This document shows, piece after piece, positions 1 to 64,000 of a stretch of DNA of 64,000 nt; position 1 is the stretch's first letter, and the number at the start of each line of letters is the position of its first letter. This stretch comes from Nonomuraea rubra (GTDB lineage Bacteria; Actinomycetota; Actinomycetes; Streptosporangiales; Streptosporangiaceae). The stretch is from contig NZ_JACHMI010000001.1 in NCBI RefSeq assembly GCF_014207985.1, forward strand, positions 4,385,001-4,449,000. Direction: 5' to 3'. The translations under genes and the position numbers were made by a program. Under the pieces are notes generated by a model. It was not told where the DNA came from, ran no database searches, and saw only the letters and a list, made by a program, of their open reading frames with translations.

Positions 1-420
1 GTGGTCACCCTCGTCGGGCGGCCCGACCTGGTCGAGCAGCCGTGGTTCGCCAGCGGGCACGGCCGGGTGCAGCACGTGGACGAGCTGGACGAGGCCGTCG
101 CCTCCTGGATCGCCGAGCGGGACGCCGCCGAGGTCATCGCCAGGTTCGAGGAGGTGCAGGCCGCGGTCGCGCCCATCTACGACGTCACCGACCTGGCCGA
201 GGACCCGCAGTACGCGGCGCTGAACACGTTCGTGGAGGTGCCCGACGCGGAGTTCGGCACGCTCACCATGCAGAACGTCATGTTCCGCATGTCCGAGACG
301 CCCGGCGAGATCCGATGGCCGGGGCGAACCCTTGGCCAGGACACCGACGAGGTGCTCGGCGAGCTGGACTACCCCGCCGAGCGGATCGCCGCCCTGCGCG
401 AGGACGGGGTGATCGCGTGA
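1..420 (+). CDS. CaiB/BaiF class III CoA-transferase, C-terminal part (5' end outside window)
   Basis: The reading frame is open from the first base, so only the last 139 residues are visible; the family is usually about 380-400 residues. The visible part resembles the C-terminal region of class III CoA-transferases: a helical stretch with WIAERDAAEVIARFEEVQ, the AAVAPIYDVTDLAEDPQY segment, and the closing PGRTLGQDTDEVLGELDY motif. These enzymes move CoA between carboxylic acids. The stop overlaps the GTG start of the CoA-ester lyase by GTGA, so the two are translationally coupled. Together they suggest activation of a dicarboxylic or hydroxy acid to its CoA thioester followed by C-C cleavage. 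The substrate cannot be read from the sequence. Confidence 0.85.
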   Translation: MVTLVGRPDLVEQPWFASGHGRVQHVDELDEAVASWIAERDAAEVIARFEEVQAAVAPIYDVTDLAEDPQYAALNTFVEVPDAEFGTLTMQNVMFRMSETPGEIRWPGRTLGQDTDEVLGELDYPAERIAALREDGVIA

Positions 421-1361
421 GCCCGCTGCTCCCCGTGACCTGGCTGTACGTGCCCGGCGACCGGCCCGAGCGGTTCGGCAAGGCCGTGGAGTCGGGTGCC
501 GACGTGGTCATCATCGACCTGGAGGACGCCGTCGCGCCCGTGAAGAAGGACGAGGCCCGGCAGAACGCGGTCACCTACCTGCGCGACCGGCGCAACAGCG
601 GCGGCGTCGAGGTGCACGTGCGGGTCAACGACCCCGCCACGGCCCGCGGGCGCGACGACCTGGCCGCCGTCGGGCAGCTCGCCGACGCCGTACGGCTGCC
701 GAAGGTCGAGTCGGCGGCCGTGCTCGACACGCTCACCGGCGCGCCCGCGTACGCGCTGCTGGAGTCGGCGGCCGGGATCGTCGCGGCCAGGGAGATCGCC
801 GCGCACCCGCGCGTGGCCGGGGTGGCGCTCGGCGAGCAGGACCTGGCCGCCGAGCTGGCCATCACCGGCGAGCAGGCGCTGAACCACCTCAGGCTCCAGG
901 TCGTCCTCGCCGCCGCCGCGGCCGGGCTGCCACCGGTGCCCATGTCCGTCTACCCGGACGTCAAGGACGAGGCCGGGCTGCTCGCCTCCTGCCGGGCGGG
1001 CCGCGCGCTCGGGCTGTTCGGCAGGACCGCCATCCACCCGCGCCAGATCCCCGTGATCAGGCGGGCGTTCCGGCCGACGGAGGAGGAGGCCGCCAGGGCC
1101 GCCGAGATCGTCGCCGCGGCGGAACGGGCCGAGCAGGCGGGCATCGGCGCGGTGGCGCTGCCCGACGGCCGGTTCGTGGACGCCCCGATCGTCGTCAGGG
1201 CCCGCCGCACCGTGGACCTGGCCCGCCGCCTCGCCGACCCGCCCCCGCCACAGTCCCCGCCCCCGACCCCGCCACAGTCCCCGCCACAGTCCCCGCCGCA
1301 GTCCCCGCCGCAGTCCCCGCCGCAGTCCCCGCCCTCGTCCCCGCCGGGAGCCGGCGTCTGA
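417..1361 (+). CDS. HpcH/HpaI aldolase family CoA-ester lyase (CitE-like)
   Basis: The start is the GTG that overlaps the upstream stop, giving 314 residues. Family features are a TIM-barrel opening with VPGDRPERFGKAVESGAD, IIDLEDAV, the Arg of VRVNDP, PKVES, the metal-ligand Glu in LLESAAG and the metal-ligand Asp in GEQDLAAEL. Such enzymes cleave citramalyl-CoA, malyl-CoA or related beta-hydroxyacyl-CoAs with Mg2+. Pairing with a class III CoA-transferase and a TRAP-type permease recalls itaconate/citramalate catabolism, but no hydratase gene is visible, so this is inference. The last roughly 35 residues are an unusual proline-rich PPQS repeat tail, encoded by a 12-bp tandem repeat and not part of the normal enzyme fold. 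Confidence 0.85.
   Translation: MSPLLPVTWLYVPGDRPERFGKAVESGADVVIIDLEDAVAPVKKDEARQNAVTYLRDRRNSGGVEVHVRVNDPATARGRDDLAAVGQLADAVRLPKVESAAVLDTLTGAPAYALLESAAGIVAAREIAAHPRVAGVALGEQDLAAELAITGEQALNHLRLQVVLAAAAAGLPPVPMSVYPDVKDEAGLLASCRAGRALGLFGRTAIHPRQIPVIRRAFRPTEEEAARAAEIVAAAERAEQAGIGAVALPDGRFVDAPIVVRARRTVDLARRLADPPPPQSPPPTPPQSPPQSPPQSPPQSPPQSPPSSPPGAGV
1251..1343 (+). repeat. 12-bp tandem repeat encoding PPQS tail
   Basis: The unit CAGTCCCCGCCR recurs with period 12, starting at 1251, 1275, 1287, 1299, 1311 and 1323. It lies in frame at the 3' end of the CoA-ester lyase gene and encodes repeated PPQS. Because the period is a multiple of three, copy-number change would lengthen or shorten the tail without breaking the frame. 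Confidence 0.9.
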
Positions 1362-1417
1362 CCATCGGCCGAGGGCCGTTCACCCCCAGCACAACCCCCC
1401 ATTGGAGGTCATTCGCC

Positions 1418-2755
1418 ATGGGAATCGCCGTATGGGCGCTCATCGCCTACATCGCCATCATCGTCGTCTGGAACGGCGTGCTGAAACGCAACATCGGTGA
1501 AGCGATGCTCATCGGTTTCGCGGGCGTGTGCCTCTTCGGCGGCACGAGCTTCCTCGACCTGGCGTGGGCGGGCATCGCCGACGCCATGGCCGAGGAGGTC
1601 GTCTTCGCCGCCCTGGCCTTCGTCTTCATGGGTTACCTGCTCACCAGGCTGGGCCTCATCCAGGAGCAGGTTACCGTACTGAACTCGATCTTCGGCAGGC
1701 TGCGCGGCGGCGCGGGATACGTCTCGACCTCCGCCTCCGCGCTGCTGGGCGGCCCCTCCGGGTCGGGCTCCGGCATCTCCGCGTCCGTCGGCTCCGTCAC
1801 CATCCCCTGGATGATCCGCTCGAACTGGCGGCCCGACCTGGCCGCCTCGCTGGTGGCGGGCAATGCCGGGCTGGGCATCTCGATCCCGCCGAGCTCGTCG
1901 ATGTTCCTGCTGCTCGGCTCGGCCGCCGTGGCGCCCGTGCTGATCGCCGACCAGCTCTTCGTGCCCGCCCTCGTGGGCGGGTTGTGGACGGTGGCCTACC
2001 GGTTCGTGGTGGTGTTCCTGTGGGTGCGCAGGCACGGCATCGCCGCCACCGACGCGGCCGACCTCGTGCCGCTGCGGGCGGCGCTGCGCGCTGGGTGGAC
2101 GTCGCTGCTGGTGTACGCGGGCATCCTCGTCCCGGTGCTGATGACCCTGGACTTCGGCGTGGCGCTGATGGAGTCGCGGGTCGGCGAGGCGGCCGACGAC
2201 ATCAGCATCATCGTGTGGATCCCGGTGCTGACCGTGCTGGCCACGTTCGCGGTGGCGTGGAAGCGGCTGCCGCGCACCGGCCGCGCCTGGAGCGAGCTGC
2301 TCGGCGAGATGGCCCCCAGGTACGCCGTCATCGGCGCCACGCTGTTCTTCGCCTTCGCCGCCGCGGCCAGCCTGGGCGAGCTGGGCCTGGTGGACCAGCT
2401 CACCGCGATCCTCCAGGGGCTGGACGCGCCCGCGGTGGTCATCGCCACCCTCGTCGGCCTGCTGCTCGTCGTCATCGCCGCGCCGCTGACCGGCACCGCC
2501 ACGATCGCCGCCGTCGGCGGGGTGGCCTTCAGCGCCCTGACCGCGGCCGGGATCGCCCCGGCCGCCGCGGCCACCGCCATCATGATCTTCGCCTCGACCG
2601 AGGGGGCGTCCCCGCCGGGAGCGGCCCCGATCTACATCGCCAGCGGCATCGCCCAGGTGGACCCGGCCAGGACGTTCGGCCGCCTGATCGCCTGGTTCGT
2701 CATCCCGACCCTGGTCATCGGCGTGCTGGTCGCCACCGGCGTGCTGCCGATCTGA
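1418..2755 (+). CDS. TRAP-type transporter large permease (DctM family)
   Basis: This 445-residue protein is hydrophobic over nearly its whole length, with about 12 membrane segments. It has the family's paired reentrant-loop character: a glycine/serine-rich GGPSGSGSGISAS stretch, GISIPPSSSMFLLLGSAAV around residue 150, and the mirrored APLTGTATIAAVGG and ASTEGASPPGAAPIYIASG regions near the C-terminus. TRAP large subunits import organic acids using an ion gradient, normally with a small DctQ subunit and a periplasmic binding protein. Neither canonical partner is visible; only a 75-residue membrane protein follows 13 bases downstream. The spacing after the CoA-ester lyase (56 bp) suggests one operon that imports the acid catabolised upstream. 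Other ion-transporter superfamily assignments remain possible. Confidence 0.75.
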   Translation: MGIAVWALIAYIAIIVVWNGVLKRNIGEAMLIGFAGVCLFGGTSFLDLAWAGIADAMAEEVVFAALAFVFMGYLLTRLGLIQEQVTVLNSIFGRLRGGAGYVSTSASALLGGPSGSGSGISASVGSVTIPWMIRSNWRPDLAASLVAGNAGLGISIPPSSSMFLLLGSAAVAPVLIADQLFVPALVGGLWTVAYRFVVVFLWVRRHGIAATDAADLVPLRAALRAGWTSLLVYAGILVPVLMTLDFGVALMESRVGEAADDISIIVWIPVLTVLATFAVAWKRLPRTGRAWSELLGEMAPRYAVIGATLFFAFAAAASLGELGLVDQLTAILQGLDAPAVVIATLVGLLLVVIAAPLTGTATIAAVGGVAFSALTAAGIAPAAAATAIMIFASTEGASPPGAAPIYIASGIAQVDPARTFGRLIAWFVIPTLVIGVLVATGVLPI

Positions 2756-2768
2756 GAGGAGCCCCGTC

Positions 2769-2996
2769 ATGAAGAACCTCGTCCTGGTCCTGTTCAAGAT
2801 CGGCCTCGTGCTGTTCCTCGCGCTCGGCGTCGCCCTCGTGCTCGCCCAGGCCGTCGGGCTCGCCGCCGGCAGCCCCGGCCTGGTCTCCGGCGCGGTGTCG
2901 GCGCTCGGCCTGGCGATGACCGTGTCGGCCGGGGTGACCGGGCTGCTCGGCTTCCTGATGTCGTACCTGTTCCACTGGAAGACCGGCGAGGACTAG
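2769..2996 (+). CDS. small two-helix membrane protein
   Basis: The gene encodes 75 residues and is preceded by a GAGAGGAG ribosome-binding site only 13 bases after the permease stop, so it is very likely translated with it. Two hydrophobic segments are visible at about residues 4-27 and 38-62, followed by a short charged end (WKTGED). It is far too short for a normal four-helix DctQ subunit. It may be a reduced accessory subunit of the permease, but I do not recognise a family. Its end overlaps the end of the convergent TetR gene by 4 bp. Confidence 0.7.
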   Translation: MKNLVLVLFKIGLVLFLALGVALVLAQAVGLAAGSPGLVSGAVSALGLAMTVSAGVTGLLGFLMSYLFHWKTGED

Positions 2997-3631
2997 CCGC
3001 GCGGCACCCAGCGGGCGCCGAGCTCCGCGTCCTCGGGCGCGGGGCCGGGCAGCTCGCGGTGGGCCGGGGGGATGCGCAGGGAGTCCATCATGAGCGTCAG
3101 GTAGCGGTGGCGGAGCTGGGAGGCGCGTTCCTCGCCGCCCAGCTTGATCGAGGCGAGCTGCTCGAACAGCAGCGCGATGTCGGCCACCGTCACGTCCGGC
3201 CGCAGCACGCCCGCCGCCACCGCCCGGCCGTGCACCTCGACGGCCAGGGCCGAGGCCCTGGCCGCGAGCCTGCCCAGCTCCTCCGTCGGCGTGAACGTGC
3301 CCGCCAGCTTGATCGTCAGGGAGCTGGAGTCGGCGTCCACGATGCCGCGCAGGTACCCGGCGAACGCCTCCCACGGATCCCCGTCGTCGGCCAGCGACCG
3401 CTCGCTGACCTCGATGTAGAGGCGCAGCCCGTCCCCGCACAGCTTCTGCAGCAACACCTCCTTGCTGGGGTAGCGGCGATACAGCGCGCTGATCCCGACG
3501 CCCGCCTTCTCGGCCACGGCCGCGATGGGGGCGCCGGGCTCGGCGGTGAAGACCGCCCGCGCCGCCTGGAGGATCAACTCGTCATTGCGCGCGGCCTGCG
3601 CCTTGCGGCCGCTCATGGGTGCGCTGCTCAT
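2993..3631 (-). CDS. TetR family transcriptional regulator
   Basis: The product is 212 residues. The N-terminal TetR DNA-binding domain is clear: ILQAARAVFTAEPGAPIAAV, then the helix-turn-helix AEKAGVGISALYRRYPSKEV at about residues 40-60. The rest is the helical ligand-binding and dimerisation domain. It is divergent from the alpha/beta hydrolase, and an inverted repeat (GAACG-N8-CGTTC) lies 16-33 bases upstream of its start, which suggests autoregulation and control of the hydrolase. It also converges on the permease operon with a 4-bp tail overlap. The ligand is unknown. Confidence 0.9.
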   Translation of the reverse strand: MSSAPMSGRKAQAARNDELILQAARAVFTAEPGAPIAAVAEKAGVGISALYRRYPSKEVLLQKLCGDGLRLYIEVSERSLADDGDPWEAFAGYLRGIVDADSSSLTIKLAGTFTPTEELGRLAARASALAVEVHGRAVAAGVLRPDVTVADIALLFEQLASIKLGGEERASQLRHRYLTLMMDSLRIPPAHRELPGPAPEDAELGARWVPRG

Positions 3632-3646
3632 ACCCGCAGTGTAAGG

Positions 3647-3664
3647 GAACGTAGGATTCCGTTC
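3647..3664. promoter_or_regulatory. candidate TetR operator in divergent promoter
   Basis: GAACG at 3647-3651 and CGTTC at 3660-3664 form an inverted repeat with an 8-base spacer; outer bases GTAG (3651) and CTAC also pair around a shifted centre. It lies between the divergent TetR gene (start 3631) and the hydrolase (start 3727), the usual place for a TetR operator. Assignment is inference. Confidence 0.5.
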
Positions 3665-3726
3665 TACTGTGTCGGGCAGAAGTGAACCTGAAGAAGAGCG
3701 TAAGCATGCTCTCGCACCATGGACGC

Positions 3727-4512
3727 ATGACGACTCACACGAGCGGTTACGCCCCCGTCAACGGCCTGGACATGTACTACGAGATCCACGGGACCGGCGA
3801 CCCGCTGGTCCTGATCCACGGCTCCTTCTCCGCCATCGGCACCTCCTTCGGCAGGCTGCTGCCGTACCTGGCCAAGAACCGCCAGGTGATCGGCGTCGAG
3901 ATCCAGGGGCACGGCCGCACGGCCGACATCGACCGGCCCCTGTCGCCCCAGGTCCTCGCCGGCGACGTGGCCGCGCTCCTCGACCACCTCGGCGTCGGGC
4001 GGGCCGACGTCCTCGGCTACAGCCTCGGCTCCAGCATCGCCTTCCACGTCGCGCAGCAGCGCCCGGATATGGTCCGCAAGCTCGTCCTCGCCTCGTTCTC
4101 CTTCACCCCGGACGGCCTGCACCCCGGCCTGGCCGACGGCTTCGAGAGCATCCGGCCCGAGCACCTGCACGGCTCGCCGTTCCACGACGAGTACCTCCGG
4201 CTCGCGCCCCGGCCCGAGGACTTCCCCGCGCTGTGCGAGAAGGTGAGCGCCCTCATGCGCGACCTCGTCGAGCCCACGGCCGAGGAGGTGCGCTCGATCC
4301 AGGCGCCCACGATGGTGGTCATCGGCGACTCCGACATCATCCGCCCCGAGCACGCCGTGGAGACGTTCCGCCTGCGGGGCGGCGGGGTGGCCGGCGATCA
4401 GGCCGGGCTGCCGGACGCGCGGCTGGCCGTGCTGCCCGGCACCACGCACGTCACGCTCGTGCACCGCGCGGAATGGCTCGCCTCGATGATCGACGACTTC
4501 CTCGCGGCCTGA
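3727..4512 (+). CDS. alpha/beta hydrolase
   Basis: The product is 261 residues from ATG 3727; an upstream in-frame GTG at 3682 would add 15 residues without family character. It shows the alpha/beta-hydrolase order: oxyanion HGSFSAIG after LVLIHG, the nucleophile elbow GYSLGSS near residue 100, the acid in IGDSDIIRPEH and the base in GTTHVTL near the C-terminus. It has no signal peptide and is probably cytoplasmic. The divergent TetR gene and shared operator suggest induction by a small molecule. The substrate is unknown. Confidence 0.85.
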   Translation: MTTHTSGYAPVNGLDMYYEIHGTGDPLVLIHGSFSAIGTSFGRLLPYLAKNRQVIGVEIQGHGRTADIDRPLSPQVLAGDVAALLDHLGVGRADVLGYSLGSSIAFHVAQQRPDMVRKLVLASFSFTPDGLHPGLADGFESIRPEHLHGSPFHDEYLRLAPRPEDFPALCEKVSALMRDLVEPTAEEVRSIQAPTMVVIGDSDIIRPEHAVETFRLRGGGVAGDQAGLPDARLAVLPGTTHVTLVHRAEWLASMIDDFLAA

Positions 4513-4631
4513 CCCCGAAGCTGGGCAACCACCTCATTCACCACGTACGCTGCGCAGGCCACGTACCTGTCGCCGATCATGCCAGCCGATCCGGAGGAGG
4601 ACGCGGCGACCGCGAGCCCCAGGGAGGGGAC

Positions 4632-5879
4632 ATGACGCAGCAGGAAGGGCCCCGAGTCGTGCGGGTGCTGCTCTCGCCCGCGAACGTGTGGCGGGTGGCG
4701 TTCGCCGTCGTCGCGGTCGCAGCCGTGGTGCTCTTCGCGCGCTTCGTGCTGGCCGACGCGGGCGGGCTGATCGTCGTGGTGGTGATGGCCTGGTTCATCT
4801 CCCTGGCCATGGAGCCCGCCGTGGGCCGCCTGGCCCGGCACATGCGCCGCGGCGCGGCGGCGCTGCTGGTCATGGTGGCGTTCCTGCTCGTCTCGGCGGT
4901 CTTCCTGTACCTGTTCGGGAGCCTGCTGGCGGAGCAGGTCGCCGTCCTGGTGCGGGAGCTGCCCGACATCCTCACCGGCGCCGTCGCCTGGGTGAACGAG
5001 CGGTTCGGGACCAACTACCAGATCGCCGACATCCTCTCCTCGCTCAACCTCACCCCGCAGCAGGCCGCCCAGTACGCCCAGGACGTGCTCGGCAACGTGC
5101 TCGGCCTGCTCGGCACCCTCACCGGCGCCATCGTGAACCTGTTCACGCTGCTGCTGCTGATCTTCTACCTCTCCGCCGACGGGCCCCGGCTGCGCGTGTG
5201 GCTCGCCCGGCTCATGCCCGCCAACCTCCAGCGCGTCTTCCTCACCGTCTGGGACGTGTCGCTGGTCAAGACCGGCGGGTACGTGTGGGCCAGACTCATC
5301 CTGGCCACCGTCAACGCCGCCGCCTCGACCGTGGTGTTCCTGGTGCTCGGCATGCCGTCGTGGCTCGCGCTCGGGCTGTGGACGGGGCTGGTGGCGCAGC
5401 TCGTGCCCACCATCGGCACCTACATCGCCATCGCGCTGCCCGTGGTGGTCGGGCTCGTGTCGCCCCGGCCGTGGATCGGGCTGGTCGCGCTCGGCTGGGG
5501 CGTGCTGTACCAGCAGGTGGAGAACCTGACGCTGGAGCCGCGGATCAGCGGCAGGTCGGTGGACATCCATCCGGGGGTGGCGTTCGCGGGCGTGATCCTG
5601 GGGGCGTCGCTGTTCGGGGCGGTGGGGGCGTTGCTGGCCGTGCCGGTGGTGGCCATGCTGCTGTCGCTGATCGACACGTTCGTCGCCAGGCAGGATCTCG
5701 TGCAGGCCGTTCCGGCCGGGCAGGCCGCCGCGGCCGATCACCACAGCGCGGCACCGCCACCGGGCGGCCCGCCACCGCCCGAGCCGGACGGCCCGCCATC
5801 GCGAGCGGCGGATGGTCCTCCGGCTCCCGGGTCCGGCGAGCCGGCGCCGCCTGAGCGCGGGCGCCGCCCGCCCGGTTGA
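4632..5879 (+). CDS. AI-2E family transporter (UPF0118 membrane protein)
   Basis: The start is the ATG that follows the strong AGGGAGGGGA ribosome-binding site, giving 415 residues. Two membrane helices lie at the N-terminus (about residues 18-55), followed by a third, a soluble amphipathic loop, and the conserved C-terminal membrane half with LVPTIGTYIAIALPVVVGL, VLYQQVENLTLEPRISGRSV and HPGVAFAGVILG, which mark the AI-2E exporter/PerM family. Members have been linked to export of autoinducer-2 or to Na+/H+ antiport, so the substrate is open. The last 50 residues are a proline-rich cytoplasmic tail. The 119 bases before it hold no other gene. Confidence 0.88.
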   Translation: MTQQEGPRVVRVLLSPANVWRVAFAVVAVAAVVLFARFVLADAGGLIVVVVMAWFISLAMEPAVGRLARHMRRGAAALLVMVAFLLVSAVFLYLFGSLLAEQVAVLVRELPDILTGAVAWVNERFGTNYQIADILSSLNLTPQQAAQYAQDVLGNVLGLLGTLTGAIVNLFTLLLLIFYLSADGPRLRVWLARLMPANLQRVFLTVWDVSLVKTGGYVWARLILATVNAAASTVVFLVLGMPSWLALGLWTGLVAQLVPTIGTYIAIALPVVVGLVSPRPWIGLVALGWGVLYQQVENLTLEPRISGRSVDIHPGVAFAGVILGASLFGAVGALLAVPVVAMLLSLIDTFVARQDLVQAVPAGQAAAADHHSAAPPPGGPPPPEPDGPPSRAADGPPAPGSGEPAPPERGRRPPG

Positions 5880-5897
5880 GCCGTCGTGGCGGAGGTG

Positions 5898-7070
5898 TCA
5901 GCCGCGCCTGAACAGGCGTGCGCCGAGCCCGGAGACCGCCGCGGCGGTGCTGCCCGCCCAGTAGTACAGGCGTGGCGGCACGTGCGGGAGCAGCCCGGAA
6001 TGCCGCTGGTTCAGCAGCGCGATCATCTCCCGGGGCGGCCGGTCGACGTACCTCGGGACGTGCTCGTACCACTGGGCGCTGCGCCGCGCCGCCCGCTGGG
6101 AGGGCCGGATCGCGGTCATGCGCTCCCGCTCGTACCCGGCCAGGGCCGTCTCCAGGTCCGCGTCCGCGTGCAGCGCGTCCACCAGGAAGGCCGCGTCGCC
6201 CAGCGCCAGGGCGGTGCCGGCGCCGATCGAGTAGTGGGTGGTGTGCGCGGAGTCCCCGAGCAGGACGAGGTTGCCGCGGTGCCACGTGCGGTTGGTCAGG
6301 GTGCGGAAGTGCAGCCAGTGCGGGCCGCCGTCGGCCTGCGTGCGGCCGATCAGCGGCTGCCCGTCCAGCACCTCCGCGAACAGCTTCTCGAGGTGCGCCA
6401 GGCCGTCCGCCTCGTTCGCCGTGTCGAGCCCGAGCCCCCGCCACGTGTCAGGGCCGCACTCGACGATGAACGTGCTGTGCTCCTCGCTGTACGGGTAGCC
6501 GTAGCACCAGATCCAGCCGTGCTCCGTCTCCACGAAGGCGAAGGTGAAGGAGTCGAGCACCTTGGTGGTGCCGAGCCACATGTACGGGTTGCGCCCGACC
6601 ATGACCTCGGTGCCGAAATGCTCGGCGTGCCGCTCGCGCAGCCGGCTGTTGACGCCGTCGCCGGCCACGACGAGGTCGGCGTCCGCCACGTCCTCCTCGC
6701 CGGCGATCTCGCGCTCGTACTCGACGCGCACGCCGAGGGACTCGGCCCGCTCGGCGAGGATCGCGAGCAGCCGCCGCCGGCTGATGCCGAACCCCTTGTC
6801 GCCGTGCCCCACCGTCACCGTGGCGCGCTCGTGGAGGTGCACGACCCAGCTGTCCCAGCGGGCCGAGCTCGCGCTGATCTCGCGGGCCGACTCCGGGTCG
6901 ACGTCGTGCAGGTAGCCGAACAGCTCGTCCCAGTACGTCACGCCCCAGCCGTACGTGGAGCCGGCCGGGTTGCGTTCGTACACGGTGATGTCGTGGGCGG
7001 GGTCCACCCGTTTCATCAGGATCGAGAAGTACAGGCTGGCGGGCCCGCCGCCTACGCACGCGACCTTCAC
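5898..7070 (-). CDS. FAD-dependent aromatic monooxygenase
   Basis: The product is 390 residues. The N-terminus carries the Rossmann dinucleotide motif VACVGGGPASLYFSILMKR, followed by VYERN with the acidic ribose-binding residue. The middle has the DG motif (VVAGDGVNSRLR) and the C-terminal part the GD motif (LLGDSAHTTHYSIGAGTALA). This is the group A flavoprotein hydroxylase layout. The opening resembles the hydroxylase part of salicylyl-CoA and anthraniloyl-CoA hydroxylases, but the reductase-like second domain of those bifunctional enzymes is absent. A pair of 21-bp-spaced direct repeats lies just upstream of the start. It is adjacent to a damaged methyltransferase gene on the same strand. 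Confidence 0.85.
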   Translation of the reverse strand: MKVACVGGGPASLYFSILMKRVDPAHDITVYERNPAGSTYGWGVTYWDELFGYLHDVDPESAREISASSARWDSWVVHLHERATVTVGHGDKGFGISRRRLLAILAERAESLGVRVEYEREIAGEEDVADADLVVAGDGVNSRLRERHAEHFGTEVMVGRNPYMWLGTTKVLDSFTFAFVETEHGWIWCYGYPYSEEHSTFIVECGPDTWRGLGLDTANEADGLAHLEKLFAEVLDGQPLIGRTQADGGPHWLHFRTLTNRTWHRGNLVLLGDSAHTTHYSIGAGTALALGDAAFLVDALHADADLETALAGYERERMTAIRPSQRAARRSAQWYEHVPRYVDRPPREMIALLNQRHSGLLPHVPPRLYYWAGSTAAAVSGLGARLFRRG

Positions 7071-7082
7071 AAGAGCTCCCCG

Positions 7083-7118
7083 CTATACGAAAAGTAGGCA
7101 ATCCATAACGGAGAGTAG
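7083..7118 (-). promoter_or_regulatory. 21-bp-spaced direct repeats upstream of monooxygenase
   Basis: On the minus strand CTACTCTCCGTTAT (7118 down to 7105) is followed exactly 21 bases later by CTACTTTTCGTATAG (7097 down to 7083), sharing CTACTYTYCGT and an AT-rich tail. The second copy ends 13 bases before the monooxygenase start at 7070. Spacing of two helical turns places both copies on one face of the helix, as expected for a regulator-binding site. This is also a local AT-rich patch. Confidence 0.55.
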
Positions 7119-7203
7119 CAGTCGGTGGCGTTGTGGTAGCGGAGGGCACCCCCGTGTCGCCCGGCCCCGTGAAGCACGCGTCCGGCCGACGGGGTGCGGG
7201 AGG

Positions 7204-7896
7204 CGACGGCCACGGCTCGCCGCGGTCGGCGGCGGCGGCCAGCGCGAACGAGGCGTACTCGGCGCCCCGCTCGTCACGCAGGCCGGGCGGCAGGGCGTAC
7301 TCCATGACCAGCTCGCTGCCCCGGGGCAGGCGGCCGAGGACGGCGAGCGTGGCGGCGATCGCCTCCTCGGTCAGGTACATGGCCACGCCCAGCCAGCTCA
7401 CCAGCGCCGGCCGCTCCGGGTCGAGCCCGGCCGCGCGCAGGGCGGCCATCAGGTCGCCCGACTCGAAGTCCACCGGCGCGAACACCAGACCGTCCGGCGA
7501 GGCGAGCCCCGCCGCCGTCATGAGGTCGCGCTTCCACCGCTGCGTGGCGGGATGATCGACCTCGATCACCCGGGAGGGCGGCCCGCCCGGCGCGCGCCTG
7601 AGCGCGAACGTGTCGAGCCCCGCGCCGAGCACCACGTACTGCTCGAAACGGTCGCCGAGCAGGCGCTCGGTGTAGGCGGCGCGGGCGGTCACCTGGGCGC
7701 GGGTGCCGGAGAGCACCACGTGGTCGCCGTGCGCGCGGTGGTAGCCGATGAGCTCTCCGGCCTGGCCGCCCAGCAAGGTCGCGGCCAGGGTGTCGCGGAA
7801 GAGGTGCGGCTCGCCGTCCACGACGAGGTGGACGGCTGATATCGAACCGCCGGGCGGTGGCGTGCGTACCTCAGCACATGCGTTGGAAGACGGCAA
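7204..7896 (-). pseudogene. TIGR00027-type class I SAM methyltransferase, C-terminus lost
   Basis: Residues 20-230 read well as this actinobacterial family: AVHLVVDGEPHLFRDTLA, the SAM-binding YVVLGAGLDTFALR, VIEVDHPATQRWKR, and VSWLGVAMYLTEEAI. After GEPWPS (near 7204) the expected C-terminal segment of about 50 residues is missing. The frame continues without a stop, out of register, into the monooxygenase gene. The other two frames do not restore family sequence either. The start is uncertain: GTG 7821 or codons up to 7896, which overlap the divergent lipoprotein gene. I call it a decayed gene; an active short product is unlikely but not excluded. Confidence 0.65.
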
Positions 7897-8372
7897 TCGT
7901 GGCGCTGCTCGGCCTGCTGCTCGCGGCGGGCTGTGCCGCGGCGGCGGAGACGGAGAAGGCGTACGCGCAGGCGGACGTGGCCTTCAACCAGGAGATGATC
8001 ACGCATCATCAGCAGACGATCCAGCTCGCCGAGGCGGCGGCCGGGCGGGCGGGCAGCTCGTACGTGCGCGACCTCGCCGGGAAGCTCATCCCGGAGGAAC
8101 GGGCGGACATCGCGATGATGGAGTCGTGGCTGCGGTCCTGGAACGAGAAGATCCCGGTGAAACCGGTGACCGCCATGGGAGCGGACCTGCCCGAGGGGGA
8201 CGGGTTCGACCGGGCGTGGCTGAAGGCGTTGTCGGAGCATCTGCACCACGGCGTGATGATGGCCGAGACCGTGCGGAAGGCCGGCAAGCACGGGCCCACA
8301 CTGGAGCTGGCCGAGAAGATCATCCAGGTGCAGAACGCGGAGCTGAAGGAGATCGGCGAGCGACTGGCCTGA
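7878..8372 (+). CDS. DUF305 family lipoprotein
   Basis: ATG 7878 gives 164 residues with a lipoprotein signal: a hydrophobic stretch ending in LLLAAGC, so the mature protein is likely lipid-anchored at Cys20 or close by. The DUF305 core follows, with two His/Met-rich helices: FNQEMITHHQQTIQLAEAAA and LSEHLHHGVMMAETVRKA. Proteins of this family are secreted or membrane-anchored four-helix bundles, often linked to copper handling, although no direct evidence for metal is visible here beyond the His and Met residues. Its 5' end overlaps the longest possible start of the damaged methyltransferase. Confidence 0.85.
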   Translation: MRWKTAIVALLGLLLAAGCAAAAETEKAYAQADVAFNQEMITHHQQTIQLAEAAAGRAGSSYVRDLAGKLIPEERADIAMMESWLRSWNEKIPVKPVTAMGADLPEGDGFDRAWLKALSEHLHHGVMMAETVRKAGKHGPTLELAEKIIQVQNAELKEIGERLA

Positions 8373-8403
8373 CCGGCGGCCGGCCGGCCCGCGCGGTGCC
8401 GCC

Positions 8404-8437
8404 CGGTGACGCGAGCGCGCCCCCGGGCGGGTCACCG
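8404..8437. terminator. candidate bidirectional terminator
   Basis: CGGTGAC (8404-8410) and GTCACCG (8431-8437) form a 7-bp inverted repeat around a GC-rich loop, between the convergent DUF305 and GH92 genes. There is no U-tract, which is common in high-GC actinobacteria. Confidence 0.35.
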
Positions 8438-8445
8438 TTCTCGGG

Positions 8446-11400
8446 TCAGGTGGCTGGGCGGCGCAGCTCCAGGCGTACCCTGGCCAGCCAGGCTCCCCAG
8501 CCGTCCTGCGGCCGGCTGTCCGCGATGCGCAGGTAGAACGAGCGTCCCTCGCCGAGGTCGACGGAACGCTGTTCCCGGTTGGACAGGTCGCGCACGTTCG
8601 CGCTCTCCTGCAGCACCGTCCGCCAGTTCTGGTTGTCCGGGGAGACCTGGACCAGGAACTGGTTGCCGATGTCCAGCGTCAGCGAGCCCCAGGTCGCCCC
8701 GGCCGGCAGCGCGAACCGGTAGACGGCCTGGCTGTCGCCGTCGGTGAAGCGGGCCCGGCCGTCGTGCACCTCGCCGTCGAGCTGGGAGCCGTCCTCGTCG
8801 AGGAGCCACGGCTCCTCGGCCGGGGTGCCGGGTGTGAACTCCACGACGTCGCCCACCACCGTGACCGCGACCTGCTCGCTCGTCGTGCCCAGGCCGGAGG
8901 TCGCCGACAGCCGTACCGGATGGCTGCCGGGAGCCGCCGCGGCCGGCACCGTCACCTGGAACGGCACCACCTGCGACGCGCCCGCGGCGAGCGGCCCGAA
9001 GGCAGCGGAGCCCGGCTGGACGGTCCAGCCCTGCGGCCCGGTCGCGGCCAGCTCACCGCCGGCGGGACGGCCGGCGTGGTTGGTCACGGTCACCGGCAGC
9101 GTCACGGTCTCCCCGGGTGCGGCGAAGCCCCCGGCTGCGTCGATGACCAGCGGCGACGTCTCCGGCGCCGCCGGGGCGAGCAGCTCGATCTCGGCGAGCG
9201 ACGGCTGGCCGGTGGCGGTGAACCTGATCCGGTAGTGCTCGTACGTTCCCGGCCTGGCGATCTTGAACGGCCGGGTCTGCAGCCGCCACGCGAAGCTCTC
9301 GCCGGCCCGCTCGTCGAGCACCTGCCACGCCTGCCCGTCCACGGACCCCTCCAGCACCCAGCCGGCCGGGTCCTGCCCTTCCTGCGCCCCCGAGGTCAGC
9401 GTGTAGAAGCTCACCTGCCGCTTCCCGGCCAGGTCGTAGCGGACCCACTCGGGCAGCGCCGCCCGGGTGGCCGAGCTGTCGTCGAACAGCGCGCTCACGT
9501 CGGCGCCGCCGGCGCCGGACGCCGTGCCGCGGCCCGGCCCCGTGACGTCGCGCAGCGGCGCGGGGACGCGGTCGTCGCGGGTGATCGAGGGCGGCGCGGC
9601 GTCCTTGCCGGTGCCCCATCGCGACGGCCTCGGCCCCATCTCGAACACCAGCTCGCCGCCCTTGGCGATCAGGTCGTGCGGCAGGTACGTCCTGTCGTAC
9701 CGCTTGCCGTTGACCTTCAGCCCCTGCACGTAGACGTTGCGCTCGCTGTTGCCCGGTGCCCTGATGACCAGCTTCCTGCCGTTCTCCAGCCGCACCGTCG
9801 CCTTCTCGAACAGCGGCGAGCCGATCGCGTAGTACGGGCTGCCCATCTGCAGCGGGTAGAAGCCCAGCGCGCTGAACACCTGCCACGCCGACATCTCGCC
9901 GTTGTCCTCGTCGCCCGGGTAGCCCTGGCCGATCTCGCTGCCCAGGTACAGCCGCGACAGGGCCTCGCGCACCCTGGCCTGCGTCTTCCACGGCTGACCG
10001 GCGTAGTCGTACATGTAGGCGATGTGGTGCGAGGGCTGGTTGCTGTGCCCGTACTGGCCCATGCGCACGTCCCTGGCCTCGCGCATCTCGTGGATGACGC
10101 CGCCGTACGAGCCGGGGAACAGCGCCGTCTCCGGCGTGGCGAAGAACGTGTCCAGCTTGTCCGCCAGCTCGGCGGCGCCGCCGTACAGGTTGGCCAGGCC
10201 GCGGCCGTCCTGGGGGACGTGGAAGGCCATGTTCCAGCCGTTCGTCTCGGTGTAGTCGAAGCCCCACGTACGCGGGTCGTACGCGCCCGGCTTGCGGCGG
10301 AACGACCCGTCGGCGTTCCTGCCCTGGAAGAAGCCCGTCGCAGGGTCGAACAGGTGCACGTAGTTCAGCGCCCGGTTACGGAAGTATTCGTACTCCTCCA
10401 GGTAGCGGGCCCGTTTCGCGCCCGTGGAGCGCCCGGCCAGGGCCTTGGCCATGTTCGCGATGCCGAAGTCGTTGATGTAGCCGTCCATCGCCCACGACAT
10501 CGCCTCGCCCGTGGACTGGATGGTCGTGTACCCGAGGAACGCGGACGTGGCCAGGCCCTTGCGGCCCACGTTCCGGCTGGGCGGCACGACCGTGGCGTTC
10601 TTGACCGCGGCGGCGTACGCGGCCTCGGCGTCGAACCCCGGCACCCCCTTCAGGTACGCGTCGGCGAAGGCCACGTCGGAGCTGGTGCCGACCATCAGAT
10701 CGGCGTACCCCGGCGACGACCAGCGCGCGATCCAGCCGCCGTCCAGGTACTGCTGGACGAACCCGGCCGCCATCTCGCCGGCCGCCTCCGGCGTGAGCAG
10801 CGCGTACGCGGGCCACGTCGTCCGGTAGGTGTCCCAGAAGCCGTTGTTGACGTACACCTTCCCGTCCACCACCCGCGCGCCCGTCTCGGTCGGCGTGCTG
10901 GGCGGGGTGGCGGTCGCGGACTGCACGGCGTGCCGGTACACCGGCTGCGTGGCGGTGCCGGTGTTCTCGAAGCCCGAGTTCGGATACAGGAACAGCCGGT
11001 ACAGGTTCGAGTAGAGCGTGACGAGCTGGTCCCGGCTCGCGCCCTCCACCTCGATGACGCCCAGCTTGGCGTCCCACGCCCGGCGTGCCCGCTCGCTGAC
11101 CGCCTCCAGCGTGTCGGAGGCGGCGATCTCCAGCTCCAGGTTCCTGCGCGCCTGCTCCGCGCTGATCAGCGAGGACGCGATGCGCATGGTCACCGTACGC
11201 GCCGGGCCGGCGTCGAAGGCGAGGTAGCCGAGCACGTTGTCGCGGCCCTGCCCGGTGAGCCTGCCGCCGCCGGTGACCGGGCGGTCGAAGACGGCGTGGA
11301 AGAACATGCGCGTGGCGCCGGTGGACAGGTCGCTGCGCACGTCGGAGTAGCCGGTCACCACCCCGGCGGCGGTGTCGAGCGTGAGGCCGCCGCTGTTGTT

Positions 11401-13182
11401 CACGTTGTCGAAGACCAGCTTCGCCGCGGATCCCGGGAACGTGAAGCGCGCCAGCGCCGCGTGGTCGGACGGGGCGATCTCGGCCTTGATCCCGTTGTCG
11501 AACGTGACCGCGTACAGGTGCGGCCGCGCGACCTCACGCTCGTGCCGGAACGGCAGCGCCCGGGCCGTGCGCGACGGGTCCGGCGTGCCCTCGGCCGCCG
11601 ACGGCATGAACTGGAACGTCTGCCGGTCGCCCATCCACGGGCTCGGCTCGTGGCTGGCGGTGAACGCCTGGATCGCCGGCAGGTTGGCGGCGTTGTTGGC
11701 CCGGTGGTACTCGTACAGCCAGCTCGTCGAGCCGGCGTTCGTCATCGGCGTCCAGAAGTTGAACCCGTGAGGGACCGCGGTGGCCGGGAAGTTGTTGCCC
11801 CGGGAGAAGCCGCCGGTGGAGTGCGTCCCCCGGGTGGTGACCGCGTGGTCGGCGAGGCTCCGGTGCGCCGCGTGCCCCTCGTACGGCTGCCGCCTGCGCT
11901 CCGAGACGATCCTGATGTCGTCCACCCAGCCCCGGAACCCGGCCAGGCCCGCCGGGCTGTCGTAGGCCACCAGGATGCGGGTGATCCGCTTGCCCCTGGC
12001 CACCTGGCCGATCTCGGCGCGCTTGAAGTTCCACTGGCCGGCGTAGAGGGTCTTGGACTCGCCCTGCTCGCGCGGGGCCAGCCGCACGCCGTGCTGGTCC
12101 ACGGCCTTGAGGCCGCTGAGGTAGGTGCCGTCGTCGAAGGCCAGGTCCACCGAGACGTACGTGCTGGGGTAGCGCCGGTCGGCCGCCGTGAACTCGGGGA
12201 AGACCAGGTACGACAGCTCCGTGCCGCGCGTCACCGGGAGGTCCACCTCGAACACCTTGTTCAGGGAACGGCCGCCGGATCCGGAGGTGGTGCTGCCCGC
12301 GTACTGCAGGGCCCGCAGGCCCGTGAAGCCGGCGCGCGGCTTGGAGACGAACCCGCCCGTCGGGCCCGTGCCCACCTGGCTGCGCATGTCGCTGGGCGGC
12401 CGGGGGCCGCTGGTGCCGTCCGACAGCTCCCACTCGGCGAGCTGCAGGGTCGAGCCCTCGCCGATGCGGGTGACGTTCAGCCGGTAGTGGGCGTAGGCGG
12501 TGGTGTTGCCGAAGCGGTACTCCTTGCGCTGGTGGCGGGCGGTGAACGTCTCGCCGGCGCGGGTGTCGAGGGTGGTCCAGGTCCGCCCGTCCTGCGAGCC
12601 CTGCAGCTCCCAGTCGCGCGGGTCGCGCTCGGGGGCGTCGTCGGCGGAGGTCAGCGCGTAGTGCACGACGGCGACGGGCTCGGACAGGTCGTACTGGGCC
12701 CAGGCGGTGCCGGTGAACACCAGCCACTTGGTGTTGGCGTCGGTGTCGGCCAGGTTCTCCTTCACCTCGCCCGCGGCCGCGTACTCGCCGCTGGCCCGGA
12801 CCTGGGCGATCTTGTCGGTGATGCTGCCCTCGATGCCGCCGGGCAGGGTGCCTGTGACGTTCTCGGCCTTCTCGGCCGTGTTGAGCCAGGTCGGCTGCGG
12901 GTCGCCGTCCTCGAAGGAGGTGGCGAAGGCGGCACCCTCCGCTCTGGCCAGGTCCTGGCCGTCACGCGCGGCCCTGCGCGCCTCGCCGGCGGGCGGGGCC
13001 GGCTCGGCCACGGACGGGTCGGGCGGCGGGCTGTAGGACGGGCCGGGGGAGGGGGTGCCCGAAGGGCCTGGGTTGGGAATGGGGTCCGGGCCTTTCTGTG
13101 CGGTGAGCGCGGCGGTGGCGGGAGCGGCGAGGGCGAGGGCGAGGAGAGGGGATAAGAGTGCTGTCAGGACGGATCGCTTCAT
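8446..13182 (-). CDS. secreted GH92 alpha-1,2-mannosidase with F5/8C, NEW3 and NPCBM-like domains
   Basis: The product is 1578 residues with an N-terminal signal peptide (KR then a hydrophobic stretch ending PATAA) and a Pro/Ser/Gly linker. Visible order: F5/8-type C-like galactose-binding domain (about 120-260), the GH92 N-terminal sandwich and catalytic barrel (about 430-1180), a second F5/8C-like domain (about 1200-1320), a NEW3 Ig-like domain (about 1340-1420) and an NPCBM-like end. The GH92 signature GYPGDEDNGEMSAWQVFSAL near residue 1085 includes the acidic residues of the active site, and ATAVPHGFNFWTPMT marks the domain start. GH92 enzymes are Ca2+-dependent exo-mannosidases. Two LacI-type palindromes lie upstream, suggesting sugar induction. 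Confidence 0.93.
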   Translation of the reverse strand: MKRSVLTALLSPLLALALAAPATAALTAQKGPDPIPNPGPSGTPSPGPSYSPPPDPSVAEPAPPAGEARRAARDGQDLARAEGAAFATSFEDGDPQPTWLNTAEKAENVTGTLPGGIEGSITDKIAQVRASGEYAAAGEVKENLADTDANTKWLVFTGTAWAQYDLSEPVAVVHYALTSADDAPERDPRDWELQGSQDGRTWTTLDTRAGETFTARHQRKEYRFGNTTAYAHYRLNVTRIGEGSTLQLAEWELSDGTSGPRPPSDMRSQVGTGPTGGFVSKPRAGFTGLRALQYAGSTTSGSGGRSLNKVFEVDLPVTRGTELSYLVFPEFTAADRRYPSTYVSVDLAFDDGTYLSGLKAVDQHGVRLAPREQGESKTLYAGQWNFKRAEIGQVARGKRITRILVAYDSPAGLAGFRGWVDDIRIVSERRRQPYEGHAAHRSLADHAVTTRGTHSTGGFSRGNNFPATAVPHGFNFWTPMTNAGSTSWLYEYHRANNAANLPAIQAFTASHEPSPWMGDRQTFQFMPSAAEGTPDPSRTARALPFRHEREVARPHLYAVTFDNGIKAEIAPSDHAALARFTFPGSAAKLVFDNVNNSGGLTLDTAAGVVTGYSDVRSDLSTGATRMFFHAVFDRPVTGGGRLTGQGRDNVLGYLAFDAGPARTVTMRIASSLISAEQARRNLELEIAASDTLEAVSERARRAWDAKLGVIEVEGASRDQLVTLYSNLYRLFLYPNSGFENTGTATQPVYRHAVQSATATPPSTPTETGARVVDGKVYVNNGFWDTYRTTWPAYALLTPEAAGEMAAGFVQQYLDGGWIARWSSPGYADLMVGTSSDVAFADAYLKGVPGFDAEAAYAAAVKNATVVPPSRNVGRKGLATSAFLGYTTIQSTGEAMSWAMDGYINDFGIANMAKALAGRSTGAKRARYLEEYEYFRNRALNYVHLFDPATGFFQGRNADGSFRRKPGAYDPRTWGFDYTETNGWNMAFHVPQDGRGLANLYGGAAELADKLDTFFATPETALFPGSYGGVIHEMREARDVRMGQYGHSNQPSHHIAYMYDYAGQPWKTQARVREALSRLYLGSEIGQGYPGDEDNGEMSAWQVFSALGFYPLQMGSPYYAIGSPLFEKATVRLENGRKLVIRAPGNSERNVYVQGLKVNGKRYDRTYLPHDLIAKGGELVFEMGPRPSRWGTGKDAAPPSITRDDRVPAPLRDVTGPGRGTASGAGGADVSALFDDSSATRAALPEWVRYDLAGKRQVSFYTLTSGAQEGQDPAGWVLEGSVDGQAWQVLDERAGESFAWRLQTRPFKIARPGTYEHYRIRFTATGQPSLAEIELLAPAAPETSPLVIDAAGGFAAPGETVTLPVTVTNHAGRPAGGELAATGPQGWTVQPGSAAFGPLAAGASQVVPFQVTVPAAAAPGSHPVRLSATSGLGTTSEQVAVTVVGDVVEFTPGTPAEEPWLLDEDGSQLDGEVHDGRARFTDGDSQAVYRFALPAGATWGSLTLDIGNQFLVQVSPDNQNWRTVLQESANVRDLSNREQRSVDLGEGRSFYLRIADSRPQDGWGAWLARVRLELRRPAT

Positions 13183-13224
13183 CGGGGACCTTTCCGCAGG
13201 TCAGCAGGCCAGTACCAACAAATC

Positions 13225-13238
13225 TGACAACGTTGTCA
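13225..13238. promoter_or_regulatory. LacI-type operator (proximal) for GH92 gene
   Basis: TGACAACGTTGTCA is a perfect 14-bp palindrome with the central CG typical of LacI-family operators. It lies 43 bases upstream of the GH92 start codon on the minus strand, where it would block transcription near the start site. Confidence 0.75.
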
Positions 13239-13274
13239 ACCCCGATCTGGTATGAAAGTTTCACCCAGGGGGCG

Positions 13275-13296
13275 CGCTGTCAAGACAGCGCTGTCA
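13275..13296. promoter_or_regulatory. second palindromic operator overlapping a TTGACA -35 box
   Basis: GACAGCGCTGTC (13284-13295) is a perfect 12-bp palindrome; it also overlaps CGCTGTC-AA-GACAGCG (13275-13290). Read on the minus strand the palindrome runs straight into TTGACA (13283 down to 13278), a good -35 box pointing at the GH92 gene. A closely related element lies before the GH16 gene at 49706-49724. Confidence 0.65.
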
Positions 13297-13357
13297 TCGG
13301 TGTTGCGGTACTGGCCCTGGCCGGTGCGGCCAGGGCCCCGGTTCGAACAGGGTGCGG

Positions 13358-15004
13358 CTACGGCCGGACGAGGATGACGTTCCCCAGCGACCGCTGGCCT
13401 GCCGCGTCCGACGGCCGGTTCACGATCCCGCCGCCCGACGTGACCATGACGCTCGAACCGCCGCCGTCGAGGTTCATCGCCTCGCGGGCCCCGAGCAGCT
13501 TCATCAGCTCGGCCGTCTGCGCCACGCCCAGCCCCTCGCTGTACCCGTCCTGCCGCCCGTCCACGACCACCAGCATGAGCCGGCCCCGGGAGTCCGTCCC
13601 GATCATCGACCGGGGGTTGGCCCGGACGGTCCAGTTGTAGGTGAACGTCTGGTCGGTGCCCTCCCGGATCACGCCGTCGGCCGCCGCGTTCACCGACACC
13701 CGCCCGTCCCGCACCAGGGACGGCCCGACCTGGAGGATCGTGGTGTCAGGGGTCAGCGCGACCCGCCGCCCCCTGCCGTCCTCGATCCGCTCGCTCACCC
13801 TGAGCCGCTCGCCCGCCTTCGCGTGCTCCAGCAGCCAGGCCGCGCTGTCGCCGATGGCCTGGACGACGGACCCGCCGGCGGGCACGGCGGTCCCGCGCGA
13901 GGCGTTCACCGCGGTGACGGTGCCGCGGGCGTCCAGCACGGCCTCGGCCCCCGCGCCGGCGGGCGGCGTGCCCCACTCCGGGGTGAACAGCACGAGCTCG
14001 CTCGCGTCCGTGCACTTCAGGTCGTGCTGCGGCTTCTCGGTGGGCAGGTCGCCGCCCACCCCGCCGCAGTTCCAGATCTCGCCGGGCACCCGGTTCACGC
14101 CGTCGATCTCGACGCTGTCCCGGCCGGCCCGCAGGGTGACCCGGGCCGTGTACGTGTCCACGTCCACGGCGCGCCCGCCCCTGGTGATCTTGATGCCGGC
14201 GCGGCCCTGGGTGGCGGAGCCGATCAGCTTGCCGTCCTTGACGTACATGCCGCCCGGGGCGCTGTTGTAGAACCACTGCGCGTTGATCCCCGCCACCGCG
14301 CCCGCCGCGGCGGCCAGGTCGGTCAGCTTCTCCGTGCCGTTCAGGGCGGCGCCGAAGTCGGTGCCGACCGTGCCGCGGAACTGCCGGAAGTCCACCCGGA
14401 GCAGGTGCACCTTCTGCGGCGCGCCCGGGTCCGTGCCGTCCTGCGCGGTGTAGCGGGTGCCGCCCGCGAAGCCGGCCGCCCTGATCGCGGACAGCGCGGT
14501 GGCGGCCTCGGCGCTCGTGGCGTACCGGCCGACCCGGACGATCCAGCCCAGCGTGCCGGCGGGGCGGTCGGCGAACGCGGCCGTGGTGACCTCCTCCACC
14601 CGCGGCTCGAACCCCTTCTCCCGCACCGCCGCCGCCACCCGGTCGGCGATCTCCCTCGCGCCCAGGGCGGTGCCGGCCGTGTTGAGCGGGCCGTCGATCG
14701 TGGCCGGCAGGTACACGTGCACGGTCCAGTAGTCGCCGGCGTCCTTGGCACCGAGCGACATCGAGGTCAGGGTCACGCCGGGCGCCACCGTGGTGGTCAC
14801 CGCCGGCGCGCTCAGCGGCAGCTTCCCGCCGAAGAAGGAGCCGGACGGCGAGGCTGCCACTGGGGCTGCCACTGGGGCCGCCGCTGGGGCCGCTGCTGGG
14901 GTGGCCGCTGGGGTGGCCGCCGGTGTCGCTGCTGTGGCCGGCGCCGCGCTCACGGCCAGCAGGGTCACGGCCGCCGCGACGGCGGAGAGGGTGTTGCGGT
15001 GCAT
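13358..15004 (-). CDS. secreted SPOR-domain plus NAGPA-type phosphodiester glycosidase
   Basis: ATG 15004 gives 548 residues. A signal peptide (MHRNTLSAV...SAAPATAA) is followed by an Ala/Pro repeat linker, then a SPOR-like module at about residues 95-180 (YWTVHVYLPATID, VEEVTTAAFADRPAGTLGWIVRVGRY) and a C-terminal phosphodiester glycosidase domain (NAGPA/DUF2233) at about 215-548. The latter shows GINAQWFYN, GMYVKDGKLIG, MIGTDSRGRLMLVVVDGRQ and MNLDGGGSSVMV. Enzymes of this fold remove N-acetylglucosamine or related sugars from phosphodiesters, so an extracellular cell-wall or teichoic/glycan phosphodiester substrate is likely. It lies between the GH92 gene and the surface-glycan locus. Confidence 0.85.
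   Translation of the reverse strand: MHRNTLSAVAAAVTLLAVSAAPATAATPAATPAATPAAAPAAAPVAAPVAASPSGSFFGGKLPLSAPAVTTTVAPGVTLTSMSLGAKDAGDYWTVHVYLPATIDGPLNTAGTALGAREIADRVAAAVREKGFEPRVEEVTTAAFADRPAGTLGWIVRVGRYATSAEAATALSAIRAAGFAGGTRYTAQDGTDPGAPQKVHLLRVDFRQFRGTVGTDFGAALNGTEKLTDLAAAAGAVAGINAQWFYNSAPGGMYVKDGKLIGSATQGRAGIKITRGGRAVDVDTYTARVTLRAGRDSVEIDGVNRVPGEIWNCGGVGGDLPTEKPQHDLKCTDASELVLFTPEWGTPPAGAGAEAVLDARGTVTAVNASRGTAVPAGGSVVQAIGDSAAWLLEHAKAGERLRVSERIEDGRGRRVALTPDTTILQVGPSLVRDGRVSVNAAADGVIREGTDQTFTYNWTVRANPRSMIGTDSRGRLMLVVVDGRQDGYSEGLGVAQTAELMKLLGAREAMNLDGGGSSVMVTSGGGIVNRPSDAAGQRSLGNVILVRP
14852..14940 (-). repeat. 12-bp tandem repeat encoding Ala/Pro linker
   Basis: On the plus strand TGGGG recurs with period 12 at 14861, 14873, 14885, 14897 and 14909 within similar units (TGGGGCTGCCAC to TGGGGTGGCCGC). 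On the coding strand it encodes the low-complexity A-T/A-P linker between the signal peptide and the SPOR-like module. Confidence 0.85.
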
Positions 15005-15050
15005 GTACGTCCTCGGTCCAGGTGCGATCTGTCTGCCAGGGCAGTCAAGG

Positions 15051-15071
15051 GCCCGCCGATGAACGGCGGGC
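15051..15071. terminator. hairpin downstream of UPF0104 gene
   Basis: GCCCGCCG (15051-15058) and CGGCGGGC (15064-15071) form a perfect 8-bp stem with a 5-base ATGAA loop. It lies 38 bases past the stop of the UPF0104 gene and upstream of the phosphodiester glycosidase, so it probably ends the glycan-locus transcript on the minus strand. Confidence 0.6.
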
Positions 15072-15108
15072 GCTGCCCGCGAAGCACCCAGGTGAACAGC
15101 GTCGGAGA

Positions 15109-16158
15109 TCACCCGCCGCCGTGCCCCGGCGACGCCGCGGGCTGGGGCGCCTCCCGTGGCTCGGCCCGGTCGCGGCGGATGAGGTACTCGGCGATCGCCA
15201 ACGAGGCCGCGCCGAGCAGCACCTCGCTGACGGTGGAGACCAGCCGGCTGGCCAGGGCCACCACCGCCGCGGCCGGGGTGGGCAGCACCACGCTCAGCGT
15301 GGCTGTGAGCACCGCCTCGCGGACGCCGATCCCGTCCGGGATGAACACGGCCGCGATGCCGATCGAGGTGGCGAGCGTGAACGCGCCCACGCACAGCAGC
15401 AGGGAGCGGGACGGGGGCGCGCCCATCGCGATGGCCAGCGGCCACAGATGCAGGCCCGTGACCACCCACGACAGGCTCTGCCAGGTGACCGCGAGCCGCA
15501 CACCCCGGACGGAGGCCGCCTTGGCGGCCGCGGGGCGGCGCAGCAGCCGCAGCAGCAGCGCCGAGCCCTGGTTGACGAGCTGCGGGCGCACCAGGACGAG
15601 CACGATCAGCACCGCGGCTCCGGCCAGCCAGGCCGCCCGCGCGCCCAGCAGCTGCACACCCGCGAGCAGCCCCACCGTGAACCCGCTCAGCAGCACCAGG
15701 CTCATGACGAGCGCCGCCGTGGTCATCAGCCTGCCGAACGTGATGCCGTTGACCGCGGCGACCCTGGCGGTGGCGAGCATGCCGGGAACCCGTCCCGGCA
15801 GGTACTTGGACAGGAAGCCGACGAAGAAGATCCGCACCACGCGCGGCCCGCTGACCGGCGGGCCGAGCTCCAGCAGCACGACGCGCCAGGCGAGGAACCC
15901 GAGCGACAGCCCCGCCGTGCTCGCCAGCAGCGAGCCGCCGAGCAGGAGGGCGATCTGGCCGGCGTCGCGCCGGGTGAACAGGACGCCGACCACGCTCCAG
16001 TCCAGCCGGGACATCGTCCAGGCGATCGCGGCCACGACGGCGAGGGCGAACCCGGCGACCAGCGCCCGCGCCACCGGCCGCGGCAGCCGAGGCAGGCGCA
16101 GCCAGGGCCGGCGAGGCGACTCCTCCGGTGCCACTCCCGTGCCCTCGTCCGGTATCAC
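15109..16158 (-). CDS. UPF0104 / LPG-synthase-transmembrane-like integral membrane protein
   Basis: The product is 349 residues with about eight hydrophobic segments starting near residue 30. Family features are SKYLPGRVPGMLATARVAAV near residue 115, FIPDGIGVREAVLTATLS near residue 275, and a late EVLLGAASLAIAEYLIRR segment. This fold occurs in the flippase part of lysylphosphatidylglycerol synthases and in stand-alone proteins next to glycosyltransferases, where it is thought to act on lipid-linked substrates. It overlaps the upstream glycosyltransferase gene by 4 bp (ATGA), so the two are translated together. A flippase or membrane-scaffold role for the glycan locus is inference. Confidence 0.8.
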   Translation of the reverse strand: MIPDEGTGVAPEESPRRPWLRLPRLPRPVARALVAGFALAVVAAIAWTMSRLDWSVVGVLFTRRDAGQIALLLGGSLLASTAGLSLGFLAWRVVLLELGPPVSGPRVVRIFFVGFLSKYLPGRVPGMLATARVAAVNGITFGRLMTTAALVMSLVLLSGFTVGLLAGVQLLGARAAWLAGAAVLIVLVLVRPQLVNQGSALLLRLLRRPAAAKAASVRGVRLAVTWQSLSWVVTGLHLWPLAIAMGAPPSRSLLLCVGAFTLATSIGIAAVFIPDGIGVREAVLTATLSVVLPTPAAAVVALASRLVSTVSEVLLGAASLAIAEYLIRRDRAEPREAPQPAASPGHGGG

Positions 16159-17240
16159 TCGCGGGCCCCGGCCGACGGCACCGGGGACGGGCCCGTCCTG
16201 ATCGGCTCGCCCCGACGGCGGCCCAGCTCGTAGGCGACCCGCAGCAGCCCCACGCAGGCGCCGAGGAAGAACGCCGTGTGGAAGCAGAGCTGCATCCAGG
16301 CGACCCAGACGGCGAAGCGGACGCCCCGGTGGCGGCGGGCGAACCCGATGAACACCCGGTTCCTGTACAGGAACACCGAGAGCGCCGCCGCCGGCACGCC
16401 CAGCAGCCAGGGGCTGAGCAGCGCGAGCGGCAGGGTGAGGAACGTGGCCGTCGCCGAGGCCGACGAGAGCCGGGGCCCCTTGCGGCGCTTGTGCCGGCCC
16501 GTCCCGATCATGTCGAGCTGGAAGCCGGCCTTGCCCTCACCGCGCAGCCGCCGCGCCCGCACCATGATCACCGGCAGGGTGGTGGACCGCACGAAGCGCT
16601 CCGCCAGGCACCCCCAGAACCGGTCCTCGTCGTCGGCCCTGGTGACCACGGAGGTGGCCACGACCCGCCGGTAGCGGGCCGGGACGCGGGTGCCGAACTC
16701 GAAGTCCTCGCCGTCGCGCAGCCGCTCGTCCAGCCCGCCCGCCTCGGCGAAGACGTGGCGCGGGATCAGCGTGCAGGACAGGAACGTCGCCGTCGTCCGG
16801 CTGCGCTCGTAGTGCTCGCACAGGACGCGGTAGCGCTCGACGGGCCCGTCGTCGTAGAGCGGTTCGAGGTCGTAGATCCCCTGGACGAGGCCGCAGTCCG
16901 GCGTCTCCCGGTACGCCTTGACCGCGTTGCGGATCGCGTCGGGCGCCAGGGCCGTGTCGGAGTCGACGAAGAACAGCAGCGGAGCCGAGCTGTTCGCCAC
17001 CCCGAGATTGCGCGCCCCCGCCGGCCCCTGGTTGCGCGGGGACTGGACGACCGTGCACGGGAAGCCCCGGGCGAGGTCGAGGGAGCCGTCGGTGCTGACG
17101 TCGTCGACGACGACGACCTCGGCCGGGCGGTAGGTCTGCGCGTACACCGACTCCAGGCAGGCCCGCAGGGTCTTGCGCTTGTTGTAGTTCGGCACGATGA
17201 CCGCGACGTCATCGCGCCAGGCCACCTCGTCAGGCAGCAT
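16155..17240 (-). CDS. family 2 glycosyltransferase, membrane-anchored
   Basis: The product is 361 residues. The GT-A domain fills the first 230: VAVIVPNYNKRKTLRACLES, VVVVDDVSTDGS, the ARNLGV nucleotide-binding stretch, and the DxD-like metal motif FFVDSDTA near residue 95. Two or three C-terminal hydrophobic segments (after residue 260, with LLSPWLLGVPAAALSVFLY and FHTAFFLGACVGLLRV) anchor it to the membrane. GAGKAGF-like and RRLRGEGKAGFQLDMIG regions precede them. It is coupled by a 4-bp overlap to the UPF0104 gene, and it resembles the three + strand glycosyltransferases of this locus in architecture. Donor and acceptor are unknown. Confidence 0.88.
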   Translation of the reverse strand: MLPDEVAWRDDVAVIVPNYNKRKTLRACLESVYAQTYRPAEVVVVDDVSTDGSLDLARGFPCTVVQSPRNQGPAGARNLGVANSSAPLLFFVDSDTALAPDAIRNAVKAYRETPDCGLVQGIYDLEPLYDDGPVERYRVLCEHYERSRTTATFLSCTLIPRHVFAEAGGLDERLRDGEDFEFGTRVPARYRRVVATSVVTRADDEDRFWGCLAERFVRSTTLPVIMVRARRLRGEGKAGFQLDMIGTGRHKRRKGPRLSSASATATFLTLPLALLSPWLLGVPAAALSVFLYRNRVFIGFARRHRGVRFAVWVAWMQLCFHTAFFLGACVGLLRVAYELGRRRGEPIRTGPSPVPSAGARE

Positions 17241-17268
17241 GTCCGTTTCCCTTCATCCGTGGGGCCGG

Positions 17269-18465
17269 TCAGGACACCGACACGACCATGCGCTGGGCCC
17301 GGTGGTCGGACAGCCCCTCGGCGCCGGGCAGCTCGTAGGAGTGCACGGTCACGTCGGGGCTGGTGTAGAGCCAGTCGATCCGCCACAGCTCGGCGGTCCC
17401 GGCCAGGTAGGTGGCCGGGTAGAGGGACGAGAGCGCGGGCGTCCTGTCGATCAGCCGCTCGGGGAGCAGGCGGCGGATGCCCATCGCGGGGGAGGTGTTC
17501 AGGTCGCCGGCGAGCACGACGGGGTGGGGGTTGGCCGCGACGTCGGCGGCGATGGCCCGGAAGCTCGCCTCCCGCCGCAGCGTCTTGTCGTGGGCGACGT
17601 CACGGGTCCCGGCGTCGTACAGCCGCCATTCGATCGGCGGCTGGAGGATCTGGCTGTCGTAGAAGCTGACGACCTCGCCGTTGACGTCGAGGTCGGTACG
17701 CAGCGTCTCCACCGTGTAGCCCTCCGGCCAGCCGCGCAGCGTCCCTGGGATCTCCCGCTGATCCTCGGGCAGCCAGGGGCGCAGGTCCAGGCCGCGCTGC
17801 CCGGCGATGGGGAACCGGGACAGGGTGATCTGCTCGCCGGAGGCGGCGAGGTGGTAGCCGGGGAACTCGCGGCGCAGCTCGGCCAGCTTGTCGATGCGCA
17901 GTGCCTGGTCGGCGGTCCAGCGCCCGCCCCTCGCGCCGGTGGACTTGTACAGGTACTCCGTCAGCAGGTAGACGTCGGCGTCCAGCTGGTGAAGGTAGGC
18001 GTAGAAGCCGGGCGAGTACCGGTCGCCGCCGGAGGTGCGCAGGTCCTGGTCCCAGAACTCGGTGTTCCAGGCGGCCACGGTGATGGCCTCAGGACCCGCG
18101 AGCGGGGGCGCGTACCAGAGGGTGGCGTAGTTGACGCCGCTGCGGCCGGCGCCCAGCACCGCGGTGAGCACCAGCAGCGGGATGATCCGCCACCGGACCG
18201 GCCTGGCCAGCGGCGCCACGGCCAGCAGCAGCACGGGGACCAGCAGGAACAGCAACGGCGGGATCAGCTCGATCGGCGCCCACAGCGAGGTGCGCCCGCT
18301 GGCCGCCAGGTGGCAGAGCACGAACAGCAGCCACGCCACCGAGCCGGTGACGACCAGCCTGGTGCCCCAGCACCAGCGCCGGCGCGGGCGGACGACGTGC
18401 CTGACTCGCTCGGTGAAGGATCTTTCCGGCCGGGGCGTACGCGCGGCAAGCCGCTGCTCGATCAC
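17269..18465 (-). CDS. VanJ-like membrane endonuclease/exonuclease/phosphatase (EEP) family protein
   Basis: GTG 18465 gives 398 residues. Three hydrophobic segments lie at about residues 40-125 (TGSVAWLLFVLCHLA, IPPLLFLLVPVLLLAV, IIPLLVLTAVLGA), then an extracytoplasmic EEP domain with AWNTEFWDQ, LTEYLY, a catalytic AGDLNTSPAMG and the closing GLSDHRAQ. The same topology is known for VanJ of Streptomyces coelicolor, a metal-dependent enzyme acting on undecaprenyl pyrophosphate outside the membrane. It is a paralogue of the gene at 22360. The pair brackets a block of glycosyltransferases, which fits recycling of a polyprenyl carrier or removal of a phosphate from a lipid-linked glycan. Confidence 0.8.
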   Translation of the reverse strand: MIEQRLAARTPRPERSFTERVRHVVRPRRRWCWGTRLVVTGSVAWLLFVLCHLAASGRTSLWAPIELIPPLLFLLVPVLLLAVAPLARPVRWRIIPLLVLTAVLGAGRSGVNYATLWYAPPLAGPEAITVAAWNTEFWDQDLRTSGGDRYSPGFYAYLHQLDADVYLLTEYLYKSTGARGGRWTADQALRIDKLAELRREFPGYHLAASGEQITLSRFPIAGQRGLDLRPWLPEDQREIPGTLRGWPEGYTVETLRTDLDVNGEVVSFYDSQILQPPIEWRLYDAGTRDVAHDKTLRREASFRAIAADVAANPHPVVLAGDLNTSPAMGIRRLLPERLIDRTPALSSLYPATYLAGTAELWRIDWLYTSPDVTVHSYELPGAEGLSDHRAQRMVVSVS

Positions 18466-18487
18466 GGTGCCGAACGTACCGAGCGGT

Positions 18488-18536
18488 CCTTGTCCCGTTC
18501 TTGTCGCGGGACGCGCCCGACAAGAAGGGGACAAGG
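18488..18536. promoter_or_regulatory. large inverted repeat of 11-bp-spaced TTGTC units (candidate SARP site)
   Basis: Arm 1 at 18488-18506 is CCTTGTCCCGTTCTTGTCG. Arm 2 at 18518-18536 is its reverse complement with one mismatch in 19 positions, around an 11-base spacer. Each arm holds two TTGTC units exactly 11 bp apart, the period of SARP/OmpR-type direct repeats. It sits between the divergent VanJ-like gene (start 18465) and glycosyltransferase (start 18594). Two SARP-type regulators are encoded in the same locus. Binding is inferred, not shown. Confidence 0.65.
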
Positions 18537-18593
18537 CGCCGTGCCTAGCGTGAACCGGACATGAGGTCTGACCCGGCCAATGGAGCGCACATC

Positions 18594-19610
18594 ATGAGTC
18601 CGGAGCACCCGCTAGTCTCGGTCATCATCCCCAGCTACAACCGGTCCGACGTGTTACGGCTCTGCCTGGACGCGGTGAGAGCGCAGACCCACCCGCACGT
18701 CGAGGTCATCGTGGTGGACGACTGCGGCACCGAGGACGCGGCGCGGGTGGCCGCGTCCATGGGCGCCAAGGTCGTACGGACCACGGTCAACGGCGGCCCG
18801 ACCCCCGCCCGCAACCTCGGCGCCGAGCACGCCACCGGGGAGATCCTGTTCTTCCTCGACGCCGACATCGCTCTCGACCCCGACGCGGTGGCGAACGCGG
18901 TGCGGATCCTGCGGGACCACCCGGAGATCGGCGCCCTGGGCGGCGTCCTGCTGCCCGAGTCGCTGGTCTCGCAGAGCCTGGCCGCCCAGTACCGCGCCCT
19001 GCAGATGCACCGCTGGTGGATGCCCGCCCACCGGCCGACGCTCGAACTGCACGCGTCCGTGCTGGCGGTCCCCGCCAAGGTGTTCGCCGAGGTCGGCCCC
19101 TTCGACCCGCGGCTGCGCGAGACCGTCTCCTCCGACTACCGCGTCCGCGTGACGCGCTCGTACGAGGTGAAGCTGAGCGACGCGATCCGCGGTCGCAAGG
19201 ACCACGACCCCACCGTGCGGACGATCCTGCGCAAGGTGTTCCGCCGCGCCCGCCTCAGCGCGCTCGACTGGCGCGAGGGGGAGACGCCGGGGGACTCCGT
19301 GCCGCGCGCGATCGGCGGCGTCCTGCTGCTGGCCGCCGTCCCGGCGCTCGCCCTGCCCCGCGTCCTGCCCGAACGGGCCCGCCGCGCCGGCACGCTCGTC
19401 CCGCCCGCGCTGGTGGCCGCCGCCATGGCCCTGGACGCGGGCACCCACCGCTTCGCCTACCAGCACCGGGGCGCCGCGTTCGGCCTGTACTTCTCCGGCG
19501 TGCACCTGGCCGTCACCTTCACCGGCGCCCTCGGCGGCGCGGTGGGCGTGACGCAGCGGTTCGCGCTCTCCCGCCTGGAGAAGCTCGCCCGGCTCGCGGC
19601 CGAGGACTGA
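18594..19610 (+). CDS. family 2 glycosyltransferase, membrane-anchored
   Basis: ATG 18594, preceded by GGAG at 18582-18585, gives 338 residues; the in-frame ATG 18561 lacks a ribosome-binding site. The GT-A domain has VSVIIPSYNRSDVLRLCLDA, VIVVDDCGTEDAARV, PARNLGAEHATGE and the metal motif FFLDADIALD near residue 85. The C-terminal third has two or three membrane segments ending in the FGLYFSGVHLAVTFTGALGG helix, shared with the glycosyltransferases at 20315 and 21323. Leucine 21 is encoded by TTA (18654-18656), a very rare codon here that could place translation under a bldA-type tRNA. It is divergent from the VanJ-like gene across the SARP-like repeat. Confidence 0.88.
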   Translation: MSPEHPLVSVIIPSYNRSDVLRLCLDAVRAQTHPHVEVIVVDDCGTEDAARVAASMGAKVVRTTVNGGPTPARNLGAEHATGEILFFLDADIALDPDAVANAVRILRDHPEIGALGGVLLPESLVSQSLAAQYRALQMHRWWMPAHRPTLELHASVLAVPAKVFAEVGPFDPRLRETVSSDYRVRVTRSYEVKLSDAIRGRKDHDPTVRTILRKVFRRARLSALDWREGETPGDSVPRAIGGVLLLAAVPALALPRVLPERARRAGTLVPPALVAAAMALDAGTHRFAYQHRGAAFGLYFSGVHLAVTFTGALGGAVGVTQRFALSRLEKLARLAAED

Positions 19611-19616
19611 GCGGCC

Positions 19617-20318
19617 ATGCAGATCATCGGCACCGGCTTCGGCCGGACGGGAACGCTCTCGCTCAAGACGGCGCTGGAACGGCTCGGCTTCGGGCCGTGC
19701 CACCACATGGTGGACGTGTTCGCCCACCCGAGCCAGATCAGGCCCTGGCTGGCCGCGGCCACCGCCCGCGAGGTGGACTGGGACCGGCTGCTGGTCGGCT
19801 ACGAGTCCTGCGTGGACGGCCCGACCTCCGCCTACTGGCGGCAGCTCGCCGACCACTACCCGAAGGCCAAGGTCATCCTCACCACGCGCGACCCGGAGCG
19901 CTGGCTGGCCAGCATGCAGCGCACCCTGTTCGCCCAGCGGCGGCGCATCGAGTCCCTGCCCGGCAGGGCCGCCGTCCTGCTGTCGACGCTGCTCGGCACC
20001 GACCTCGCCGCGTTCGTCAGGATGGTCGACACGACCCTCGACGCACGGACCTTCGCCACGGCGGCCGACCGGGAGCCCGAACGGGCCGTCAAGCTGTTCC
20101 AGGAGCACACGGACAGGGTGGTCGCCGCCATCCCCGCCGGGCGGCTGCTCGTCTTCGACCCCGCCGACGGCTGGGGCCCGCTGTGCGAGTTCCTCGAGGT
20201 CCCGGTCCCCGGCGAGCCGTACCCCCGGGTCAACAACTCCTCGGACTTCACCAGGAGCGGCCTCGGCCGGCCCCTGCCGCTGCTGCTCCGCCGGACCAGG
20301 CGAAGGGATTCCCGATGA
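19617..20318 (+). CDS. sulfotransferase family protein (Sulfotransfer_4 type)
   Basis: The product is 233 residues and begins 6 bases after the glycosyltransferase stop. The PAPS 5'-phosphosulfate loop is at the extreme N-terminus: IGTGFGRTGTLSLKTALERL. The 3'-phosphate region appears as KVILTTRDPERWLASMQRTL around residue 85, and WGPLCEFLEVPVP near residue 200 is the family's closing motif. Members of this type are cytoplasmic and their acceptors are mostly uncharacterised. Its stop overlaps the ATG of the next glycosyltransferase (ATGA), so it is part of the glycosyltransferase operon and may sulfate the sugar or lipid being built. Confidence 0.85.
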   Translation: MQIIGTGFGRTGTLSLKTALERLGFGPCHHMVDVFAHPSQIRPWLAAATAREVDWDRLLVGYESCVDGPTSAYWRQLADHYPKAKVILTTRDPERWLASMQRTLFAQRRRIESLPGRAAVLLSTLLGTDLAAFVRMVDTTLDARTFATAADREPERAVKLFQEHTDRVVAAIPAGRLLVFDPADGWGPLCEFLEVPVPGEPYPRVNNSSDFTRSGLGRPLPLLLRRTRRRDSR

Positions 20319-21319
20319 GGCCGCTGGTCTCGGTGATCGTGCCGAACTACAACTACGCCCGCACCCTGGAGCTGTGCCTGAGCGCGCTGGAGCGGCAGAC
20401 GTACCCGCGCATCGAGGTGATCGTCGTCGACGACCGCAGCACCGACGACTCCGTGGCCGTCGCCCACCGGCACGGCGTGCGGGTCGTGGTCACCGACACC
20501 AACATCGGCGCCCCGGCGGCCCGCAACCTCGGCGCCGGGCACGCCCGCGGCGAGGTGCTGTTCTTCCTCGACTCCGACCTGGCGCTGGCCGAGGACGTGG
20601 TCGAGCACGCGGTGGACCTGCTCACCGCCGACCCCACCCTGGGGGTGGTGTGCGGCACCTACGACCCCGAGCCGCTGATCCCCGACAGCCTCGTGGAGCG
20701 CTACCGCAGCCTCCAGCTGCACTACTGGATCTCCGGCGACGAGGGCGAGATCAGCACGATCTACTCCGCGCTGTTCGCCATGCGGGCGGAGGTCTTCCGC
20801 GAGGTGGGCCCGCTGAACCCCGCCCTGCGCCACAGCGAGAACGCCGAGTACGGCCACCGCGTCACCCAGCGGTACCGCATCGTGCTCGACAACCGGATCA
20901 GGGGCAGGCACGACCACGACGACCGGCTCAAGGTGGTGCTGTCGAAGTTCTTCCACCGCGCCCGCCTGCACATCCCGCTGTACCTGCGCCGCCCGGACTT
21001 CAACGGCGGCCCGGCCAACAGCAGCCGCGGCTGGGGCTCGCTCGCCGCCCTGTTCGCCGTGCTCGCCGCGCCGCTGCCGGTCCTGCTCGGCCCCGCCTGG
21101 CTGGCGGCGCCGATCGGGTTGCTGGCCGGCTCCATCGCGGCGGACCTGGGCATGTACCGCTTCGTCCTGCGGTACGCCGGCGCGCCCTTCACCCTGTACT
21201 TCACCGCGGTGCACTTCCTGGTGAACGTCACCGTCGCGGTGGCGGTGTTCGCCGGGGCCGCCCAGTGCGTGGTGTCCAGCAGGTTCAGGCGCACCTACGA
21301 CCTTCCCGCGGAGGTGTGA
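20315..21319 (+). CDS. family 2 glycosyltransferase, membrane-anchored
   Basis: The ATG at 20315 overlaps the sulfotransferase stop, giving 334 residues. The GT-A domain shows VSVIVPNYNYARTLELCLSA, VIVVDDRSTDDSVAVA, PAARNLGAGHARGEVLFFLD with the DxD-like SDLALAEDV, and CGTYDPEPLIPDSLVERYRS. The C-terminal membrane part carries LGMYRFVLRYAGAPFTLYFT and AVHFLVNVTVAVAVFAG. It is clearly a close paralogue of the gene that follows (identical opening VSVIVPNYNY and the DPEPLI, YGHRxTQRY and RSRHDHDDRL/RGRHDHDDRL blocks), a tandem duplication. Confidence 0.9.
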   Translation: MRPLVSVIVPNYNYARTLELCLSALERQTYPRIEVIVVDDRSTDDSVAVAHRHGVRVVVTDTNIGAPAARNLGAGHARGEVLFFLDSDLALAEDVVEHAVDLLTADPTLGVVCGTYDPEPLIPDSLVERYRSLQLHYWISGDEGEISTIYSALFAMRAEVFREVGPLNPALRHSENAEYGHRVTQRYRIVLDNRIRGRHDHDDRLKVVLSKFFHRARLHIPLYLRRPDFNGGPANSSRGWGSLAALFAVLAAPLPVLLGPAWLAAPIGLLAGSIAADLGMYRFVLRYAGAPFTLYFTAVHFLVNVTVAVAVFAGAAQCVVSSRFRRTYDLPAEV

Positions 21320-21322
21320 GCG

Positions 21323-22363
21323 ATGACCACCGGGCCAGGGCCTCTCGTGTCGGTGATCGTGCCCAACTACAACTACGCCGCCTCGCTGGAGCTGTGCCTG
21401 CGCGCCCTGCAGGCGCAGACGTACCGGCCGATGGAGCTGATCGTCGTGGACGACGGCAGCACCGACGACTCGGCCGGGGTCGCGCGGCGGCTCGGCGTGC
21501 GGGTGATCCGCACCGAGCAGAACCAGGGCCCGGCCGCCGCGCGGAACCTCGGCGCCGCCCACGCGGCCGGTGAGATCCTCATGTTCGTGGACTCCGACGT
21601 GGCCGCCTACCCCGACGCCGCCGAGGTGGCGGTCGGCCTGCTCGCCGCCGACCCGGGGCTCGGCGTGGTGTCCAGCATCCACGACCCCGAGCCGCTGATC
21701 CGCGACAGCCTCGTCGAGGAGTACCGGGCGCTGCAGTACCACTACTGGACGGTCAGCTCCGAGGGGCCCGTCTCGTTCCTGTTCTCGGCGCTGATGGCGA
21801 TGCCGCGCCGCGTGTTCGACGAGATCGGGCCGTTCAACCCGCGCCTGCGCGAGACCGAGGAGGTCGACTACGGCCACCGGCTCACCCAGCGCTACGAGAT
21901 GCTGCTCACCACCGCCGTGCGCTCGCGGCACGATCACGACGACCGGCTGGTCAAGCTGCTGCGCAAGCTGTACCGGCGGGGGCGCGCCAGGGTGCCGCTG
22001 TACGCGAGGCGGCGGCGCTTCGCCCGCGGGTTCGAGACCTCCAGCCGGGCCGGCGGCAGCCTCGCCGCGCTGGCGGCGGTGGCCGCGGTGCCCCTGGTGA
22101 TCCCGTTCGGCCCGGCCGGCGCCGGGGTCGCGGGCCTGGCCCTGGCCGTGTCGCTGCTCGCCGACCTCGGCATGTACCGCTTCGTGCTGCGCAGGCGCGG
22201 GCCGCTGTTCCTGCTGTACTTCGGCGCCGTGCACTTCCTGGTGAACGTGACCATCGCCGCCGGGGTGGCGGCCGGGGTGGTGCGGTGGTTGTGCTCGGCG
22301 AGGTTCCGCCGGCTCTACGATCCCGAGGTGACCATAGGGATCTCAGGGCAGGCGGCCACGTGA
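21323..22363 (+). CDS. family 2 glycosyltransferase, membrane-anchored
   Basis: The product is 346 residues, starting 3 bases after the preceding stop. It keeps the same order as its upstream paralogue: VSVIVPNYNYAASLELCLRA, IVVDDGSTDDSAGVARRLGV, ARNLGAAHAAGE, the metal motif FVDSDVAAYPD, HDPEPLIRDSLVEEYRALQY and DYGHRLTQRYEMLL, then membrane helices ending with FGAVHFLVNVTIAAGVAAG. Its stop overlaps the GTG start of the VanJ-like gene by GTGA. Duplicated enzymes with divergent acceptor regions suggest successive sugar additions to one lipid-linked product. Confidence 0.9.
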   Translation: MTTGPGPLVSVIVPNYNYAASLELCLRALQAQTYRPMELIVVDDGSTDDSAGVARRLGVRVIRTEQNQGPAAARNLGAAHAAGEILMFVDSDVAAYPDAAEVAVGLLAADPGLGVVSSIHDPEPLIRDSLVEEYRALQYHYWTVSSEGPVSFLFSALMAMPRRVFDEIGPFNPRLRETEEVDYGHRLTQRYEMLLTTAVRSRHDHDDRLVKLLRKLYRRGRARVPLYARRRRFARGFETSSRAGGSLAALAAVAAVPLVIPFGPAGAGVAGLALAVSLLADLGMYRFVLRRRGPLFLLYFGAVHFLVNVTIAAGVAAGVVRWLCSARFRRLYDPEVTIGISGQAAT

Positions 22364-23529
22364 CGGCTCCGCTGCGGGCGCTGCTCGGCCCGGTCCGCCG
22401 GGCGCGCAGAGCCGACGGCACCCGGGCGGGCATGCCGGGGCGTGGCGATGTGTCGCGCGCGTCTCCGGTGCGACGCAGGGTCCCGCTGGTGTTGTGCGCG
22501 GCGATCGCCTGGCTGGCGTTCGTGGTGCTGCACCGGGCCCTGTCCGGGCGGGTGTGGTGGTGGCAGGGCCCCGAGCTCGTCCCGCCGCTGGCGTTCGCGG
22601 CGGTCCCCGTCGTGCTGCTCGCCGCGGCCCTGGCGGTGGCGCGCCGGGCACGCCGGGTGGCCGCCGTCGTGACGCTGGCGTCCGCGGCGCTGGGCGGGGG
22701 ACTGAGCGGGCTCGATCTCGCCGCCCCGTGGCACCACGCCGCTCCGGCGCCGCCGGGCGCGATCAAGGTGTTCTCGTGGAACACCTGGTACTGGGACCAG
22801 CCGGTGAGCGCCATGATGCCCCCGCCCACCGGCACGCCCGCGCGGGACGCCGACGCCTTCTACCGCCACCTCCGGGCCCAGGACGCCGACGTGCTGCTGC
22901 TGCAGGAGTACGTCTACTTCGGCCCGGACTCCCGGCCGATCAAGGTCGACGACCTGGACCGGCTGCGCAGGGAGTTCCCCGGGTACCACATCGCCGCCGC
23001 GAGCGAGATGGTGACGCTGTCACGCTTCCCCATCCTCCTGGAGCGCGGCATCGAGGGCGCGCCGGCCCCGGCGGGCTCCGGCTGGCCGGACTTCCACGCG
23101 GTGAAGACGCTGCGCACGGACCTGCGCGTCGGAAGCGGGACCGTCTCGTTCTACAACTCCCACATCAACTCGCCCGTCGCCCAGGGCGGCCTCAGCCGCG
23201 ACCAGCACGAGGCACGCGACGCCAACCTGCGCGCGCTCGCCGCCGACATCAGGGCGAACCCGCTGCCCGCCTTTCTGGCCGGCGACTTCAACGCCTCGCC
23301 CGCCATGGGCATCCTGCGCCTGGTGCCGCAGCGGATGGTCGACGCCTCCCCGGCCCTGCGCTCGCTCTACCCCGCCACCTGGGACGAACGGCGGCCCCTG
23401 CTGTCGCTGTGGCGGATCGACTGGGCGTACACCACGCCGGAGCTCGCCGTGCACGAGTACCGGCTGGTCCGCTCGAACGGCCTGTCCGACCACAGCGGGC
23501 AGCGGCTGGTCGTCTCGCTCAGCCGGTGA
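22360..23529 (+). CDS. VanJ-like membrane endonuclease/exonuclease/phosphatase (EEP) family protein
   Basis: GTG 22360 overlaps the glycosyltransferase stop and gives 389 residues. Three hydrophobic segments (about residues 43-130) precede the EEP domain, which has FSWNTWYWDQPV, LLLQEYVYFG, VSFYNSHINSP, AGDFNASPAMGI and NGLSDHSGQ, the usual Asn/Glu/Asp/His catalytic set. It is a paralogue of the protein encoded at 17269-18465 on the other strand. The expected active site is outside the membrane, where polyprenyl pyrophosphate is released by glycan polymerases. It ends the + strand operon and overlaps the end of the SARP gene by 11 bp. Confidence 0.82.
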   Translation: MTAPLRALLGPVRRARRADGTRAGMPGRGDVSRASPVRRRVPLVLCAAIAWLAFVVLHRALSGRVWWWQGPELVPPLAFAAVPVVLLAAALAVARRARRVAAVVTLASAALGGGLSGLDLAAPWHHAAPAPPGAIKVFSWNTWYWDQPVSAMMPPPTGTPARDADAFYRHLRAQDADVLLLQEYVYFGPDSRPIKVDDLDRLRREFPGYHIAAASEMVTLSRFPILLERGIEGAPAPAGSGWPDFHAVKTLRTDLRVGSGTVSFYNSHINSPVAQGGLSRDQHEARDANLRALAADIRANPLPAFLAGDFNASPAMGILRLVPQRMVDASPALRSLYPATWDERRPLLSLWRIDWAYTTPELAVHEYRLVRSNGLSDHSGQRLVVSLSR

Positions 23530-24292
23530 CCTGGGCGAGCAGCCGGGCGGGGCGGGGCGCCGGGTCCGTGCCGCCCGCCCGCAGGATCCGCAGGTGCAGC
23601 GCGCGCAGCTCGGGGCCCGGCTCGACGCCCAGATGGTCGGCGAGGTAGCCGCGCAGGCGGGCGTACAGGGCCACCGCCTCCGCGCCGCGCCCCAGCGCGC
23701 ACAGGCCGCGCATCAGCATGCTCGCCAGCGGCTCCGCGAGCGGGTGCCGCGGCACCAGCGGGGTCAGCTCGGTGACCACCAGGTCGGGGTGGCCCAGGCG
23801 CAGGTGCGCCTGGGCCCAGGTGACCAGGGCGCCGACGTACTGCTGCTCGATGGCGTACCGCATGCGGGCGGCCCACTCGCCGGGGATGCCGGTGAGCGGC
23901 GTGCCGCGCCACAGCTCCATCGCCTCGCCCAGCAGCCGGGCCCTGGCGACGTCGTCGCGGGCGCGGAGCTGCGCCTGCTTGGCGAGCCGCCGGAACCGGA
24001 AGGCGTCCACCCGGTCGGGGTCCACCTCCAGCGTGTAGCCGCCGTCGCGGCGTTCGATGGCCAGGCCCGTCACGGTCAGCGCCTGCCGCAGGCGGGCGAT
24101 GTGGGCGTACAGCGAGTCGGCCGCCCGGTCCGGAGGGTCGTCCCAGACCCGCTCGGTCAGCGTGCGCAGCGAGACGGGACGGCCGGCGTCGATCGCCAGG
24201 GCGGCCAGCACCGCGCGCCGCTGGGGTGGTCCCAGTGGCACACCACGATCAACGGAGGTCACCTCGACCGGTCCCAGTAAACGGACGTCCAT
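23519..24292 (-). CDS. SARP family transcriptional activator (short AfsR-type)
   Basis: The product is 257 residues. An OmpR-type winged helix fills residues 1-95 (VRLLGPVEV at the start, LTERVWDDPPDRAADSLYAHIARLR, then the wing YTLEVDPDRVDAFRF), followed by the bacterial transcriptional activation domain with its helical repeats to about residue 245 (HPLAEPLASMLMRGLCALGR, LGVEPGPELRALHLRIL). There is no ATPase domain, as in pathway-specific SARPs. It is encoded within the glycan locus, downstream of the UbiA gene on the same strand, and the large inverted repeat at 18488-18536 has the 11-bp period expected for a target. Four GTGAGA repeats lie directly before its start. Confidence 0.88.
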   Translation of the reverse strand: MDVRLLGPVEVTSVDRGVPLGPPQRRAVLAALAIDAGRPVSLRTLTERVWDDPPDRAADSLYAHIARLRQALTVTGLAIERRDGGYTLEVDPDRVDAFRFRRLAKQAQLRARDDVARARLLGEAMELWRGTPLTGIPGEWAARMRYAIEQQYVGALVTWAQAHLRLGHPDLVVTELTPLVPRHPLAEPLASMLMRGLCALGRGAEAVALYARLRGYLADHLGVEPGPELRALHLRILRAGGTDPAPRPARLLAQVTG

Positions 24293-24300
24293 CGCCTTCC

Positions 24301-24345
24301 TCTCACCATCGATCTCACGAGCGTTCTCACGGGCGGCATTCTCAC
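24301..24345 (-). repeat. four GTGAGA direct repeats before the SARP gene
   Basis: On the plus strand TCTCAC occurs at 24301, 24313, 24325 and 24340 (spacing 12, 12, 15). On the coding strand this reads as GTGAGA units from the UbiA stop to the SARP ribosome-binding site; the last one forms GTGAGAGGAAGG. Two more GTGAGA copies 10 bp apart lie upstream of the aminotransferase (27832 and 27842), on the plus strand. It may be slippage or a binding array. Confidence 0.5.
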
Positions 24346-25298
24346 AGGTGGACCAGCACGAGCGTCACGCCCAGGGCGGCGGCCCACAACACCGAGTTCG
24401 CGACCATGACGCGGTCGCCCAGCAGCACGCGCACCGGGTCGCCGCCCTGCTTGTGCACGAGCTGCAGCTGCAGGTAGCGGAAGAGGGCGAACAGCGCGAA
24501 CGGGGTGGACAACATCATGGCCGTCTGGCCGTGCTCCGGGCCGAACGGCCCCTCGTCACGCAGGTACATCAGGCCCGAGACCAGGGCGAGCACCGAGGCG
24601 ATCTGCAACAGCCAGTTGGTCAGCTCCATCGAGTAGCCGCGCAGCGCGGGCCGGTGCGCGGCCCCGCCCTCCAGCAGCTCCTGGCGGCGCTTGCCGATGA
24701 GCAGCAGCAGCGACATCGCGAACACGGTGATCAGCAGCCAGGCGGGCACCCGGTCCCCGGTCACCTCGTACCCCTGGAGGACGCGCAGCACGAAGCCGGC
24801 CGCGACCACCCCCACGTCGACCAGCGGGACGTGCTTGAGCCCGCGGCTGTAGGCGACGTTGAGCACCAGGTACACCAGCACCGGCCAGGAGGCCGCGGGC
24901 GACCGGGCGACGATGGCCGCGAGCACCGCCAGCAGGACGGCGCAGCAGGCGCCCGCGGTCAGCACCCCCACCCGGCCGGCCGCGATGGGGCGGGCGCACT
25001 TGACCGGATGGAGGCGGTCGCGGTGCCGGTCGGCGAGGTCGTTGCCGATGTAGACGGCGGCGGAGGCGACCATGAACGCCACCGTGGCCCAGAAGACCCC
25101 GGCCACCTCGGCGAGGCTGGGCGGGGCCGGGCCGATGAGCGCCACGGGCACGAGCAGGATCGCCTTGGCCGCGTGGGACGGGCGGATCAGGGCGGCCAGG
25201 TCGGCGACCGGGCGCCTGCGGGTCGCCACGGCCCGGTCGTGCGCCGCTTCCGGGCGCTGCGGGATCTCTGGAACGTCTGCCGATTCGACAAGGCGCAT
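24342..25298 (-). CDS. UbiA family prenyltransferase, decaprenyl-phosphate phosphoribosyltransferase-like
   Basis: The product is 318 residues with about nine membrane segments. The first Asp-rich metal motif is NDLADRHRDRLHPVKCARPI at residues 86-105, the NDxxDxxxDxxHPxKxxRPIAxG form that distinguishes the decaprenyl-phosphate phosphoribosyltransferase (Rv3806c) branch from quinone prenyltransferases. The second region is YSRGLKHVPLVDVGVVAAGF with its Asp near residue 160. That branch transfers 5-phosphoribose from PRPP to a polyprenyl phosphate, the first step to lipid-linked arabinofuranose. In this locus it could make a polyprenyl-phosphate pentose donor. The stop lies 49 bases before the SARP gene start. 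Confidence 0.8.
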   Translation of the reverse strand: MRLVESADVPEIPQRPEAAHDRAVATRRRPVADLAALIRPSHAAKAILLVPVALIGPAPPSLAEVAGVFWATVAFMVASAAVYIGNDLADRHRDRLHPVKCARPIAAGRVGVLTAGACCAVLLAVLAAIVARSPAASWPVLVYLVLNVAYSRGLKHVPLVDVGVVAAGFVLRVLQGYEVTGDRVPAWLLITVFAMSLLLLIGKRRQELLEGGAAHRPALRGYSMELTNWLLQIASVLALVSGLMYLRDEGPFGPEHGQTAMMLSTPFALFALFRYLQLQLVHKQGGDPVRVLLGDRVMVANSVLWAAALGVTLVLVHL

Positions 25299-25314
25299 GC
25301 TTCACCCCGATAGC

Positions 25315-26361
25315 TCAGAAGAAGACCTTCGCCAGGGACAGCGCGCCCTGCCGCCACGCGTCACGGCTCGTCGCCCCGCCGCTCGAACCCGCGGGCGCGC
25401 CGGCCGCCCGCTGTTCCCGCCACCACGCGTACGTGCGCAGGATCGCGTCCCGGTTGGACAGCCGCGGGCGGAAGCCGAGCCGTTCACGGGCCTTGTCGAT
25501 GCTGACGTAGGAGTCGGCGAGCAGCTTGCGCGCCAGCCGCCCGTACACGGGGGACAGCCTGCTGCGCTCCAGCAGCCGGAGCCCGGCCACAGCCGGACCG
25601 GCGGGCAGCGGGACGACCCGCTTGCCGTGGCCGGCCGCGTCGAGCACCGCCTGGAAGTCCTCGCGCAGCGTGCCGAACTCGGCGGCGGCCAGGTTGTAGG
25701 TGTCACAGGCGACGCCGGCCGGCGCGTCGAGCACGAGGGCCACCGCGTCCACCAGGTCCTCGATCGCGAACATCTGGATGCGCTTGTCCCCGCGGCCGAG
25801 CACCGGGAAGTTGCGGCCCTCCTCGGCCCACTCGAAGAGCATCGCGAACAGGCCCATCCGGCCGGGCCCGAGGAAGGTCTTGGGGCGAAGGACGGGCACG
25901 CACATGCCGCCGGCCCGGTACCTCTCCGCCAGCTCCTCCGCCTCGGCCTTCGCCCTGGTGTAAGGGTCGACCGGCGCGCGCGGATGGTCCTCGGGGGTGG
26001 GCACCAGCGACGGCAGCCCGTACACGGCGGTGGAGGAGATGTGCACCAGCCGCTCCACGCCGGCCCGCCGCCCGGCCTCCAGGACCGTGCCGGTGCCCGT
26101 GACGATCAGGTCGTGGATCTGCTCGGCCGGGTAGCTCGGCAGCGCGCCCGCGCAGTGCACCACCGCGTCCGCCCCGGCCATGGCCTCGGTCATCAGCGGC
26201 AGGTCGCGCACGTCGCCGGTCCGGTGACCCGCCGCCAGCAGCGGGTCGGGCTGGGGACGCACGTCCACCCCGAGCACGTCGTGGCCGTCGAGCACGAGCC
26301 GGCGGGCCAGGTGGCCGCCGAGCATCCCGGCGCTGCCGGTGACTACGACCCGGCGGGCCAT
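25315..26361 (-). CDS. NAD-dependent epimerase/dehydratase (extended SDR)
   Basis: ATG 26361 gives 348 residues. It begins with the extended-SDR Rossmann motif VVVTGSAGMLGGHLARRL (TGxxGxxG), followed by the acidic VLGVDVRP, the HCAG segment and ISSTAVYG. The catalytic YxxxK is DPYTRAKAEAEEL near residue 145, and PKTFLGPGRMG follows. It acts on a nucleotide- or lipid-linked sugar, or possibly a sterol-like alcohol, since the family is broad. The gene overlaps the aminotransferase gene by 19 bp and is 16 bases before the UbiA gene, so aminotransferase, epimerase and UbiA form one operon. A role in modifying a polyprenyl-linked pentose is inferred from this. Confidence 0.82.
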   Translation of the reverse strand: MARRVVVTGSAGMLGGHLARRLVLDGHDVLGVDVRPQPDPLLAAGHRTGDVRDLPLMTEAMAGADAVVHCAGALPSYPAEQIHDLIVTGTGTVLEAGRRAGVERLVHISSTAVYGLPSLVPTPEDHPRAPVDPYTRAKAEAEELAERYRAGGMCVPVLRPKTFLGPGRMGLFAMLFEWAEEGRNFPVLGRGDKRIQMFAIEDLVDAVALVLDAPAGVACDTYNLAAAEFGTLREDFQAVLDAAGHGKRVVPLPAGPAVAGLRLLERSRLSPVYGRLARKLLADSYVSIDKARERLGFRPRLSNRDAILRTYAWWREQRAAGAPAGSSGGATSRDAWRQGALSLAKVFF

Positions 26362-27776
26362 CGCGACCCCACCTTCTCCCGCACGAACCCGGCGAGCAGC
26401 CGCGGCAGCCCCTTGGCCAGCGTCCTGTCGAGGCTGTCCAGGAAGTACTCGACGTCCTCCGGCTCGATGGCCAGGGTCGGCGCGACGACGAGGGGATTGT
26501 CGGCGTTCGGGCTGTAGTAGGAGACGATGCCGTGCTCGCGGTAGAGGTCGGCGATGACCGAGAGCGCGATCAGCTTGGTGCGGAACTGCGGGTCGCCGGA
26601 GAAGCCGGGCGCGAGCCTGGCGGCCAGGTCGAGCACCTTGGGCCCGCCGCTGAGGAACACGCCCCACAGCGCGCCCACCCCGCTCACCCGGCCGACCACG
26701 TCGGGGTGGCGCTTGTGGATGTTCTGCAGGCCGGGGCCCAGGATGCGCTCGATCTGGCGTGCTCTGGCGGGGTAGTCGTCCTCGACGACGATGTTGACGG
26801 CCTCGATGGCGGTGGCGGTCTCCTCGCCGAAGCCGTAGTAGGTGGTGCTGTGCAGGATGACGTCCGACAGCCGGTCGTACGCCTTGCGGAAGACCCGCTC
26901 GCGGGCGGTGTACCCGGCGATCGACGCCTTGCCGCCGCCGAGGGACTTGGAGTAGACGAGGATGTCGGGCAGCAGGTCGGGGTAGCGCATGAAGTAGAAG
27001 AGGCTGCCTGTCTTGCCCCAGCCCGTGTAGACCTCGTCGAAGATCAGCATGATGTCGTTGGCGTCGCAGAGCCGCCGCAGCTCGTACAGGTCGCTCTCCG
27101 CCCAGCAGCGCATGCTCGACGCGCTGAACGGCTCCGCCATGATCGCGTAGACGTCGCAGCCGCCGTCCGGAGTGCGGGCCGCCTCGACGGCCGCGCGGAC
27201 GGCCTCGAGGTCGCCGTACGGGTGGACGACGATGCCGGGCAGGCCGGGGAAGCGGAAGGAGTTCTCCGACGACCCGGTCAGGCTGCCGGCGCCCAGGGTC
27301 TTGCCGTGGAAGCTGATGTCGGAGCGGAGGATGGTGTTGCGGCGCCCTCCGTGGTACTTGTACGCCATCTTGACGGCGCCCTCGTTCGCCTCGGCGCCGG
27401 AGTTCGGGAAGTAGGAGATGTTCAGGTCGCCCGGCAGCAGCTCGGCGATGTTGTGGCTGAGCGCGGCCACGTACGGCGAGAAGAACGCCTTGTGCACCTC
27501 CATGCGCCGGCGGTCGGCGAAGCGGCGCCGGGCCTCCAGGATGCGGGGGTGGTTGTGGCCGTGGTTCAGTACGCCCACCCCGCCCGTGACGTCAAGGACC
27601 TCCCGGCCGCCGCGGGTCCTGATCCGGGCGCCCTCGGCGCTCTCGACGAGTTCCCGGCCGAAGCCGAAGGAGGTCATGAGGTTGACCTGGCTGCGGCTGA
27701 CGTACTTTCTGTACAAGTCCTGGACCTGTTTCACGGTGAAACTTTCACACTCGTCCACGCCGATGAGTTCAGACAC
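26343..27776 (-). CDS. class III PLP-dependent aminotransferase
   Basis: The product is 477 residues. Class III features: the cofactor-binding SGAEANEGAVKMAYKYH, IFDEVYTGWGKTG with the Asp that contacts the pyridine nitrogen, and the Schiff-base lysine (Lys277) in VYSKSLGGGKASIAGY. The N-terminal 35 residues (ESFTVKQVQDLYRKYVSRSQ) extend beyond acetylornithine aminotransferases. It is the first gene of the aminotransferase, epimerase, UbiA, SARP run, with a 242-bp upstream region. It probably puts an amino group on a sugar or lipid precursor of the locus product, for example as HpnO does for ribosyl-hopane, although no hopanoid genes are seen here. Confidence 0.85.
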   Translation of the reverse strand: MSELIGVDECESFTVKQVQDLYRKYVSRSQVNLMTSFGFGRELVESAEGARIRTRGGREVLDVTGGVGVLNHGHNHPRILEARRRFADRRRMEVHKAFFSPYVAALSHNIAELLPGDLNISYFPNSGAEANEGAVKMAYKYHGGRRNTILRSDISFHGKTLGAGSLTGSSENSFRFPGLPGIVVHPYGDLEAVRAAVEAARTPDGGCDVYAIMAEPFSASSMRCWAESDLYELRRLCDANDIMLIFDEVYTGWGKTGSLFYFMRYPDLLPDILVYSKSLGGGKASIAGYTARERVFRKAYDRLSDVILHSTTYYGFGEETATAIEAVNIVVEDDYPARARQIERILGPGLQNIHKRHPDVVGRVSGVGALWGVFLSGGPKVLDLAARLAPGFSGDPQFRTKLIALSVIADLYREHGIVSYYSPNADNPLVVAPTLAIEPEDVEYFLDSLDRTLAKGLPRLLAGFVREKVGSRWPAGS

Positions 27777-27940
27777 GTCCGCCCTTCCCGGTTCGCGCGA
27801 ATTCCGCTGGTGCCCGGCCTTCTTCTCGGCGGTGAGAAAAGGTGAGACCCGGCGTCAACAATGTCGAAACCGGCTATGCCCCGTGCCATACAAATGTGTG
27901 TAGGTCTGCGGCGGGCGCGGGAGCGTGCCGGAGAATAACC

Positions 27941-27973
27941 GGCCGGGAGCGGATCACCGGGTATTTCCCGGCC
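27941..27973. terminator. candidate terminator downstream of AfsR-type gene
   Basis: GGCCGGGA (27941-27948) and TCCCGGCC (27966-27973) form an 8-bp inverted repeat, with a smaller nested CCGGG-TATTT-CCCGG. It is 46 bases beyond the stop of the AfsR-type regulator on the minus strand. The 27777-28018 gap otherwise holds the aminotransferase promoter region, which is visibly less GC-rich than its surroundings. Confidence 0.45.
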
Positions 27974-28018
27974 AGATCTCGCGGTGATAACGGATGATTT
28001 CCCGGGAGCAGGCCGGCG

Positions 28019-29899
28019 TCAGCCCCTGACCGTCATATAGGTGACCGGCTGGACGGACGGAGGAGGAAGCAGCGTGCGGCCCTCTGGCCGGGCCCGGCGG
28101 GCGGCCTGCGCCTGGTCCTCCTCGGTGTCCTCCTCCCTGGCCCGCTCGCGGGCGAACAGGCAGAGCAGGTCGTGCATGCGGTAGCGCTCGTGGCCGCACG
28201 ACTCCAGCAACTGGGCTTCCACGAGGTGGTCCAGCAGGTCCGCGGTGCGCGGCTCTGGCCGGTCGGCCAGGGCGGCGGCGGCCGCGACGCTGATGGCGCC
28301 GCCGCCGAGCAGGCTCAGCAGCCGGAACAGCCGGGACGACTCGGCGTCCAGGCTCCGGTAGCTCATCATGAAGTACGCCCGTACGGCCTGGTCGTCGGCC
28401 TGCAGCTCGGACAGGCGGTGGTCCTCGACCGCCAGCCGGTCGGCCAGGGCGCGCAGCGACAGCCCCGGCCGGGCGATCAGCCGGGCGGCGGCGATCCTGA
28501 TCGCCAGCGGCAGCCCGGCGCACAGCCGCACGATCGCCCGCGCCGCCCGCTGCTCGGCGGCCACACGCTCCTCCCCGATCAGGCGGCCGAGCAGCGTGGC
28601 GGTCTCGTCCTCGGCCATGACGCCGAGGCGAAAGTGCGACGCGGCGTCCAGGGAGGTGAGCATCCGGCGCGCCGTGACCAGCACGCGGCAGGTGGGGCTC
28701 GCGGGCAGCAGCGGGCGCACCTGCGCGGCGTCGCGGGCGTTGTCGAGCAGGAGCAGCAGGTGCCTGCCGTCGGTCAGCGAACGGAAGCGGGCCGCGGCCT
28801 CGTCCACGTCGAACCGCCCGCCGGATCCCGCGACCGTGCCGTCGCCGAGCGAGCGCAGCAGCCGGGCCAGCACGTCGGCCGGGTTCAGCGGCGCGACGCC
28901 GGGGGTGGAGCCGTGCAGGTCCACGTACAGCCGGCCGTCCGGGAAGTGGCCCGCGACCTGGTGGGCGACGTGCACGGCCAGCGCCGACTTGCCGACCCCC
29001 GCGGCGCCCGTGATCGCCGAGATGGCGGTCGTGCCGGAGCCGGTGATCAGCATCGTACGCAGGCGGGAGATCTCGGTGGTCCGGCCGGTGAAGGCGGCCG
29101 AGCCGATGGGCAGCTCGGCCGGGGTCCTGCGGGCCGCGACCACCGGCGGCGGCGTCAGCGCGGGGTCGTCGGCGAGGATGCGCTGGTGCATCCGGACCAG
29201 GTCGGGGCCGGGGTCGATGCCGATCTCCGCGGCCAGCGTCATCCGCGCGCTCTGATAGACGGTCAGCGCGTCGGCCCTGCGGCCGCACCGGTACAGGGCC
29301 AGCATGAGCTGGGCCCTGAGCCGCTCGTTCAGCGGATCCCTGCGGGTCAGTGCCTCCAGGTCGGCGAGCACCTCGCCGTGCAGGCCGAGCGCCAGCCTGG
29401 CCTCCAGCGAGGCGTCCACGACGGTCGCCCGCAGCCGCTCCAGCCGCGCCGCCTCGCAGCGCAGCGTCGCCGGTAAGGGCAGCTCCTCCAGGACGGACTC
29501 GCCGCGCCACAGGCACAGGGCCCGGGTCAGCCGTTCGAGCGCGACGTCGTGGCGCCCGGCGGACAGCGCCAGCTGCCCCTGCGCGGCGAGGTCCTCGAAC
29601 AGCGTGACGTCGACCTCGCCCGGGGTGACGCGCAGCATGTACCCGTTGGAGCCCGCCTCGATGCGGGAGGGGGAGCCGAGCACCTTGCGCAGCGCTGAGA
29701 TGTAGGTGTAGAGGTTCGACTCCGCGGTGGCCGGGGCGCGCTCGCCCCACAGCCAGTCGAGCATGCGCCGGCTGGGGATCGCCTTTCCCGTGTTGAGCAG
29801 CAGGGCGGCCAGCAGCACGCGCTGTTTTCGGCGGCCGAGCGCGATAGGTCTCCCGAGAGAGGTTCGAACCTCGATCGGACCGAGGATCTTGAAATCCAT
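28019..29899 (-). CDS. AfsR-type SARP regulator with NB-ARC ATPase domain
   Basis: ATG 29899 (MDFKILGPIEVRTS) gives 626 residues. The winged helix is at 1-95 (LDWLWGERAPATAESNLYTY), the BTAD activation domain at 96-245 (LRAQLMLALYRCGRRADAL, IGIDPGPDLVRMHQRIL), and the NB-ARC ATPase from about 265. The ATPase has FTGRTTEISRLR, Walker A GAAGVGKSALAVH, the Walker B-like LLLLLDNARD and GLPLAIRIAAARL. No TPR block follows, so it is shorter than full AfsR (about 1000 residues). It is upstream of the aminotransferase operon on the same strand and is the second SARP-type regulator of the glycan locus. Confidence 0.9.
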   Translation of the reverse strand: MDFKILGPIEVRTSLGRPIALGRRKQRVLLAALLLNTGKAIPSRRMLDWLWGERAPATAESNLYTYISALRKVLGSPSRIEAGSNGYMLRVTPGEVDVTLFEDLAAQGQLALSAGRHDVALERLTRALCLWRGESVLEELPLPATLRCEAARLERLRATVVDASLEARLALGLHGEVLADLEALTRRDPLNERLRAQLMLALYRCGRRADALTVYQSARMTLAAEIGIDPGPDLVRMHQRILADDPALTPPPVVAARRTPAELPIGSAAFTGRTTEISRLRTMLITGSGTTAISAITGAAGVGKSALAVHVAHQVAGHFPDGRLYVDLHGSTPGVAPLNPADVLARLLRSLGDGTVAGSGGRFDVDEAAARFRSLTDGRHLLLLLDNARDAAQVRPLLPASPTCRVLVTARRMLTSLDAASHFRLGVMAEDETATLLGRLIGEERVAAEQRAARAIVRLCAGLPLAIRIAAARLIARPGLSLRALADRLAVEDHRLSELQADDQAVRAYFMMSYRSLDAESSRLFRLLSLLGGGAISVAAAAALADRPEPRTADLLDHLVEAQLLESCGHERYRMHDLLCLFARERAREEDTEEDQAQAARRARPEGRTLLPPPSVQPVTYMTVRG

Positions 29900-30250
29900 A
29901 TGACCACCCTGCAGCGCGCGGCTTTTCCCCGACAGGACCGTACGATTGCACACGGATCTTGATTTGCCGCGACCAATGATCGGCGGAAGCGACCTTGGAA
30001 CGGTACTTCCTGGAACGGCATAAGAAGATTACGCGTCCGGAAAATCCGGCCGGCGGTTCCCGGGCTGTTGAAATTTATTGCCGCATCGATATGCGGGGTG
30101 CGAGAAATTCGCCTTGACCGGTGCGGGCGCGTCCTTTCATCCACCCGGGCGGCACGCTGTCAAGATCACACATTCGTGCGATGTACGGTAGATCGTCACC
30201 CTGGCACGTGGGTCCCGATCGGCGGCACCCAGGAAGACGAAGGACGGACG
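29900..30250. promoter_or_regulatory. divergent intergenic region, AfsR-type gene / DUF2630 gene
   Basis: These 351 bases hold no gene that I can support. The stretch is noticeably AT-richer than its surroundings, as expected for two divergent promoters. Visible elements are TGGAACGG twice with 15-bp spacing (29996 and 30011) and the inverted repeat CCGCAT-CGAT-ATGCGG at 30081-30096. None can be tied to a regulator. Confidence 0.45.
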
Positions 30251-30487
30251 ATGGACGACCAGCAGATCCTCCAGCGCATTCACGCCCTCGTGGAGGAGGA
30301 GCACGACCTGCTCTCGCGGCGCGAGTCCGCCGGGGCGGAGCAGCATGCCCGGATCGCCCACCTGGAGGAGACGCTCGACCAGTGCTGGGACCTGCTGCGG
30401 CGCCGCCGCGCTCGCCAGGCGGCCGGCCTGGATCCTGAGGGGGCCGAGGTGGCGCCGGTTGCGCAGGTCGAGGGTTACCTGCAGTAG
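30251..30487 (+). CDS. DUF2630 family small helical protein
   Basis: The product is 78 residues after a purine-rich GAAGACGAAGGACG stretch. It begins DDQQILQRIHALVEEEHDLL and contains [20 protein letters not shown], the conserved blocks of the actinobacterial DUF2630 family. The sequence is strongly helical and probably a coiled coil, with a C-terminal EGYLQ end. No function is known for the family. Its neighbours (divergent AfsR-type gene, downstream nitronate monooxygenase 89 bases away) give no clear clue. Confidence 0.8.
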   Translation: MDDQQILQRIHALVEEEHDLLSRRESAGAEQHARIAHLEETLDQCWDLLRRRRARQAAGLDPEGAEVAPVAQVEGYLQ

Positions 30488-30576
30488 GCGAGGCCCTTTG
30501 TGATGAGATCGCTGGGGAGAAGGCCGCTGATGGCGAGACCTTCGGCGGCGAGATCTCTGGTGACGAGGAGCGACGA

Positions 30577-31536
30577 ATGCCACGTACCTGGCTGACCGAC
30601 CGGTTCGGGCTGGACGTGCCGCTGGTCGGCGCGCCGATGGCGGGCGTCGGGGACGGGCGGCTGGCCGCGGCCGTCTCCGCCGCGGGCGGGCTCGGCATGA
30701 TCGGCGTGCCCGGCTCCGCACCGGCCCCGTGGATCGTCGAGCAGGCCGCCGTCGCCGCCGCGGGCGGGCGCCCGTACGGGATCGGGCTGATGGCGTGGGC
30801 GCTGGAGCACCATCCCGCCCAGCTCGACGCCGTCCTGGAGGCCAGGCCGGCGCTGGTCTCGGTGAGCTTCGGGAACTTCGCCCCGTACGTCGAGCCGCTG
30901 CGCCGCGCCGGCATCACCGTCGCCGTCCAGGCAGGCACCACCCGGGAGGCGCGGGAGGCCGAGCAGACCGGCGCGGACGTCGTGGTGGCCAGGGGCGGCG
31001 AGGGCGGTGGGCACGGCCGTGACGAGGTGGCGACGCTGCCGCTGCTGCAGGGAGTGCTGGAGGAGGTGACGGTCCCGGTGCTGGCCGCCGGGGGGATCGC
31101 CACGGGCAGGGGGCTGGCCGCCGTACTGGCCGCCGGCGCGGCGGGCGCCTGGGCCGGCACGGCGTTCCTGGGCTGCGCCGAGACCATGCTGCCGGAGGCC
31201 GCCCGGGCGCGCGTGCTGGCCACGGGCGAGACCGGCACGGCGTACGGGCGGGTCTTCGACGTCGCGCAGCGGCTGGCCTGGCCGCCGGAGTTCGGCGGGC
31301 GCGCGCTGCGGAACGCGTTCTTCGAGCGGTGGCACGGGCGGGAGGAGGAACTGGCGGGTGACGAGGCGGCACGGGCGGAGCTGGAGGCCGCCCGCGCGGC
31401 GGGCGACTTCGACACCGCCTACGTCTACGCGGGGCAGGCGGTGGGCATGGTGACGCGGCACCGCACGGCGGCGGACGTGGTCGCCGACTTCGCCACCGCC
31501 GACAACCTCCTCCGCCGCCTCACCGACGACCAGTAG
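30577..31536 (+). CDS. nitronate monooxygenase family FMN protein
   Basis: ATG 30577, preceded by GAGGAG, gives 319 residues. TIM-barrel flavoprotein features include PLVGAPMAGVGDGRLAAAVS at the N-terminus, ADVVVARGGEGGGHGRDE with the active-site His near residue 145, and the phosphate-binding VPVLAAGGIATGRGLAAVLA and GAWAGTAFLGCAE. The family oxidises nitronates such as propionate-3-nitronate, and related members are enoyl-ACP reductases, so the physiological substrate is uncertain. It is probably a single gene; an insertion-sequence remnant begins just after its stop. Confidence 0.87.
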   Translation: MPRTWLTDRFGLDVPLVGAPMAGVGDGRLAAAVSAAGGLGMIGVPGSAPAPWIVEQAAVAAAGGRPYGIGLMAWALEHHPAQLDAVLEARPALVSVSFGNFAPYVEPLRRAGITVAVQAGTTREAREAEQTGADVVVARGGEGGGHGRDEVATLPLLQGVLEEVTVPVLAAGGIATGRGLAAVLAAGAAGAWAGTAFLGCAETMLPEAARARVLATGETGTAYGRVFDVAQRLAWPPEFGGRALRNAFFERWHGREEELAGDEAARAELEAARAAGDFDTAYVYAGQAVGMVTRHRTAADVVADFATADNLLRRLTDDQ

Positions 31537-31546
31537 GGCGTGCGTG

Positions 31547-31783
31547 TTCGAGTAGCTGATGCAGGCGGTGATCGCCGAGGCCGCAGCCCGGGGGCAGGCC
31601 GGCCTCGACCTGGTCAGCGTCGACTCCACCACCGCCCGCGCCCACCACCATGCCGCCGTGATGGTCTTGGACGGGGAGTGGCCTGGGCCGGCCTTCCGGT
31701 CCGACAAGACGCCCGACAGCCTTCTGGCCGGCCTGCACCTACGCGGAGCCATCTCATGGATCCGAAGCCTCCAGCCAGACTAG
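31547..31783 (+). pseudogene. IS5-family transposase remnant
   Basis: The frame reads LMQAVIAEAAARGQAGLDLV then SVDSTTARAHHHAA, matching the first catalytic Asp region of actinobacterial IS5-type transposases (SVDSTTVRAHQHAAGAR). It continues GAFRSDKTPDSLLAGLHLRG-like, then ends abruptly. An in-frame TAG lies just before LMQAV, and both the N-terminal DNA-binding part and the remaining DDE residues are missing. It fills most of the 269 bases between the nitronate monooxygenase and the SRPBCC operon. No terminal inverted repeats could be identified with confidence. Confidence 0.75.
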
Positions 31784-31805
31784 AGATCCGGACTCCGTAC
31801 AGGCT

Positions 31806-32291
31806 CTAACGGATGGACGTGCCGGCTGCTTGTACTTGTCGGCGGGCACGGTCCGCGGGGCTGCCGAACGGGCTTCCACTGCCGACCTCCAGATAGTCGC
31901 GCAGACTCGTCATGTAGTGCTGCCAGCTGCGGCTGCACATGCCGAAGCACTCCAGGTCCTTGCTCAGGCCTTGGTGGCGGAAGACGAGTTCAGATGTGTG
32001 GCTGCCGATCGGGGTAATGGTGAACGTCGGCCTGGTGCCGATCCAGCCGGGCAGGAAGGGGCAGTCGATGACGGTCCATCGCACCGACGTCGGCCGGGTC
32101 GCCTCCTCGACGAAGATCACGAGTGGCTCGGGGGTGTTCATGAGGAAGTGCAGCTCGCCGCCGGTCGCGCCGGACCCGGTCGCCGGATTCCACCATGCCG
32201 CGAGCCCCGTGATGGTGGTGAGCGCGTCGAAGAGGACGTCAGGAGCGGCTTTCACCCGCACGGTCGTCTGGTAGTCCGCAGTGCTCGTCAT
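31806..32291 (-). CDS. SRPBCC (AHSA1/START-like) domain protein
   Basis: The product is 161 residues and a single SRPBCC fold: VRVKAAPDVLFDALTTITGL, AAWWNPATGSG, SVRWTVIDCPFLPGWIGTRP, ELVFRHQGL and a long C-terminal helix with CSRSWQHYMTSLRDYLE. It is the last gene of a three-gene minus-strand operon (SRPBCC, ArsR, SRPBCC), 12 bases after the ArsR gene. Such AHSA1-type genes are very often paired with ArsR repressors. The ligand is unknown. Its 3' end abuts the IS5 remnant. Confidence 0.85.
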   Translation of the reverse strand: MTSTADYQTTVRVKAAPDVLFDALTTITGLAAWWNPATGSGATGGELHFLMNTPEPLVIFVEEATRPTSVRWTVIDCPFLPGWIGTRPTFTITPIGSHTSELVFRHQGLSKDLECFGMCSRSWQHYMTSLRDYLEVGSGSPFGSPADRARRQVQAAGTSIR

Positions 32292-32303
32292 GGGCAGGTC
32301 CTT

Positions 32304-32675
32304 TCAGCTCGAATGCTGGTTGTCGTGGCGTGGAGCAGGGGCAGAGCTGTCAAGGTGGTCGCTTAGCGCCTGGAGACGGTCGTCCCAGTCGTGGCCCAAC
32401 GCTGCGAGGAATTGCTGCGCGAGCCGCACGGGTGCGGAATGGAGCCGGTATCGCACTCGCCGCCGCTCACCGGGTTCGGCGGTCACCAGACCCGCGTCAG
32501 CCAGCAAGACGAGGTGTTTGGCGATCGCCTGGCGCGTGATCGGGAGGCAATCGGCCAGATCGGTGGCAGTGGCCGGGCCTTGTGCCGCCAGCCTTGCCAG
32601 GATCGCTCGCCGGGTGGGGTCGGCCAGGGCTTGAAAGACCTGCTCCGCGATCGCCTCGATGTCAGGCGGCGTCAC
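32304..32675 (-). CDS. ArsR family transcriptional regulator
   Basis: GTG 32675 gives 123 residues, the usual ArsR length; it overlaps the upstream SRPBCC stop region by 14 bp. The winged helix reads VFQALADPTRRAILARLA, ATDLADCLPITRQAIAKHLV and LVTAEPGERRRVRYRLH. There is no Cys metal-binding motif in the recognition helix, so it belongs to the non-metal ArsR group that accompanies AHSA1/SRPBCC genes. Twin palindromes GCAACC-N4-GGTTGC just upstream of the operon are its likely operators, implying autorepression. Confidence 0.9.
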   Translation of the reverse strand: MTPPDIEAIAEQVFQALADPTRRAILARLAAQGPATATDLADCLPITRQAIAKHLVLLADAGLVTAEPGERRRVRYRLHSAPVRLAQQFLAALGHDWDDRLQALSDHLDSSAPAPRHDNQHSS

Positions 32676-33093
32676 AGTGGCCGACCAGTGTATCGAGCTT
32701 GCTCGCCCATCCCTCGGTGTGGCTTTCATGGGCCTTGCGCCGGAAGCCGTCAGGCAGTTGTGCGAACCCTGTCTCGACGACCCGCAGGCGTGTGCCGGAG
32801 CCGGCCGCTTCGAGGGTGAACTCGACGTAGGTACGGCGCGGATCATCGTCGGCAAGCTCGGGGAGCCGCCAGGTGAACCCGAACACCACCGGTTCCTCGA
32901 CCCGTTCGACCCGCATGTCGACGGTGAGCCCGCTCCTGACTGCCAGCTGAGCGGCTCCGCCGGGTCGCAGGTCGATTGTCACCCTTTCCCCGAGCCAGGA
33001 CGACAGGCCTTCGGATGTGGTGAGTGCGGCCCACACCTGCTCAGGCGGGCTCGCGAGCTCCACGGTCCGCTCGATCCGGTCGGGGAATGTCAT
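32662..33093 (-). CDS. SRPBCC (AHSA1-like) domain protein
   Basis: The product is 143 residues: FPDRIERTVELASPPEQVWA, LSSWLGERVTIDLRPGG, VVFGFTWRLPE, YVEFTLEAAGSGTRLRVVET and a C-terminal helix with EGWASKLDTLVGHCD. It is the first gene of the operon with ArsR and a second SRPBCC gene. The first stop overlaps the ArsR start region, which suggests translational coupling. Two 16-bp palindromes occur 19-59 bases upstream of its start. Confidence 0.87.
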   Translation of the reverse strand: MTFPDRIERTVELASPPEQVWAALTTSEGLSSWLGERVTIDLRPGGAAQLAVRSGLTVDMRVERVEEPVVFGFTWRLPELADDDPRRTYVEFTLEAAGSGTRLRVVETGFAQLPDGFRRKAHESHTEGWASKLDTLVGHCDAA

Positions 33094-33111
33094 CGCAGCC
33101 TCCAGCTCATA

Positions 33112-33127
33112 GCAACCATCTGGTTGC
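33112..33127. promoter_or_regulatory. ArsR operator 1
   Basis: GCAACC-ATCT-GGTTGC is a 16-bp inverted repeat with 6-bp perfect arms, 19 bases upstream of the first SRPBCC gene of the ArsR operon. Confidence 0.75.
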
Positions 33128-33136
33128 TACTGTATG

Positions 33137-33152
33137 GCAACCGGATGGTTGC
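33137..33152. promoter_or_regulatory. ArsR operator 2
   Basis: GCAACC-GGAT-GGTTGC repeats the arms of the operator at 33112, with start-to-start spacing of 25 bp. Two identical-arm sites in tandem suggest cooperative binding of ArsR dimers. Confidence 0.75.
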
Positions 33153-33529
33153 ATCAAGACCTGGTGGGGCTCCTCCCCGCCCTTTACGGGATGACCGCTT
33201 TGATTCGGTGTCGGCGCAGGTAGGCGCGGTTGCCTCGGGAGGAGTACGCCTCGCGAGCGGCCCAGCTTCGCCCGCCGAGTTGCGGCCTGCCGCCCACGGA
33301 CCAGCGCCCCCGCGCACTGGCACCTGCCGCTCGCGGGCGGATGACCGCCGCGTGTCGACCGTGACCGGCGACTGCGCCGTGTCGCTCGCCAGGCTGCGGC
33401 CGGCCAGGTTGCGGCCAGCCGGGTTGGGGCCGGCGGGGCTGCGTACTGGGCGGGCTGCGGACTGAGGTGGTGCCGCTCTGTCGCGTGGCCGTCTTATCGG
33501 GCGGGCATGGGCGGGGCTAGGATCCGCGC
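33153..33529. other. 377-bp gap with degenerate 15-bp repeats
   Basis: No gene here is convincing. From about 33400 to 33465 there are degenerate 15-bp units (GGCTGCGGCCGGCCA, GGTTGCGGCCAGCCG, GGTTGGGGCCGGCGG), which in some frames read as five-residue repeats such as LRPAR/LRPAG. This may be a decayed pentapeptide-repeat coding remnant or simple slippage. The left end holds the ArsR-operon promoter region. Confidence 0.5.
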
Positions 33530-33991
33530 ATGTCCCGCTTTGAGGTAACCACGCTGGTGCCGGCGCCGCCACCGGTCGTGTTCGACGCGTCCCTGTCGGT
33601 GGACGTGCACACGTCCTCGATGGGGCACACGGCCGAGCGGGCGGTGGCGGGGGTCACGTCCGGGCGGCTCGCCCTGGGCGACCAGGTCACGTGGCGCGCC
33701 CGCCACTTCGGCCTCACCTGGCACCTGACCTCGACCATCAGCGCCTGCACGCCCCCCGAGTACTTCGTGGACGAGCAGGTGACCGGCCCGTTCAGGCGCT
33801 GGCACCACACCCACACGTTCGAGCCCGCACACGACGGCGCGGCCACGCTCATGACGGACGTCGTCGACTTCGCCGCCCCCCTGCCGCCCCTGGGCACGCT
33901 CGCCGAGATCCTGGTCCTCAAGCGTTACCTGACCAGGCTCATCCTCCTCCGCAACGCCCACATCCAGGACGTCACGCGCCTCGATCGATGA
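33530..33991 (+). CDS. SRPBCC family protein (polyketide-cyclase-like fold)
   Basis: The product is 153 residues. It reads as one SRPBCC domain: FEVTTLVPAPPPVVFDASLS, HTAERAVAGVTSGRLALGDQ, FGLTWHLTSTIS, YFVDEQVTGPFRRWHHTHTF and a C-terminal helix LAEILVLKRYLTRLILLRN. This resembles the cyclase/ligand-binding subgroup common next to oxidoreductases and not the AHSA1 pair upstream. It is a single gene, convergent with the secreted peptidase gene 18 bases away. No ligand can be assigned. Confidence 0.82.
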   Translation: MSRFEVTTLVPAPPPVVFDASLSVDVHTSSMGHTAERAVAGVTSGRLALGDQVTWRARHFGLTWHLTSTISACTPPEYFVDEQVTGPFRRWHHTHTFEPAHDGAATLMTDVVDFAAPLPPLGTLAEILVLKRYLTRLILLRNAHIQDVTRLDR

Positions 33992-34009
33992 GCGGGGCCG
34001 CGCCCCGCG

Positions 34010-35494
34010 TCATTCGGCTGGGCAGACGGTGCCCGCCGCCGGCAGCTTCAGCTCGGTCAGGTACGCGGTGGCGTGCGCGATCGGGCACTTCTTGCCCGAC
34101 AGGTAGAGGGCGTGCCCCGGCCCGTCATACCCCACGGTCACCGAACCCGGCACCATCCGGATGAACCGTTCGGTCGACGTGAAGTCCCCTTCCAGGCTGC
34201 CGGCCCCGAGCATCGGCGGCAGCCCGCGCACCTCCAGCGGCCGCGCCCGGTTGGCCACCGGCTCCGGCCAGCCGATGCAGCCGAGCTGGTCGAACGCCGC
34301 CCCCGGGAAGCTCGGCGCGACCTTGCGAATGTCGCGGCGGTACTGCTGGAGCTGGGCCCAGCCGGTGTAGTGGCGCCCGTCGCCGCAGCTCATCGCCAGC
34401 ATCACGGGCATCGCCCACACCTGCGTGTTGCCCAGGACGTAGTCGGCGAACCCCGACCCGTCCCCGCGCCGCGCCCTGTCCACCCACTCGGCCAGCGCCA
34501 GCCACCGGGAGTGGCCGGGGCCGGGGTCGGGGACGAAGCCGAGGTTGCGCAGGTGCCAGCCCGTCAGCTCGCCCGCACCGTACTGCTCCGACGTGACCGG
34601 GATCGGCTCGCGGTCGGCGTCGCGGGTGAGCTCGCGCCAGACCTCCGCGGCGTCCTCGCCGTGCAGCGCGCACGCGGGCGTCGCCGCGCACCAGGCGCCG
34701 AACCGCTCCAGCGACCGCTCCACGCCGGCGCGCATCACCAGGTTCACCATGGGCCAGCCCTCGGTCTGGTTGACCACCCCGTCCACGTACATGGCCCTGA
34801 TGCGCTGCGGGAACAGCCTCATGTACGCGGCCGCGGCCACCCCGCCGTAGGAGTTGGCCATGAAGCTCAGCCGTTCCTCGCCGAGCGCCCGGCGCACGGC
34901 CTCCATGTCCCTGGCGACGGACAGCGAGTCCAGGTGGGCGAACAGGCCCGTCGTGTCGCTCTCGCGGCAGGCCACGAACGCCTCGGCCATCGCCGCCGCC
35001 ATGGCCTCGAAGTCCCTGGGGTCGCGCGGGTCGCGCAGCGCGACGCCGGGCTTCCAGCACGGCTCGGCCGCGGTCGTGGTCCAGGCCGTGGTACGCGGAC
35101 GGTAACCGACGAGGTCGAAGCGGCGGCGCAGCTCGGTCAGGCCGGGCGCCGCCCGCTTGAGGTCGTCGATGCCGTTCGCGCCGGGGCCGCCCGGGATGCC
35201 GAGCACGCTGCCGATGCGGCGGGCCGGCTCGGTGGCCGGCAGCCTGACCAGCTCCAGCCTGACCTGCTTGCCGCGCGGCTTCGACCAGTCCACCGGTACG
35301 TCGAGCGCGCCGCACTCCATCCCGGAGGGAACACCTTCACCGGTGCACGCCCGCCACTCGACCGGCACAGGACCTTGGACCCCTCTCGCCGGAGCCGCCG
35401 CCGCCTGGGCCGGCCCCAGCCCCATGAGCCCCACCAGGCCCGACAGCGTCGCCATCGCCACCCCGGCCGCCCGCACCGCACACTCGCCTAACAT
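34010..35494 (-). CDS. secreted TAP-like alpha/beta hydrolase (tripeptidyl aminopeptidase type)
   Basis: ATG 35494 gives 494 residues with an N-terminal signal peptide (VRAAGVAMATLSGLVGLMGL then AQAAAAP). The alpha/beta-hydrolase core shows IPGGPGANGIDD for the oxyanion region, the nucleophile FMANSYGGVAAA near residue 210, and the TAP C-terminal domain with YDGPGHALYLSGKKC near the end, where His supplies the base. Paired cysteines (CTGEGVPSGMEC, CWKP, CAATPACALHG) fit a secreted, disulfide-bonded enzyme. Related Streptomyces enzymes remove tripeptides from the N-termini of extracellular proteins. It is transcribed away from the downstream two-component pair. Confidence 0.85.
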   Translation of the reverse strand: MLGECAVRAAGVAMATLSGLVGLMGLGPAQAAAAPARGVQGPVPVEWRACTGEGVPSGMECGALDVPVDWSKPRGKQVRLELVRLPATEPARRIGSVLGIPGGPGANGIDDLKRAAPGLTELRRRFDLVGYRPRTTAWTTTAAEPCWKPGVALRDPRDPRDFEAMAAAMAEAFVACRESDTTGLFAHLDSLSVARDMEAVRRALGEERLSFMANSYGGVAAAAYMRLFPQRIRAMYVDGVVNQTEGWPMVNLVMRAGVERSLERFGAWCAATPACALHGEDAAEVWRELTRDADREPIPVTSEQYGAGELTGWHLRNLGFVPDPGPGHSRWLALAEWVDRARRGDGSGFADYVLGNTQVWAMPVMLAMSCGDGRHYTGWAQLQQYRRDIRKVAPSFPGAAFDQLGCIGWPEPVANRARPLEVRGLPPMLGAGSLEGDFTSTERFIRMVPGSVTVGYDGPGHALYLSGKKCPIAHATAYLTELKLPAAGTVCPAE

Positions 35495-35677
35495 GTCATG
35501 ACTCCTCTCCACCGAAGCCCCGAGCGATCACCACAGAGCCACCCTCACCCGCGACACCCGCCACGCACCACAAGGCCCTCCACCCATGGCATTCCGGACA
35601 ACCCCGGGGGGCCCGCCGGGTGGCCGTCCCGGGAGCGGTTCCGTCAGCCTGGAGGGCGAGGAGAAGGGAGCGCCCCG

Positions 35678-36895
<1,218 letters not shown>

Positions 36896-36906
36896 ACGGA
36901 CGGCCC

Positions 36907-37551
36907 ATGCGCATCGTGATCGCCGAGGACGCCGTGGTGCTCCGCGACGGCCTGTGCCTGCTGCTCACCACGCGCGGCCACGAGGTGGCGGCCGCCGTGG
37001 GCGACGGTGACGCGCTGGTGGCGGCCGTGGCCGAGCACCGCCCCGACGTGGCGGTCGTGGACGTGCGCATGCCGCCCACCCACACCGACGAGGGGCTGCG
37101 GGCCGCGATCCGGGTCCGCCGCGACCGTCCAGGGCTGGGCCTGCTGGTGTTCTCGCAGTACATCGAGACCCGCTACGCCGCCGAGCTGCTCGCCGGCGGC
37201 GCGCGGGGGATCGGTTACCTGCTCAAGGAGCGCGTGGCCGACGTCAGGGACTTCCTGTCGGCGCTCGACCGCATCGCGGCGGGGGAGACGGTGCTCGACC
37301 CCGAGGTCGTCACCCAGCTCATGGGCGCCAGCCGCCGCGGCGACGCGCTGGCGCTGCTCACGCCGAGGGAGCGCGAGGTGCTGGCCATGATGGCGCAGGG
37401 CCGCTCCAACAGCGCCATCGCCGAGACCCTGTTCCTGTCGTACGGGTCGGTGGAGAAGCACGTCACGCAGATCTTCACCAAGCTCGGCCTGGCCCCGTCC
37501 GACAACGACCACCGTCGCGTGCTGGCCGTCCTGCGCTACCTCCAGGGGTGA
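36907..37551 (+). CDS. NarL/FixJ family response regulator
   Basis: The product is 214 residues. The receiver domain starts RIVIAEDAVVLRDGL with the acidic pocket, has the phosphoacceptor Asp52 in AVVDVRMPP, the conserved Ser in LVFSQY and the Lys in GYLLKERV. The C-terminal LuxR helix-turn-helix is LTPREREVLAMMAQGRSNSA then LSYGSVEKHVTQIFTKLGL. It forms a two-component pair with the preceding kinase. The gene ends one base before the end of the convergent barstar gene. Targets are unknown. Confidence 0.92.
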   Translation: MRIVIAEDAVVLRDGLCLLLTTRGHEVAAAVGDGDALVAAVAEHRPDVAVVDVRMPPTHTDEGLRAAIRVRRDRPGLGLLVFSQYIETRYAAELLAGGARGIGYLLKERVADVRDFLSALDRIAAGETVLDPEVVTQLMGASRRGDALALLTPREREVLAMMAQGRSNSAIAETLFLSYGSVEKHVTQIFTKLGLAPSDNDHRRVLAVLRYLQG

Positions 37552-37911
37552 TCAGGTCAGCGCGGCGGCGACGCGCTCGCGCAGCGCGGCGTCGTGCCCG
37601 GCGTCCGTGCACAGCGTCACGGCGAGCCCGTCGCGGGAGGCGTCGGCGAGCACGGTCAGCAGCGTGGCGAGCTGCTCGCCGGGCTCGTCGGCCAGCAGCT
37701 CCTCGGCGTGGCCGACGACGAGCTCGACGGCGCCGGTGTCGCGCAGGCAGTCGGTGAGCGCGTCCCAGTTGCGGCCGAAGTAGGCCGGGAATCGCAGGGC
37801 CCGCGCCACCTCCTCGAAGAAGGCGGCGCGGGTCCGGCAGGCCCGCCCGTCCACGACCTGGCCGGTGGACACGGTCAGCCACGCGGGCAGCGGACGCGGG
37901 GCAGAGGTCAT
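37552..37911 (-). CDS. barstar family ribonuclease inhibitor
   Basis: The product is 119 residues. The barstar fold is visible in VVDGRACRTRAAFFEEVARA, LRFPAYFGRNWDALTDCLRD, with the conserved FGxNWDAL helix that reaches into the nuclease active site, and ELVVGHAEELLA. It lies 9 bases after the secreted ribonuclease gene on the same strand, so it almost certainly neutralises that enzyme in the cytoplasm before export. Confidence 0.92.
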   Translation of the reverse strand: MTSAPRPLPAWLTVSTGQVVDGRACRTRAAFFEEVARALRFPAYFGRNWDALTDCLRDTGAVELVVGHAEELLADEPGEQLATLLTVLADASRDGLAVTLCTDAGHDAALRERVAAALT

Positions 37912-37920
37912 GAACGTTCC

Positions 37921-38334
37921 CTAGAGGCGGTGGAAGTCGGTGTAGTGGTTCGGCGAGAACCAGGCCGCGCCGGTGCTGCGGTTGACGACGATCCGGTACG
38001 CGTCACGCGCGGCGCCCCGGGCACGAGAGTACACGTCGTACTCGTAGTAGATCGCGTTGGCGGGCAGCTGCCCCTCGCGGTTGTAGTGGCGTCCGCCGGT
38101 GTAGTTGTACCTGCCGTCGGGCCAGGAGTACCAGCCGGCGCTGGTGGGGTACCCCTTGGAGGCCCAGATCGACTTGGCCGAGCGGGCGTCGGCGCAGCGG
38201 GAGATGGTGCAGGAGCTGTAGACCGCGGCGTTGGCGGGGGCGACCCCGGCCAGCCCGACGAGGGTGGTGAGGGCGGACAGGACGACGGCCAGCCGTACCG
38301 GCCAGGACGGGCGGGAGCGCGGCGGAGCGTGCAC
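37921..38334 (-). CDS. secreted guanyl-specific ribonuclease (barnase/RNase Sa type)
   Basis: The product is 137 residues with a signal peptide (RLAVVLSALTTLVGLAGVAP, then ANA). The mature enzyme has YNYTGGRHYNREGQLPANAI, YYEYDVYSRARGAARDAYRI and WFSPNHYTDFH. By alignment from memory with RNase Sa the catalytic residues are Glu98, Arg110 and His130, with matching spacing. Two cysteines (SSCTISRC) can form a disulfide. The adjacent barstar gene on the same strand provides immunity. It may scavenge extracellular RNA or act against competitors. Confidence 0.92.
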   Translation of the reverse strand: MHAPPRSRPSWPVRLAVVLSALTTLVGLAGVAPANAAVYSSCTISRCADARSAKSIWASKGYPTSAGWYSWPDGRYNYTGGRHYNREGQLPANAIYYEYDVYSRARGAARDAYRIVVNRSTGAAWFSPNHYTDFHRL

Positions 38335-38447
38335 GAAGCCTCCTTGCGGAAGGTGTGACGGACACCGTCATGATCGCCTTTCTCCGCTTGTCGACCAAGG
38401 GCGGCAGCGCCAAGGGACGGTGAACAATGCGAGGCCGGTTCATGGTG

Positions 38448-39335
38448 TCAGGCCGGGCGGACGCGCACCTTCGCGATCGCCTCGCGCACGAACTCGGGGT
38501 CGCCGGACGCGGCCAGGTAGTAGCCGTCCCGGCAGTCGCCGCCCGCGATGGCGTGCCGGGCGTCGAGGACGACCGGCGCCCGTCCGAGCCGCCCGCAGTC
38601 GGGGACGGGCGCCACCACCAGCATGCGGCGGCTCAGCCCGCCGAGCCACAGCTGCGGCCCCACGAGCCGGCCGTCGCGGATCTCGCCCGGCCGCGAGAGC
38701 CGCAGCGGGCCGCCGGCCGACAGGGTGAGGAAGCCGTCGGGGCCGGGCGTGCCGCGCAGGTTGCCGGCCCAGGCCAGCCGCTGCTCGAACGTCATCCCCC
38801 CGGGCTCGTCCTGCAGCGCGAGCCGCCAGTCGCCGAACCGGAAGAGCAGCACCTGGCTGGCGGCGTCCACCCCGGGCGGCCCCGGCCAGAGCCCGACGTG
38901 GCCGGTCAGCGGGCGGATCATCGCCCGGCCCGCGGCCGTCTCGGCCTCGCCGTAGAGCGGGGCGGTGAGCACGCGGAACTCCTCGCCGCCGGCGCCGCTC
39001 AGCGTGCCGCTCGCGTACGGCCGCGCGCCGAGCGAGGCCAGGTTCAGGCGGGCCGGATAGCCGATCTCCGCCCGCGACCCGTCGGGGAACGTGACCGGCA
39101 TCGTGCCGGTGCCACCCGAGACGCGCGCCGCCGGGTAGATCGCGTTCGGCGTCACGCCGGCCGCCAGGCGCACGGGGGCGCGGGTCACGACGGGCCGGGG
39201 AGGTGCGGCGTCCTCGCCCCGGGTGAGCACGGCGATCAGCGGCAGGGCGGCCAGGAGGGCGAGCAGCGCCGCCGTCCCCGCCCATCGCGGCCCGCGCGGG
39301 GCCTGCTCGACGATCTCCTCACGGCCTCCGGCCAT
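38448..39335 (-). CDS. membrane-anchored protein of unknown function
   Basis: The product is 295 residues. A single hydrophobic segment at about residues 17-38 (WAGTAALLALLAALPLIAVL) follows a short cytoplasmic tail; the remainder is a predicted extracellular beta-rich domain with repeated glycine turns and the late block GAPVVLDARHAIAGGDC-like, which includes Cys residues (DCGRL, GDCRDGYYLA). I do not recognise a family. It stops 39 bases before the P450 gene's stop region on the same strand, which is upstream, so they could be co-transcribed. Confidence 0.65.
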   Translation of the reverse strand: MAGGREEIVEQAPRGPRWAGTAALLALLAALPLIAVLTRGEDAAPPRPVVTRAPVRLAAGVTPNAIYPAARVSGGTGTMPVTFPDGSRAEIGYPARLNLASLGARPYASGTLSGAGGEEFRVLTAPLYGEAETAAGRAMIRPLTGHVGLWPGPPGVDAASQVLLFRFGDWRLALQDEPGGMTFEQRLAWAGNLRGTPGPDGFLTLSAGGPLRLSRPGEIRDGRLVGPQLWLGGLSRRMLVVAPVPDCGRLGRAPVVLDARHAIAGGDCRDGYYLAASGDPEFVREAIAKVRVRPA

Positions 39336-39374
39336 GCGCCTTCCTCCGCCCCGTTCGTCCTGACGGGACCAACG

Positions 39375-40613
39375 TCAGACCGACAGCAGGACGGGCAGCG
39401 CGCGGTGCCCGTTGGAGATGAACGACTCCAGCGGCAGCAGCTCGCCCGGCGCCACCGCCGGCCTCATGTCGGGGAACCGCGCGAACAGGGCGGGCAGCGC
39501 GATCGTGGCCTCCAGCGTGGCCAGCGGCGCGCCGAGGCAGCGGTGCACGCCGTACCCGAAGGCCAGGTGCTCTTTCGAGGTGCGGGTGACGTCGAACGCG
39601 CCGGCGTCCTGCCCGTGCACGAGCGGGTCGCGCCCGGCGGCCCCGTAGCAGTTGAGTATGGGCTCGCCCGCGGGCAGCACGACGCCGTCGCCGAGGTCGA
39701 TGTCCTCGACGGCGAAGCGGAGCGGCAGGTTCGCGATCGGGCCCTGGCAGCGCAGCGTCTCCTCGACGACGTCGTCCCAGCTCACGCGGCCGGCGCGGAC
39801 GAGGGCGAGCTGGTCCGGGTGGGCGAGCAGCGCGCTGATCGCGTTGTCGAGCAGGTTGACCGTGGTCTCGTGGCCCGCGCTCAGGAACAGGATGAGCGTG
39901 TCGACCAGCTCGTGCTCCTCCAGCGGCGCGTCCTGCTCGTCGCGGGCGGCGATCAGGGCCGAGGACAGGTCGTCGCCGGGGTGCGCGCGCTTGTCCGCGA
40001 CGAGCCCGCGCAGGACGGCCTGCAGGCGGGCCAGGACGTCGGCCGTGTCCGGGGCGTCGGGCCTGCCGATCTGGAAGAAGAAGTCGGCGCAGTGGCGCAC
40101 CTCCTCGCGGGTGGCCTCGTCGGAGACGCCGAACAGCTCGCAGATCACCCTGATCGGCAGCGGGTAGGCGTACCGCTCGCGCAGGTCCGTCACCGTCGCC
40201 GGCGGCACGGCGGCCAGCTCGTCGAGCAGCTCCGCGGTGATCGCCTCGATCCGCGGGCGCAGGGCGGCGGTGCGGCGGACGGTGAAGGCGCTGGAGACCA
40301 GCCCGCGCAGCCGCCGGTGGTCCGGCCCGTACGCGGTGAGCATGTTGCGCACCGCCACCCACGCGAACAGCGGCCACTCGGCGGAGATCTCGCCCTTGAT
40401 CCAGGCCGGCCAGTGCAGGTAGGCGTCCTTGGACACCCGGGGATCGGTGAGCAGCCGCTTGAGCAGGGCCTGGTCGCTCACCGCCCACGCCACGACGCCG
40501 CCGGGCAGCTCGACGCGCGTGGCGGGCCCGAGCGCGCGCAGGTGCTCGGCCTCACCGTGGAGGTCGCGGCCCGCCGGATCGATGACGAACGGGCGTGCAC
40601 CGGCATGGTCCAT
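39375..40613 (-). CDS. cytochrome P450
   Basis: The product is 412 residues. Class I bacterial P450 motifs are all present: the I-helix oxygen-activation [14 protein letters not shown] near residue 240, the K-helix ExxR in EETLRCQG near residue 285, and the haem loop [17 protein letters not shown] near residue 355 with the thiolate Cys. There is no reductase domain or ferredoxin gene nearby, so electrons come from elsewhere. The N-terminal [13 protein letters not shown] region resembles CYP107-like enzymes acting on natural products. A 111-bp region with no gene separates it from the PNPOx-like gene upstream. Confidence 0.92.
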
Positions 40614-40724
40614 GGGGATCTCCCGACTTTGGGGGGTTTACGTCCGTTCTGTCCCACGGGCAGCGTTCCCCATCCGGCCGGGCCCCGCCCACTATCCCGG
40701 CGGACCGATCTTTGTACGACCCCC

Positions 40725-41168
40725 CTACGCCGTGACCGCCGCGGGCACCAGCTCGAACCCGGTGACGATCTCCGGCTGGATGCGGATCACCTGCTCCATC
40801 TCGCCCGCCACCCAGGGGGTCAGCACGGCCCGCAGCCGCGCCGCCTCGCCCGGCTCTGTCACCAGGCGCGCCACCCCGGTGATGATCACGCTCCAGCCCA
40901 GGCGCTCATGCCCGTCCAGCTCGTCCGCCTCGTACGCCACCACGGCCTCCGCCGGCGCCACGTGGGAGCCGAGGATCGTGCCGGGACTGGACCGGATGAC
41001 GATCGCGCCGTCCACCACGACGTGGTTCACCGGCCGGATCGCGGGCAAGGCGTGGCGGGTGAAGACGATCCGGCCGAACGGCACGCCGGCCAGCAGGCGC
41101 AGCGCCTCCTTCTCGGGCAGTTCCCGCAGCCGCCGGGCGCCCGTCCCGTTCTGGTACATCACCGTCAC
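40725..41168 (-). CDS. pyridoxamine 5'-phosphate oxidase-like (split-barrel flavin-binding) protein
   Basis: The product is 147 residues from GTG 41168 (ATG 41159 would also serve). The split beta-barrel reads EALRLLAGVPFGRIVFTRHA, NHVVVDGAIVIRSSPGTIL, VVAYEADELDGHERLGWSV and ITGVARLVTEPGEAARL. Proteins of this kind, such as Rv0080 and Rv3129, belong to the mycobacterial DosR regulon. A DosR-like box lies 31-44 bases upstream of the start. Its neighbours include a DevS-like kinase and an Acg-like nitroreductase, so a role in hypoxic redox metabolism is likely. The cofactor and substrate are unknown. Confidence 0.85.
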   Translation of the reverse strand: MTVMYQNGTGARRLRELPEKEALRLLAGVPFGRIVFTRHALPAIRPVNHVVVDGAIVIRSSPGTILGSHVAPAEAVVAYEADELDGHERLGWSVIITGVARLVTEPGEAARLRAVLTPWVAGEMEQVIRIQPEIVTGFELVPAAVTA

Positions 41169-41198
41169 AGCTTGCCGACCCCGTCCCGTACGGGGCCA

Positions 41199-41212
41199 GG
41201 GACCAAAGTCCC
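41199..41212. promoter_or_regulatory. DosR/DevR-type dormancy box
   Basis: GGGACCAAAGTCCC matches the mycobacterial dormancy-box core (GGGACTWWAGTCCC) except at one base. It is between the divergent PNPOx-like gene (start 41168) and CopD-like gene (start 41304), positioned to act on the first and possibly on both. Confidence 0.75.
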
Positions 41213-41266
41213 TACTTCACCGGCCGGAGGACCCTGCGGCGGCGGCCGGCGCGGCCGATAGCCTGA

Positions 41267-43453
<2,187 letters not shown>

Positions 43454-43471
43454 CGCCCGGTCCCGCGACGC

Positions 43472-43485
43472 GGGTCCTTCGCCCC
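43472..43485. promoter_or_regulatory. DosR-type box 1 upstream of Acg-like gene (degenerate)
   Basis: GGGTCCTTCGCCCC lies 19 bases after the kinase stop. It fits the relaxed actinomycete form of the dormancy box less well than the next element. Confidence 0.45.
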
Positions 43486-43514
43486 GGATCAAGGCCGACC
43501 GGCCCTGCGAAAGC

Positions 43515-43528
43515 GGGACCTTCGGCCC
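43515..43528. promoter_or_regulatory. DosR-type box 2 upstream of Acg-like gene
   Basis: GGGACCTTCGGCCC, centred about 68 bases upstream of the Acg-like start, matches the actinomycete variant of the dormancy box. The pair of boxes is 43 bases apart, as commonly seen in multi-box DosR promoters. Confidence 0.65.
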
Positions 43529-43588
43529 TGCTCCGGACCCTCCGCGCCGTGATGCGCTGGGTGCACCGTGAGGCGGAGGGGCGAGGCC

Positions 43589-44560
43589 ATGATCGATCGT
43601 TCGGTGAAGCAGGTGCTGGAAGCCGCCCTGGAGGCGGCCCGCTGGGCGCCGTCGGTGCACAACACCCAGCCCTGGACGTTCTCGGTGTCGGAGGAGGAGA
43701 TCGGCCTGCGCGCCGACACCGACAGGAAACTGCGGGCCGGCGACGCGTCCGGGCGCGAGCTGCTGATCAGCTGCGGCGCCGCCCTGTTCACGATGCGTAC
43801 GTCGATCCGCTCCCACGGCTTCGAGCCCGTCGTGCGCGTCCTGCCGGACCCCGACCGCCCGTCGCTGGTCGCCACCATCAGGCCGGGCGCCGCGGCCCCG
43901 CCCGACGAGGCGACCGGGCTGCTCGGCGAGCAGATCGAGCGGCGGCGCACCCACCGCGCCGGGTTCACCGGCCTGCCCGTGCCGGACCGGCTCCTCGACC
44001 GGCTGGTCGCGGCGGCCGCGGCCGGGGGCGCCAGGCTCACCCCCGTACGCGCGCCCGGGGCGGTGGACGTGCTCGCCGGGCTCACCCGGGCGGCGCAGGG
44101 CGTGCAGGCGGGGGACCGCGTCCGGAGCCTGGAGGTGATCCGCTGGGCGCGACCGCCGGGCAGCAGCCGCAAGGACGGCGTGCCCGCCGACGGCTACCCG
44201 CGCCGCGCGGCGCCCACCGACCCCGGCTTCCCGCAGCGCGACTACTCCTGGCGCCACGACTGGGGCGGCGACGGCGGCGCCGGCACGTCGATCGGCGTCC
44301 CGGCGTTGCTCACCACCACGGGTGACGGCCGGGAGGAGTGGATCTCCTGCGGGCAGGCGCTGCAGCACGTGCTGCTGCTGGCCGCCGCGCACGGCGTCAG
44401 CGCTGCCTTCCACACGCAGGCGCTGGAGCTGGACCTGCTGCGCGAGTTCCTGCGCCGCGAGCTCTGCTCCGGCGAACACCCGCAGATGATCATGCGGCTG
44501 GGCGTCACCTTCGACGGTACGAGCGCCGTCCGCCGGCCCCTGGCCGACCTCGTACGGTGA
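43589..44560 (+). CDS. Acg-like (Rv2032/Rv3131 type) nitroreductase-family FMN protein
   Basis: ATG 43589 gives 323 residues. It begins with the family hallmark ALEAARWAPSVHNTQPWTFS, has LRAGDASGRELLISCGAALF and EQIERRRTHRAGFTGLPVP, and ends with the second half of the duplicated fold (EEWISCGQALQHVLLLAAAH, PQMIMRLGVTFDG). In mycobacteria Acg proteins are strongly induced by DosR in hypoxia and bind FMN with a lid that blocks the active site, so they may store flavin and not reduce substrates. The upstream DosR-type boxes and the adjacent DevS-like kinase fit this. Confidence 0.87.
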   Translation: MIDRSVKQVLEAALEAARWAPSVHNTQPWTFSVSEEEIGLRADTDRKLRAGDASGRELLISCGAALFTMRTSIRSHGFEPVVRVLPDPDRPSLVATIRPGAAAPPDEATGLLGEQIERRRTHRAGFTGLPVPDRLLDRLVAAAAAGGARLTPVRAPGAVDVLAGLTRAAQGVQAGDRVRSLEVIRWARPPGSSRKDGVPADGYPRRAAPTDPGFPQRDYSWRHDWGGDGGAGTSIGVPALLTTTGDGREEWISCGQALQHVLLLAAAHGVSAAFHTQALELDLLREFLRRELCSGEHPQMIMRLGVTFDGTSAVRRPLADLVR

Positions 44561-44633
44561 CCCTTGTCCTGACGCGAGATCGCGGAGACACTGCAGGCGA
44601 CGATCGGTGCTGGAGACGCCCCCGGGAGGCGCC

Positions 44634-45938
44634 GTGAAATGGCGTGCCGTGATCGCCGCTCTGCTGATGACACTCACCCTGGGGGCCGCCGGGGCCGTCC
44701 CCGGCCGGGACGCGTACGAGATCTGGCTGGTGGACCAGTCCGACAGCAACGGGCTCACCCACGGCGGCTACGTGCACGTCTACGACGGCGGCGAGGTCAC
44801 CAGGCGGCTGTCGGCCGCGCGCCCGGCCGCCGTGATCGACCTCGCGGGCGCCACGTCGTCCCTCTGCCTGGCCACCACCGGCAGGAACCCGGTCAGGCCG
44901 CACATGATCGTGTTCAACGGGACAGGGACGCACGCGGCGCTCGCCTTCGTCGCCAGCGGCCATGTCGTGATCTTCGACGCCGCCTCCCGCCGCCCGCTCG
45001 CCTGCGTCGAGACCGAGACGGGAGCGGGCGGCGCCCGCCAGGCCCACGCCCTGTGGCCCACCGGGGACGACCGCTACCTCGTCATCGCCAACCAGAACGG
45101 CAAGAAGCTGGAGCGCGTCCGCACCGACTACGCCTCCGGCACGTTCACCCAGGAGCCCGCGGCGACGCTCGACCTGGCCGGCTGCACCACACCGAGTGGC
45201 GCGCCCTGCCAGGCCCCCGAGCTGCGCCCCGACAACGCGCCGATCTGCCCGTTCATCGCCTCCGACAACGGCCCGGTCTTCGTCAGCCTGCGCGGCGGCG
45301 GCATGTTCGTCGTGGACTGGCGCGCCACGCCGATGGCGATCCTCGGCGAGTACGACGCCGCGCACGTGCCCGCCAACGGGTGCGGGTTCATCGAGGCGAA
45401 GGGCGCCGTCTTCGGCGACGGAGGCGGCGGCACCCCGGCCAACCTCGACCAGTTCAGCGTCTTCCGGGTGCCGCGCGGCGGCTACTCGGCCGCGAACCCG
45501 CCGAACACGCCCGCCGTCGAGCGGCTCTTCGACGACGACGCCCCGGAACGCGACGCGCACGGCACCGCCGCCGGCCCCCGCGAGCGGTACGTCTGGGTGG
45601 GGGACCGGGACGGCAACGTGGTGGAGGTCTTCGACGGGCGCACCGGGGCCCGGGTCAACACGGTGCCGCTGACGTCCCCGTACAGCGCCGACCCGACGGT
45701 GGACCTGTTCGCGTCCTCGCCCGACCACGGCTGGGTGTTCGCCTCGACCCGCGGCCCCACGCCGCTGTCCGGCGACCCGCACTCCTCCCACGGCACCGAC
45801 CCCGGCATGCTGATCGTGCGCATGACCGACGACGGGCGCTCGGGCGAGGTGCGGGGCCTGATCCCCATCACGAACGTGGACGCGGCCGGCGCCGAACGCG
45901 CAGACGCCCACGGCATCCGGGTACGGCCCGTCCACTGA
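44634..45938 (+). CDS. secreted beta-propeller-like protein of unknown function
   Basis: GTG 44634, with GGGAGG 8 bases before, gives 434 residues. A signal peptide (WRAVIAALLMTLTLGAAGAV, PG) precedes repeated blade-like strands such as AALAFVASGHVVIFDAASRR, RYLVIANQNGKKLERVRTDY, GGGMFVVDWRATPMAILGEY and RYVWVGDRDGNVVEVFDGRT, as in YVTN/WD-type seven-bladed propellers. Several His (GLTHGGY, HSSHGT, DAHGIR) and Cys residues suggest metal or disulfide sites. I recognise no specific enzyme. It is a single gene between the Acg-like gene and a convergent membrane protein. Confidence 0.65.
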   Translation: MKWRAVIAALLMTLTLGAAGAVPGRDAYEIWLVDQSDSNGLTHGGYVHVYDGGEVTRRLSAARPAAVIDLAGATSSLCLATTGRNPVRPHMIVFNGTGTHAALAFVASGHVVIFDAASRRPLACVETETGAGGARQAHALWPTGDDRYLVIANQNGKKLERVRTDYASGTFTQEPAATLDLAGCTTPSGAPCQAPELRPDNAPICPFIASDNGPVFVSLRGGGMFVVDWRATPMAILGEYDAAHVPANGCGFIEAKGAVFGDGGGGTPANLDQFSVFRVPRGGYSAANPPNTPAVERLFDDDAPERDAHGTAAGPRERYVWVGDRDGNVVEVFDGRTGARVNTVPLTSPYSADPTVDLFASSPDHGWVFASTRGPTPLSGDPHSSHGTDPGMLIVRMTDDGRSGEVRGLIPITNVDAAGAERADAHGIRVRPVH

Positions 45939-45963
45939 CACCCCGAGGCAGGCCGCGCGGGTA

Positions 45964-46344
45964 TCAGCCCTCGGCCTCGCGTTCGCCGAGGCCGGTCAGC
46001 TTCATCGCGACCTCCTCCGAGTAGACGGTGGTCCGCTTGAGCCGGGACCCGTCGGGGCGGGTCTCCACCTCGATGACCAGGACGATGCCCTGGATCTCCG
46101 TGCGGTGCCTGGTGCCGGACAACCAGGACCGCCAGCCGCCCACCCGGGTGACGACCGTCCTGCCGCTCCCGGCCGGGCGGGTCTCGACGGCGGCGGCGAC
46201 CGTACCGGAGACGAGGGTGAGCGCGAGCACGGACGCCCAGGCCCACGCGTTGTCGCGGAGGTCGGTGGCCACGTTGATGACGACGCCCAGCGTCGCGGCG
46301 ACGGCGGAGGTCAGCAGTGCCCGCGGCGAGAGGCGGGCGATCAC
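45964..46344 (-). CDS. two-helix membrane protein of unknown function
   Basis: GTG 46344 overlaps the stop of the TPR gene by GTGA and gives 126 residues. Two hydrophobic segments at about 8-25 and 33-52 (LLTSAVAATLGVVINVATDL, WASVLALTLVSGTVAAAV) are followed by a cytoplasmic tail with VEVETRPDGSRLKRTTVYSE. It is translationally coupled to the pseudokinase-TPR gene, so it probably works with it. I do not recognise a family. Confidence 0.65.
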   Translation of the reverse strand: MIARLSPRALLTSAVAATLGVVINVATDLRDNAWAWASVLALTLVSGTVAAAVETRPAGSGRTVVTRVGGWRSWLSGTRHRTEIQGIVLVIEVETRPDGSRLKRTTVYSEEVAMKLTGLGEREAEG

Positions 46345-48327
46345 CGCTCGCCTCCGCGCGCGCTCGCCGCGCCGGCCCTGGCCCGCCGCTCCAGCGGATG
46401 GCCGCGGCCCAGCGTGTCACCGGCCAGGCCGGCCACCTCGTCGAACAGCGCCAGCGCCGCCTCCCGGTCGCCGTCGCGCAGCAGCACGTAGCCGAGGTTC
46501 GTCGAGGTGCGCAGCGTGTCGGGATGGCCGGGCCCCAGCTCGCGCCGCTGCCGTCCGAGCACCAGGCGCAGCGACTCGGCGGCCCGGCCCGGCTCCTCGA
46601 TCGCGGCCGCGTTCGCGTGGATCGCCAGGACGTCACGGTGATGACGGCCGAGGACCCGTTCCACGCGGGGCAGCAGGTCGCGCAGCAACCGCAGCGCGCC
46701 CTCGGGGTCGCCCGCGTCGTCCAGCGCGACGGCCTGGTTGGCGCGGGCTCGCAGGGTCTGCGGATGGTCGGCGCCGAGGGCGCGTTCGGTGAGGTCGGCG
46801 ACCTCCAGCAGCTCGGCGGCGGGCCTGCTCGGCCTGGCCGAGGTCGCGCAGGACGGCGGCCAGGTCCGCCCGGGCGGTGAGCACCTCCGGGTGCGTGGCG
46901 CCGAACGCGGCGGTCAGGTGCGGCAGGAGGCCGTCGAGCACCCAGTGTGCCTCGCCCAGGTTGCCCTGCTCGCGGTGGGCGAGCGCGAGGTTGGCCCGCG
47001 CGATCAGCCGCCTCCTGCCCGTGGCGTGATCGGCCGCGAGGGACCAGGCGTCCAGTGCCGCGTCAGGCCGCCCCTGGTCCAGCAGCCTGCGCCCGCGCCT
47101 GGCCGCCCAGCGCGCGACGGACGCCGGCCGGTTCAGCCAGATGCGGCCCAGCCCCGCGGCCGTGGCCGTCCCGAGCGCGACGACCAGCACCGCCGTGGAC
47201 GACGGGCCGAACCACCGCAGGATCGCCGCGACGACGAGCGCCAGCGACACGACGACCGCGTCGGTCAGCAGCGAGGGGACGAGGCGGCGCGGCCGATCGC
47301 TCCGGGCAGCCGCCCAGGAGATGGACGGGCTGACGGGCATGGGGACGGAGCCCTGGTAGCCGTAGGCCGGCGGGGACTGCTGGTAGGGATACGGCTGGGG
47401 CGGATAGGGCTGGGATGGTTGGGTGGGATAGGGCTCGGGCGGATACGGCTGGGGCTGCTGGGCGGGATACGGCGGGGAGGCCGGCCGGGCCGAGGGCGGT
47501 CCGTAGGAGGGTGGGGCCTGCCCCTGGCCTTGCTGCGGCGGCCCTTCCTGGGCCATGAGCTCCAGCACGAGGCTGCCGGCCGTCGGCCGTTCGGCGGGGT
47601 TCCTGGCCAGCGCCCGCCTGACCAGATCACGCAGCGGCTCGGGCACGTGACGCAGTTCGGGCTCGCCGGACAGGATCCGATGCAGCACCGCCGGCAGCGG
47701 CTCGCTGCCGAAGGGGTATTCGCCGGACGCCGCGAACGCCACCACCGAGCCCCACGCGAACACGTCGGCGGCAGGCCCGACGTGCTCGCCGCCCACCTGT
47801 TCCGGAGCCAGGCACGACACCTCCATGGTGCCCGCGAGGGACCCTGTCGAGGTCACGGCCGCAGCCGCGGTGCTCGCGGCCAGCCCGAGGTCCGTCACGA
47901 CCGGCCCGTCCTGGGAGAGCACGACAGCGTGCGGGGTCAGGGCACGGTGCACCACCCCCGCGCCGTGGATCGTCCGCAACCCGATCGCGATGCCGGCCGC
48001 GAGCCTGCGCAGCTCCTCGCCGGAGAGCGGGCCGTGGAGGCTGACGGTCTCGTGGAGGGTGGGGCCCTCGACGTGGCGGGCGGCGAGGTATTCCAGGCCG
48101 CCGTCCTCTCCCGTGCCGACGACCGGGGCGACGCCGATCCCGGGAAGGTGATGGAGGTCGCGGGCGATCCCGCGGAACGCGTGCGATCCGGAAGGCACGA
48201 CGCGCACGGACACCGTCTCACCCGACGCCGTCACGCCAAGGTACTGGGAGGTGCTCAGCCGTCCGCGCAGCGTGATGTCGCCCAGGCTGCGCGGATCTCC
48301 TGGCTGCAGCGGTGCGGGATCGGGCAT
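46341..48327 (-). pseudogene. pseudokinase-TPR membrane protein interrupted by a +1 frameshift
   Basis: Reading from ATG 48327, a serine/threonine-kinase-like domain (1-265) is followed by a Pro/Tyr-rich linker (PYPPEPYPTQPSQPYPPQP), two membrane helices (about 360-405) and a TPR region. The TPR frame breaks near 46815-46824. Skipping one base there restores ELLEVADLTERALGADHPQT and carries on to GHPDTLRTSTNLGYVLLRDG and a stop at 46341, 661 residues in all. The kinase domain lacks catalytic residues: HRD is HRA (127-129), DFG is DLG and the ATP lysine position is Arg42, so it is a pseudokinase. Sequencing error or true inactivation cannot be told apart here. Confidence 0.8.
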
Positions 48328-48398
48328 GGCGGGCCCCTCGCAGGTCGTCCGTGCTCCTCAGGATGACATGCCGGGCCCGCCCGGGCCGGGGGTTCGGG

Positions 48399-49640
48399 TC
48401 AGGAGCGGGCCCACCGCTGGTTGGCGCCGCCCGTGCAGTCCCAGATCTGCAGCCGGGTGCCGTTGGCCGAGCTGACCCCTGTCGCGTCGAGACACCTGCC
48501 GGACTGCGGGTTGACGATCCGCCCGGTGCCCGCGTCGAACGTCCAGCGTTGCGCGCCCGTGCCGTTGCAGTCGTAGAGCTGCACCTGCGCGCCGTTCGCG
48601 GTGGCGCCGGCCGTCACGTCCATGCACTTGCCGAGCGCCCGGACGGAGCCGTCGGCGTTCCAGGACCAGCTCTGGGCGGCGGTGTCGTTGCAGTCCCAGA
48701 GCTGGACGGCGGTGCCGTTGGCGGGGTTGGCGCCGGCGACGTCCACGCACTTGCCGCCGTAGCCGGTGATCCGGCCGCCGGGGACGCTGGTGGGCGGGGC
48801 GTAGACGCGGACGTAGTCGACGGTCAGGGTCTGCGGGAACGTGGTGGTGGCGTCGGGGTAGCCGGGCCAGTGGCCGCCCACCGCCACGTTCATGATCATG
48901 AAGAACGGGTGGTCGAAGACCCACCGGTTGCCGCCCAGGTCGGACGGGGTGCGGCGCTGGTACTCGACGCCGTCGACGTACCAGATGATCAGGTTCGGCG
49001 ACCAGTCCACGGCGAAGGTGTGGAACGCGTCGGCGAACGGGCTGCCGATGGTGTAACCGGCGCCGATGCCGCCGGCGCCGGAGTAGCCGGGCCCGTGCAG
49101 AGTGCCGTGCACGGTGGTGGGCTCGCGGCCGATGTTCTCCATGATGTCGATCTCGCCGCTGTTGGGCCAGCCGACCGTCCCGATGTCGTTGCCGAGCATC
49201 CAGAACGCCGGCCAGATGCCCTGCCCGCGCGGCAGCTTCATGCGTGCCTCGAACCGGCCGTAGGCGCGGGTGAAGGTGGCGGAGGTGAGCAGGCGGGCCG
49301 AGGTGTACTGGCAGGTGCCGTAGTGGCACTGGTAGTTGGACGGGTTCTCGCGGCGGGCGGTGATCACCAGGTTGCCCGCGCCGTCCATGGCGGCGTTGCG
49401 GGTGCTGCTGGTGTAGTACTGCTGCTCGTTGTTGCCCCAGCCGCTGCCGCCGATGTCGAAGCGCCACTTCGACTGGTCGACGGCGCTGCCGGCGGCGCCG
49501 TTGAACTCGTCGGACCAGACCAGGGGGCCGGGGGCGGGAGCGGCGGCGGCGGTGCCGGCCATGGGGAAGACCATCGCGATGATCGCTGCGAGAGCGCTTC
49601 CGATGGCGAGCAACGTTCTGGAGCGGGGGGTGCGTGCCAT
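48399..49640 (-). CDS. secreted GH16 beta-glucanase with ricin-type carbohydrate-binding module
   Basis: ATG 49640 gives 413 residues with a signal peptide (RTLLAIGSALAAIIAMVFPM, AGTAAAA). The GH16 jelly roll (about 38-285) includes LVWSDEFNG, WGNNEQQYYTSS, GRFEARMKLPRGQGIWPAFW and the catalytic GEIDIMENIG with Glu163, Asp165 and Glu168. The C-terminal R-type lectin domain (CBM13-like) has three QxW repeats: QSWSW, QRWTF, QRWAR. It probably hydrolyses extracellular beta-1,3-(1,6-)glucans such as laminarin or fungal cell wall. A LacI-type palindrome overlapping a TTGACA box lies upstream. Confidence 0.94.
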   Translation of the reverse strand: MARTPRSRTLLAIGSALAAIIAMVFPMAGTAAAAPAPGPLVWSDEFNGAAGSAVDQSKWRFDIGGSGWGNNEQQYYTSSTRNAAMDGAGNLVITARRENPSNYQCHYGTCQYTSARLLTSATFTRAYGRFEARMKLPRGQGIWPAFWMLGNDIGTVGWPNSGEIDIMENIGREPTTVHGTLHGPGYSGAGGIGAGYTIGSPFADAFHTFAVDWSPNLIIWYVDGVEYQRRTPSDLGGNRWVFDHPFFMIMNVAVGGHWPGYPDATTTFPQTLTVDYVRVYAPPTSVPGGRITGYGGKCVDVAGANPANGTAVQLWDCNDTAAQSWSWNADGSVRALGKCMDVTAGATANGAQVQLYDCNGTGAQRWTFDAGTGRIVNPQSGRCLDATGVSSANGTRLQIWDCTGGANQRWARS

Positions 49641-49711
49641 GTGGGTTACCTCATCGGATCCATGGGGTGAGGGTTTACGGAAACACTCCGGCAACGTGAG
49701 CACACCTGTCA

Positions 49712-49725
49712 AGAGAGCGCTCTCT
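49712..49725. promoter_or_regulatory. LacI/CebR-type operator for GH16 gene
   Basis: AGAGAGCGCTCTCT is a perfect 14-bp palindrome that resembles the CebR box (TGGGAGCGCTCCCA). On the minus strand its edge overlaps TTGACA, a -35 box for the GH16 gene 70-85 bases downstream. The block CTGTCAAGA-S-AGCGCT-S-TC at 49706-49724 is shared with the GH92 upstream region. Confidence 0.7.
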
Positions 49726-49762
49726 CGCAATGGCCGGTGCCCGCAGATTTTTCGTCCGGACC

Positions 49763-49795
49763 TGTCACGAATCGGGGCGCTGTCCTGTCTCAGCG
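49763..49795 (+). promoter_or_regulatory. ECF-type promoter element A (for LtrA gene)
   Basis: TGTCAC at 49763-49768 and TGTCTCA at 49786-49792 are separated by 17 bases; GCTGTCCTGTCTCAGCG (49779-49795) recurs base for base at 60292-60308. The downstream start codon is 40 bases after the -10 element. Confidence 0.65.
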
Positions 49796-49831
49796 CCAGG
49801 ACCGCCTCACGCACGCGACAGGAGTGACAGC

Positions 49832-51067
49832 TTGCCACCAGCCACGATCCGCGTCCGCATCCGGATGCGGGCGCGTCCCATCGACGAGCCGAACCGCGTC
49901 GCCAGCCAGCTCGAGCTGCTGTTCGACCTCACGTTCGTGGTCGCGGTCGCGGCCGTCACCGCCCAGCTCGCCCACCAGATCGTCGACGGGCACGCGGCGG
50001 CCGGCATCATCCCGTTCCTCCAGGTCTTCTTCGCGATCTGGTGGGCGTGGATGAACTTCACCTGGTTCGCCTCGTCGTACGACACCGACGACGTCGCCTA
50101 CCGGGTGCTGACCATGGTGCAGATGGCCGGCGTGCTGGTGCTGGCGGCGGGCGTGCCGGCCGCGAGCGAGCACACCGACTACGGCTTCGTCACGCTGGGC
50201 TACGTCATCATGCGGATCGGGCTCGTCGCCCAGTGGCTGCGGGTCGCGTTCGAGGACCCGGCGCGCCGGCGTACCGCGCTGCGTTACGCGGGCGGCATCA
50301 CCGTCCTCACCGCGGGCTGGATGTACCACTCGTGGGTCGCGCCGCTGAGCATCGAGCTGCCGCTCTTCCTGCTCCTCGCGGCGCTGGAGCTGGCCGTGCC
50401 GCTGTGGGCGGAGCGGGCCGAGCCCACCACCTGGCACCCGCACCACATCGCCGAGCGTTACGGGCTGTTCACGATCATCCTGCTCGGGGAGAGCGTGCTC
50501 GCCGCGTCCAGGGGTGTCGCCAGGGCGCTCGAGGCGAGCGCGATCAGCAGCCCGTTCGTGATGATCGCCGTCTCCGGGCTCGTCGTGCTGTTCGCCCTGT
50601 GGTGGCTGTACTTCCTGGTGGAGGCCGGTGAAGGGCTCAGCGGGCGGCGAGATCGTTCCTACCGGTGGGGGTACGGCCACTACGGCATCTTCGCGGCCCT
50701 GGCCGCGCTCGGCGCCGGGCTGGAGGTCGCCGTCGAGCAGAGCGGGCACCACATCGCCGCCACCCCGCTCACCGTCGCCTACGCCGTCGCCATCCCCGTC
50801 GGGGTGTTCCTCCTGCTGCTCTGGATGGTGCACACGCCGATCGAGCCGGAGTCCGTCATCCATCCCGCCGTGATCTCGGGGTGCGCCGCCGTCGTCCTGG
50901 CGCTGCCGCTCGCCGTGCCGTGGATCGGCGTGCACGGGGTGGCCACGGCGATCGCGGTGACGTGCGTGCTGGCGGTCGCCGTCACGATCGCCTGGAGCTC
51001 CGGTCGCGAGGCGGCGCCGGGGGCCGGGGTCCGGCGGGTGCGGCTGCCGTTCAGGGCCGCTCCGTAG
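49832..51067 (+). CDS. low temperature requirement A (LtrA) family membrane protein
   Basis: TTG 49832 with GGAG 7 bases before gives 411 residues; ATG 49865 is an alternative. LtrA features: a conserved N-terminal RVASQLELLFDLTFVVAVAA, WWAWMNFTWFASSYDTDD near residue 65, HHIAERYGLFTIILLGESVL near residue 205, and about 11-12 membrane helices. The family was named from a Listeria cold-growth locus and its biochemical role is still unknown. A promoter of the TGTCAC/TGTCTCA ECF-type lies upstream. The next gene, the amino-acid permease, is 94 bases away. Confidence 0.88.
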   Translation: MPPATIRVRIRMRARPIDEPNRVASQLELLFDLTFVVAVAAVTAQLAHQIVDGHAAAGIIPFLQVFFAIWWAWMNFTWFASSYDTDDVAYRVLTMVQMAGVLVLAAGVPAASEHTDYGFVTLGYVIMRIGLVAQWLRVAFEDPARRRTALRYAGGITVLTAGWMYHSWVAPLSIELPLFLLLAALELAVPLWAERAEPTTWHPHHIAERYGLFTIILLGESVLAASRGVARALEASAISSPFVMIAVSGLVVLFALWWLYFLVEAGEGLSGRRDRSYRWGYGHYGIFAALAALGAGLEVAVEQSGHHIAATPLTVAYAVAIPVGVFLLLLWMVHTPIEPESVIHPAVISGCAAVVLALPLAVPWIGVHGVATAIAVTCVLAVAVTIAWSSGREAAPGAGVRRVRLPFRAAP

Positions 51068-51093
51068 GTCTTCGTACGGTCCCGGGCCTGCGC

Positions 51094-51123
51094 TGTCACG
51101 GACGCGGCGGCCGCCCGGTCCAA
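51094..51123 (+). promoter_or_regulatory. weaker ECF-type element D (before amino-acid permease)
   Basis: TGTCAC at 51094-51099 and GGTCCAA at 51117-51123, separated by 17 bases and 39 bases before the permease start. It lacks the GCTGTCC box seen in elements A-C. Confidence 0.35.
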
Positions 51124-51161
51124 GTGAGCGAAGTGATCCCCGTCCGCGACGAGAGAGGTGG

Positions 51162-52604
51162 ATGATGAGGGATTCCCGCGGCCGGACACCGGCCCCCTGG
51201 GCGGAGCCCCCAGACCGGGACACGGCCCCCGGCACACCGGAGGCGAGCAGCGCCCCGGCCCAGGCAGAACCCCTTGAAGCCGGTGCGGGGCGATTCGGGC
51301 TGGGGACGGCGTCGGCGCTGGTCGTCGGCTCCGTCATCGGGACCGGGGTGTTCGCGCTGCCGTCCGCCCTGGCCGTGTTCGGGCCGATCTCGCTGGTGGC
51401 GTTCGGGCTCGTCACGATCGGCGCGATCGCGCTGGCGCTGGCGTTCCGCGCTCTCGCGGAGCGGCTGCCCGGCGCCGGCGGCCCGTACGTCTACGCCCGC
51501 GAGGCGTTCGGCGAGTTCGCCGGCTTCCTCATCGCCTGGAGCTACTGGATCACCGCGTGGGCGGGGAACGCGGCGATCGTGGTGGCCTGGGTCGGCTACG
51601 TGGAGGTGTTCTGGAACACCGGGCACGAGGTGGGCTGGTCGATCGTCATCGCGCTGACGGGGCTGCTCCTGCCGGCGCTGGTCAACCTGATGGGGCTGCG
51701 GAGCTTCGCCGCGTTCCAGATCGTCGCGACGGTGCTGAAGTTCATCCCGCTGCTGTTCATGGCGACGATCGGCCTGCTGTTCGTCAACACGGCGAACTTC
51801 GGCGAGTTCAACGCCGGCGGCACCTCCTGGCTGGGCGCCATCAGCGCCGCGGGCGCCATCGCGCTGTTCAGCTACCTGGGCATCGAGACGGCGTCGGTCG
51901 CCGCGGCCAGGGTCCGCGACCCGAGGCGGAACGTCGGCCGGGCCACCGTGCTGGGCACCCTGGCCTGCGCCGCGGTCTACATCCTCGGCACCGTCACCGT
52001 CTTCGGCACCGTGCCGCACGCCGATCTCGTCGCCTCCACCGCGCCCTTCACCGACTCGGCCAACGCCATCTTCGGCGGCGAGTGGGCGGGGGCCACGGTC
52101 GCGGCGGCGGCCGTCGTGTCCGGCTTCGGGGCGCTGGTCGGCTGGACCCTGATCGTGGCCGAGATGCCGCGGGCGGCGGCGCGCGACGGGTTGTTCCCCG
52201 CCGCCTTCGCCCGGCAGACCAGGTCCGGGGTGCCCGCGTACGGCATCGTCGTGTCCACCCTGCTGGCCGCGGGCCTCACCGTCGTCAGCTACACCAGCTT
52301 CGAGCAGGTGTTCATCACCGTGGTGCTGCTGTCGGTGCTCACCTCGGTCGTGCCGTACCTGCTGGCCGCCGCGGCACAGCTGTACTGGCTGTGCACGGAG
52401 GGCAGGCGGCTGAAGGCCGGCCACCTGGTGCGCGACGTCACCGTCTCGGCGCTCGCGCTGGCGTTCGGGTTCTGGGCGCTGGCGGGCAGCGGCTACCAGG
52501 CCGTCTACTACGGCACGTTCTGCCTGCTGCTCGGCGTGCCCGTGTACGTGTGGGTGAAGGCCCGCCGCGGCGTCTACGGCCAGAGCCCGGCGGTGGCGCG
52601 ATGA
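51162..52604 (+). CDS. APC family amino-acid permease (arginine/ornithine antiporter-like)
   Basis: ATG 51162 (or 51165) after GAGAGAGGTGG gives 480 residues with 12 expected membrane helices. The APC signature is at helix 1: [20 protein letters not shown]. It also has [20 protein letters not shown] and the [20 protein letters not shown] segment on helix 6. The 40-residue N-terminal tail is Pro/Ala-rich. The stop overlaps the arcA start by ATGA, and the genes for the other deiminase pathway enzymes follow, so it most likely exchanges arginine for ornithine. Confidence 0.9.
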
Positions 52605-53857
52605 CCACGAGCCAGGACCTCACGCTGCGGGTCGGCATCCACTCCGAGATCGGCAGGCTGCGCGAGGTCGTCGTGCACCGGCCGGGGCTGGAGCTGGACC
52701 GGCTGACCCCGGACAACGCCGCCGAGCTGCTCTTCGACGACGTGCTGTGGGCGGACCGCGCCCGCCGCGAGCACGACGAGTTCGCCGAGGTGATGAGGAG
52801 CCACGGCGTACGGGTGCACCTGTTCGCCGAGCTCCTGGCGCAGGCGCTCGCGACGGACGCCGGCCGGAGCTTCGCCGTGGACCGCGTGTGCACCGACCAG
52901 CGGTTCGGCGCGGCCCTGGCCAGGGAGCTGCGCGCGCTGTTCCTCGACCTCGACCCGGCGCTGCTGGCCGGCTACCTGATCGGCGGGGTGGTGAAGTCGG
53001 ACCTCGGCCCGCTCGTCGGGCGCAGCGTGGCGTGGCAGAGCCTGGACGCCGACGACTTCGTGCTCACCCCGCTGCCCAACACGCTGTTCCAGCGGGACAA
53101 CGCGGCCTGGGTCGGGCGGGCCGTCGCCGTCAACCCGATGGCCAAGCCGGCCAGGAGCCGCGAGTCGATCAACACCAGGACCGTCTACCGGCACCACCCC
53201 CTGTTCGCCGGGGCGGGCTTCGAGATCGTCTACGGGGACGACGATCTCGACCACGCCCCGGCGACGCTGGAGGGCGGCGACATCCACGTCATCGGCGACG
53301 GCGTCGCCATGGTCGGGATGGGCGAGCGCACCACGCCGATGGGCATGGAGGCGCTGGCCAGGCGGCTCTTCGAGGGCGGTCACGCCCGCCGCGTCCTGGC
53401 CGTGGAGCTGCCCAAGGCCCGCTCCACGATGCACCTGGACACCGTGCTGACGATGGTCGACGTCGCCACCTTCGTCGCCTACCCCTACTTCGACCAGGCC
53501 GCCGCCCGCGTCTGGCTGCTCACCCCCGGCGGGGGCGTCCAGCAGCGGAAGGGGCTGGCCGCCGGCCTGAGCGAGGCGCTGGAGGACGACGGCGTCCGCA
53601 TCCTCACCGCGGCGGGCGACCGGCGCGAGGCCGAGCGGGAGCAGTGGAACGACGCCGACAACTTCCTGGCGATCGCCCCCGGAGTGGTGCTCGGCTACGA
53701 ACGGAACACCGCGACCAACGCCATGCTGCGCGAGCACGGCCTGGAGGTCATCCCGCTGGCCGGCAGCGAGCTGGGCCGCGGCCGAGGCGGCGCCCGCTGC
53801 ATGACCTGCCCGATCCTGCGTGACCCCGTCTCGCCCGCCCCGAAGGAACAGTCATGA
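52601..53857 (+). CDS. arcA: arginine deiminase
   Basis: The ATG overlaps the permease stop and gives 418 residues. It has [20 protein letters not shown] and the [10 protein letters not shown] and [20 protein letters not shown] blocks with the catalytic Asp, Glu and His. Cys400, in RCMTCPI near the C-terminus, is the nucleophile. It converts arginine to citrulline and ammonia, step one of the deiminase pathway. The gene is followed with a 4-bp overlap by the carbamoyltransferase. Confidence 0.95.
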
Positions 53858-54855
53858 CATTCCCGACCGCGCCCGGCTCGCTGCTCACCCCGACCGGCCT
53901 GGGCCGCAGGGGCTTCCTGGCGCTGCTCGACCTCGCCGCGGAGCTGAAGGAGGCCAAGCGGGCCCGGCGCGAACGACCCGTGCTGACCGGCCGCAACATC
54001 GCCCTGGTCTTCGAGAAGAACTCCACCCGAACCCGGTGCGCGTTCGAGGTGGCCGCCTACGACCAGGGCGCCCACGTCACCTACCTCGGCCCGACGGGGT
54101 CGCACCTGGGCAGGGAGGAGAGCGTCGCGGACACCGCACGGGTGCTGGGCGCGCTCTACGACGGGATCGAGTTCCGCGGGTTCGCCCAGGAGACCGTCGA
54201 GGAGCTGGCCCGGCACGCCGGCGTACCGGTCTGGAACGGGCTCACCGACGAGTGGCACCCGACCCAGATGCTCGCCGACGTGCTCACCATGCGGGAGCAC
54301 CGGCCCGGCGACGTCGAGGCGATCAGCTGCTGCTTCGTCGGCGACGGGCGCGGCAACATCGCCCGCTCGCTGCTGGCCACCGGGGCCATGCTCGGCATGG
54401 ACGTACGCATCGCCGCCCCCGCCGAGCTGCTGCCACCGGAGGCGCTGGTGAAGGAGGCCAGGCACGCGGCCCTGTCCAGCGGCGCCCGCGTGACGGTCAC
54501 CAGCGACCCGGCGGCGGCGCTCGACGGCGCCGACTTCGTCTACACCGACGTGTGGGTCAGCATGGGCGAGGCCGAGGCCGAGTGGGACCGGCGCGTCCCG
54601 CTGCTCACGCCCTACCGGGTCACGGCGGAGCTGATGGCCGCCACCGGCCGTCCCGGCACCCGCTTCCTGCACTGCCTCCCCGCGGTGCACGACACCACCA
54701 CCGAGCTGGGGCGGCGGATCCACCAGAACTACGGGCTCGCCGGGGCCGAGGTCACCAACGAGGTGTTCACCTCCGCCGCCTCCGTGGTCTTCCAGCAGGC
54801 GGAGAACCGGATGCACACCATCAAGGCCCTGCTCGTCACGGCGCTGGGGGAGTGA
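53854..54855 (+). CDS. arcB: ornithine carbamoyltransferase (catabolic type)
   Basis: The ATG overlaps the arcA stop and gives 333 residues. Carbamoyl-phosphate binding appears as [17 protein letters not shown], ornithine binding as [15 protein letters not shown], and the active-site loop as [16 protein letters not shown]. It phosphorolyses citrulline to ornithine and carbamoyl phosphate in this pathway. Operon position, directly between arginine deiminase and carbamate kinase, supports the catabolic role over biosynthesis. It ends just before the carbamate kinase start. Confidence 0.93.
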
Positions 54856-54856
54856 G

Positions 54857-55810
54857 ATGCTGATCGTCGTCGCCCTGGGCGGCAACGCTCTGCTCGAACG
54901 CGGGGAACGCCCGGACGCGCAGGTGCAGCGGGAGCACGTCCGGGCCGCCGCCCTGGCCCTGGCCCCGCTCGCCGCCGAGCACACGCTGGTGCTCTGCCAC
55001 GGCAACGGGCCGCAGATCGGCATGCTGGCCGTGGAGAGCGAGAACGACCCGGCGCTGACCCACCCGTTCCCGCTCGACACGCTCGGCGCCCAGACCCAGG
55101 GCATGATCGGGTACTGGCTGGCGCTGGAGCTGGGCAACGCGGGCCTGGCCGGGCCGGTCGTCACGATCGTCACGCGGACCGAGGTCGACCCGGACGATCC
55201 GGCCTTCCGTGCCCCGGCCAAGTTCGTCGGCCAGACGTACCCGGAGCCGGTGGCCCGCAGGCTCGCCGGGGAGCACGGGTGGACCGTCGCCGGGGACGGG
55301 CAGGGCTGGCGGCGGGTCGTCGCCTCCCCGGCACCCCGCCGGATCGTCGAGCTGCCGACGATCCGGCACCTGGTGGCCGGCGGCACGACCGTGATCTGCG
55401 GCGGCGGGGGCGGGGTGCCCGTCTTCGCCGGGGACGGCGGCCGGTACGAGGGGGCGCAGGCCGTCGTCGACAAGGACCTCACGGCCGCGCTGCTGGCGGT
55501 GGAGCTGGGAGCCGACCGGCTCGTGGTGCTCACCGACGTGGACGCCGTACGCCGGGACTTCGGCACCCCCCGGGAGCGGCCGCTGTCCGCGGTGGACGCC
55601 GGCGAGCTGCGCGCCATGCGCTTCCCCGCCGGATCGATGGCGCCGAAGGTCGAGGCCTGCCTCCGGTTCGTCACCGCGACCGGCAGGCCGGCGGCGATCG
55701 GGGCGCTGCGGGACGCGGCCGCGGTGCTCGCCGGCACGGCCGGGACCACCATCACGGCCGGCACCAGGACCGTCACCAGCGCGGGAGCCGCCGTGGCAGC
55801 CGATCGGTAG
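54857..55810 (+). CDS. arcC: carbamate kinase
   Basis: The start is 1 base after the carbamoyltransferase stop; 317 residues. Amino-acid-kinase family motifs are IVVALGGNALLERGE at the N-terminus, LCHGNGPQIGMLAVESE, TQGMIGYWL, ICGGGGGVPVFAGDGG, VVDKDLTAALLAVELGADRL and MRFPAGSMAPKVEACLRFV. It makes ATP from carbamoyl phosphate and ADP, completing the deiminase pathway (permease, arcA, arcB, arcC). A hairpin follows directly. Confidence 0.94.
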   Translation: MLIVVALGGNALLERGERPDAQVQREHVRAAALALAPLAAEHTLVLCHGNGPQIGMLAVESENDPALTHPFPLDTLGAQTQGMIGYWLALELGNAGLAGPVVTIVTRTEVDPDDPAFRAPAKFVGQTYPEPVARRLAGEHGWTVAGDGQGWRRVVASPAPRRIVELPTIRHLVAGGTTVICGGGGGVPVFAGDGGRYEGAQAVVDKDLTAALLAVELGADRLVVLTDVDAVRRDFGTPRERPLSAVDAGELRAMRFPAGSMAPKVEACLRFVTATGRPAAIGALRDAAAVLAGTAGTTITAGTRTVTSAGAAVAADR

Positions 55811-55812
55811 AC

Positions 55813-55831
55813 CCGCTTACCTGCGAAGCGG
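55813..55831. terminator. hairpin after carbamate kinase gene
   Basis: CCGCTT (55813-55818) and AAGCGG (55826-55831) form a 6-bp stem with a 7-base loop, 2 bases after the arcC stop. It may attenuate or end the arc transcript before the LAL regulator gene. Confidence 0.4.
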
Positions 55832-55867
55832 TCCATGCCTCTACTCTCCTGTCGGGGTGGTGGAGCA

Positions 55868-58612
55868 ATGACGAGTGATGCGGCGGGGACGTTCGAGCTC
55901 CGTGATCGGCGCGTGGAGTGCGCGGTGCTGGACGGGGTGCTCGCCGACGTGCGCTCGGGTCCCGGGCGTGCCCTGCTGGTCCGCGGCGAGGCGGGCGTCG
56001 GGAAGTCGGCGCTGCTCGACTACCTCGTGGGCCGCTCGGCCGGCTGCAGGGTCGTGCGCGCGGCAGGCGTCGAGTCCGAGATGGAGCTGCCCTTCGCCGG
56101 CCTGCACCAGCTGTGCGCGCCGATGCTGGACCGCCTCGATCGCATCCCCGGCCCGCAGGCCGAGGCGCTGGCCGTCGCGTTCGGCCACAGCAGCGGCAGC
56201 CCGCCGGACAGGTTCCTGATCGGGGTGGCCGTCCTGAGCCTGCTGGCGGCGGCGTCGGAGGACCAGCCGCTCCTGTGCGTGATCGACGACGGGCAGTGGC
56301 TGGACCAGGCCTCGACGCAGACGCTGACGTTCGCCTCGCGCCGCCTGTTCGCCGAGCGGATCGGCGTGGTCTTCTCCGTACGGGAACCGGCGGCGGGCCC
56401 GGAGTGGCGGGGGCTGCCGGAGCTGGCGGTCGGCGGCCTGCCCGAGGACGACGCCCGCGCGCTGCTGGACTCGGCCGTTCCCGGGCGGCTGGACGAGCGG
56501 GTGCGCGACCGCATCGTGGCCGAGACGCGCGGCAACCCGCTGGCCCTGCTGGAGCTGCCGCGCGGGCTGACGGCGGCGGAGCTGGCCGGCGGGTTCGGGC
56601 GGCCCGACCTGCAGCCGCTGGCGAGCCAGATCGAGCTCAGCTTCGTCCGGCGGGTGCGGTCGCTGCCCGCGCCGACGCAGCGCCTGCTGCTGACGGCGGC
56701 GGCCGAGCCGGTCGGCGACATGACGTTGCTGCTGCGCGCGGCCCAGGCCATGGACCTGCCGATGAGCGCGGGAGCGCCGGCCGAGGCGGCCGGGCTGATC
56801 GAGCTGGGCTCCCGGGTACGCTTCCGGCACCCGCTCGTGCGTACGGCCATCTACCGGGCGGCGCCGCCCGGCGACCGCCGCGCCGTGCACCAGGCCCTCG
56901 CCCAGGCGATCGACCCCGCCGCCGACCCCGACCGGCGCGCCTGGCACCGGGCGCACGCGGCGGCCGATGCCGACGAGGAGGTCGCCGCCGAGCTGGTCAG
57001 CTCCGCCGACCGGGCGCAGCGGCGTGGCGGGGTCGCGGCCGTGGCCGAGTTCCTGCGGCGCGCCACCGAGCTGACCCCGGACGCGGAGACCCGCGCGATC
57101 CGCGCCCTGTCCGCCGCCGAGGCCGCGCTGCGCTGCGGCGCCTTCGACGTCGCCCTGAGGCTGCTGCACATGGCGGACCAGGCGGCGGCCGGCGAGTTCC
57201 ACCAGGCCCGGGTGACCCTGCTGCGGGCGCAGGTCGCCTTCGCCTCCGGCCACGACATGGCCGCGCCGCGGCTGCTCCTCGAAGCGGGCCGCCGGCTGGA
57301 GCCGCTGGACCTGGAGCTCGCCCGCGACACCTACCGCGACGCCATGGGCGCGGCCCTGCTCGCCGGCGCGTTCACCGAGGACTCCGGCGTGCGCGCGGTG
57401 GCGCTGGCGGTGCGCGCGGCGCCGGCGCCGGCCCCGCAGCGGCCCGGCGACCAGCTCCTGGACAGCCTCGCCGCGCTCTACACCGACGGTTACGCGGCCG
57501 CCGTGCCGCTGGCCCGGGAGGCGCTGCGGGCGTTCCGCGCGGAGGACAAGTCCAGCGCGAACGACCAGCCCTGGTTGTGGCTGGCCGGGATCACCGCCGC
57601 CGACATGTGGGACGACGAGAGCTGGGCCGTCCTCACCGAGCGGCACGTCCGGGTCGCCCGCGAGCTCGGCGATCTCAGCGTCCTCCCGCTCACCCTCAAC
57701 TCGCTCGCGGTCGTCCGGCTCCTCTCCGGCGAGCGCGCGGCGGCCGTCTCCCTGGTCGCGGAGATCCAGGCCATCGGCGAGGCGACCGGGGGAACGCTGG
57801 CGCCGTACGGCGCGCTGGTGCTGGCCGCCTGGCACGGCGACGAGGCCGCCGCCACCCCGCTGATCGAGGCGAGCACGGCCGACGCGATGGCCCGCGGCGA
57901 GGACAGCGGGGTCGTGGTCACCCACTGGGCGCGGGCGCTGCTGCTGAACGGGCTCGCCCGCTACGAGGAGGCCGCCACGGCGGCCCGCGCCGCGACCGAG
58001 CACCCGACGGAGTCCGGCGTCGTCTACTGGGCCCTGCCGGAGCTGGTCGAGGCGGCCGTCCGCAGCGGGCGGCCCGAGTGGGCGGCCGCCGCCTGCGAAC
58101 GCCTCGCCGCGACGGCCCGGGCCTCCGGGACCGACTGGGCGCTCGGCGTGCTGGCCAGGTCCGAGGCGCTGCTGGCGTCCGGCCGTACGGCGGAGGAGCT
58201 GTACCGGCAGGCGATCGACCACCTCGGCCGGACCAGGATCCGGACGGAGCTGGCCCGCGCCCACCTGCTGTACGGCGAGTGGCTGCGGCGGGAGAACCGC
58301 CTCAAGGAGGCGCGCGGCCGGCTCCGCACCGCCCACGACCTGCTCACCGAGGCCGGCGCCGCCGCGTTCGCCGGCCGGGCCCGCCAGGAGCTCGCCGCCG
58401 CCGGAGAGCCGGTCACCGAGCGGGCCGCCCGCCCGCGCGACACCCTCACCCCGCGGGAGGCGGACGTCGCCAGGCTCGCCGGCGACGGGCTGACCAACGC
58501 CGAGATCGGCGTCAGGCTCCTGCTCAGCCCGCACACCGTCGAATGGCACCTGAGCAAGGTCTTCACCAAGCTCGGCATCACCTCGCGCAGGCAGCTGCGC
58601 CCGAGGGACTAG
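55868..58612 (+). CDS. LAL-type LuxR family regulator with AAA ATPase
   Basis: ATG 55868 gives 914 residues. The N-terminal ATPase has ALLVRGEAGVGKSALLDYLV (Walker A near residue 55) and QPLLCVIDDGQWLDQASTQT (Walker B). A long helical repeat region follows (about 330-840), and a C-terminal LuxR helix-turn-helix closes it: LTPREADVARLAGDGLTNAE, then LSPHTVEWHLSKVFTKLGI. Such regulators control secondary metabolism, sugar use and stress. It is 57 bases downstream of arcC in the same direction, so it could be co-transcribed and may regulate the operon, although this is unproven. Confidence 0.9.
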   Translation: MTSDAAGTFELRDRRVECAVLDGVLADVRSGPGRALLVRGEAGVGKSALLDYLVGRSAGCRVVRAAGVESEMELPFAGLHQLCAPMLDRLDRIPGPQAEALAVAFGHSSGSPPDRFLIGVAVLSLLAAASEDQPLLCVIDDGQWLDQASTQTLTFASRRLFAERIGVVFSVREPAAGPEWRGLPELAVGGLPEDDARALLDSAVPGRLDERVRDRIVAETRGNPLALLELPRGLTAAELAGGFGRPDLQPLASQIELSFVRRVRSLPAPTQRLLLTAAAEPVGDMTLLLRAAQAMDLPMSAGAPAEAAGLIELGSRVRFRHPLVRTAIYRAAPPGDRRAVHQALAQAIDPAADPDRRAWHRAHAAADADEEVAAELVSSADRAQRRGGVAAVAEFLRRATELTPDAETRAIRALSAAEAALRCGAFDVALRLLHMADQAAAGEFHQARVTLLRAQVAFASGHDMAAPRLLLEAGRRLEPLDLELARDTYRDAMGAALLAGAFTEDSGVRAVALAVRAAPAPAPQRPGDQLLDSLAALYTDGYAAAVPLAREALRAFRAEDKSSANDQPWLWLAGITAADMWDDESWAVLTERHVRVARELGDLSVLPLTLNSLAVVRLLSGERAAAVSLVAEIQAIGEATGGTLAPYGALVLAAWHGDEAAATPLIEASTADAMARGEDSGVVVTHWARALLLNGLARYEEAATAARAATEHPTESGVVYWALPELVEAAVRSGRPEWAAAACERLAATARASGTDWALGVLARSEALLASGRTAEELYRQAIDHLGRTRIRTELARAHLLYGEWLRRENRLKEARGRLRTAHDLLTEAGAAAFAGRARQELAAAGEPVTERAARPRDTLTPREADVARLAGDGLTNAEIGVRLLLSPHTVEWHLSKVFTKLGITSRRQLRPRD

Positions 58613-58626
58613 GGGACCGCGGGAGC

Positions 58627-58660
58627 TGTCACAGAGCCCGAAGGCTGTCCGGTCTTAGCT
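58627..58660 (+). promoter_or_regulatory. ECF-type promoter element C (for ohr-like gene)
   Basis: TGTCAC (58627-58632) and GGTCTTA (58651-58657) are 18 bases apart, with GGCTGTCC between, as in elements A and B. The GTG start of the Ohr gene is 40 bases after the -10 element. Confidence 0.65.
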
Positions 58661-58696
58661 GGCGACCCGTCCCATGTGCCGTTGAAAGGCGTCCCA

Positions 58697-59182
58697 GTGA
58701 GCGAGCACACCCTGTCCACCGAGCACGACCACAGCGGCTCCGTGTTCAAACCGCTGTACGTCACCCGCGTCGCCGTGACCGGCGGTGACTCCGGCCACGC
58801 GCGCGCCAGCGGCCGGGCCCGCTCGGCCGACGGCGCGCTCGCCCTGGAGCTGCGCCTGCCCGAGGAGCTGGGCGGCGACAACCCCGGCCCGAACCCCGAG
58901 CAGCTCTTCGCCGCCGGATACGCCGCCTGCTTCCAGGGCGCGCTCAGCCTGCTGGCCAGGCAGCACCTCCTCGACCCCGGGGCGATCACGGTGGAGGCGA
59001 CCGTCACCTTCGGCCGCGACCCGGCCGACGGCGGCTACCAGCTACGCGCCGACCTCGTCGTGACCTGGCCGGGAGTGGACCGCGCCACGGCCACCCCGCT
59101 GCTGGCCCAGGCGACCGCGCTGTGCCCGTACGCCAAGATGGCCCGCCACGGCATCCCCGCCACGATCGCCCTCGCCGGCTGA
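58697..59182 (+). CDS. ohr: Ohr family organic hydroperoxide resistance protein
   Basis: GTG 58697 with GAAAGG upstream gives 161 residues. The OsmC/Ohr fold shows ALALELRLPEELGGDNPGPN, the catalytic cysteine in FAAGYAACFQGALSLLARQH and the second cysteine in ATALCPYAKMARHGIP. The enzyme reduces organic hydroperoxides, using lipoylated proteins or similar thiols in known members. No OhrR repressor gene is adjacent; the ECF-type promoter element suggests sigma-factor control in its place. Confidence 0.92.
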   Translation: MSEHTLSTEHDHSGSVFKPLYVTRVAVTGGDSGHARASGRARSADGALALELRLPEELGGDNPGPNPEQLFAAGYAACFQGALSLLARQHLLDPGAITVEATVTFGRDPADGGYQLRADLVVTWPGVDRATATPLLAQATALCPYAKMARHGIPATIALAG

Positions 59183-59200
59183 GACCGCCCCGCACGACGA

Positions 59201-59232
59201 GAGGGCACCGGCCCGTGACGGCCGGTGCCCTC
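59201..59232. terminator. strong bidirectional terminator hairpin
   Basis: GAGGGCACCGGCC (59201-59213) and its perfect complement GGCCGGTGCCCTC (59220-59232) form a 13-bp stem with a 6-base loop, between the convergent ohr-like gene and the secreted hydrolase gene. Confidence 0.85.
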
Positions 59233-59249
59233 GTCCACGTTCGGTCCCG

Positions 59250-60104
59250 CTACCGCACGCTCGCCCGCGCGGCCTGCTCGATCACGTGGGCGACGGTCCT
59301 GGGAGCCGTCATCAGGCCGACATGCCCGGCGTCGTACTCGACGACGGTGGAGCCGGCCCGCTCGGCCATGCTCCGCTGCACGCCGGGAGGGATGATCCGG
59401 TCCTTGGTGCCGATGACGTTCCAGGACGGGATCGTCCGCCAGGCGGGGGCGCCGGACGGCTCGTTGAGCGCGCCCAGCGTGGCCGGCCGCTGGGTGGCCG
59501 CCACGAGCGCCTTGTCATCGAGGCTCAGCCCGTTCGCGAACGACGTCAGGACGGTCGGCGTCTTCAGGTACAGGTCGGTCTCCGCGGTGGGCGGAAGGGC
59601 CGGGGGGACGAGGTCGAACACGGTCGTCGGGTCCGGCACGGAAAGGGCGGAGTCCGGTCCCGCGAGCTGGGTCGCGGACTCGCCGGCGTCGGGGGCGAAG
59701 GCGTTGACGTAGACGAGCGCCTTGACGCCGGGGGTTCCGGCGGCCGCGTTGGTGATCACGGCCCCGCCGTAGGAGTGGCCGACGAGGACGACCGGCCCCG
59801 TCAGCGTCTCCAGGAACGCCTTCACGGACGCGGCGTCGCCCGACAGCGAGCGCAGCGGGTTGGCGATCGCCCTGACCGGATAGCCGTCGGCCTGGAGCCT
59901 GGCGATGACCCGGTTCCAGCTGGAGGCGTCCGCCCAGGCTCCGTGCACGAGCACGACGGTGGGCTTCGGCGTACGCGACCGGCTGTCCTGGGCGGCGACG
60001 CTCAGCGCCGGGCCGGCGCCGCCCAGGATGAGGGCGGCGGCGGCGAGCAGCGCCACGGCGGTGCGGGTCCGGCGCAGGGTACGGCGGGCAGGGGGATTGA
60101 TCAT
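59250..60104 (-). CDS. secreted alpha/beta hydrolase (EstC-like)
   Basis: The product is 284 residues with a twin-Arg-containing but short signal (TLRRTRTAVALLAAAALILG, then SVAAQ). The fold shows VVLVHGAWADASSWNRVI for the oxyanion hole, the nucleophile LVGHSYGGAVITNA near residue 110, the acid in IGTKDRIIPPG and the base in AGHVGLM. This is the short esterase/methyl-esterase subgroup. Substrate unknown. It is transcribed away from the patatin operon. Confidence 0.85.
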   Translation of the reverse strand: MINPPARRTLRRTRTAVALLAAAALILGGAGPALSVAAQDSRSRTPKPTVVLVHGAWADASSWNRVIARLQADGYPVRAIANPLRSLSGDAASVKAFLETLTGPVVLVGHSYGGAVITNAAAGTPGVKALVYVNAFAPDAGESATQLAGPDSALSVPDPTTVFDLVPPALPPTAETDLYLKTPTVLTSFANGLSLDDKALVAATQRPATLGALNEPSGAPAWRTIPSWNVIGTKDRIIPPGVQRSMAERAGSTVVEYDAGHVGLMTAPRTVAHVIEQAARASVR

Positions 60105-60438
60105 GACTCTGTCCTGTTCCGTGTGAGAGAGGCGGCTCCGGCGGACGGGAGACTGGAGACGGTTCGCGCCGGAGCCGCGGCCGGGGCGCGTACCGCCCGG
60201 CTCGTGTGGGTTAGACCGGGCACCGGGCCCGCCGCGTGACGCCTCGCCCCCGACCGCGTGAAAGCCGCCGTGGCTGTCACGCGCGCGGGGGGCTGTCCTG
60301 TCTCAGCGGTGACACCTGTCCGATTCAGCGCGCTGGTGAGAAGGGCGGATCATGTGGGTGACACAACGCGGGAGACCGGCCTCCCCGGCCTGCCAGGGCC
60401 CACGGCCGGGAGTCGCCGGTCATGGAAGGCGTCAGGCC
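60105..60438. promoter_or_regulatory. 334-bp intergenic region upstream of patatin operon
   Basis: This gap holds ECF-type element B, a 9-bp imperfect inverted repeat GTGAAAGCC-GCCGT-GGCTGTCAC (60258-60280) that overlaps its -35, and no gene. An in-frame ATG at 60352 has a fair ribosome-binding site, but the 87 bases to 60439 use many codons ending in A or T, unlike the genes here, so I take it as leader. Confidence 0.55.
60275..60308 (+). promoter_or_regulatory. ECF-type promoter element B (for patatin operon)
   Basis: TGTCAC (60275-60280) and TGTCTCA (60299-60305) are 18 bases apart; GCTGTCCTGTCTCAGCG (60292-60308) is identical to element A. Confidence 0.65.
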
Positions 60439-61347
60439 ATGACACGTGACGGGAAGGCGCACGCGCCGGGCCTGAGCTCCCTGCCCCGCCCCGTGGCGGC
60501 GGTGATCGGCGGCGGGGGAGTGCTCGGAGCCGCGCAGGTCGGCATCGGGTACGCACTGGAGCAGCACGGATTCGCCCCTGACATGATCATCGGAACCTCG
60601 GTCGGGGCGCTCAACGGCGCGATCGTGGCCGCCCACCCCGGCACGGCCGCCGAGCGGCTCGACCACGTGTGGACCCGGGTACGCCGCCGCGAGGTGTACC
60701 CGCTCGGCCTCCTGGCCTCGCGGGTCAGCATCGTCGCCGACCACGGCCTGCGCAAGCTGATCGCCAGGGCCGACCTGCCGCGGCGCATCGAAGAGCTGCG
60801 CATCCCCTTCACCGCCGTGGCCACGGACCTGGCCACCGGCGGCGAGGCGCTGCTCAGCGAGGGGGACCTCGTGTCCGCGCTGCTGGCCAGCGCCGCCATC
60901 CCGGGAGTCCTGCCCCCGGTGGAGCGGGAGGGCCGCACGCTCATCGACGGCGGGGTGATCGCCTACGTCCCCGTACGGGCGGCGCGGCAGGCGGGGGCGG
61001 CCAGCGTGGTGGTGTTGTCGGCCGGGCCCGAATGGCCGCTGGCCTCGGCCCTGCCGCCCCGGCGGGCCGACGCGGTCGCCGCCAGGGCGGCGCTGCTGCT
61101 GGCGCACCACCAGATCGAGCGCGACCTGCGCGAGGTGTCCACCCACCTCCCCACCGTCGTGCTGCCGACCGGCATCGACACCTGGCCGGCCCCGTGGGAC
61201 TTCCGGCACGCCGAGCGGCTGATCGGCACCGCCGCCCGCACGGCGGGCCGGTTCCTCGACGGGCTGCGCGTCAACGGGCCGGGCCTGTACGGGATGAGCT
61301 GCCATCCCGCCGGTCCGGCCGCCCCGGCGAGGGAGGCCGGCCGATGA
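60439..61347 (+). CDS. patatin-like phospholipase
   Basis: ATG 60439 gives 302 residues. The patatin set is complete: the oxyanion glycine run AVIGGGGVLGAAQVGIGYAL, the nucleophile elbow IGTSVGALNGAIVA near residue 55, and the catalytic Asp in LIDGGVIAYVPVRAARQAGA near residue 180. It should hydrolyse acyl esters of glycerolipids with a Ser-Asp dyad. It is cytoplasmic and opens an operon; its stop overlaps the glycosyltransferase start by 4 bp. A role in lipid remodelling that feeds a glycolipid pathway is inference. Confidence 0.88.
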   Translation: MTRDGKAHAPGLSSLPRPVAAVIGGGGVLGAAQVGIGYALEQHGFAPDMIIGTSVGALNGAIVAAHPGTAAERLDHVWTRVRRREVYPLGLLASRVSIVADHGLRKLIARADLPRRIEELRIPFTAVATDLATGGEALLSEGDLVSALLASAAIPGVLPPVEREGRTLIDGGVIAYVPVRAARQAGAASVVVLSAGPEWPLASALPPRRADAVAARAALLLAHHQIERDLREVSTHLPTVVLPTGIDTWPAPWDFRHAERLIGTAARTAGRFLDGLRVNGPGLYGMSCHPAGPAAPAREAGR

Positions 61348-62564
61348 GCACCATCGCGTTCCTCAACATCCCGATGCACGGGCACGTCAACCCGACGCTG
61401 CCCGTCGTGGCCGAGCTCGTCCGGCGCGGCCACTCCGTCACCTACCACATCTCCTCCGCGTTCTCGGCGGAGATCGCGGCCACCGGCGCGACCGTGTACC
61501 CGTACCCCGAGGCCGACCGGCCGCTCGCCGACCCGCCGATGCCGATCACGATGCTGGAGGGGCTCGCCCGCACCACCGTCGGTCTGCTGCCCCGGGTGCT
61601 CGCCGAGCTGCTCGAGATCCGGCCCGACCTGATCGTGCACGACTCCGCCTGCATGTGGGCCGCGGTCGCCGCCCGTGAGCTCGGCGTGCCCGCGGTGTCG
61701 CTGTTCACCACGTTCGCGTACGGCCGGCACACGCCCAGCCCCACCCGCGTCTCGTGGCAGCTGCTGGCCGAGGCGGCCTCCCACCCCCGCAACACCCGCG
61801 ACTACCTGCGGTGGCGGCGCAAGCTGCGCAGCGGCTACGACACCCGCGGCCTGCCGCGCTTCGACTACGCGAACGTCCGCCAGCCGCTCAACCTGGTCTT
61901 CACCTCGCGCGACTTCCAGCCGGGCGCCGGCGCCCTGGACGAGTCGTTCCGGTTCGTCGGCCCCAGCCTGGGCTCCCGCCTGCCCGACCCGTCGTTCCCC
62001 GCCGACCGCCTGCGGGCCCCCGTGCTGTACGCCGCGCTCGGCACGGTGTTCAACGCGGGCCCGCAGCTGCTGCGCAACCTCGTCGTCGCGCTCGCCCCGC
62101 TGGGCGGCACCGTGGTCATCGCCACCGGGGAGACCAACCCGGCCGCGCTGGACCCGCTGCCGGACAACGTGATCGCGCGCCGCTTCGTCCCGCAGACCGA
62201 GGTGCTGGAACGGGCCGCGCTGTTCGTCACGCACGGCGGCATGAACAGCGCCAACGAGGCCATGTACGCGGGGGTCCCGATGTTGCTGATCCCCCAGGGT
62301 GCGGACCAGCCGCTCGTGGCCCGCCGGGTCGTCCAGCTCGGCTCCGGCCTGGCGATCAGCGCCCGCGACGCCGGCCCCGGGCTCGTGCACGCCCTGGCCC
62401 GGCGGCTGCTCGACGAGCCGCGCTTCATGGCCGCCGCGGACCGGATGCAGGTCGCCCAGCGCGAGGCCGGCGGCTACGTGCGCGCCGCCGACGAGCTGGA
62501 GCGCCACCTGCACCGCAGCCGCCAGGGCCGCCCCGCACCGGCGGACACCCCACGGGAACGGTGA
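61344..62564 (+). CDS. MGT-type (GT1 family) glycosyltransferase
   Basis: The ATG overlaps the patatin stop and gives 406 residues. GT-B features: N-terminal AFLNIPMHGHVNPTLPVVAE, LIVHDSACMWAAVAARELGV, PVLYAALGTVFNAGP, and the donor-binding FVTHGGMNSANEAMYAGVPM with LLIPQGADQPLVARR. This is the macrolide-glycosyltransferase-like subgroup that uses UDP- or dTDP-sugars on lipophilic acceptors. Between a lipase-like gene and membrane proteins it may glycosylate a lipid. Next gene begins 3 bases after its stop. Confidence 0.9.
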   Translation: MSTIAFLNIPMHGHVNPTLPVVAELVRRGHSVTYHISSAFSAEIAATGATVYPYPEADRPLADPPMPITMLEGLARTTVGLLPRVLAELLEIRPDLIVHDSACMWAAVAARELGVPAVSLFTTFAYGRHTPSPTRVSWQLLAEAASHPRNTRDYLRWRRKLRSGYDTRGLPRFDYANVRQPLNLVFTSRDFQPGAGALDESFRFVGPSLGSRLPDPSFPADRLRAPVLYAALGTVFNAGPQLLRNLVVALAPLGGTVVIATGETNPAALDPLPDNVIARRFVPQTEVLERAALFVTHGGMNSANEAMYAGVPMLLIPQGADQPLVARRVVQLGSGLAISARDAGPGLVHALARRLLDEPRFMAAADRMQVAQREAGGYVRAADELERHLHRSRQGRPAPADTPRER

Positions 62565-62567
62565 GCC

Positions 62568-63062
62568 ATGTCGCCCCTCGTGCTCACCCTGCTGCTGCTG
62601 GGCGGGCTGTCCGAGGCCGCCGGACGCCTCCTGCCGCTGATCGCCCGCCGGCCCCGCACGTCGCGGCCCCAGCTGATCCCGCTCGTCCTGATCGGCGCCG
62701 TCGTCGAGGGCGCGGTGTTCGGGCTGTGGCCGCTGATCGCGTGGACGCTCGCCGGGCTGATGCTCACCGAGCCCCCGCCCGGCGTCGCCGCGTTCACCTG
62801 GACCCCCGACAAGGCTGTCCCGCTGCTGCTCGCGGCCATTCTCGCGTTCCCGCTCCTCGGGCCGCTGCTGCACATGCTGCTGCTGGTGGCGGTCGGGGCC
62901 GGCCTGGTGGCGCCGCTCGCCGCCGCGACCGGGCTGGGCTGGTGGGCCGCCGCGGGCTGCGTGGCCGTCGCCGGGCTCGGGCTCGGCCTGGCCGTCGAGG
63001 TGGTCCGCCGCCTGGTGGTGCAGGTCGGCGCCCTCACCGGGGTGCGGGAGCCGGCCGCATGA
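62568..63062 (+). CDS. small polytopic membrane protein
   Basis: The product is 164 residues with about four membrane segments (LVLTLLLLGGLSEAAGRLLP, LIPLVLIGAVVEGAVFGLWP, LLLAAILAFPLLGPLLHMLL, AAAGCVAVAGLGLGLAVEVV). I do not recognise a family. It is in the middle of the patatin, glycosyltransferase and hydrolase-like operon with 3-bp and 4-bp junctions, so it probably works with the glycosyltransferase or the hydrolase-like protein at the membrane. Confidence 0.75.
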   Translation: MSPLVLTLLLLGGLSEAAGRLLPLIARRPRTSRPQLIPLVLIGAVVEGAVFGLWPLIAWTLAGLMLTEPPPGVAAFTWTPDKAVPLLLAAILAFPLLGPLLHMLLLVAVGAGLVAPLAAATGLGWWAAAGCVAVAGLGLGLAVEVVRRLVVQVGALTGVREPAA

Positions 63063-63985
63063 CCGAGTTCCCGCTCCTGGTCCTGGTGCTCGGCCCGGTC
63101 CTGCTCGCCGAGGCGCTGCTCGCCCGGTACGAGGTGCTGGCGTACGCCGCCGGCTGGCGGGCCCCCACCACCGAACTGCCACAGGACATGCCCTACGCCA
63201 GGGGCGCGGACCCGGACCGGCCGCCGGACGCGTACCTGGTCTACCTGGACGGCATCGGCAAGCGCCGCTTCCGCGACACCCGCGACGGGGGCAAGCTGGT
63301 CGAGGCCCTGATCGGCGGGGCGCCGGAGCTGCGCGTGCTGGGGCAGGTGCAGCCGTACTCGCCGCTGGCCGCGCCGCTGGTGAACCGGCCCGTGTGGGAG
63401 TGGCTGCGCCACCATGTCGGGCTGCTGCTGTTCCTGCACAACGTCATGCAGATCTTCGTCGCCGCCGACCACCGGTACCGCCCGCTGTACAACCGCGCCG
63501 TGGGCGCCCAGATCGCCGACCAGCTCCGCCGGGCCGGCTACCGGCCGGGCAGCGGCATCCCCGTGGTGCTGGTCAGCTACAGCGGCGGCGCCCAGGTCGC
63601 CATCGGCGCCGTCCCGGCGCTGCACGCCGGGCTGGGCGCGCCGCTGCTGCTGATCACGATCGGCGGGTTCCACAACGGCGCCAACGATCTCACCCACGCC
63701 GACCACCTGTACCAGCTCACCAGCGACCAGGACTGGATCGAGCGGGTCGGCACCTGGCTCTTCCCGCAGCGCTGGCGGGTGTTCCGCCGCAGCGCCTGGA
63801 ACCGGGCCCGCCGCGACGGGAAGATCACCGCCCGGAGGCTGGACCCGGCCACCCACGTCGGGCACAACAGCTACATCAGCCCGGCGGCGAAGCTGCCCGA
63901 CGGCCGCAGCCACCTGGACCGCACCGCCGGCACCGTCATCGCCCTCATCCGCGCCCACTGCGGGGCCGGGAGGACGTCGCCGTGA
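63059..63985 (+). CDS. membrane-anchored alpha/beta-hydrolase-like protein
   Basis: The ATG overlaps the preceding stop (ATGA) and gives 308 residues. An N-terminal hydrophobic segment (PLLVLVLGPVLLAEALLARY) anchors it; the rest has DAYLVYLDGIGKRRFRDTRD, IPVVLVSYSGGAQVAIGAVP with a GxSxG-like serine elbow, and LITIGGFHNGANDLTHADHL. The Ser-His-Asp arrangement suggests a lipase or acyltransferase, but I recognise no family. Its stop overlaps the start of the next gene by GTGA, so the operon extends beyond the window. Confidence 0.7.
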   Translation: MTEFPLLVLVLGPVLLAEALLARYEVLAYAAGWRAPTTELPQDMPYARGADPDRPPDAYLVYLDGIGKRRFRDTRDGGKLVEALIGGAPELRVLGQVQPYSPLAAPLVNRPVWEWLRHHVGLLLFLHNVMQIFVAADHRYRPLYNRAVGAQIADQLRRAGYRPGSGIPVVLVSYSGGAQVAIGAVPALHAGLGAPLLLITIGGFHNGANDLTHADHLYQLTSDQDWIERVGTWLFPQRWRVFRRSAWNRARRDGKITARRLDPATHVGHNSYISPAAKLPDGRSHLDRTAGTVIALIRAHCGAGRTSP

Positions 63986-64000
63986 CGGTGCTCCCGGGAA
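63982..64000 (+). CDS. start of next gene in patatin/MGT operon (truncated by window)
   Basis: GTG 63982 overlaps the preceding stop (GTGA) and begins VTVLPG before the window ends. Only six codons are visible, so nothing can be said about function beyond its coupling to the operon. Confidence 0.5.

Follow-up and report, generated by a model that had tools for sequence, protein, structure and literature searches.

Organization of the window and its repeated element

The window analysed here is a stretch of 64,000 nucleotides from the soil actinomycete Nonomuraea rubra. Four copies of a rare two-box element, designated A, E, C and B in the order in which they occur, precede genes on its + strand, several of them related to stress or to the cell envelope. 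The features are as follows, where ranks and bit scores refer to the model R1 described in the next section.

49763..49789 (+), predicted promoter A: -35 TGTCAC, N17, -10 TGTC, before the LtrA gene; R1 rank 3 genome-wide, 32.4 bits
49832..51067 (+), LtrA family membrane protein with a TTG start; PF06772, 5e-93
51094..51120 (+), predicted promoter E: TGTCAC-N17-GGTC, before the permease/arginine deiminase operon; R1 rank 5, 27.7 bits
51162..52604 (+), basic amino acid permease, heading the arginine deiminase operon; PF13520 over its cut-off
52601..55810 (+), putative arginine deiminase, ornithine carbamoyltransferase and carbamate kinase; open reading frames, named by eye
55835..58612 (+), LAL-type LuxR regulator (AAA_16 and GerE); family matches
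58627..58654 (+), predicted promoter C: TGTCAC-N18-GGTC, upstream of Ohr; R1 rank 1 genome-wide, 34.3 bits
58697..59182 (+), Ohr family peroxiredoxin; TIGR03561, 118.6 bits, cut-off 88.85
60275..60302 (+), predicted promoter B: TGTCAC-N18-TGTC, upstream of the patatin operon; R1 rank 4, 28.4 bits
60352..63985 (+), patatin-like phospholipase, MGT-family glycosyltransferase and two proteins without a Pfam match; open reading frames, family scans

The upstream (TTG) start of LtrA is backed by the N-termini of relatives, and the patatin-like phospholipase starts at either 60352 or 60439. The permease matches TIGR00905 at 2e-81, yet stays under the cut-off of that model. Taking its longest start, the LAL-type regulator gene lies 24 nt after the carbamate kinase gene and was counted as closing a motif-led unit; beyond the window edge, the patatin operon is followed by another LAL gene.

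An earlier note on this DNA had described three exact copies of TGTCAC-N17/18-KGTCTYA, and this is borne out. The pattern TGTCACN{17,18}KGTCTYA has only three matches in the 64-kb window (49763, 58627 and 60275, all on the + strand), while shuffled windows contain a mean of 0.01 matches and 0 of 100 shuffles reached three. Sites A and B indeed share the 17 identical consecutive bases GCTGTCCTGTCTCAGCG, and the distance from the -10 to the start codon is 40 bases, as had been claimed, for both LtrA (TTG 49832) and Ohr (GTG 58697). The proposed weaker fourth copy at 51094 (TGTCAC-N17-GGTCCAA, with the ATG at 51162) is also real: it fits TGTCACN{9,13}GCYGYCCKGTC, and in some related species the element stands before what is apparently the same permease, as judged by N-termini. 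The element is likewise present upstream of LtrA genes in related species, and one of the promoter B type precedes patatin in some relatives. The base that follows TGTCAC is A in site C only and G in sites A, B and E.

Occurrence in the N. rubra genome

With spacers of 15-20 bases the pattern has four matches in the 12.9-Mb genome, all inside 20 kb, and its reversed control has none. The fourth match lies just beyond the window (4454751-4454781, - strand), 8 bases upstream of the called ATG of a P-type ATPase gene. The pattern TGTCACN{9,13}GCYGYCCKGTC has eight matches in the genome, again with none for the reversed control.

Of 91 distinct sites in other genomes, 54 went into the model R1 after near-copies had been removed by hand; its training set included sites from close relatives and from G008 and G009, both without a detected sigma of the clade discussed below. 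The R1 scan of the N. rubra genome, for which 150 of 29,841 first-look candidates were scored, places the window sites at ranks 1, 3, 4 and 5. Ten sites with E values from 2.8e-7 to 0.021 fall in three places, and the next match has an E of 0.054. Enrichment before genes had been set beforehand as a refutation test; the pattern scans of this genome and of related loci did not refute the element. Chance as the origin of the repeats is ruled out by the shuffles, the genome scan and the reversed controls.

Sites also occur 2.4 and 2.8 Mb from the window cluster. The site at 6814641-6814680 (- strand), which reads CGTCAC at its -35, has an SDR gene (L269:699-1487, - strand) behind it, which was named by its likeness to the L089 protein, itself a match to NAD_binding_10, NmrA and Epimerase. 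The predicted regulon thus includes a classical ECF41-type (COE-type) target outside the window, an NmrA/SDR-like oxidoreductase. The earlier suggestion of peroxide or membrane-lipid stress as the signal is a guess, and the motif-led targets point to no single signal.

Consensus of the element and comparison with ECF41 promoters

ECF41 sigma factors are widespread. The available text of the 2012 ECF41 study (Wecke et al., PMC3426412) gives their promoter as TGTCACA-n16+/-1-CGTC, and the -10 of two proven ECF41 promoters as TGTT or CGTC. For comparison, 123 pattern matches were reduced to 122, one in L161 being dropped as an identical copy. The 92 sites considered lie outside genes and at most 260 nt upstream of a called gene, with the eight sites of N. 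rubra itself left out. The distance from TGTCAC to KGTC is 17 (73) or 18 (19) bases in 92/92 sites, with 16-20 permitted in the search. Counted after TGTCACA, the spacer is 16 or 17 in every one of the 92, in agreement with the 16+/-1 of ECF41. Base 7 of the -35 is A in 66 of the 73 N17 sites and G in 14 of the 19 N18 sites, TGTCAC itself being fixed by the search pattern.

The -10, in contrast, differs from CGTC. With the looser pattern TGTCAC-N13..21-NGTC, the upstream matches in 89 loci peak at N17 (108 K, 0 C, 0 A) and N18 (36 K, 1 C, 0 A), giving 144 K, 1 C and 0 A in loci that had been picked by the K motif. Matches at N13 formed a lesser peak (12 T, 4 C), which was attributed to the GCTGTC box lying four bases further upstream and left uncounted. 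In a small control set of 20 paralogue loci, eight matches were found in eight loci, all with CGTC and with about two expected from background; R1 gives weak matches there, the best at 15.8 bits (E 0.0018). Sequence, spacing, the place before genes and the co-occurrence with an ECF41 sigma clade support the earlier assignment as an ECF41-type promoter, while CGTC has to be replaced by KGTC. Judged by its sequence, the element is a KGTC variant of the ECF41 promoter, not the consensus form.

A short ECF41-type sigma factor

As had been noted, the window contains no ECF sigma gene: none of the 121 Sigma70_r2 matches of the genome falls there. The candidate is an ECF41 sigma of 221 amino acids, encoded at G000:C1:6809477-6810139, 2.36 Mb from the window. 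A motif-led Abhydrolase_3 operon runs divergently from its gene, and the SDR gene of the same hub also has a site. Upstream of the sigma gene itself the + strand has no R1 site, so autoregulation is not seen.

The SigJ/SigX4-type sigma2-sigma4 core is present. The best model is TIGR02957 (192 bits against a full-length cut-off of 323), and Sigma70_r2 and r4_2 are over their cut-offs. The protein ends 42 amino acids past the core and retains, besides sigma2 and sigma4, no more than about the first 28 residues of the SnoaL extension; as the SnoaL-like C-terminal extension of about 100 residues with its conserved motifs is missing, the candidate is derived from ECF41 rather than a typical member. 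A C-terminal NPxK-type motif is absent from it, and DGGG is absent from its close relative L168. When only sequences are compared, residues 12-203 of M. tuberculosis SigJ (PDB 5xe7, chain of 312 residues) align with residues 31-218 of the Nonomuraea protein, which ends about where the alignment ends.

The linker between sigma2 and sigma4 reads WLPET instead of WLPEP. WLP[ED]P is lost in 28/28 short sigmas and kept in 71/71 full ones, counts that ignore shared descent. In a tree of 99 of 101 rows (L208, with a broken frame, and L222, with a frame that runs on, were left out), 26 of the 28 short sigmas fall in one branch with an SH-aLRT of 96, and natural short forms occur in several families of Actinomycetota. 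We assign the candidate to this ECF41 branch, which has lost WLPEP and the control domain, SnoaL, that contacts it. The branch appears to be new: neither a natural SnoaL-less ECF41 clade nor a KGTC regulon was found in the literature covered, subscription papers being largely outside it.

The sigma clade (E<=6.8e-50, 55 candidates scored per genome) is present in 36 of 54 Nonomuraea genomes. R1 matches at E<=3e-4 occur in 36/36 genomes with the clade versus 3/18 without it (Fisher 9.4e-11, which overstates independence because the compared genomes are related); stricter filters were used here, and 121 of about 12,000-30,000 first-look candidates were scored per genome. The exceptions G008, G009 and G022, with motif-led genes and no clade sigma found, are drafts of about 580, 70 and 80 contigs. 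LtrA relatives in sigma-less genomes (three at 69-71% and four at 44-54% identity) show no R1 match at E<=1 (0/7 loci). In a survey of 89 loci (L166 and L167 omitted, L161 counted as non-promoter), no clade sigma lies within the fetched stretch at 30 of 68 promoter-type loci, including the window cluster. We infer both the promoter function of the elements and their assignment to a sigma factor, and the 221-residue protein is the most likely reader of the window elements.

It is also conceivable, although we consider it unlikely, that these ECF41-type promoters are read by a full-length SnoaL paralogue, with the short sigma a passenger or partial reader. At E<=1e-45 a long query has 11 matches in the genome, the short sigma among them, and the 121 Sigma70_r2 matches include other ECF41 sigmas, such that cross-recognition is possible. 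Moreover, in other species the loci of full-length members of the related branch have the element, with R1 E<=1e-4 at 22/51 loci (for this count short-sigma and full-only genomes were sorted by hand from the sigma searches). However, a short query has only one N. rubra match at E<=1e-45, the three N. rubra paralogue loci examined yield an R1 match of 7.4 bits in L267 and none in L265 and L266, and the -10 at paralogue loci, a small set, is CGTC.

LAL regulators near the loci

LAL regulators are found near 16 of 27 short sigma genes versus 1 of 51 full-length ones, counts that again ignore shared descent. All three N. rubra LAL genes at motif loci end motif-led units. A fixed arrangement was not found: of 27 LAL genes or fragments, seven end such a unit and 12 do not, while eight run into the stretch edge and some of the 27 were counted twice in adjoining stretches.

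The repeat might then be an operator of the LAL/LuxR regulators of the cluster and not a sigma recognition site, as LAL genes occur at 19/68 promoter-type loci and two of them belong to or adjoin the window cluster. Nevertheless, 49/68 promoter-type loci have no LAL gene in the fetched stretch, and full-length sigma loci carry the element at 22/51 and a LAL gene at 1/51. A promoter would also suit the constant distance between the two boxes ahead of start codons and the agreement with the -35 of ECF41. Given the LAL-free motif loci and the full-length sigma loci, we judge an operator very improbable. Recent copying of promoter fragments inside the cluster, with no shared regulation, is hardly credible: A and B have 17 bases in common and the sites are near one another, but in many species genes of the same families have the element, at positions that are unrelated and with diverged spacers, and N. 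rubra has further sites 2.4 and 2.8 Mb away.

Proposed mechanism and relation to known systems

We regard it as probable that the repeats serve as promoters for an ECF41-type regulon of several operons, with the short sigma as their most likely reader. RNA polymerase with this ECF41 (SigJ/SigX4-type) sigma would recognize a -35 TGTCAC(A/G), 17 or 18 bases and a -10 KGTC preceded by GCYGYCC. Transcription would start a few bases after KGTC, and LtrA, the permease and Ohr would then have leaders of about 30-40 nt. Judging from the laboratory truncations, the short sigma should be active without relief of self-inhibition; another factor would then have to control it, perhaps one of the LAL regulators whose genes lie near many short-sigma loci. 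A fuller scenario is doubtful, though it deserves mention: an old ECF41 branch may have lost its SnoaL sensor and linker motif and so become active by default, with control by LAL ATPases and an expansion from one target to about ten operons with a KGTC -10.

The system resembles ECF41 as described in the accessible text of PMC3426412 in its -35 TGTCAC, the 16+/-1 spacing, the GTC core at the -10, a COE-type (oxidoreductase/epimerase) target and the SigJ/SigX4-type sigma core. It differs in the KGTC -10 and in a sigma that lacks WLPEP and most of the extension. In that text Ecf41Bli 204 (about 20x) and Ecf41Rsp 206 (about 120x) are hyperactive and the 167/169 forms are inactive. Like the two hyperactive forms, the Nonomuraea sigma has sigma2-sigma4 and a short start of the extension; its short form is natural and theirs were made in the laboratory. 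The short natural sigmas perhaps resemble the hyperactive truncations. SigG1-RsfG (ECF56) of Streptomyces tsukubaensis, according to the part of PMC7730460 available, is a SnoaL-type ECF without the NPDKL contact motif that is controlled by another protein. SigG1 retains SnoaL_2 and has an anti-sigma factor, whereas the Nonomuraea sigma has lost the domain by truncation and has LAL genes in its neighbourhood.

ECF41 sigmas generally have one target gene or operon according to the same text of PMC3426412, which concludes one target per sigma and gives no inducing condition; the N. rubra genome has about ten sites. Broader ECF41 roles are not unheard of, since RpoE10 of Azospirillum brasilense, an ECF41 sigma, is reported in the title of a study cited by PMC8999054 to affect motility and lateral flagella, beyond one COE gene. 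What emerges is a candidate multi-operon ECF41 regulon with named predicted promoters. As natural proteins appear to resemble hyperactive truncations, the role of the fused domain could be tested with natural long and short sigmas acting on the same promoters.

Proposed promoter elements in the window and the genome

The earlier note described a shared promoter element resembling the ECF41 type (TGTCAC, 17 or 18 bases, then KGTCTYA at −10) ahead of LtrA (copy A, 49763), Ohr (C, 58627) and a patatin operon (B, 60275). All three copies are exact matches at these positions (chance expectation 0.01, mean of 100 shuffles), and the sequence bears out both the 17-base stretch common to A and B and the equal distance from element to start codon for LtrA and Ohr. 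The fourth copy (E, 51094), before a permease gene, is a member of the set, as it fits the extended pattern TGTCACN{9,13}GCYGYCCKGTC. This pattern has eight matches in the 12.9 Mb genome and its reversed control none. Five of the eight fall inside 20 kb: the four window copies and one just outside, 8 bases ahead of the start called for a P-type ATPase gene (TIGR01494 over cut-off; the best model, calcium ATPase, is below its cut-off). Promoter E precedes a complete-looking arginine deiminase operon in an actinomycete (51162–55810, names by eye), which is followed by a gene for a LAL-type LuxR regulator.

A promoter model, R1, was trained on 54 sites, all from other genomes; these included orthologous promoters of close relatives, so that the test on N. 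rubra is not fully independent. Its ten best matches have E-values from 2.8e-7 to 0.021, with the next at 0.054. They are confined to three regions, with five in the window cluster, four in a hub at 6.799–6.815 Mb (leading to an SDR, an Abhydrolase_3 operon, a P450 and a cupin) and one at 7.277 Mb.

Ten best R1 matches in the N. rubra genome, best first
58627 (window), copy C, Ohr
6814641 (genome, minus strand), hub
49763 (window), copy A, LtrA
60275 (window), copy B, patatin operon
51094 (window), copy E, permease
6809088 (genome, minus strand), hub
4454746 (genome, minus strand), window cluster
7277470 (genome, minus strand), single site
6800279 (genome), hub
6798961 (genome), hub

Distribution and specificity in other genomes

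The extended pattern is present in 44 of 98 genomes (42/54 Nonomuraea, 2/44 others), where the reversed control gives three matches, none in Nonomuraea. Of 122 distinct sites, 79 stand 30–89 nt upstream of a called gene. Recurrent targets are NmrA/SDR oxidoreductase, LtrA, Abhydrolase_3, cupin, ferritin-like protein, patatin, permease, P-ATPase, P450 (named by eye), a DUF5134-like protein (below cut-off) and a sigma2–SnoaL protein followed by Ohr.

This last protein (L096:11549–12265, plus strand, and relatives) has 238 amino acids with sigma2-like and SnoaL-like parts and no sigma4. In genomes G010, G051 and G043 its gene has the motif upstream and Ohr directly downstream. It occurs at at least 66% identity in 12 of 54 genomes, two of these copies having one internal stop and one being broken into two pieces; three other copies show 38–40%. 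The gene is absent between motif and Ohr in the window, and a search of the N. rubra genome for relatives gave none. A 76-amino-acid family also lies downstream of the motif (L100, L114, L090); a Pfam scan of the L100 member gave no match.

With the loose pattern TGTCAC-N13..21-NGTC, upstream sites at 89 loci pile up where the spacer is 17 or 18 bases; KGTC is carried by 144 of the 145 sites with these spacers, a figure to be read knowing that the loci had been picked by the K motif and that about 100 of the sites were part of that picking. Base 7 tracks spacer length (A in 66/73 N17 sites, G in 14/19 N18 sites). The 20 loci of other ECF41 paralogues contain eight sites, all with CGTC (background expectation about two), and R1 matches weakly there (best 15.8 bits, E 0.0018, versus 24.8–34.3 bits at the five window-cluster sites). 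This suggests, short of proof, a changed −10 preference.

The candidate sigma factor

As the earlier note held, the window has no ECF sigma gene: all 121 Sigma70_r2 matches lie elsewhere in the genome. Within the hub, divergent to the motif-led Abhydrolase_3 operon, is a 221-amino-acid SigJ/SigX4-type sigma (6809477–6810139), the sole match in N. rubra at E ≤ 1e-45 in the search for its ECF41 clade. A clade sigma, defined by a match at E ≤ 6.8e-50, is present in 36 of 54 genomes. R1 matches at E ≤ 3e-4 occur in all 36 versus 3/18 without (Fisher 9.4e-11, kinship ignored), and the exact pattern in promoter position in 33/36 versus 3/18. LtrA relatives turned up in seven of the 18 sigma-less genomes (three at 69–71% identity, four at 44–54%), and all seven loci are free of R1 matches at E ≤ 1. 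Of promoter-type loci, 38/68 have a clade sigma within the fetched stretch, versus 3/21 other loci; the window cluster has none. Among 80 named loci, R1 matches (E ≤ 1e-4) lie near 16/27 short and 22/51 full-length sigma genes, and thus many such loci are without a nearby site.

Loss of the SnoaL control domain

In a comparison of 99 ECF41 sigmas, 28 proved to end early and to be without the NPxK-type motif at the C-terminus. The linker motif WLP[ED]P is found in 0/28 of these short sigmas versus 71/71 others; PMC7730460 describes a contact between the linker motif and the NPxK-type one. A single branch (SH-aLRT 96, quick tree) holds 26 of the 28, from Streptosporangiaceae, Kribbellaceae, Actinopolymorphaceae, Micromonosporaceae and Geodermatophilaceae. 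Outside it, the sigmas at L202 (Acidobacteriota bin) and L244 (Actinomadura nitritigenes) are also without the SnoaL part, perhaps through separate losses.

The short sigmas end 42–91 residues beyond the sigma4 core (42–46 in 14/28); by sequence alignment, that of N. rubra stops where SigJ has its residue 203. PMC3426412 reports ∼20-fold and ∼120-fold the full-length activity for laboratory ECF41 variants of 204 and 206 residues, and inactivity for variants without the extension. The natural endpoints may correspond to those of the laboratory variants.

LAL regulators (AAA_16 plus GerE domains) are encoded within ∼8 kb of 16/27 short versus 1/51 full-length sigma genes (by genome, 11/15 versus 1/18), in no constant position or orientation. 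Hypothetically, they may have taken over control of the short sigma.

The ECF41-type reading proposed earlier is supported by sequence, spacing, position before genes and sigma co-occurrence. On all the comparative evidence, the elements would be a family of ECF41-type promoters serving a regulon of several operons, most likely recognized by a naturally truncated ECF41 sigma.
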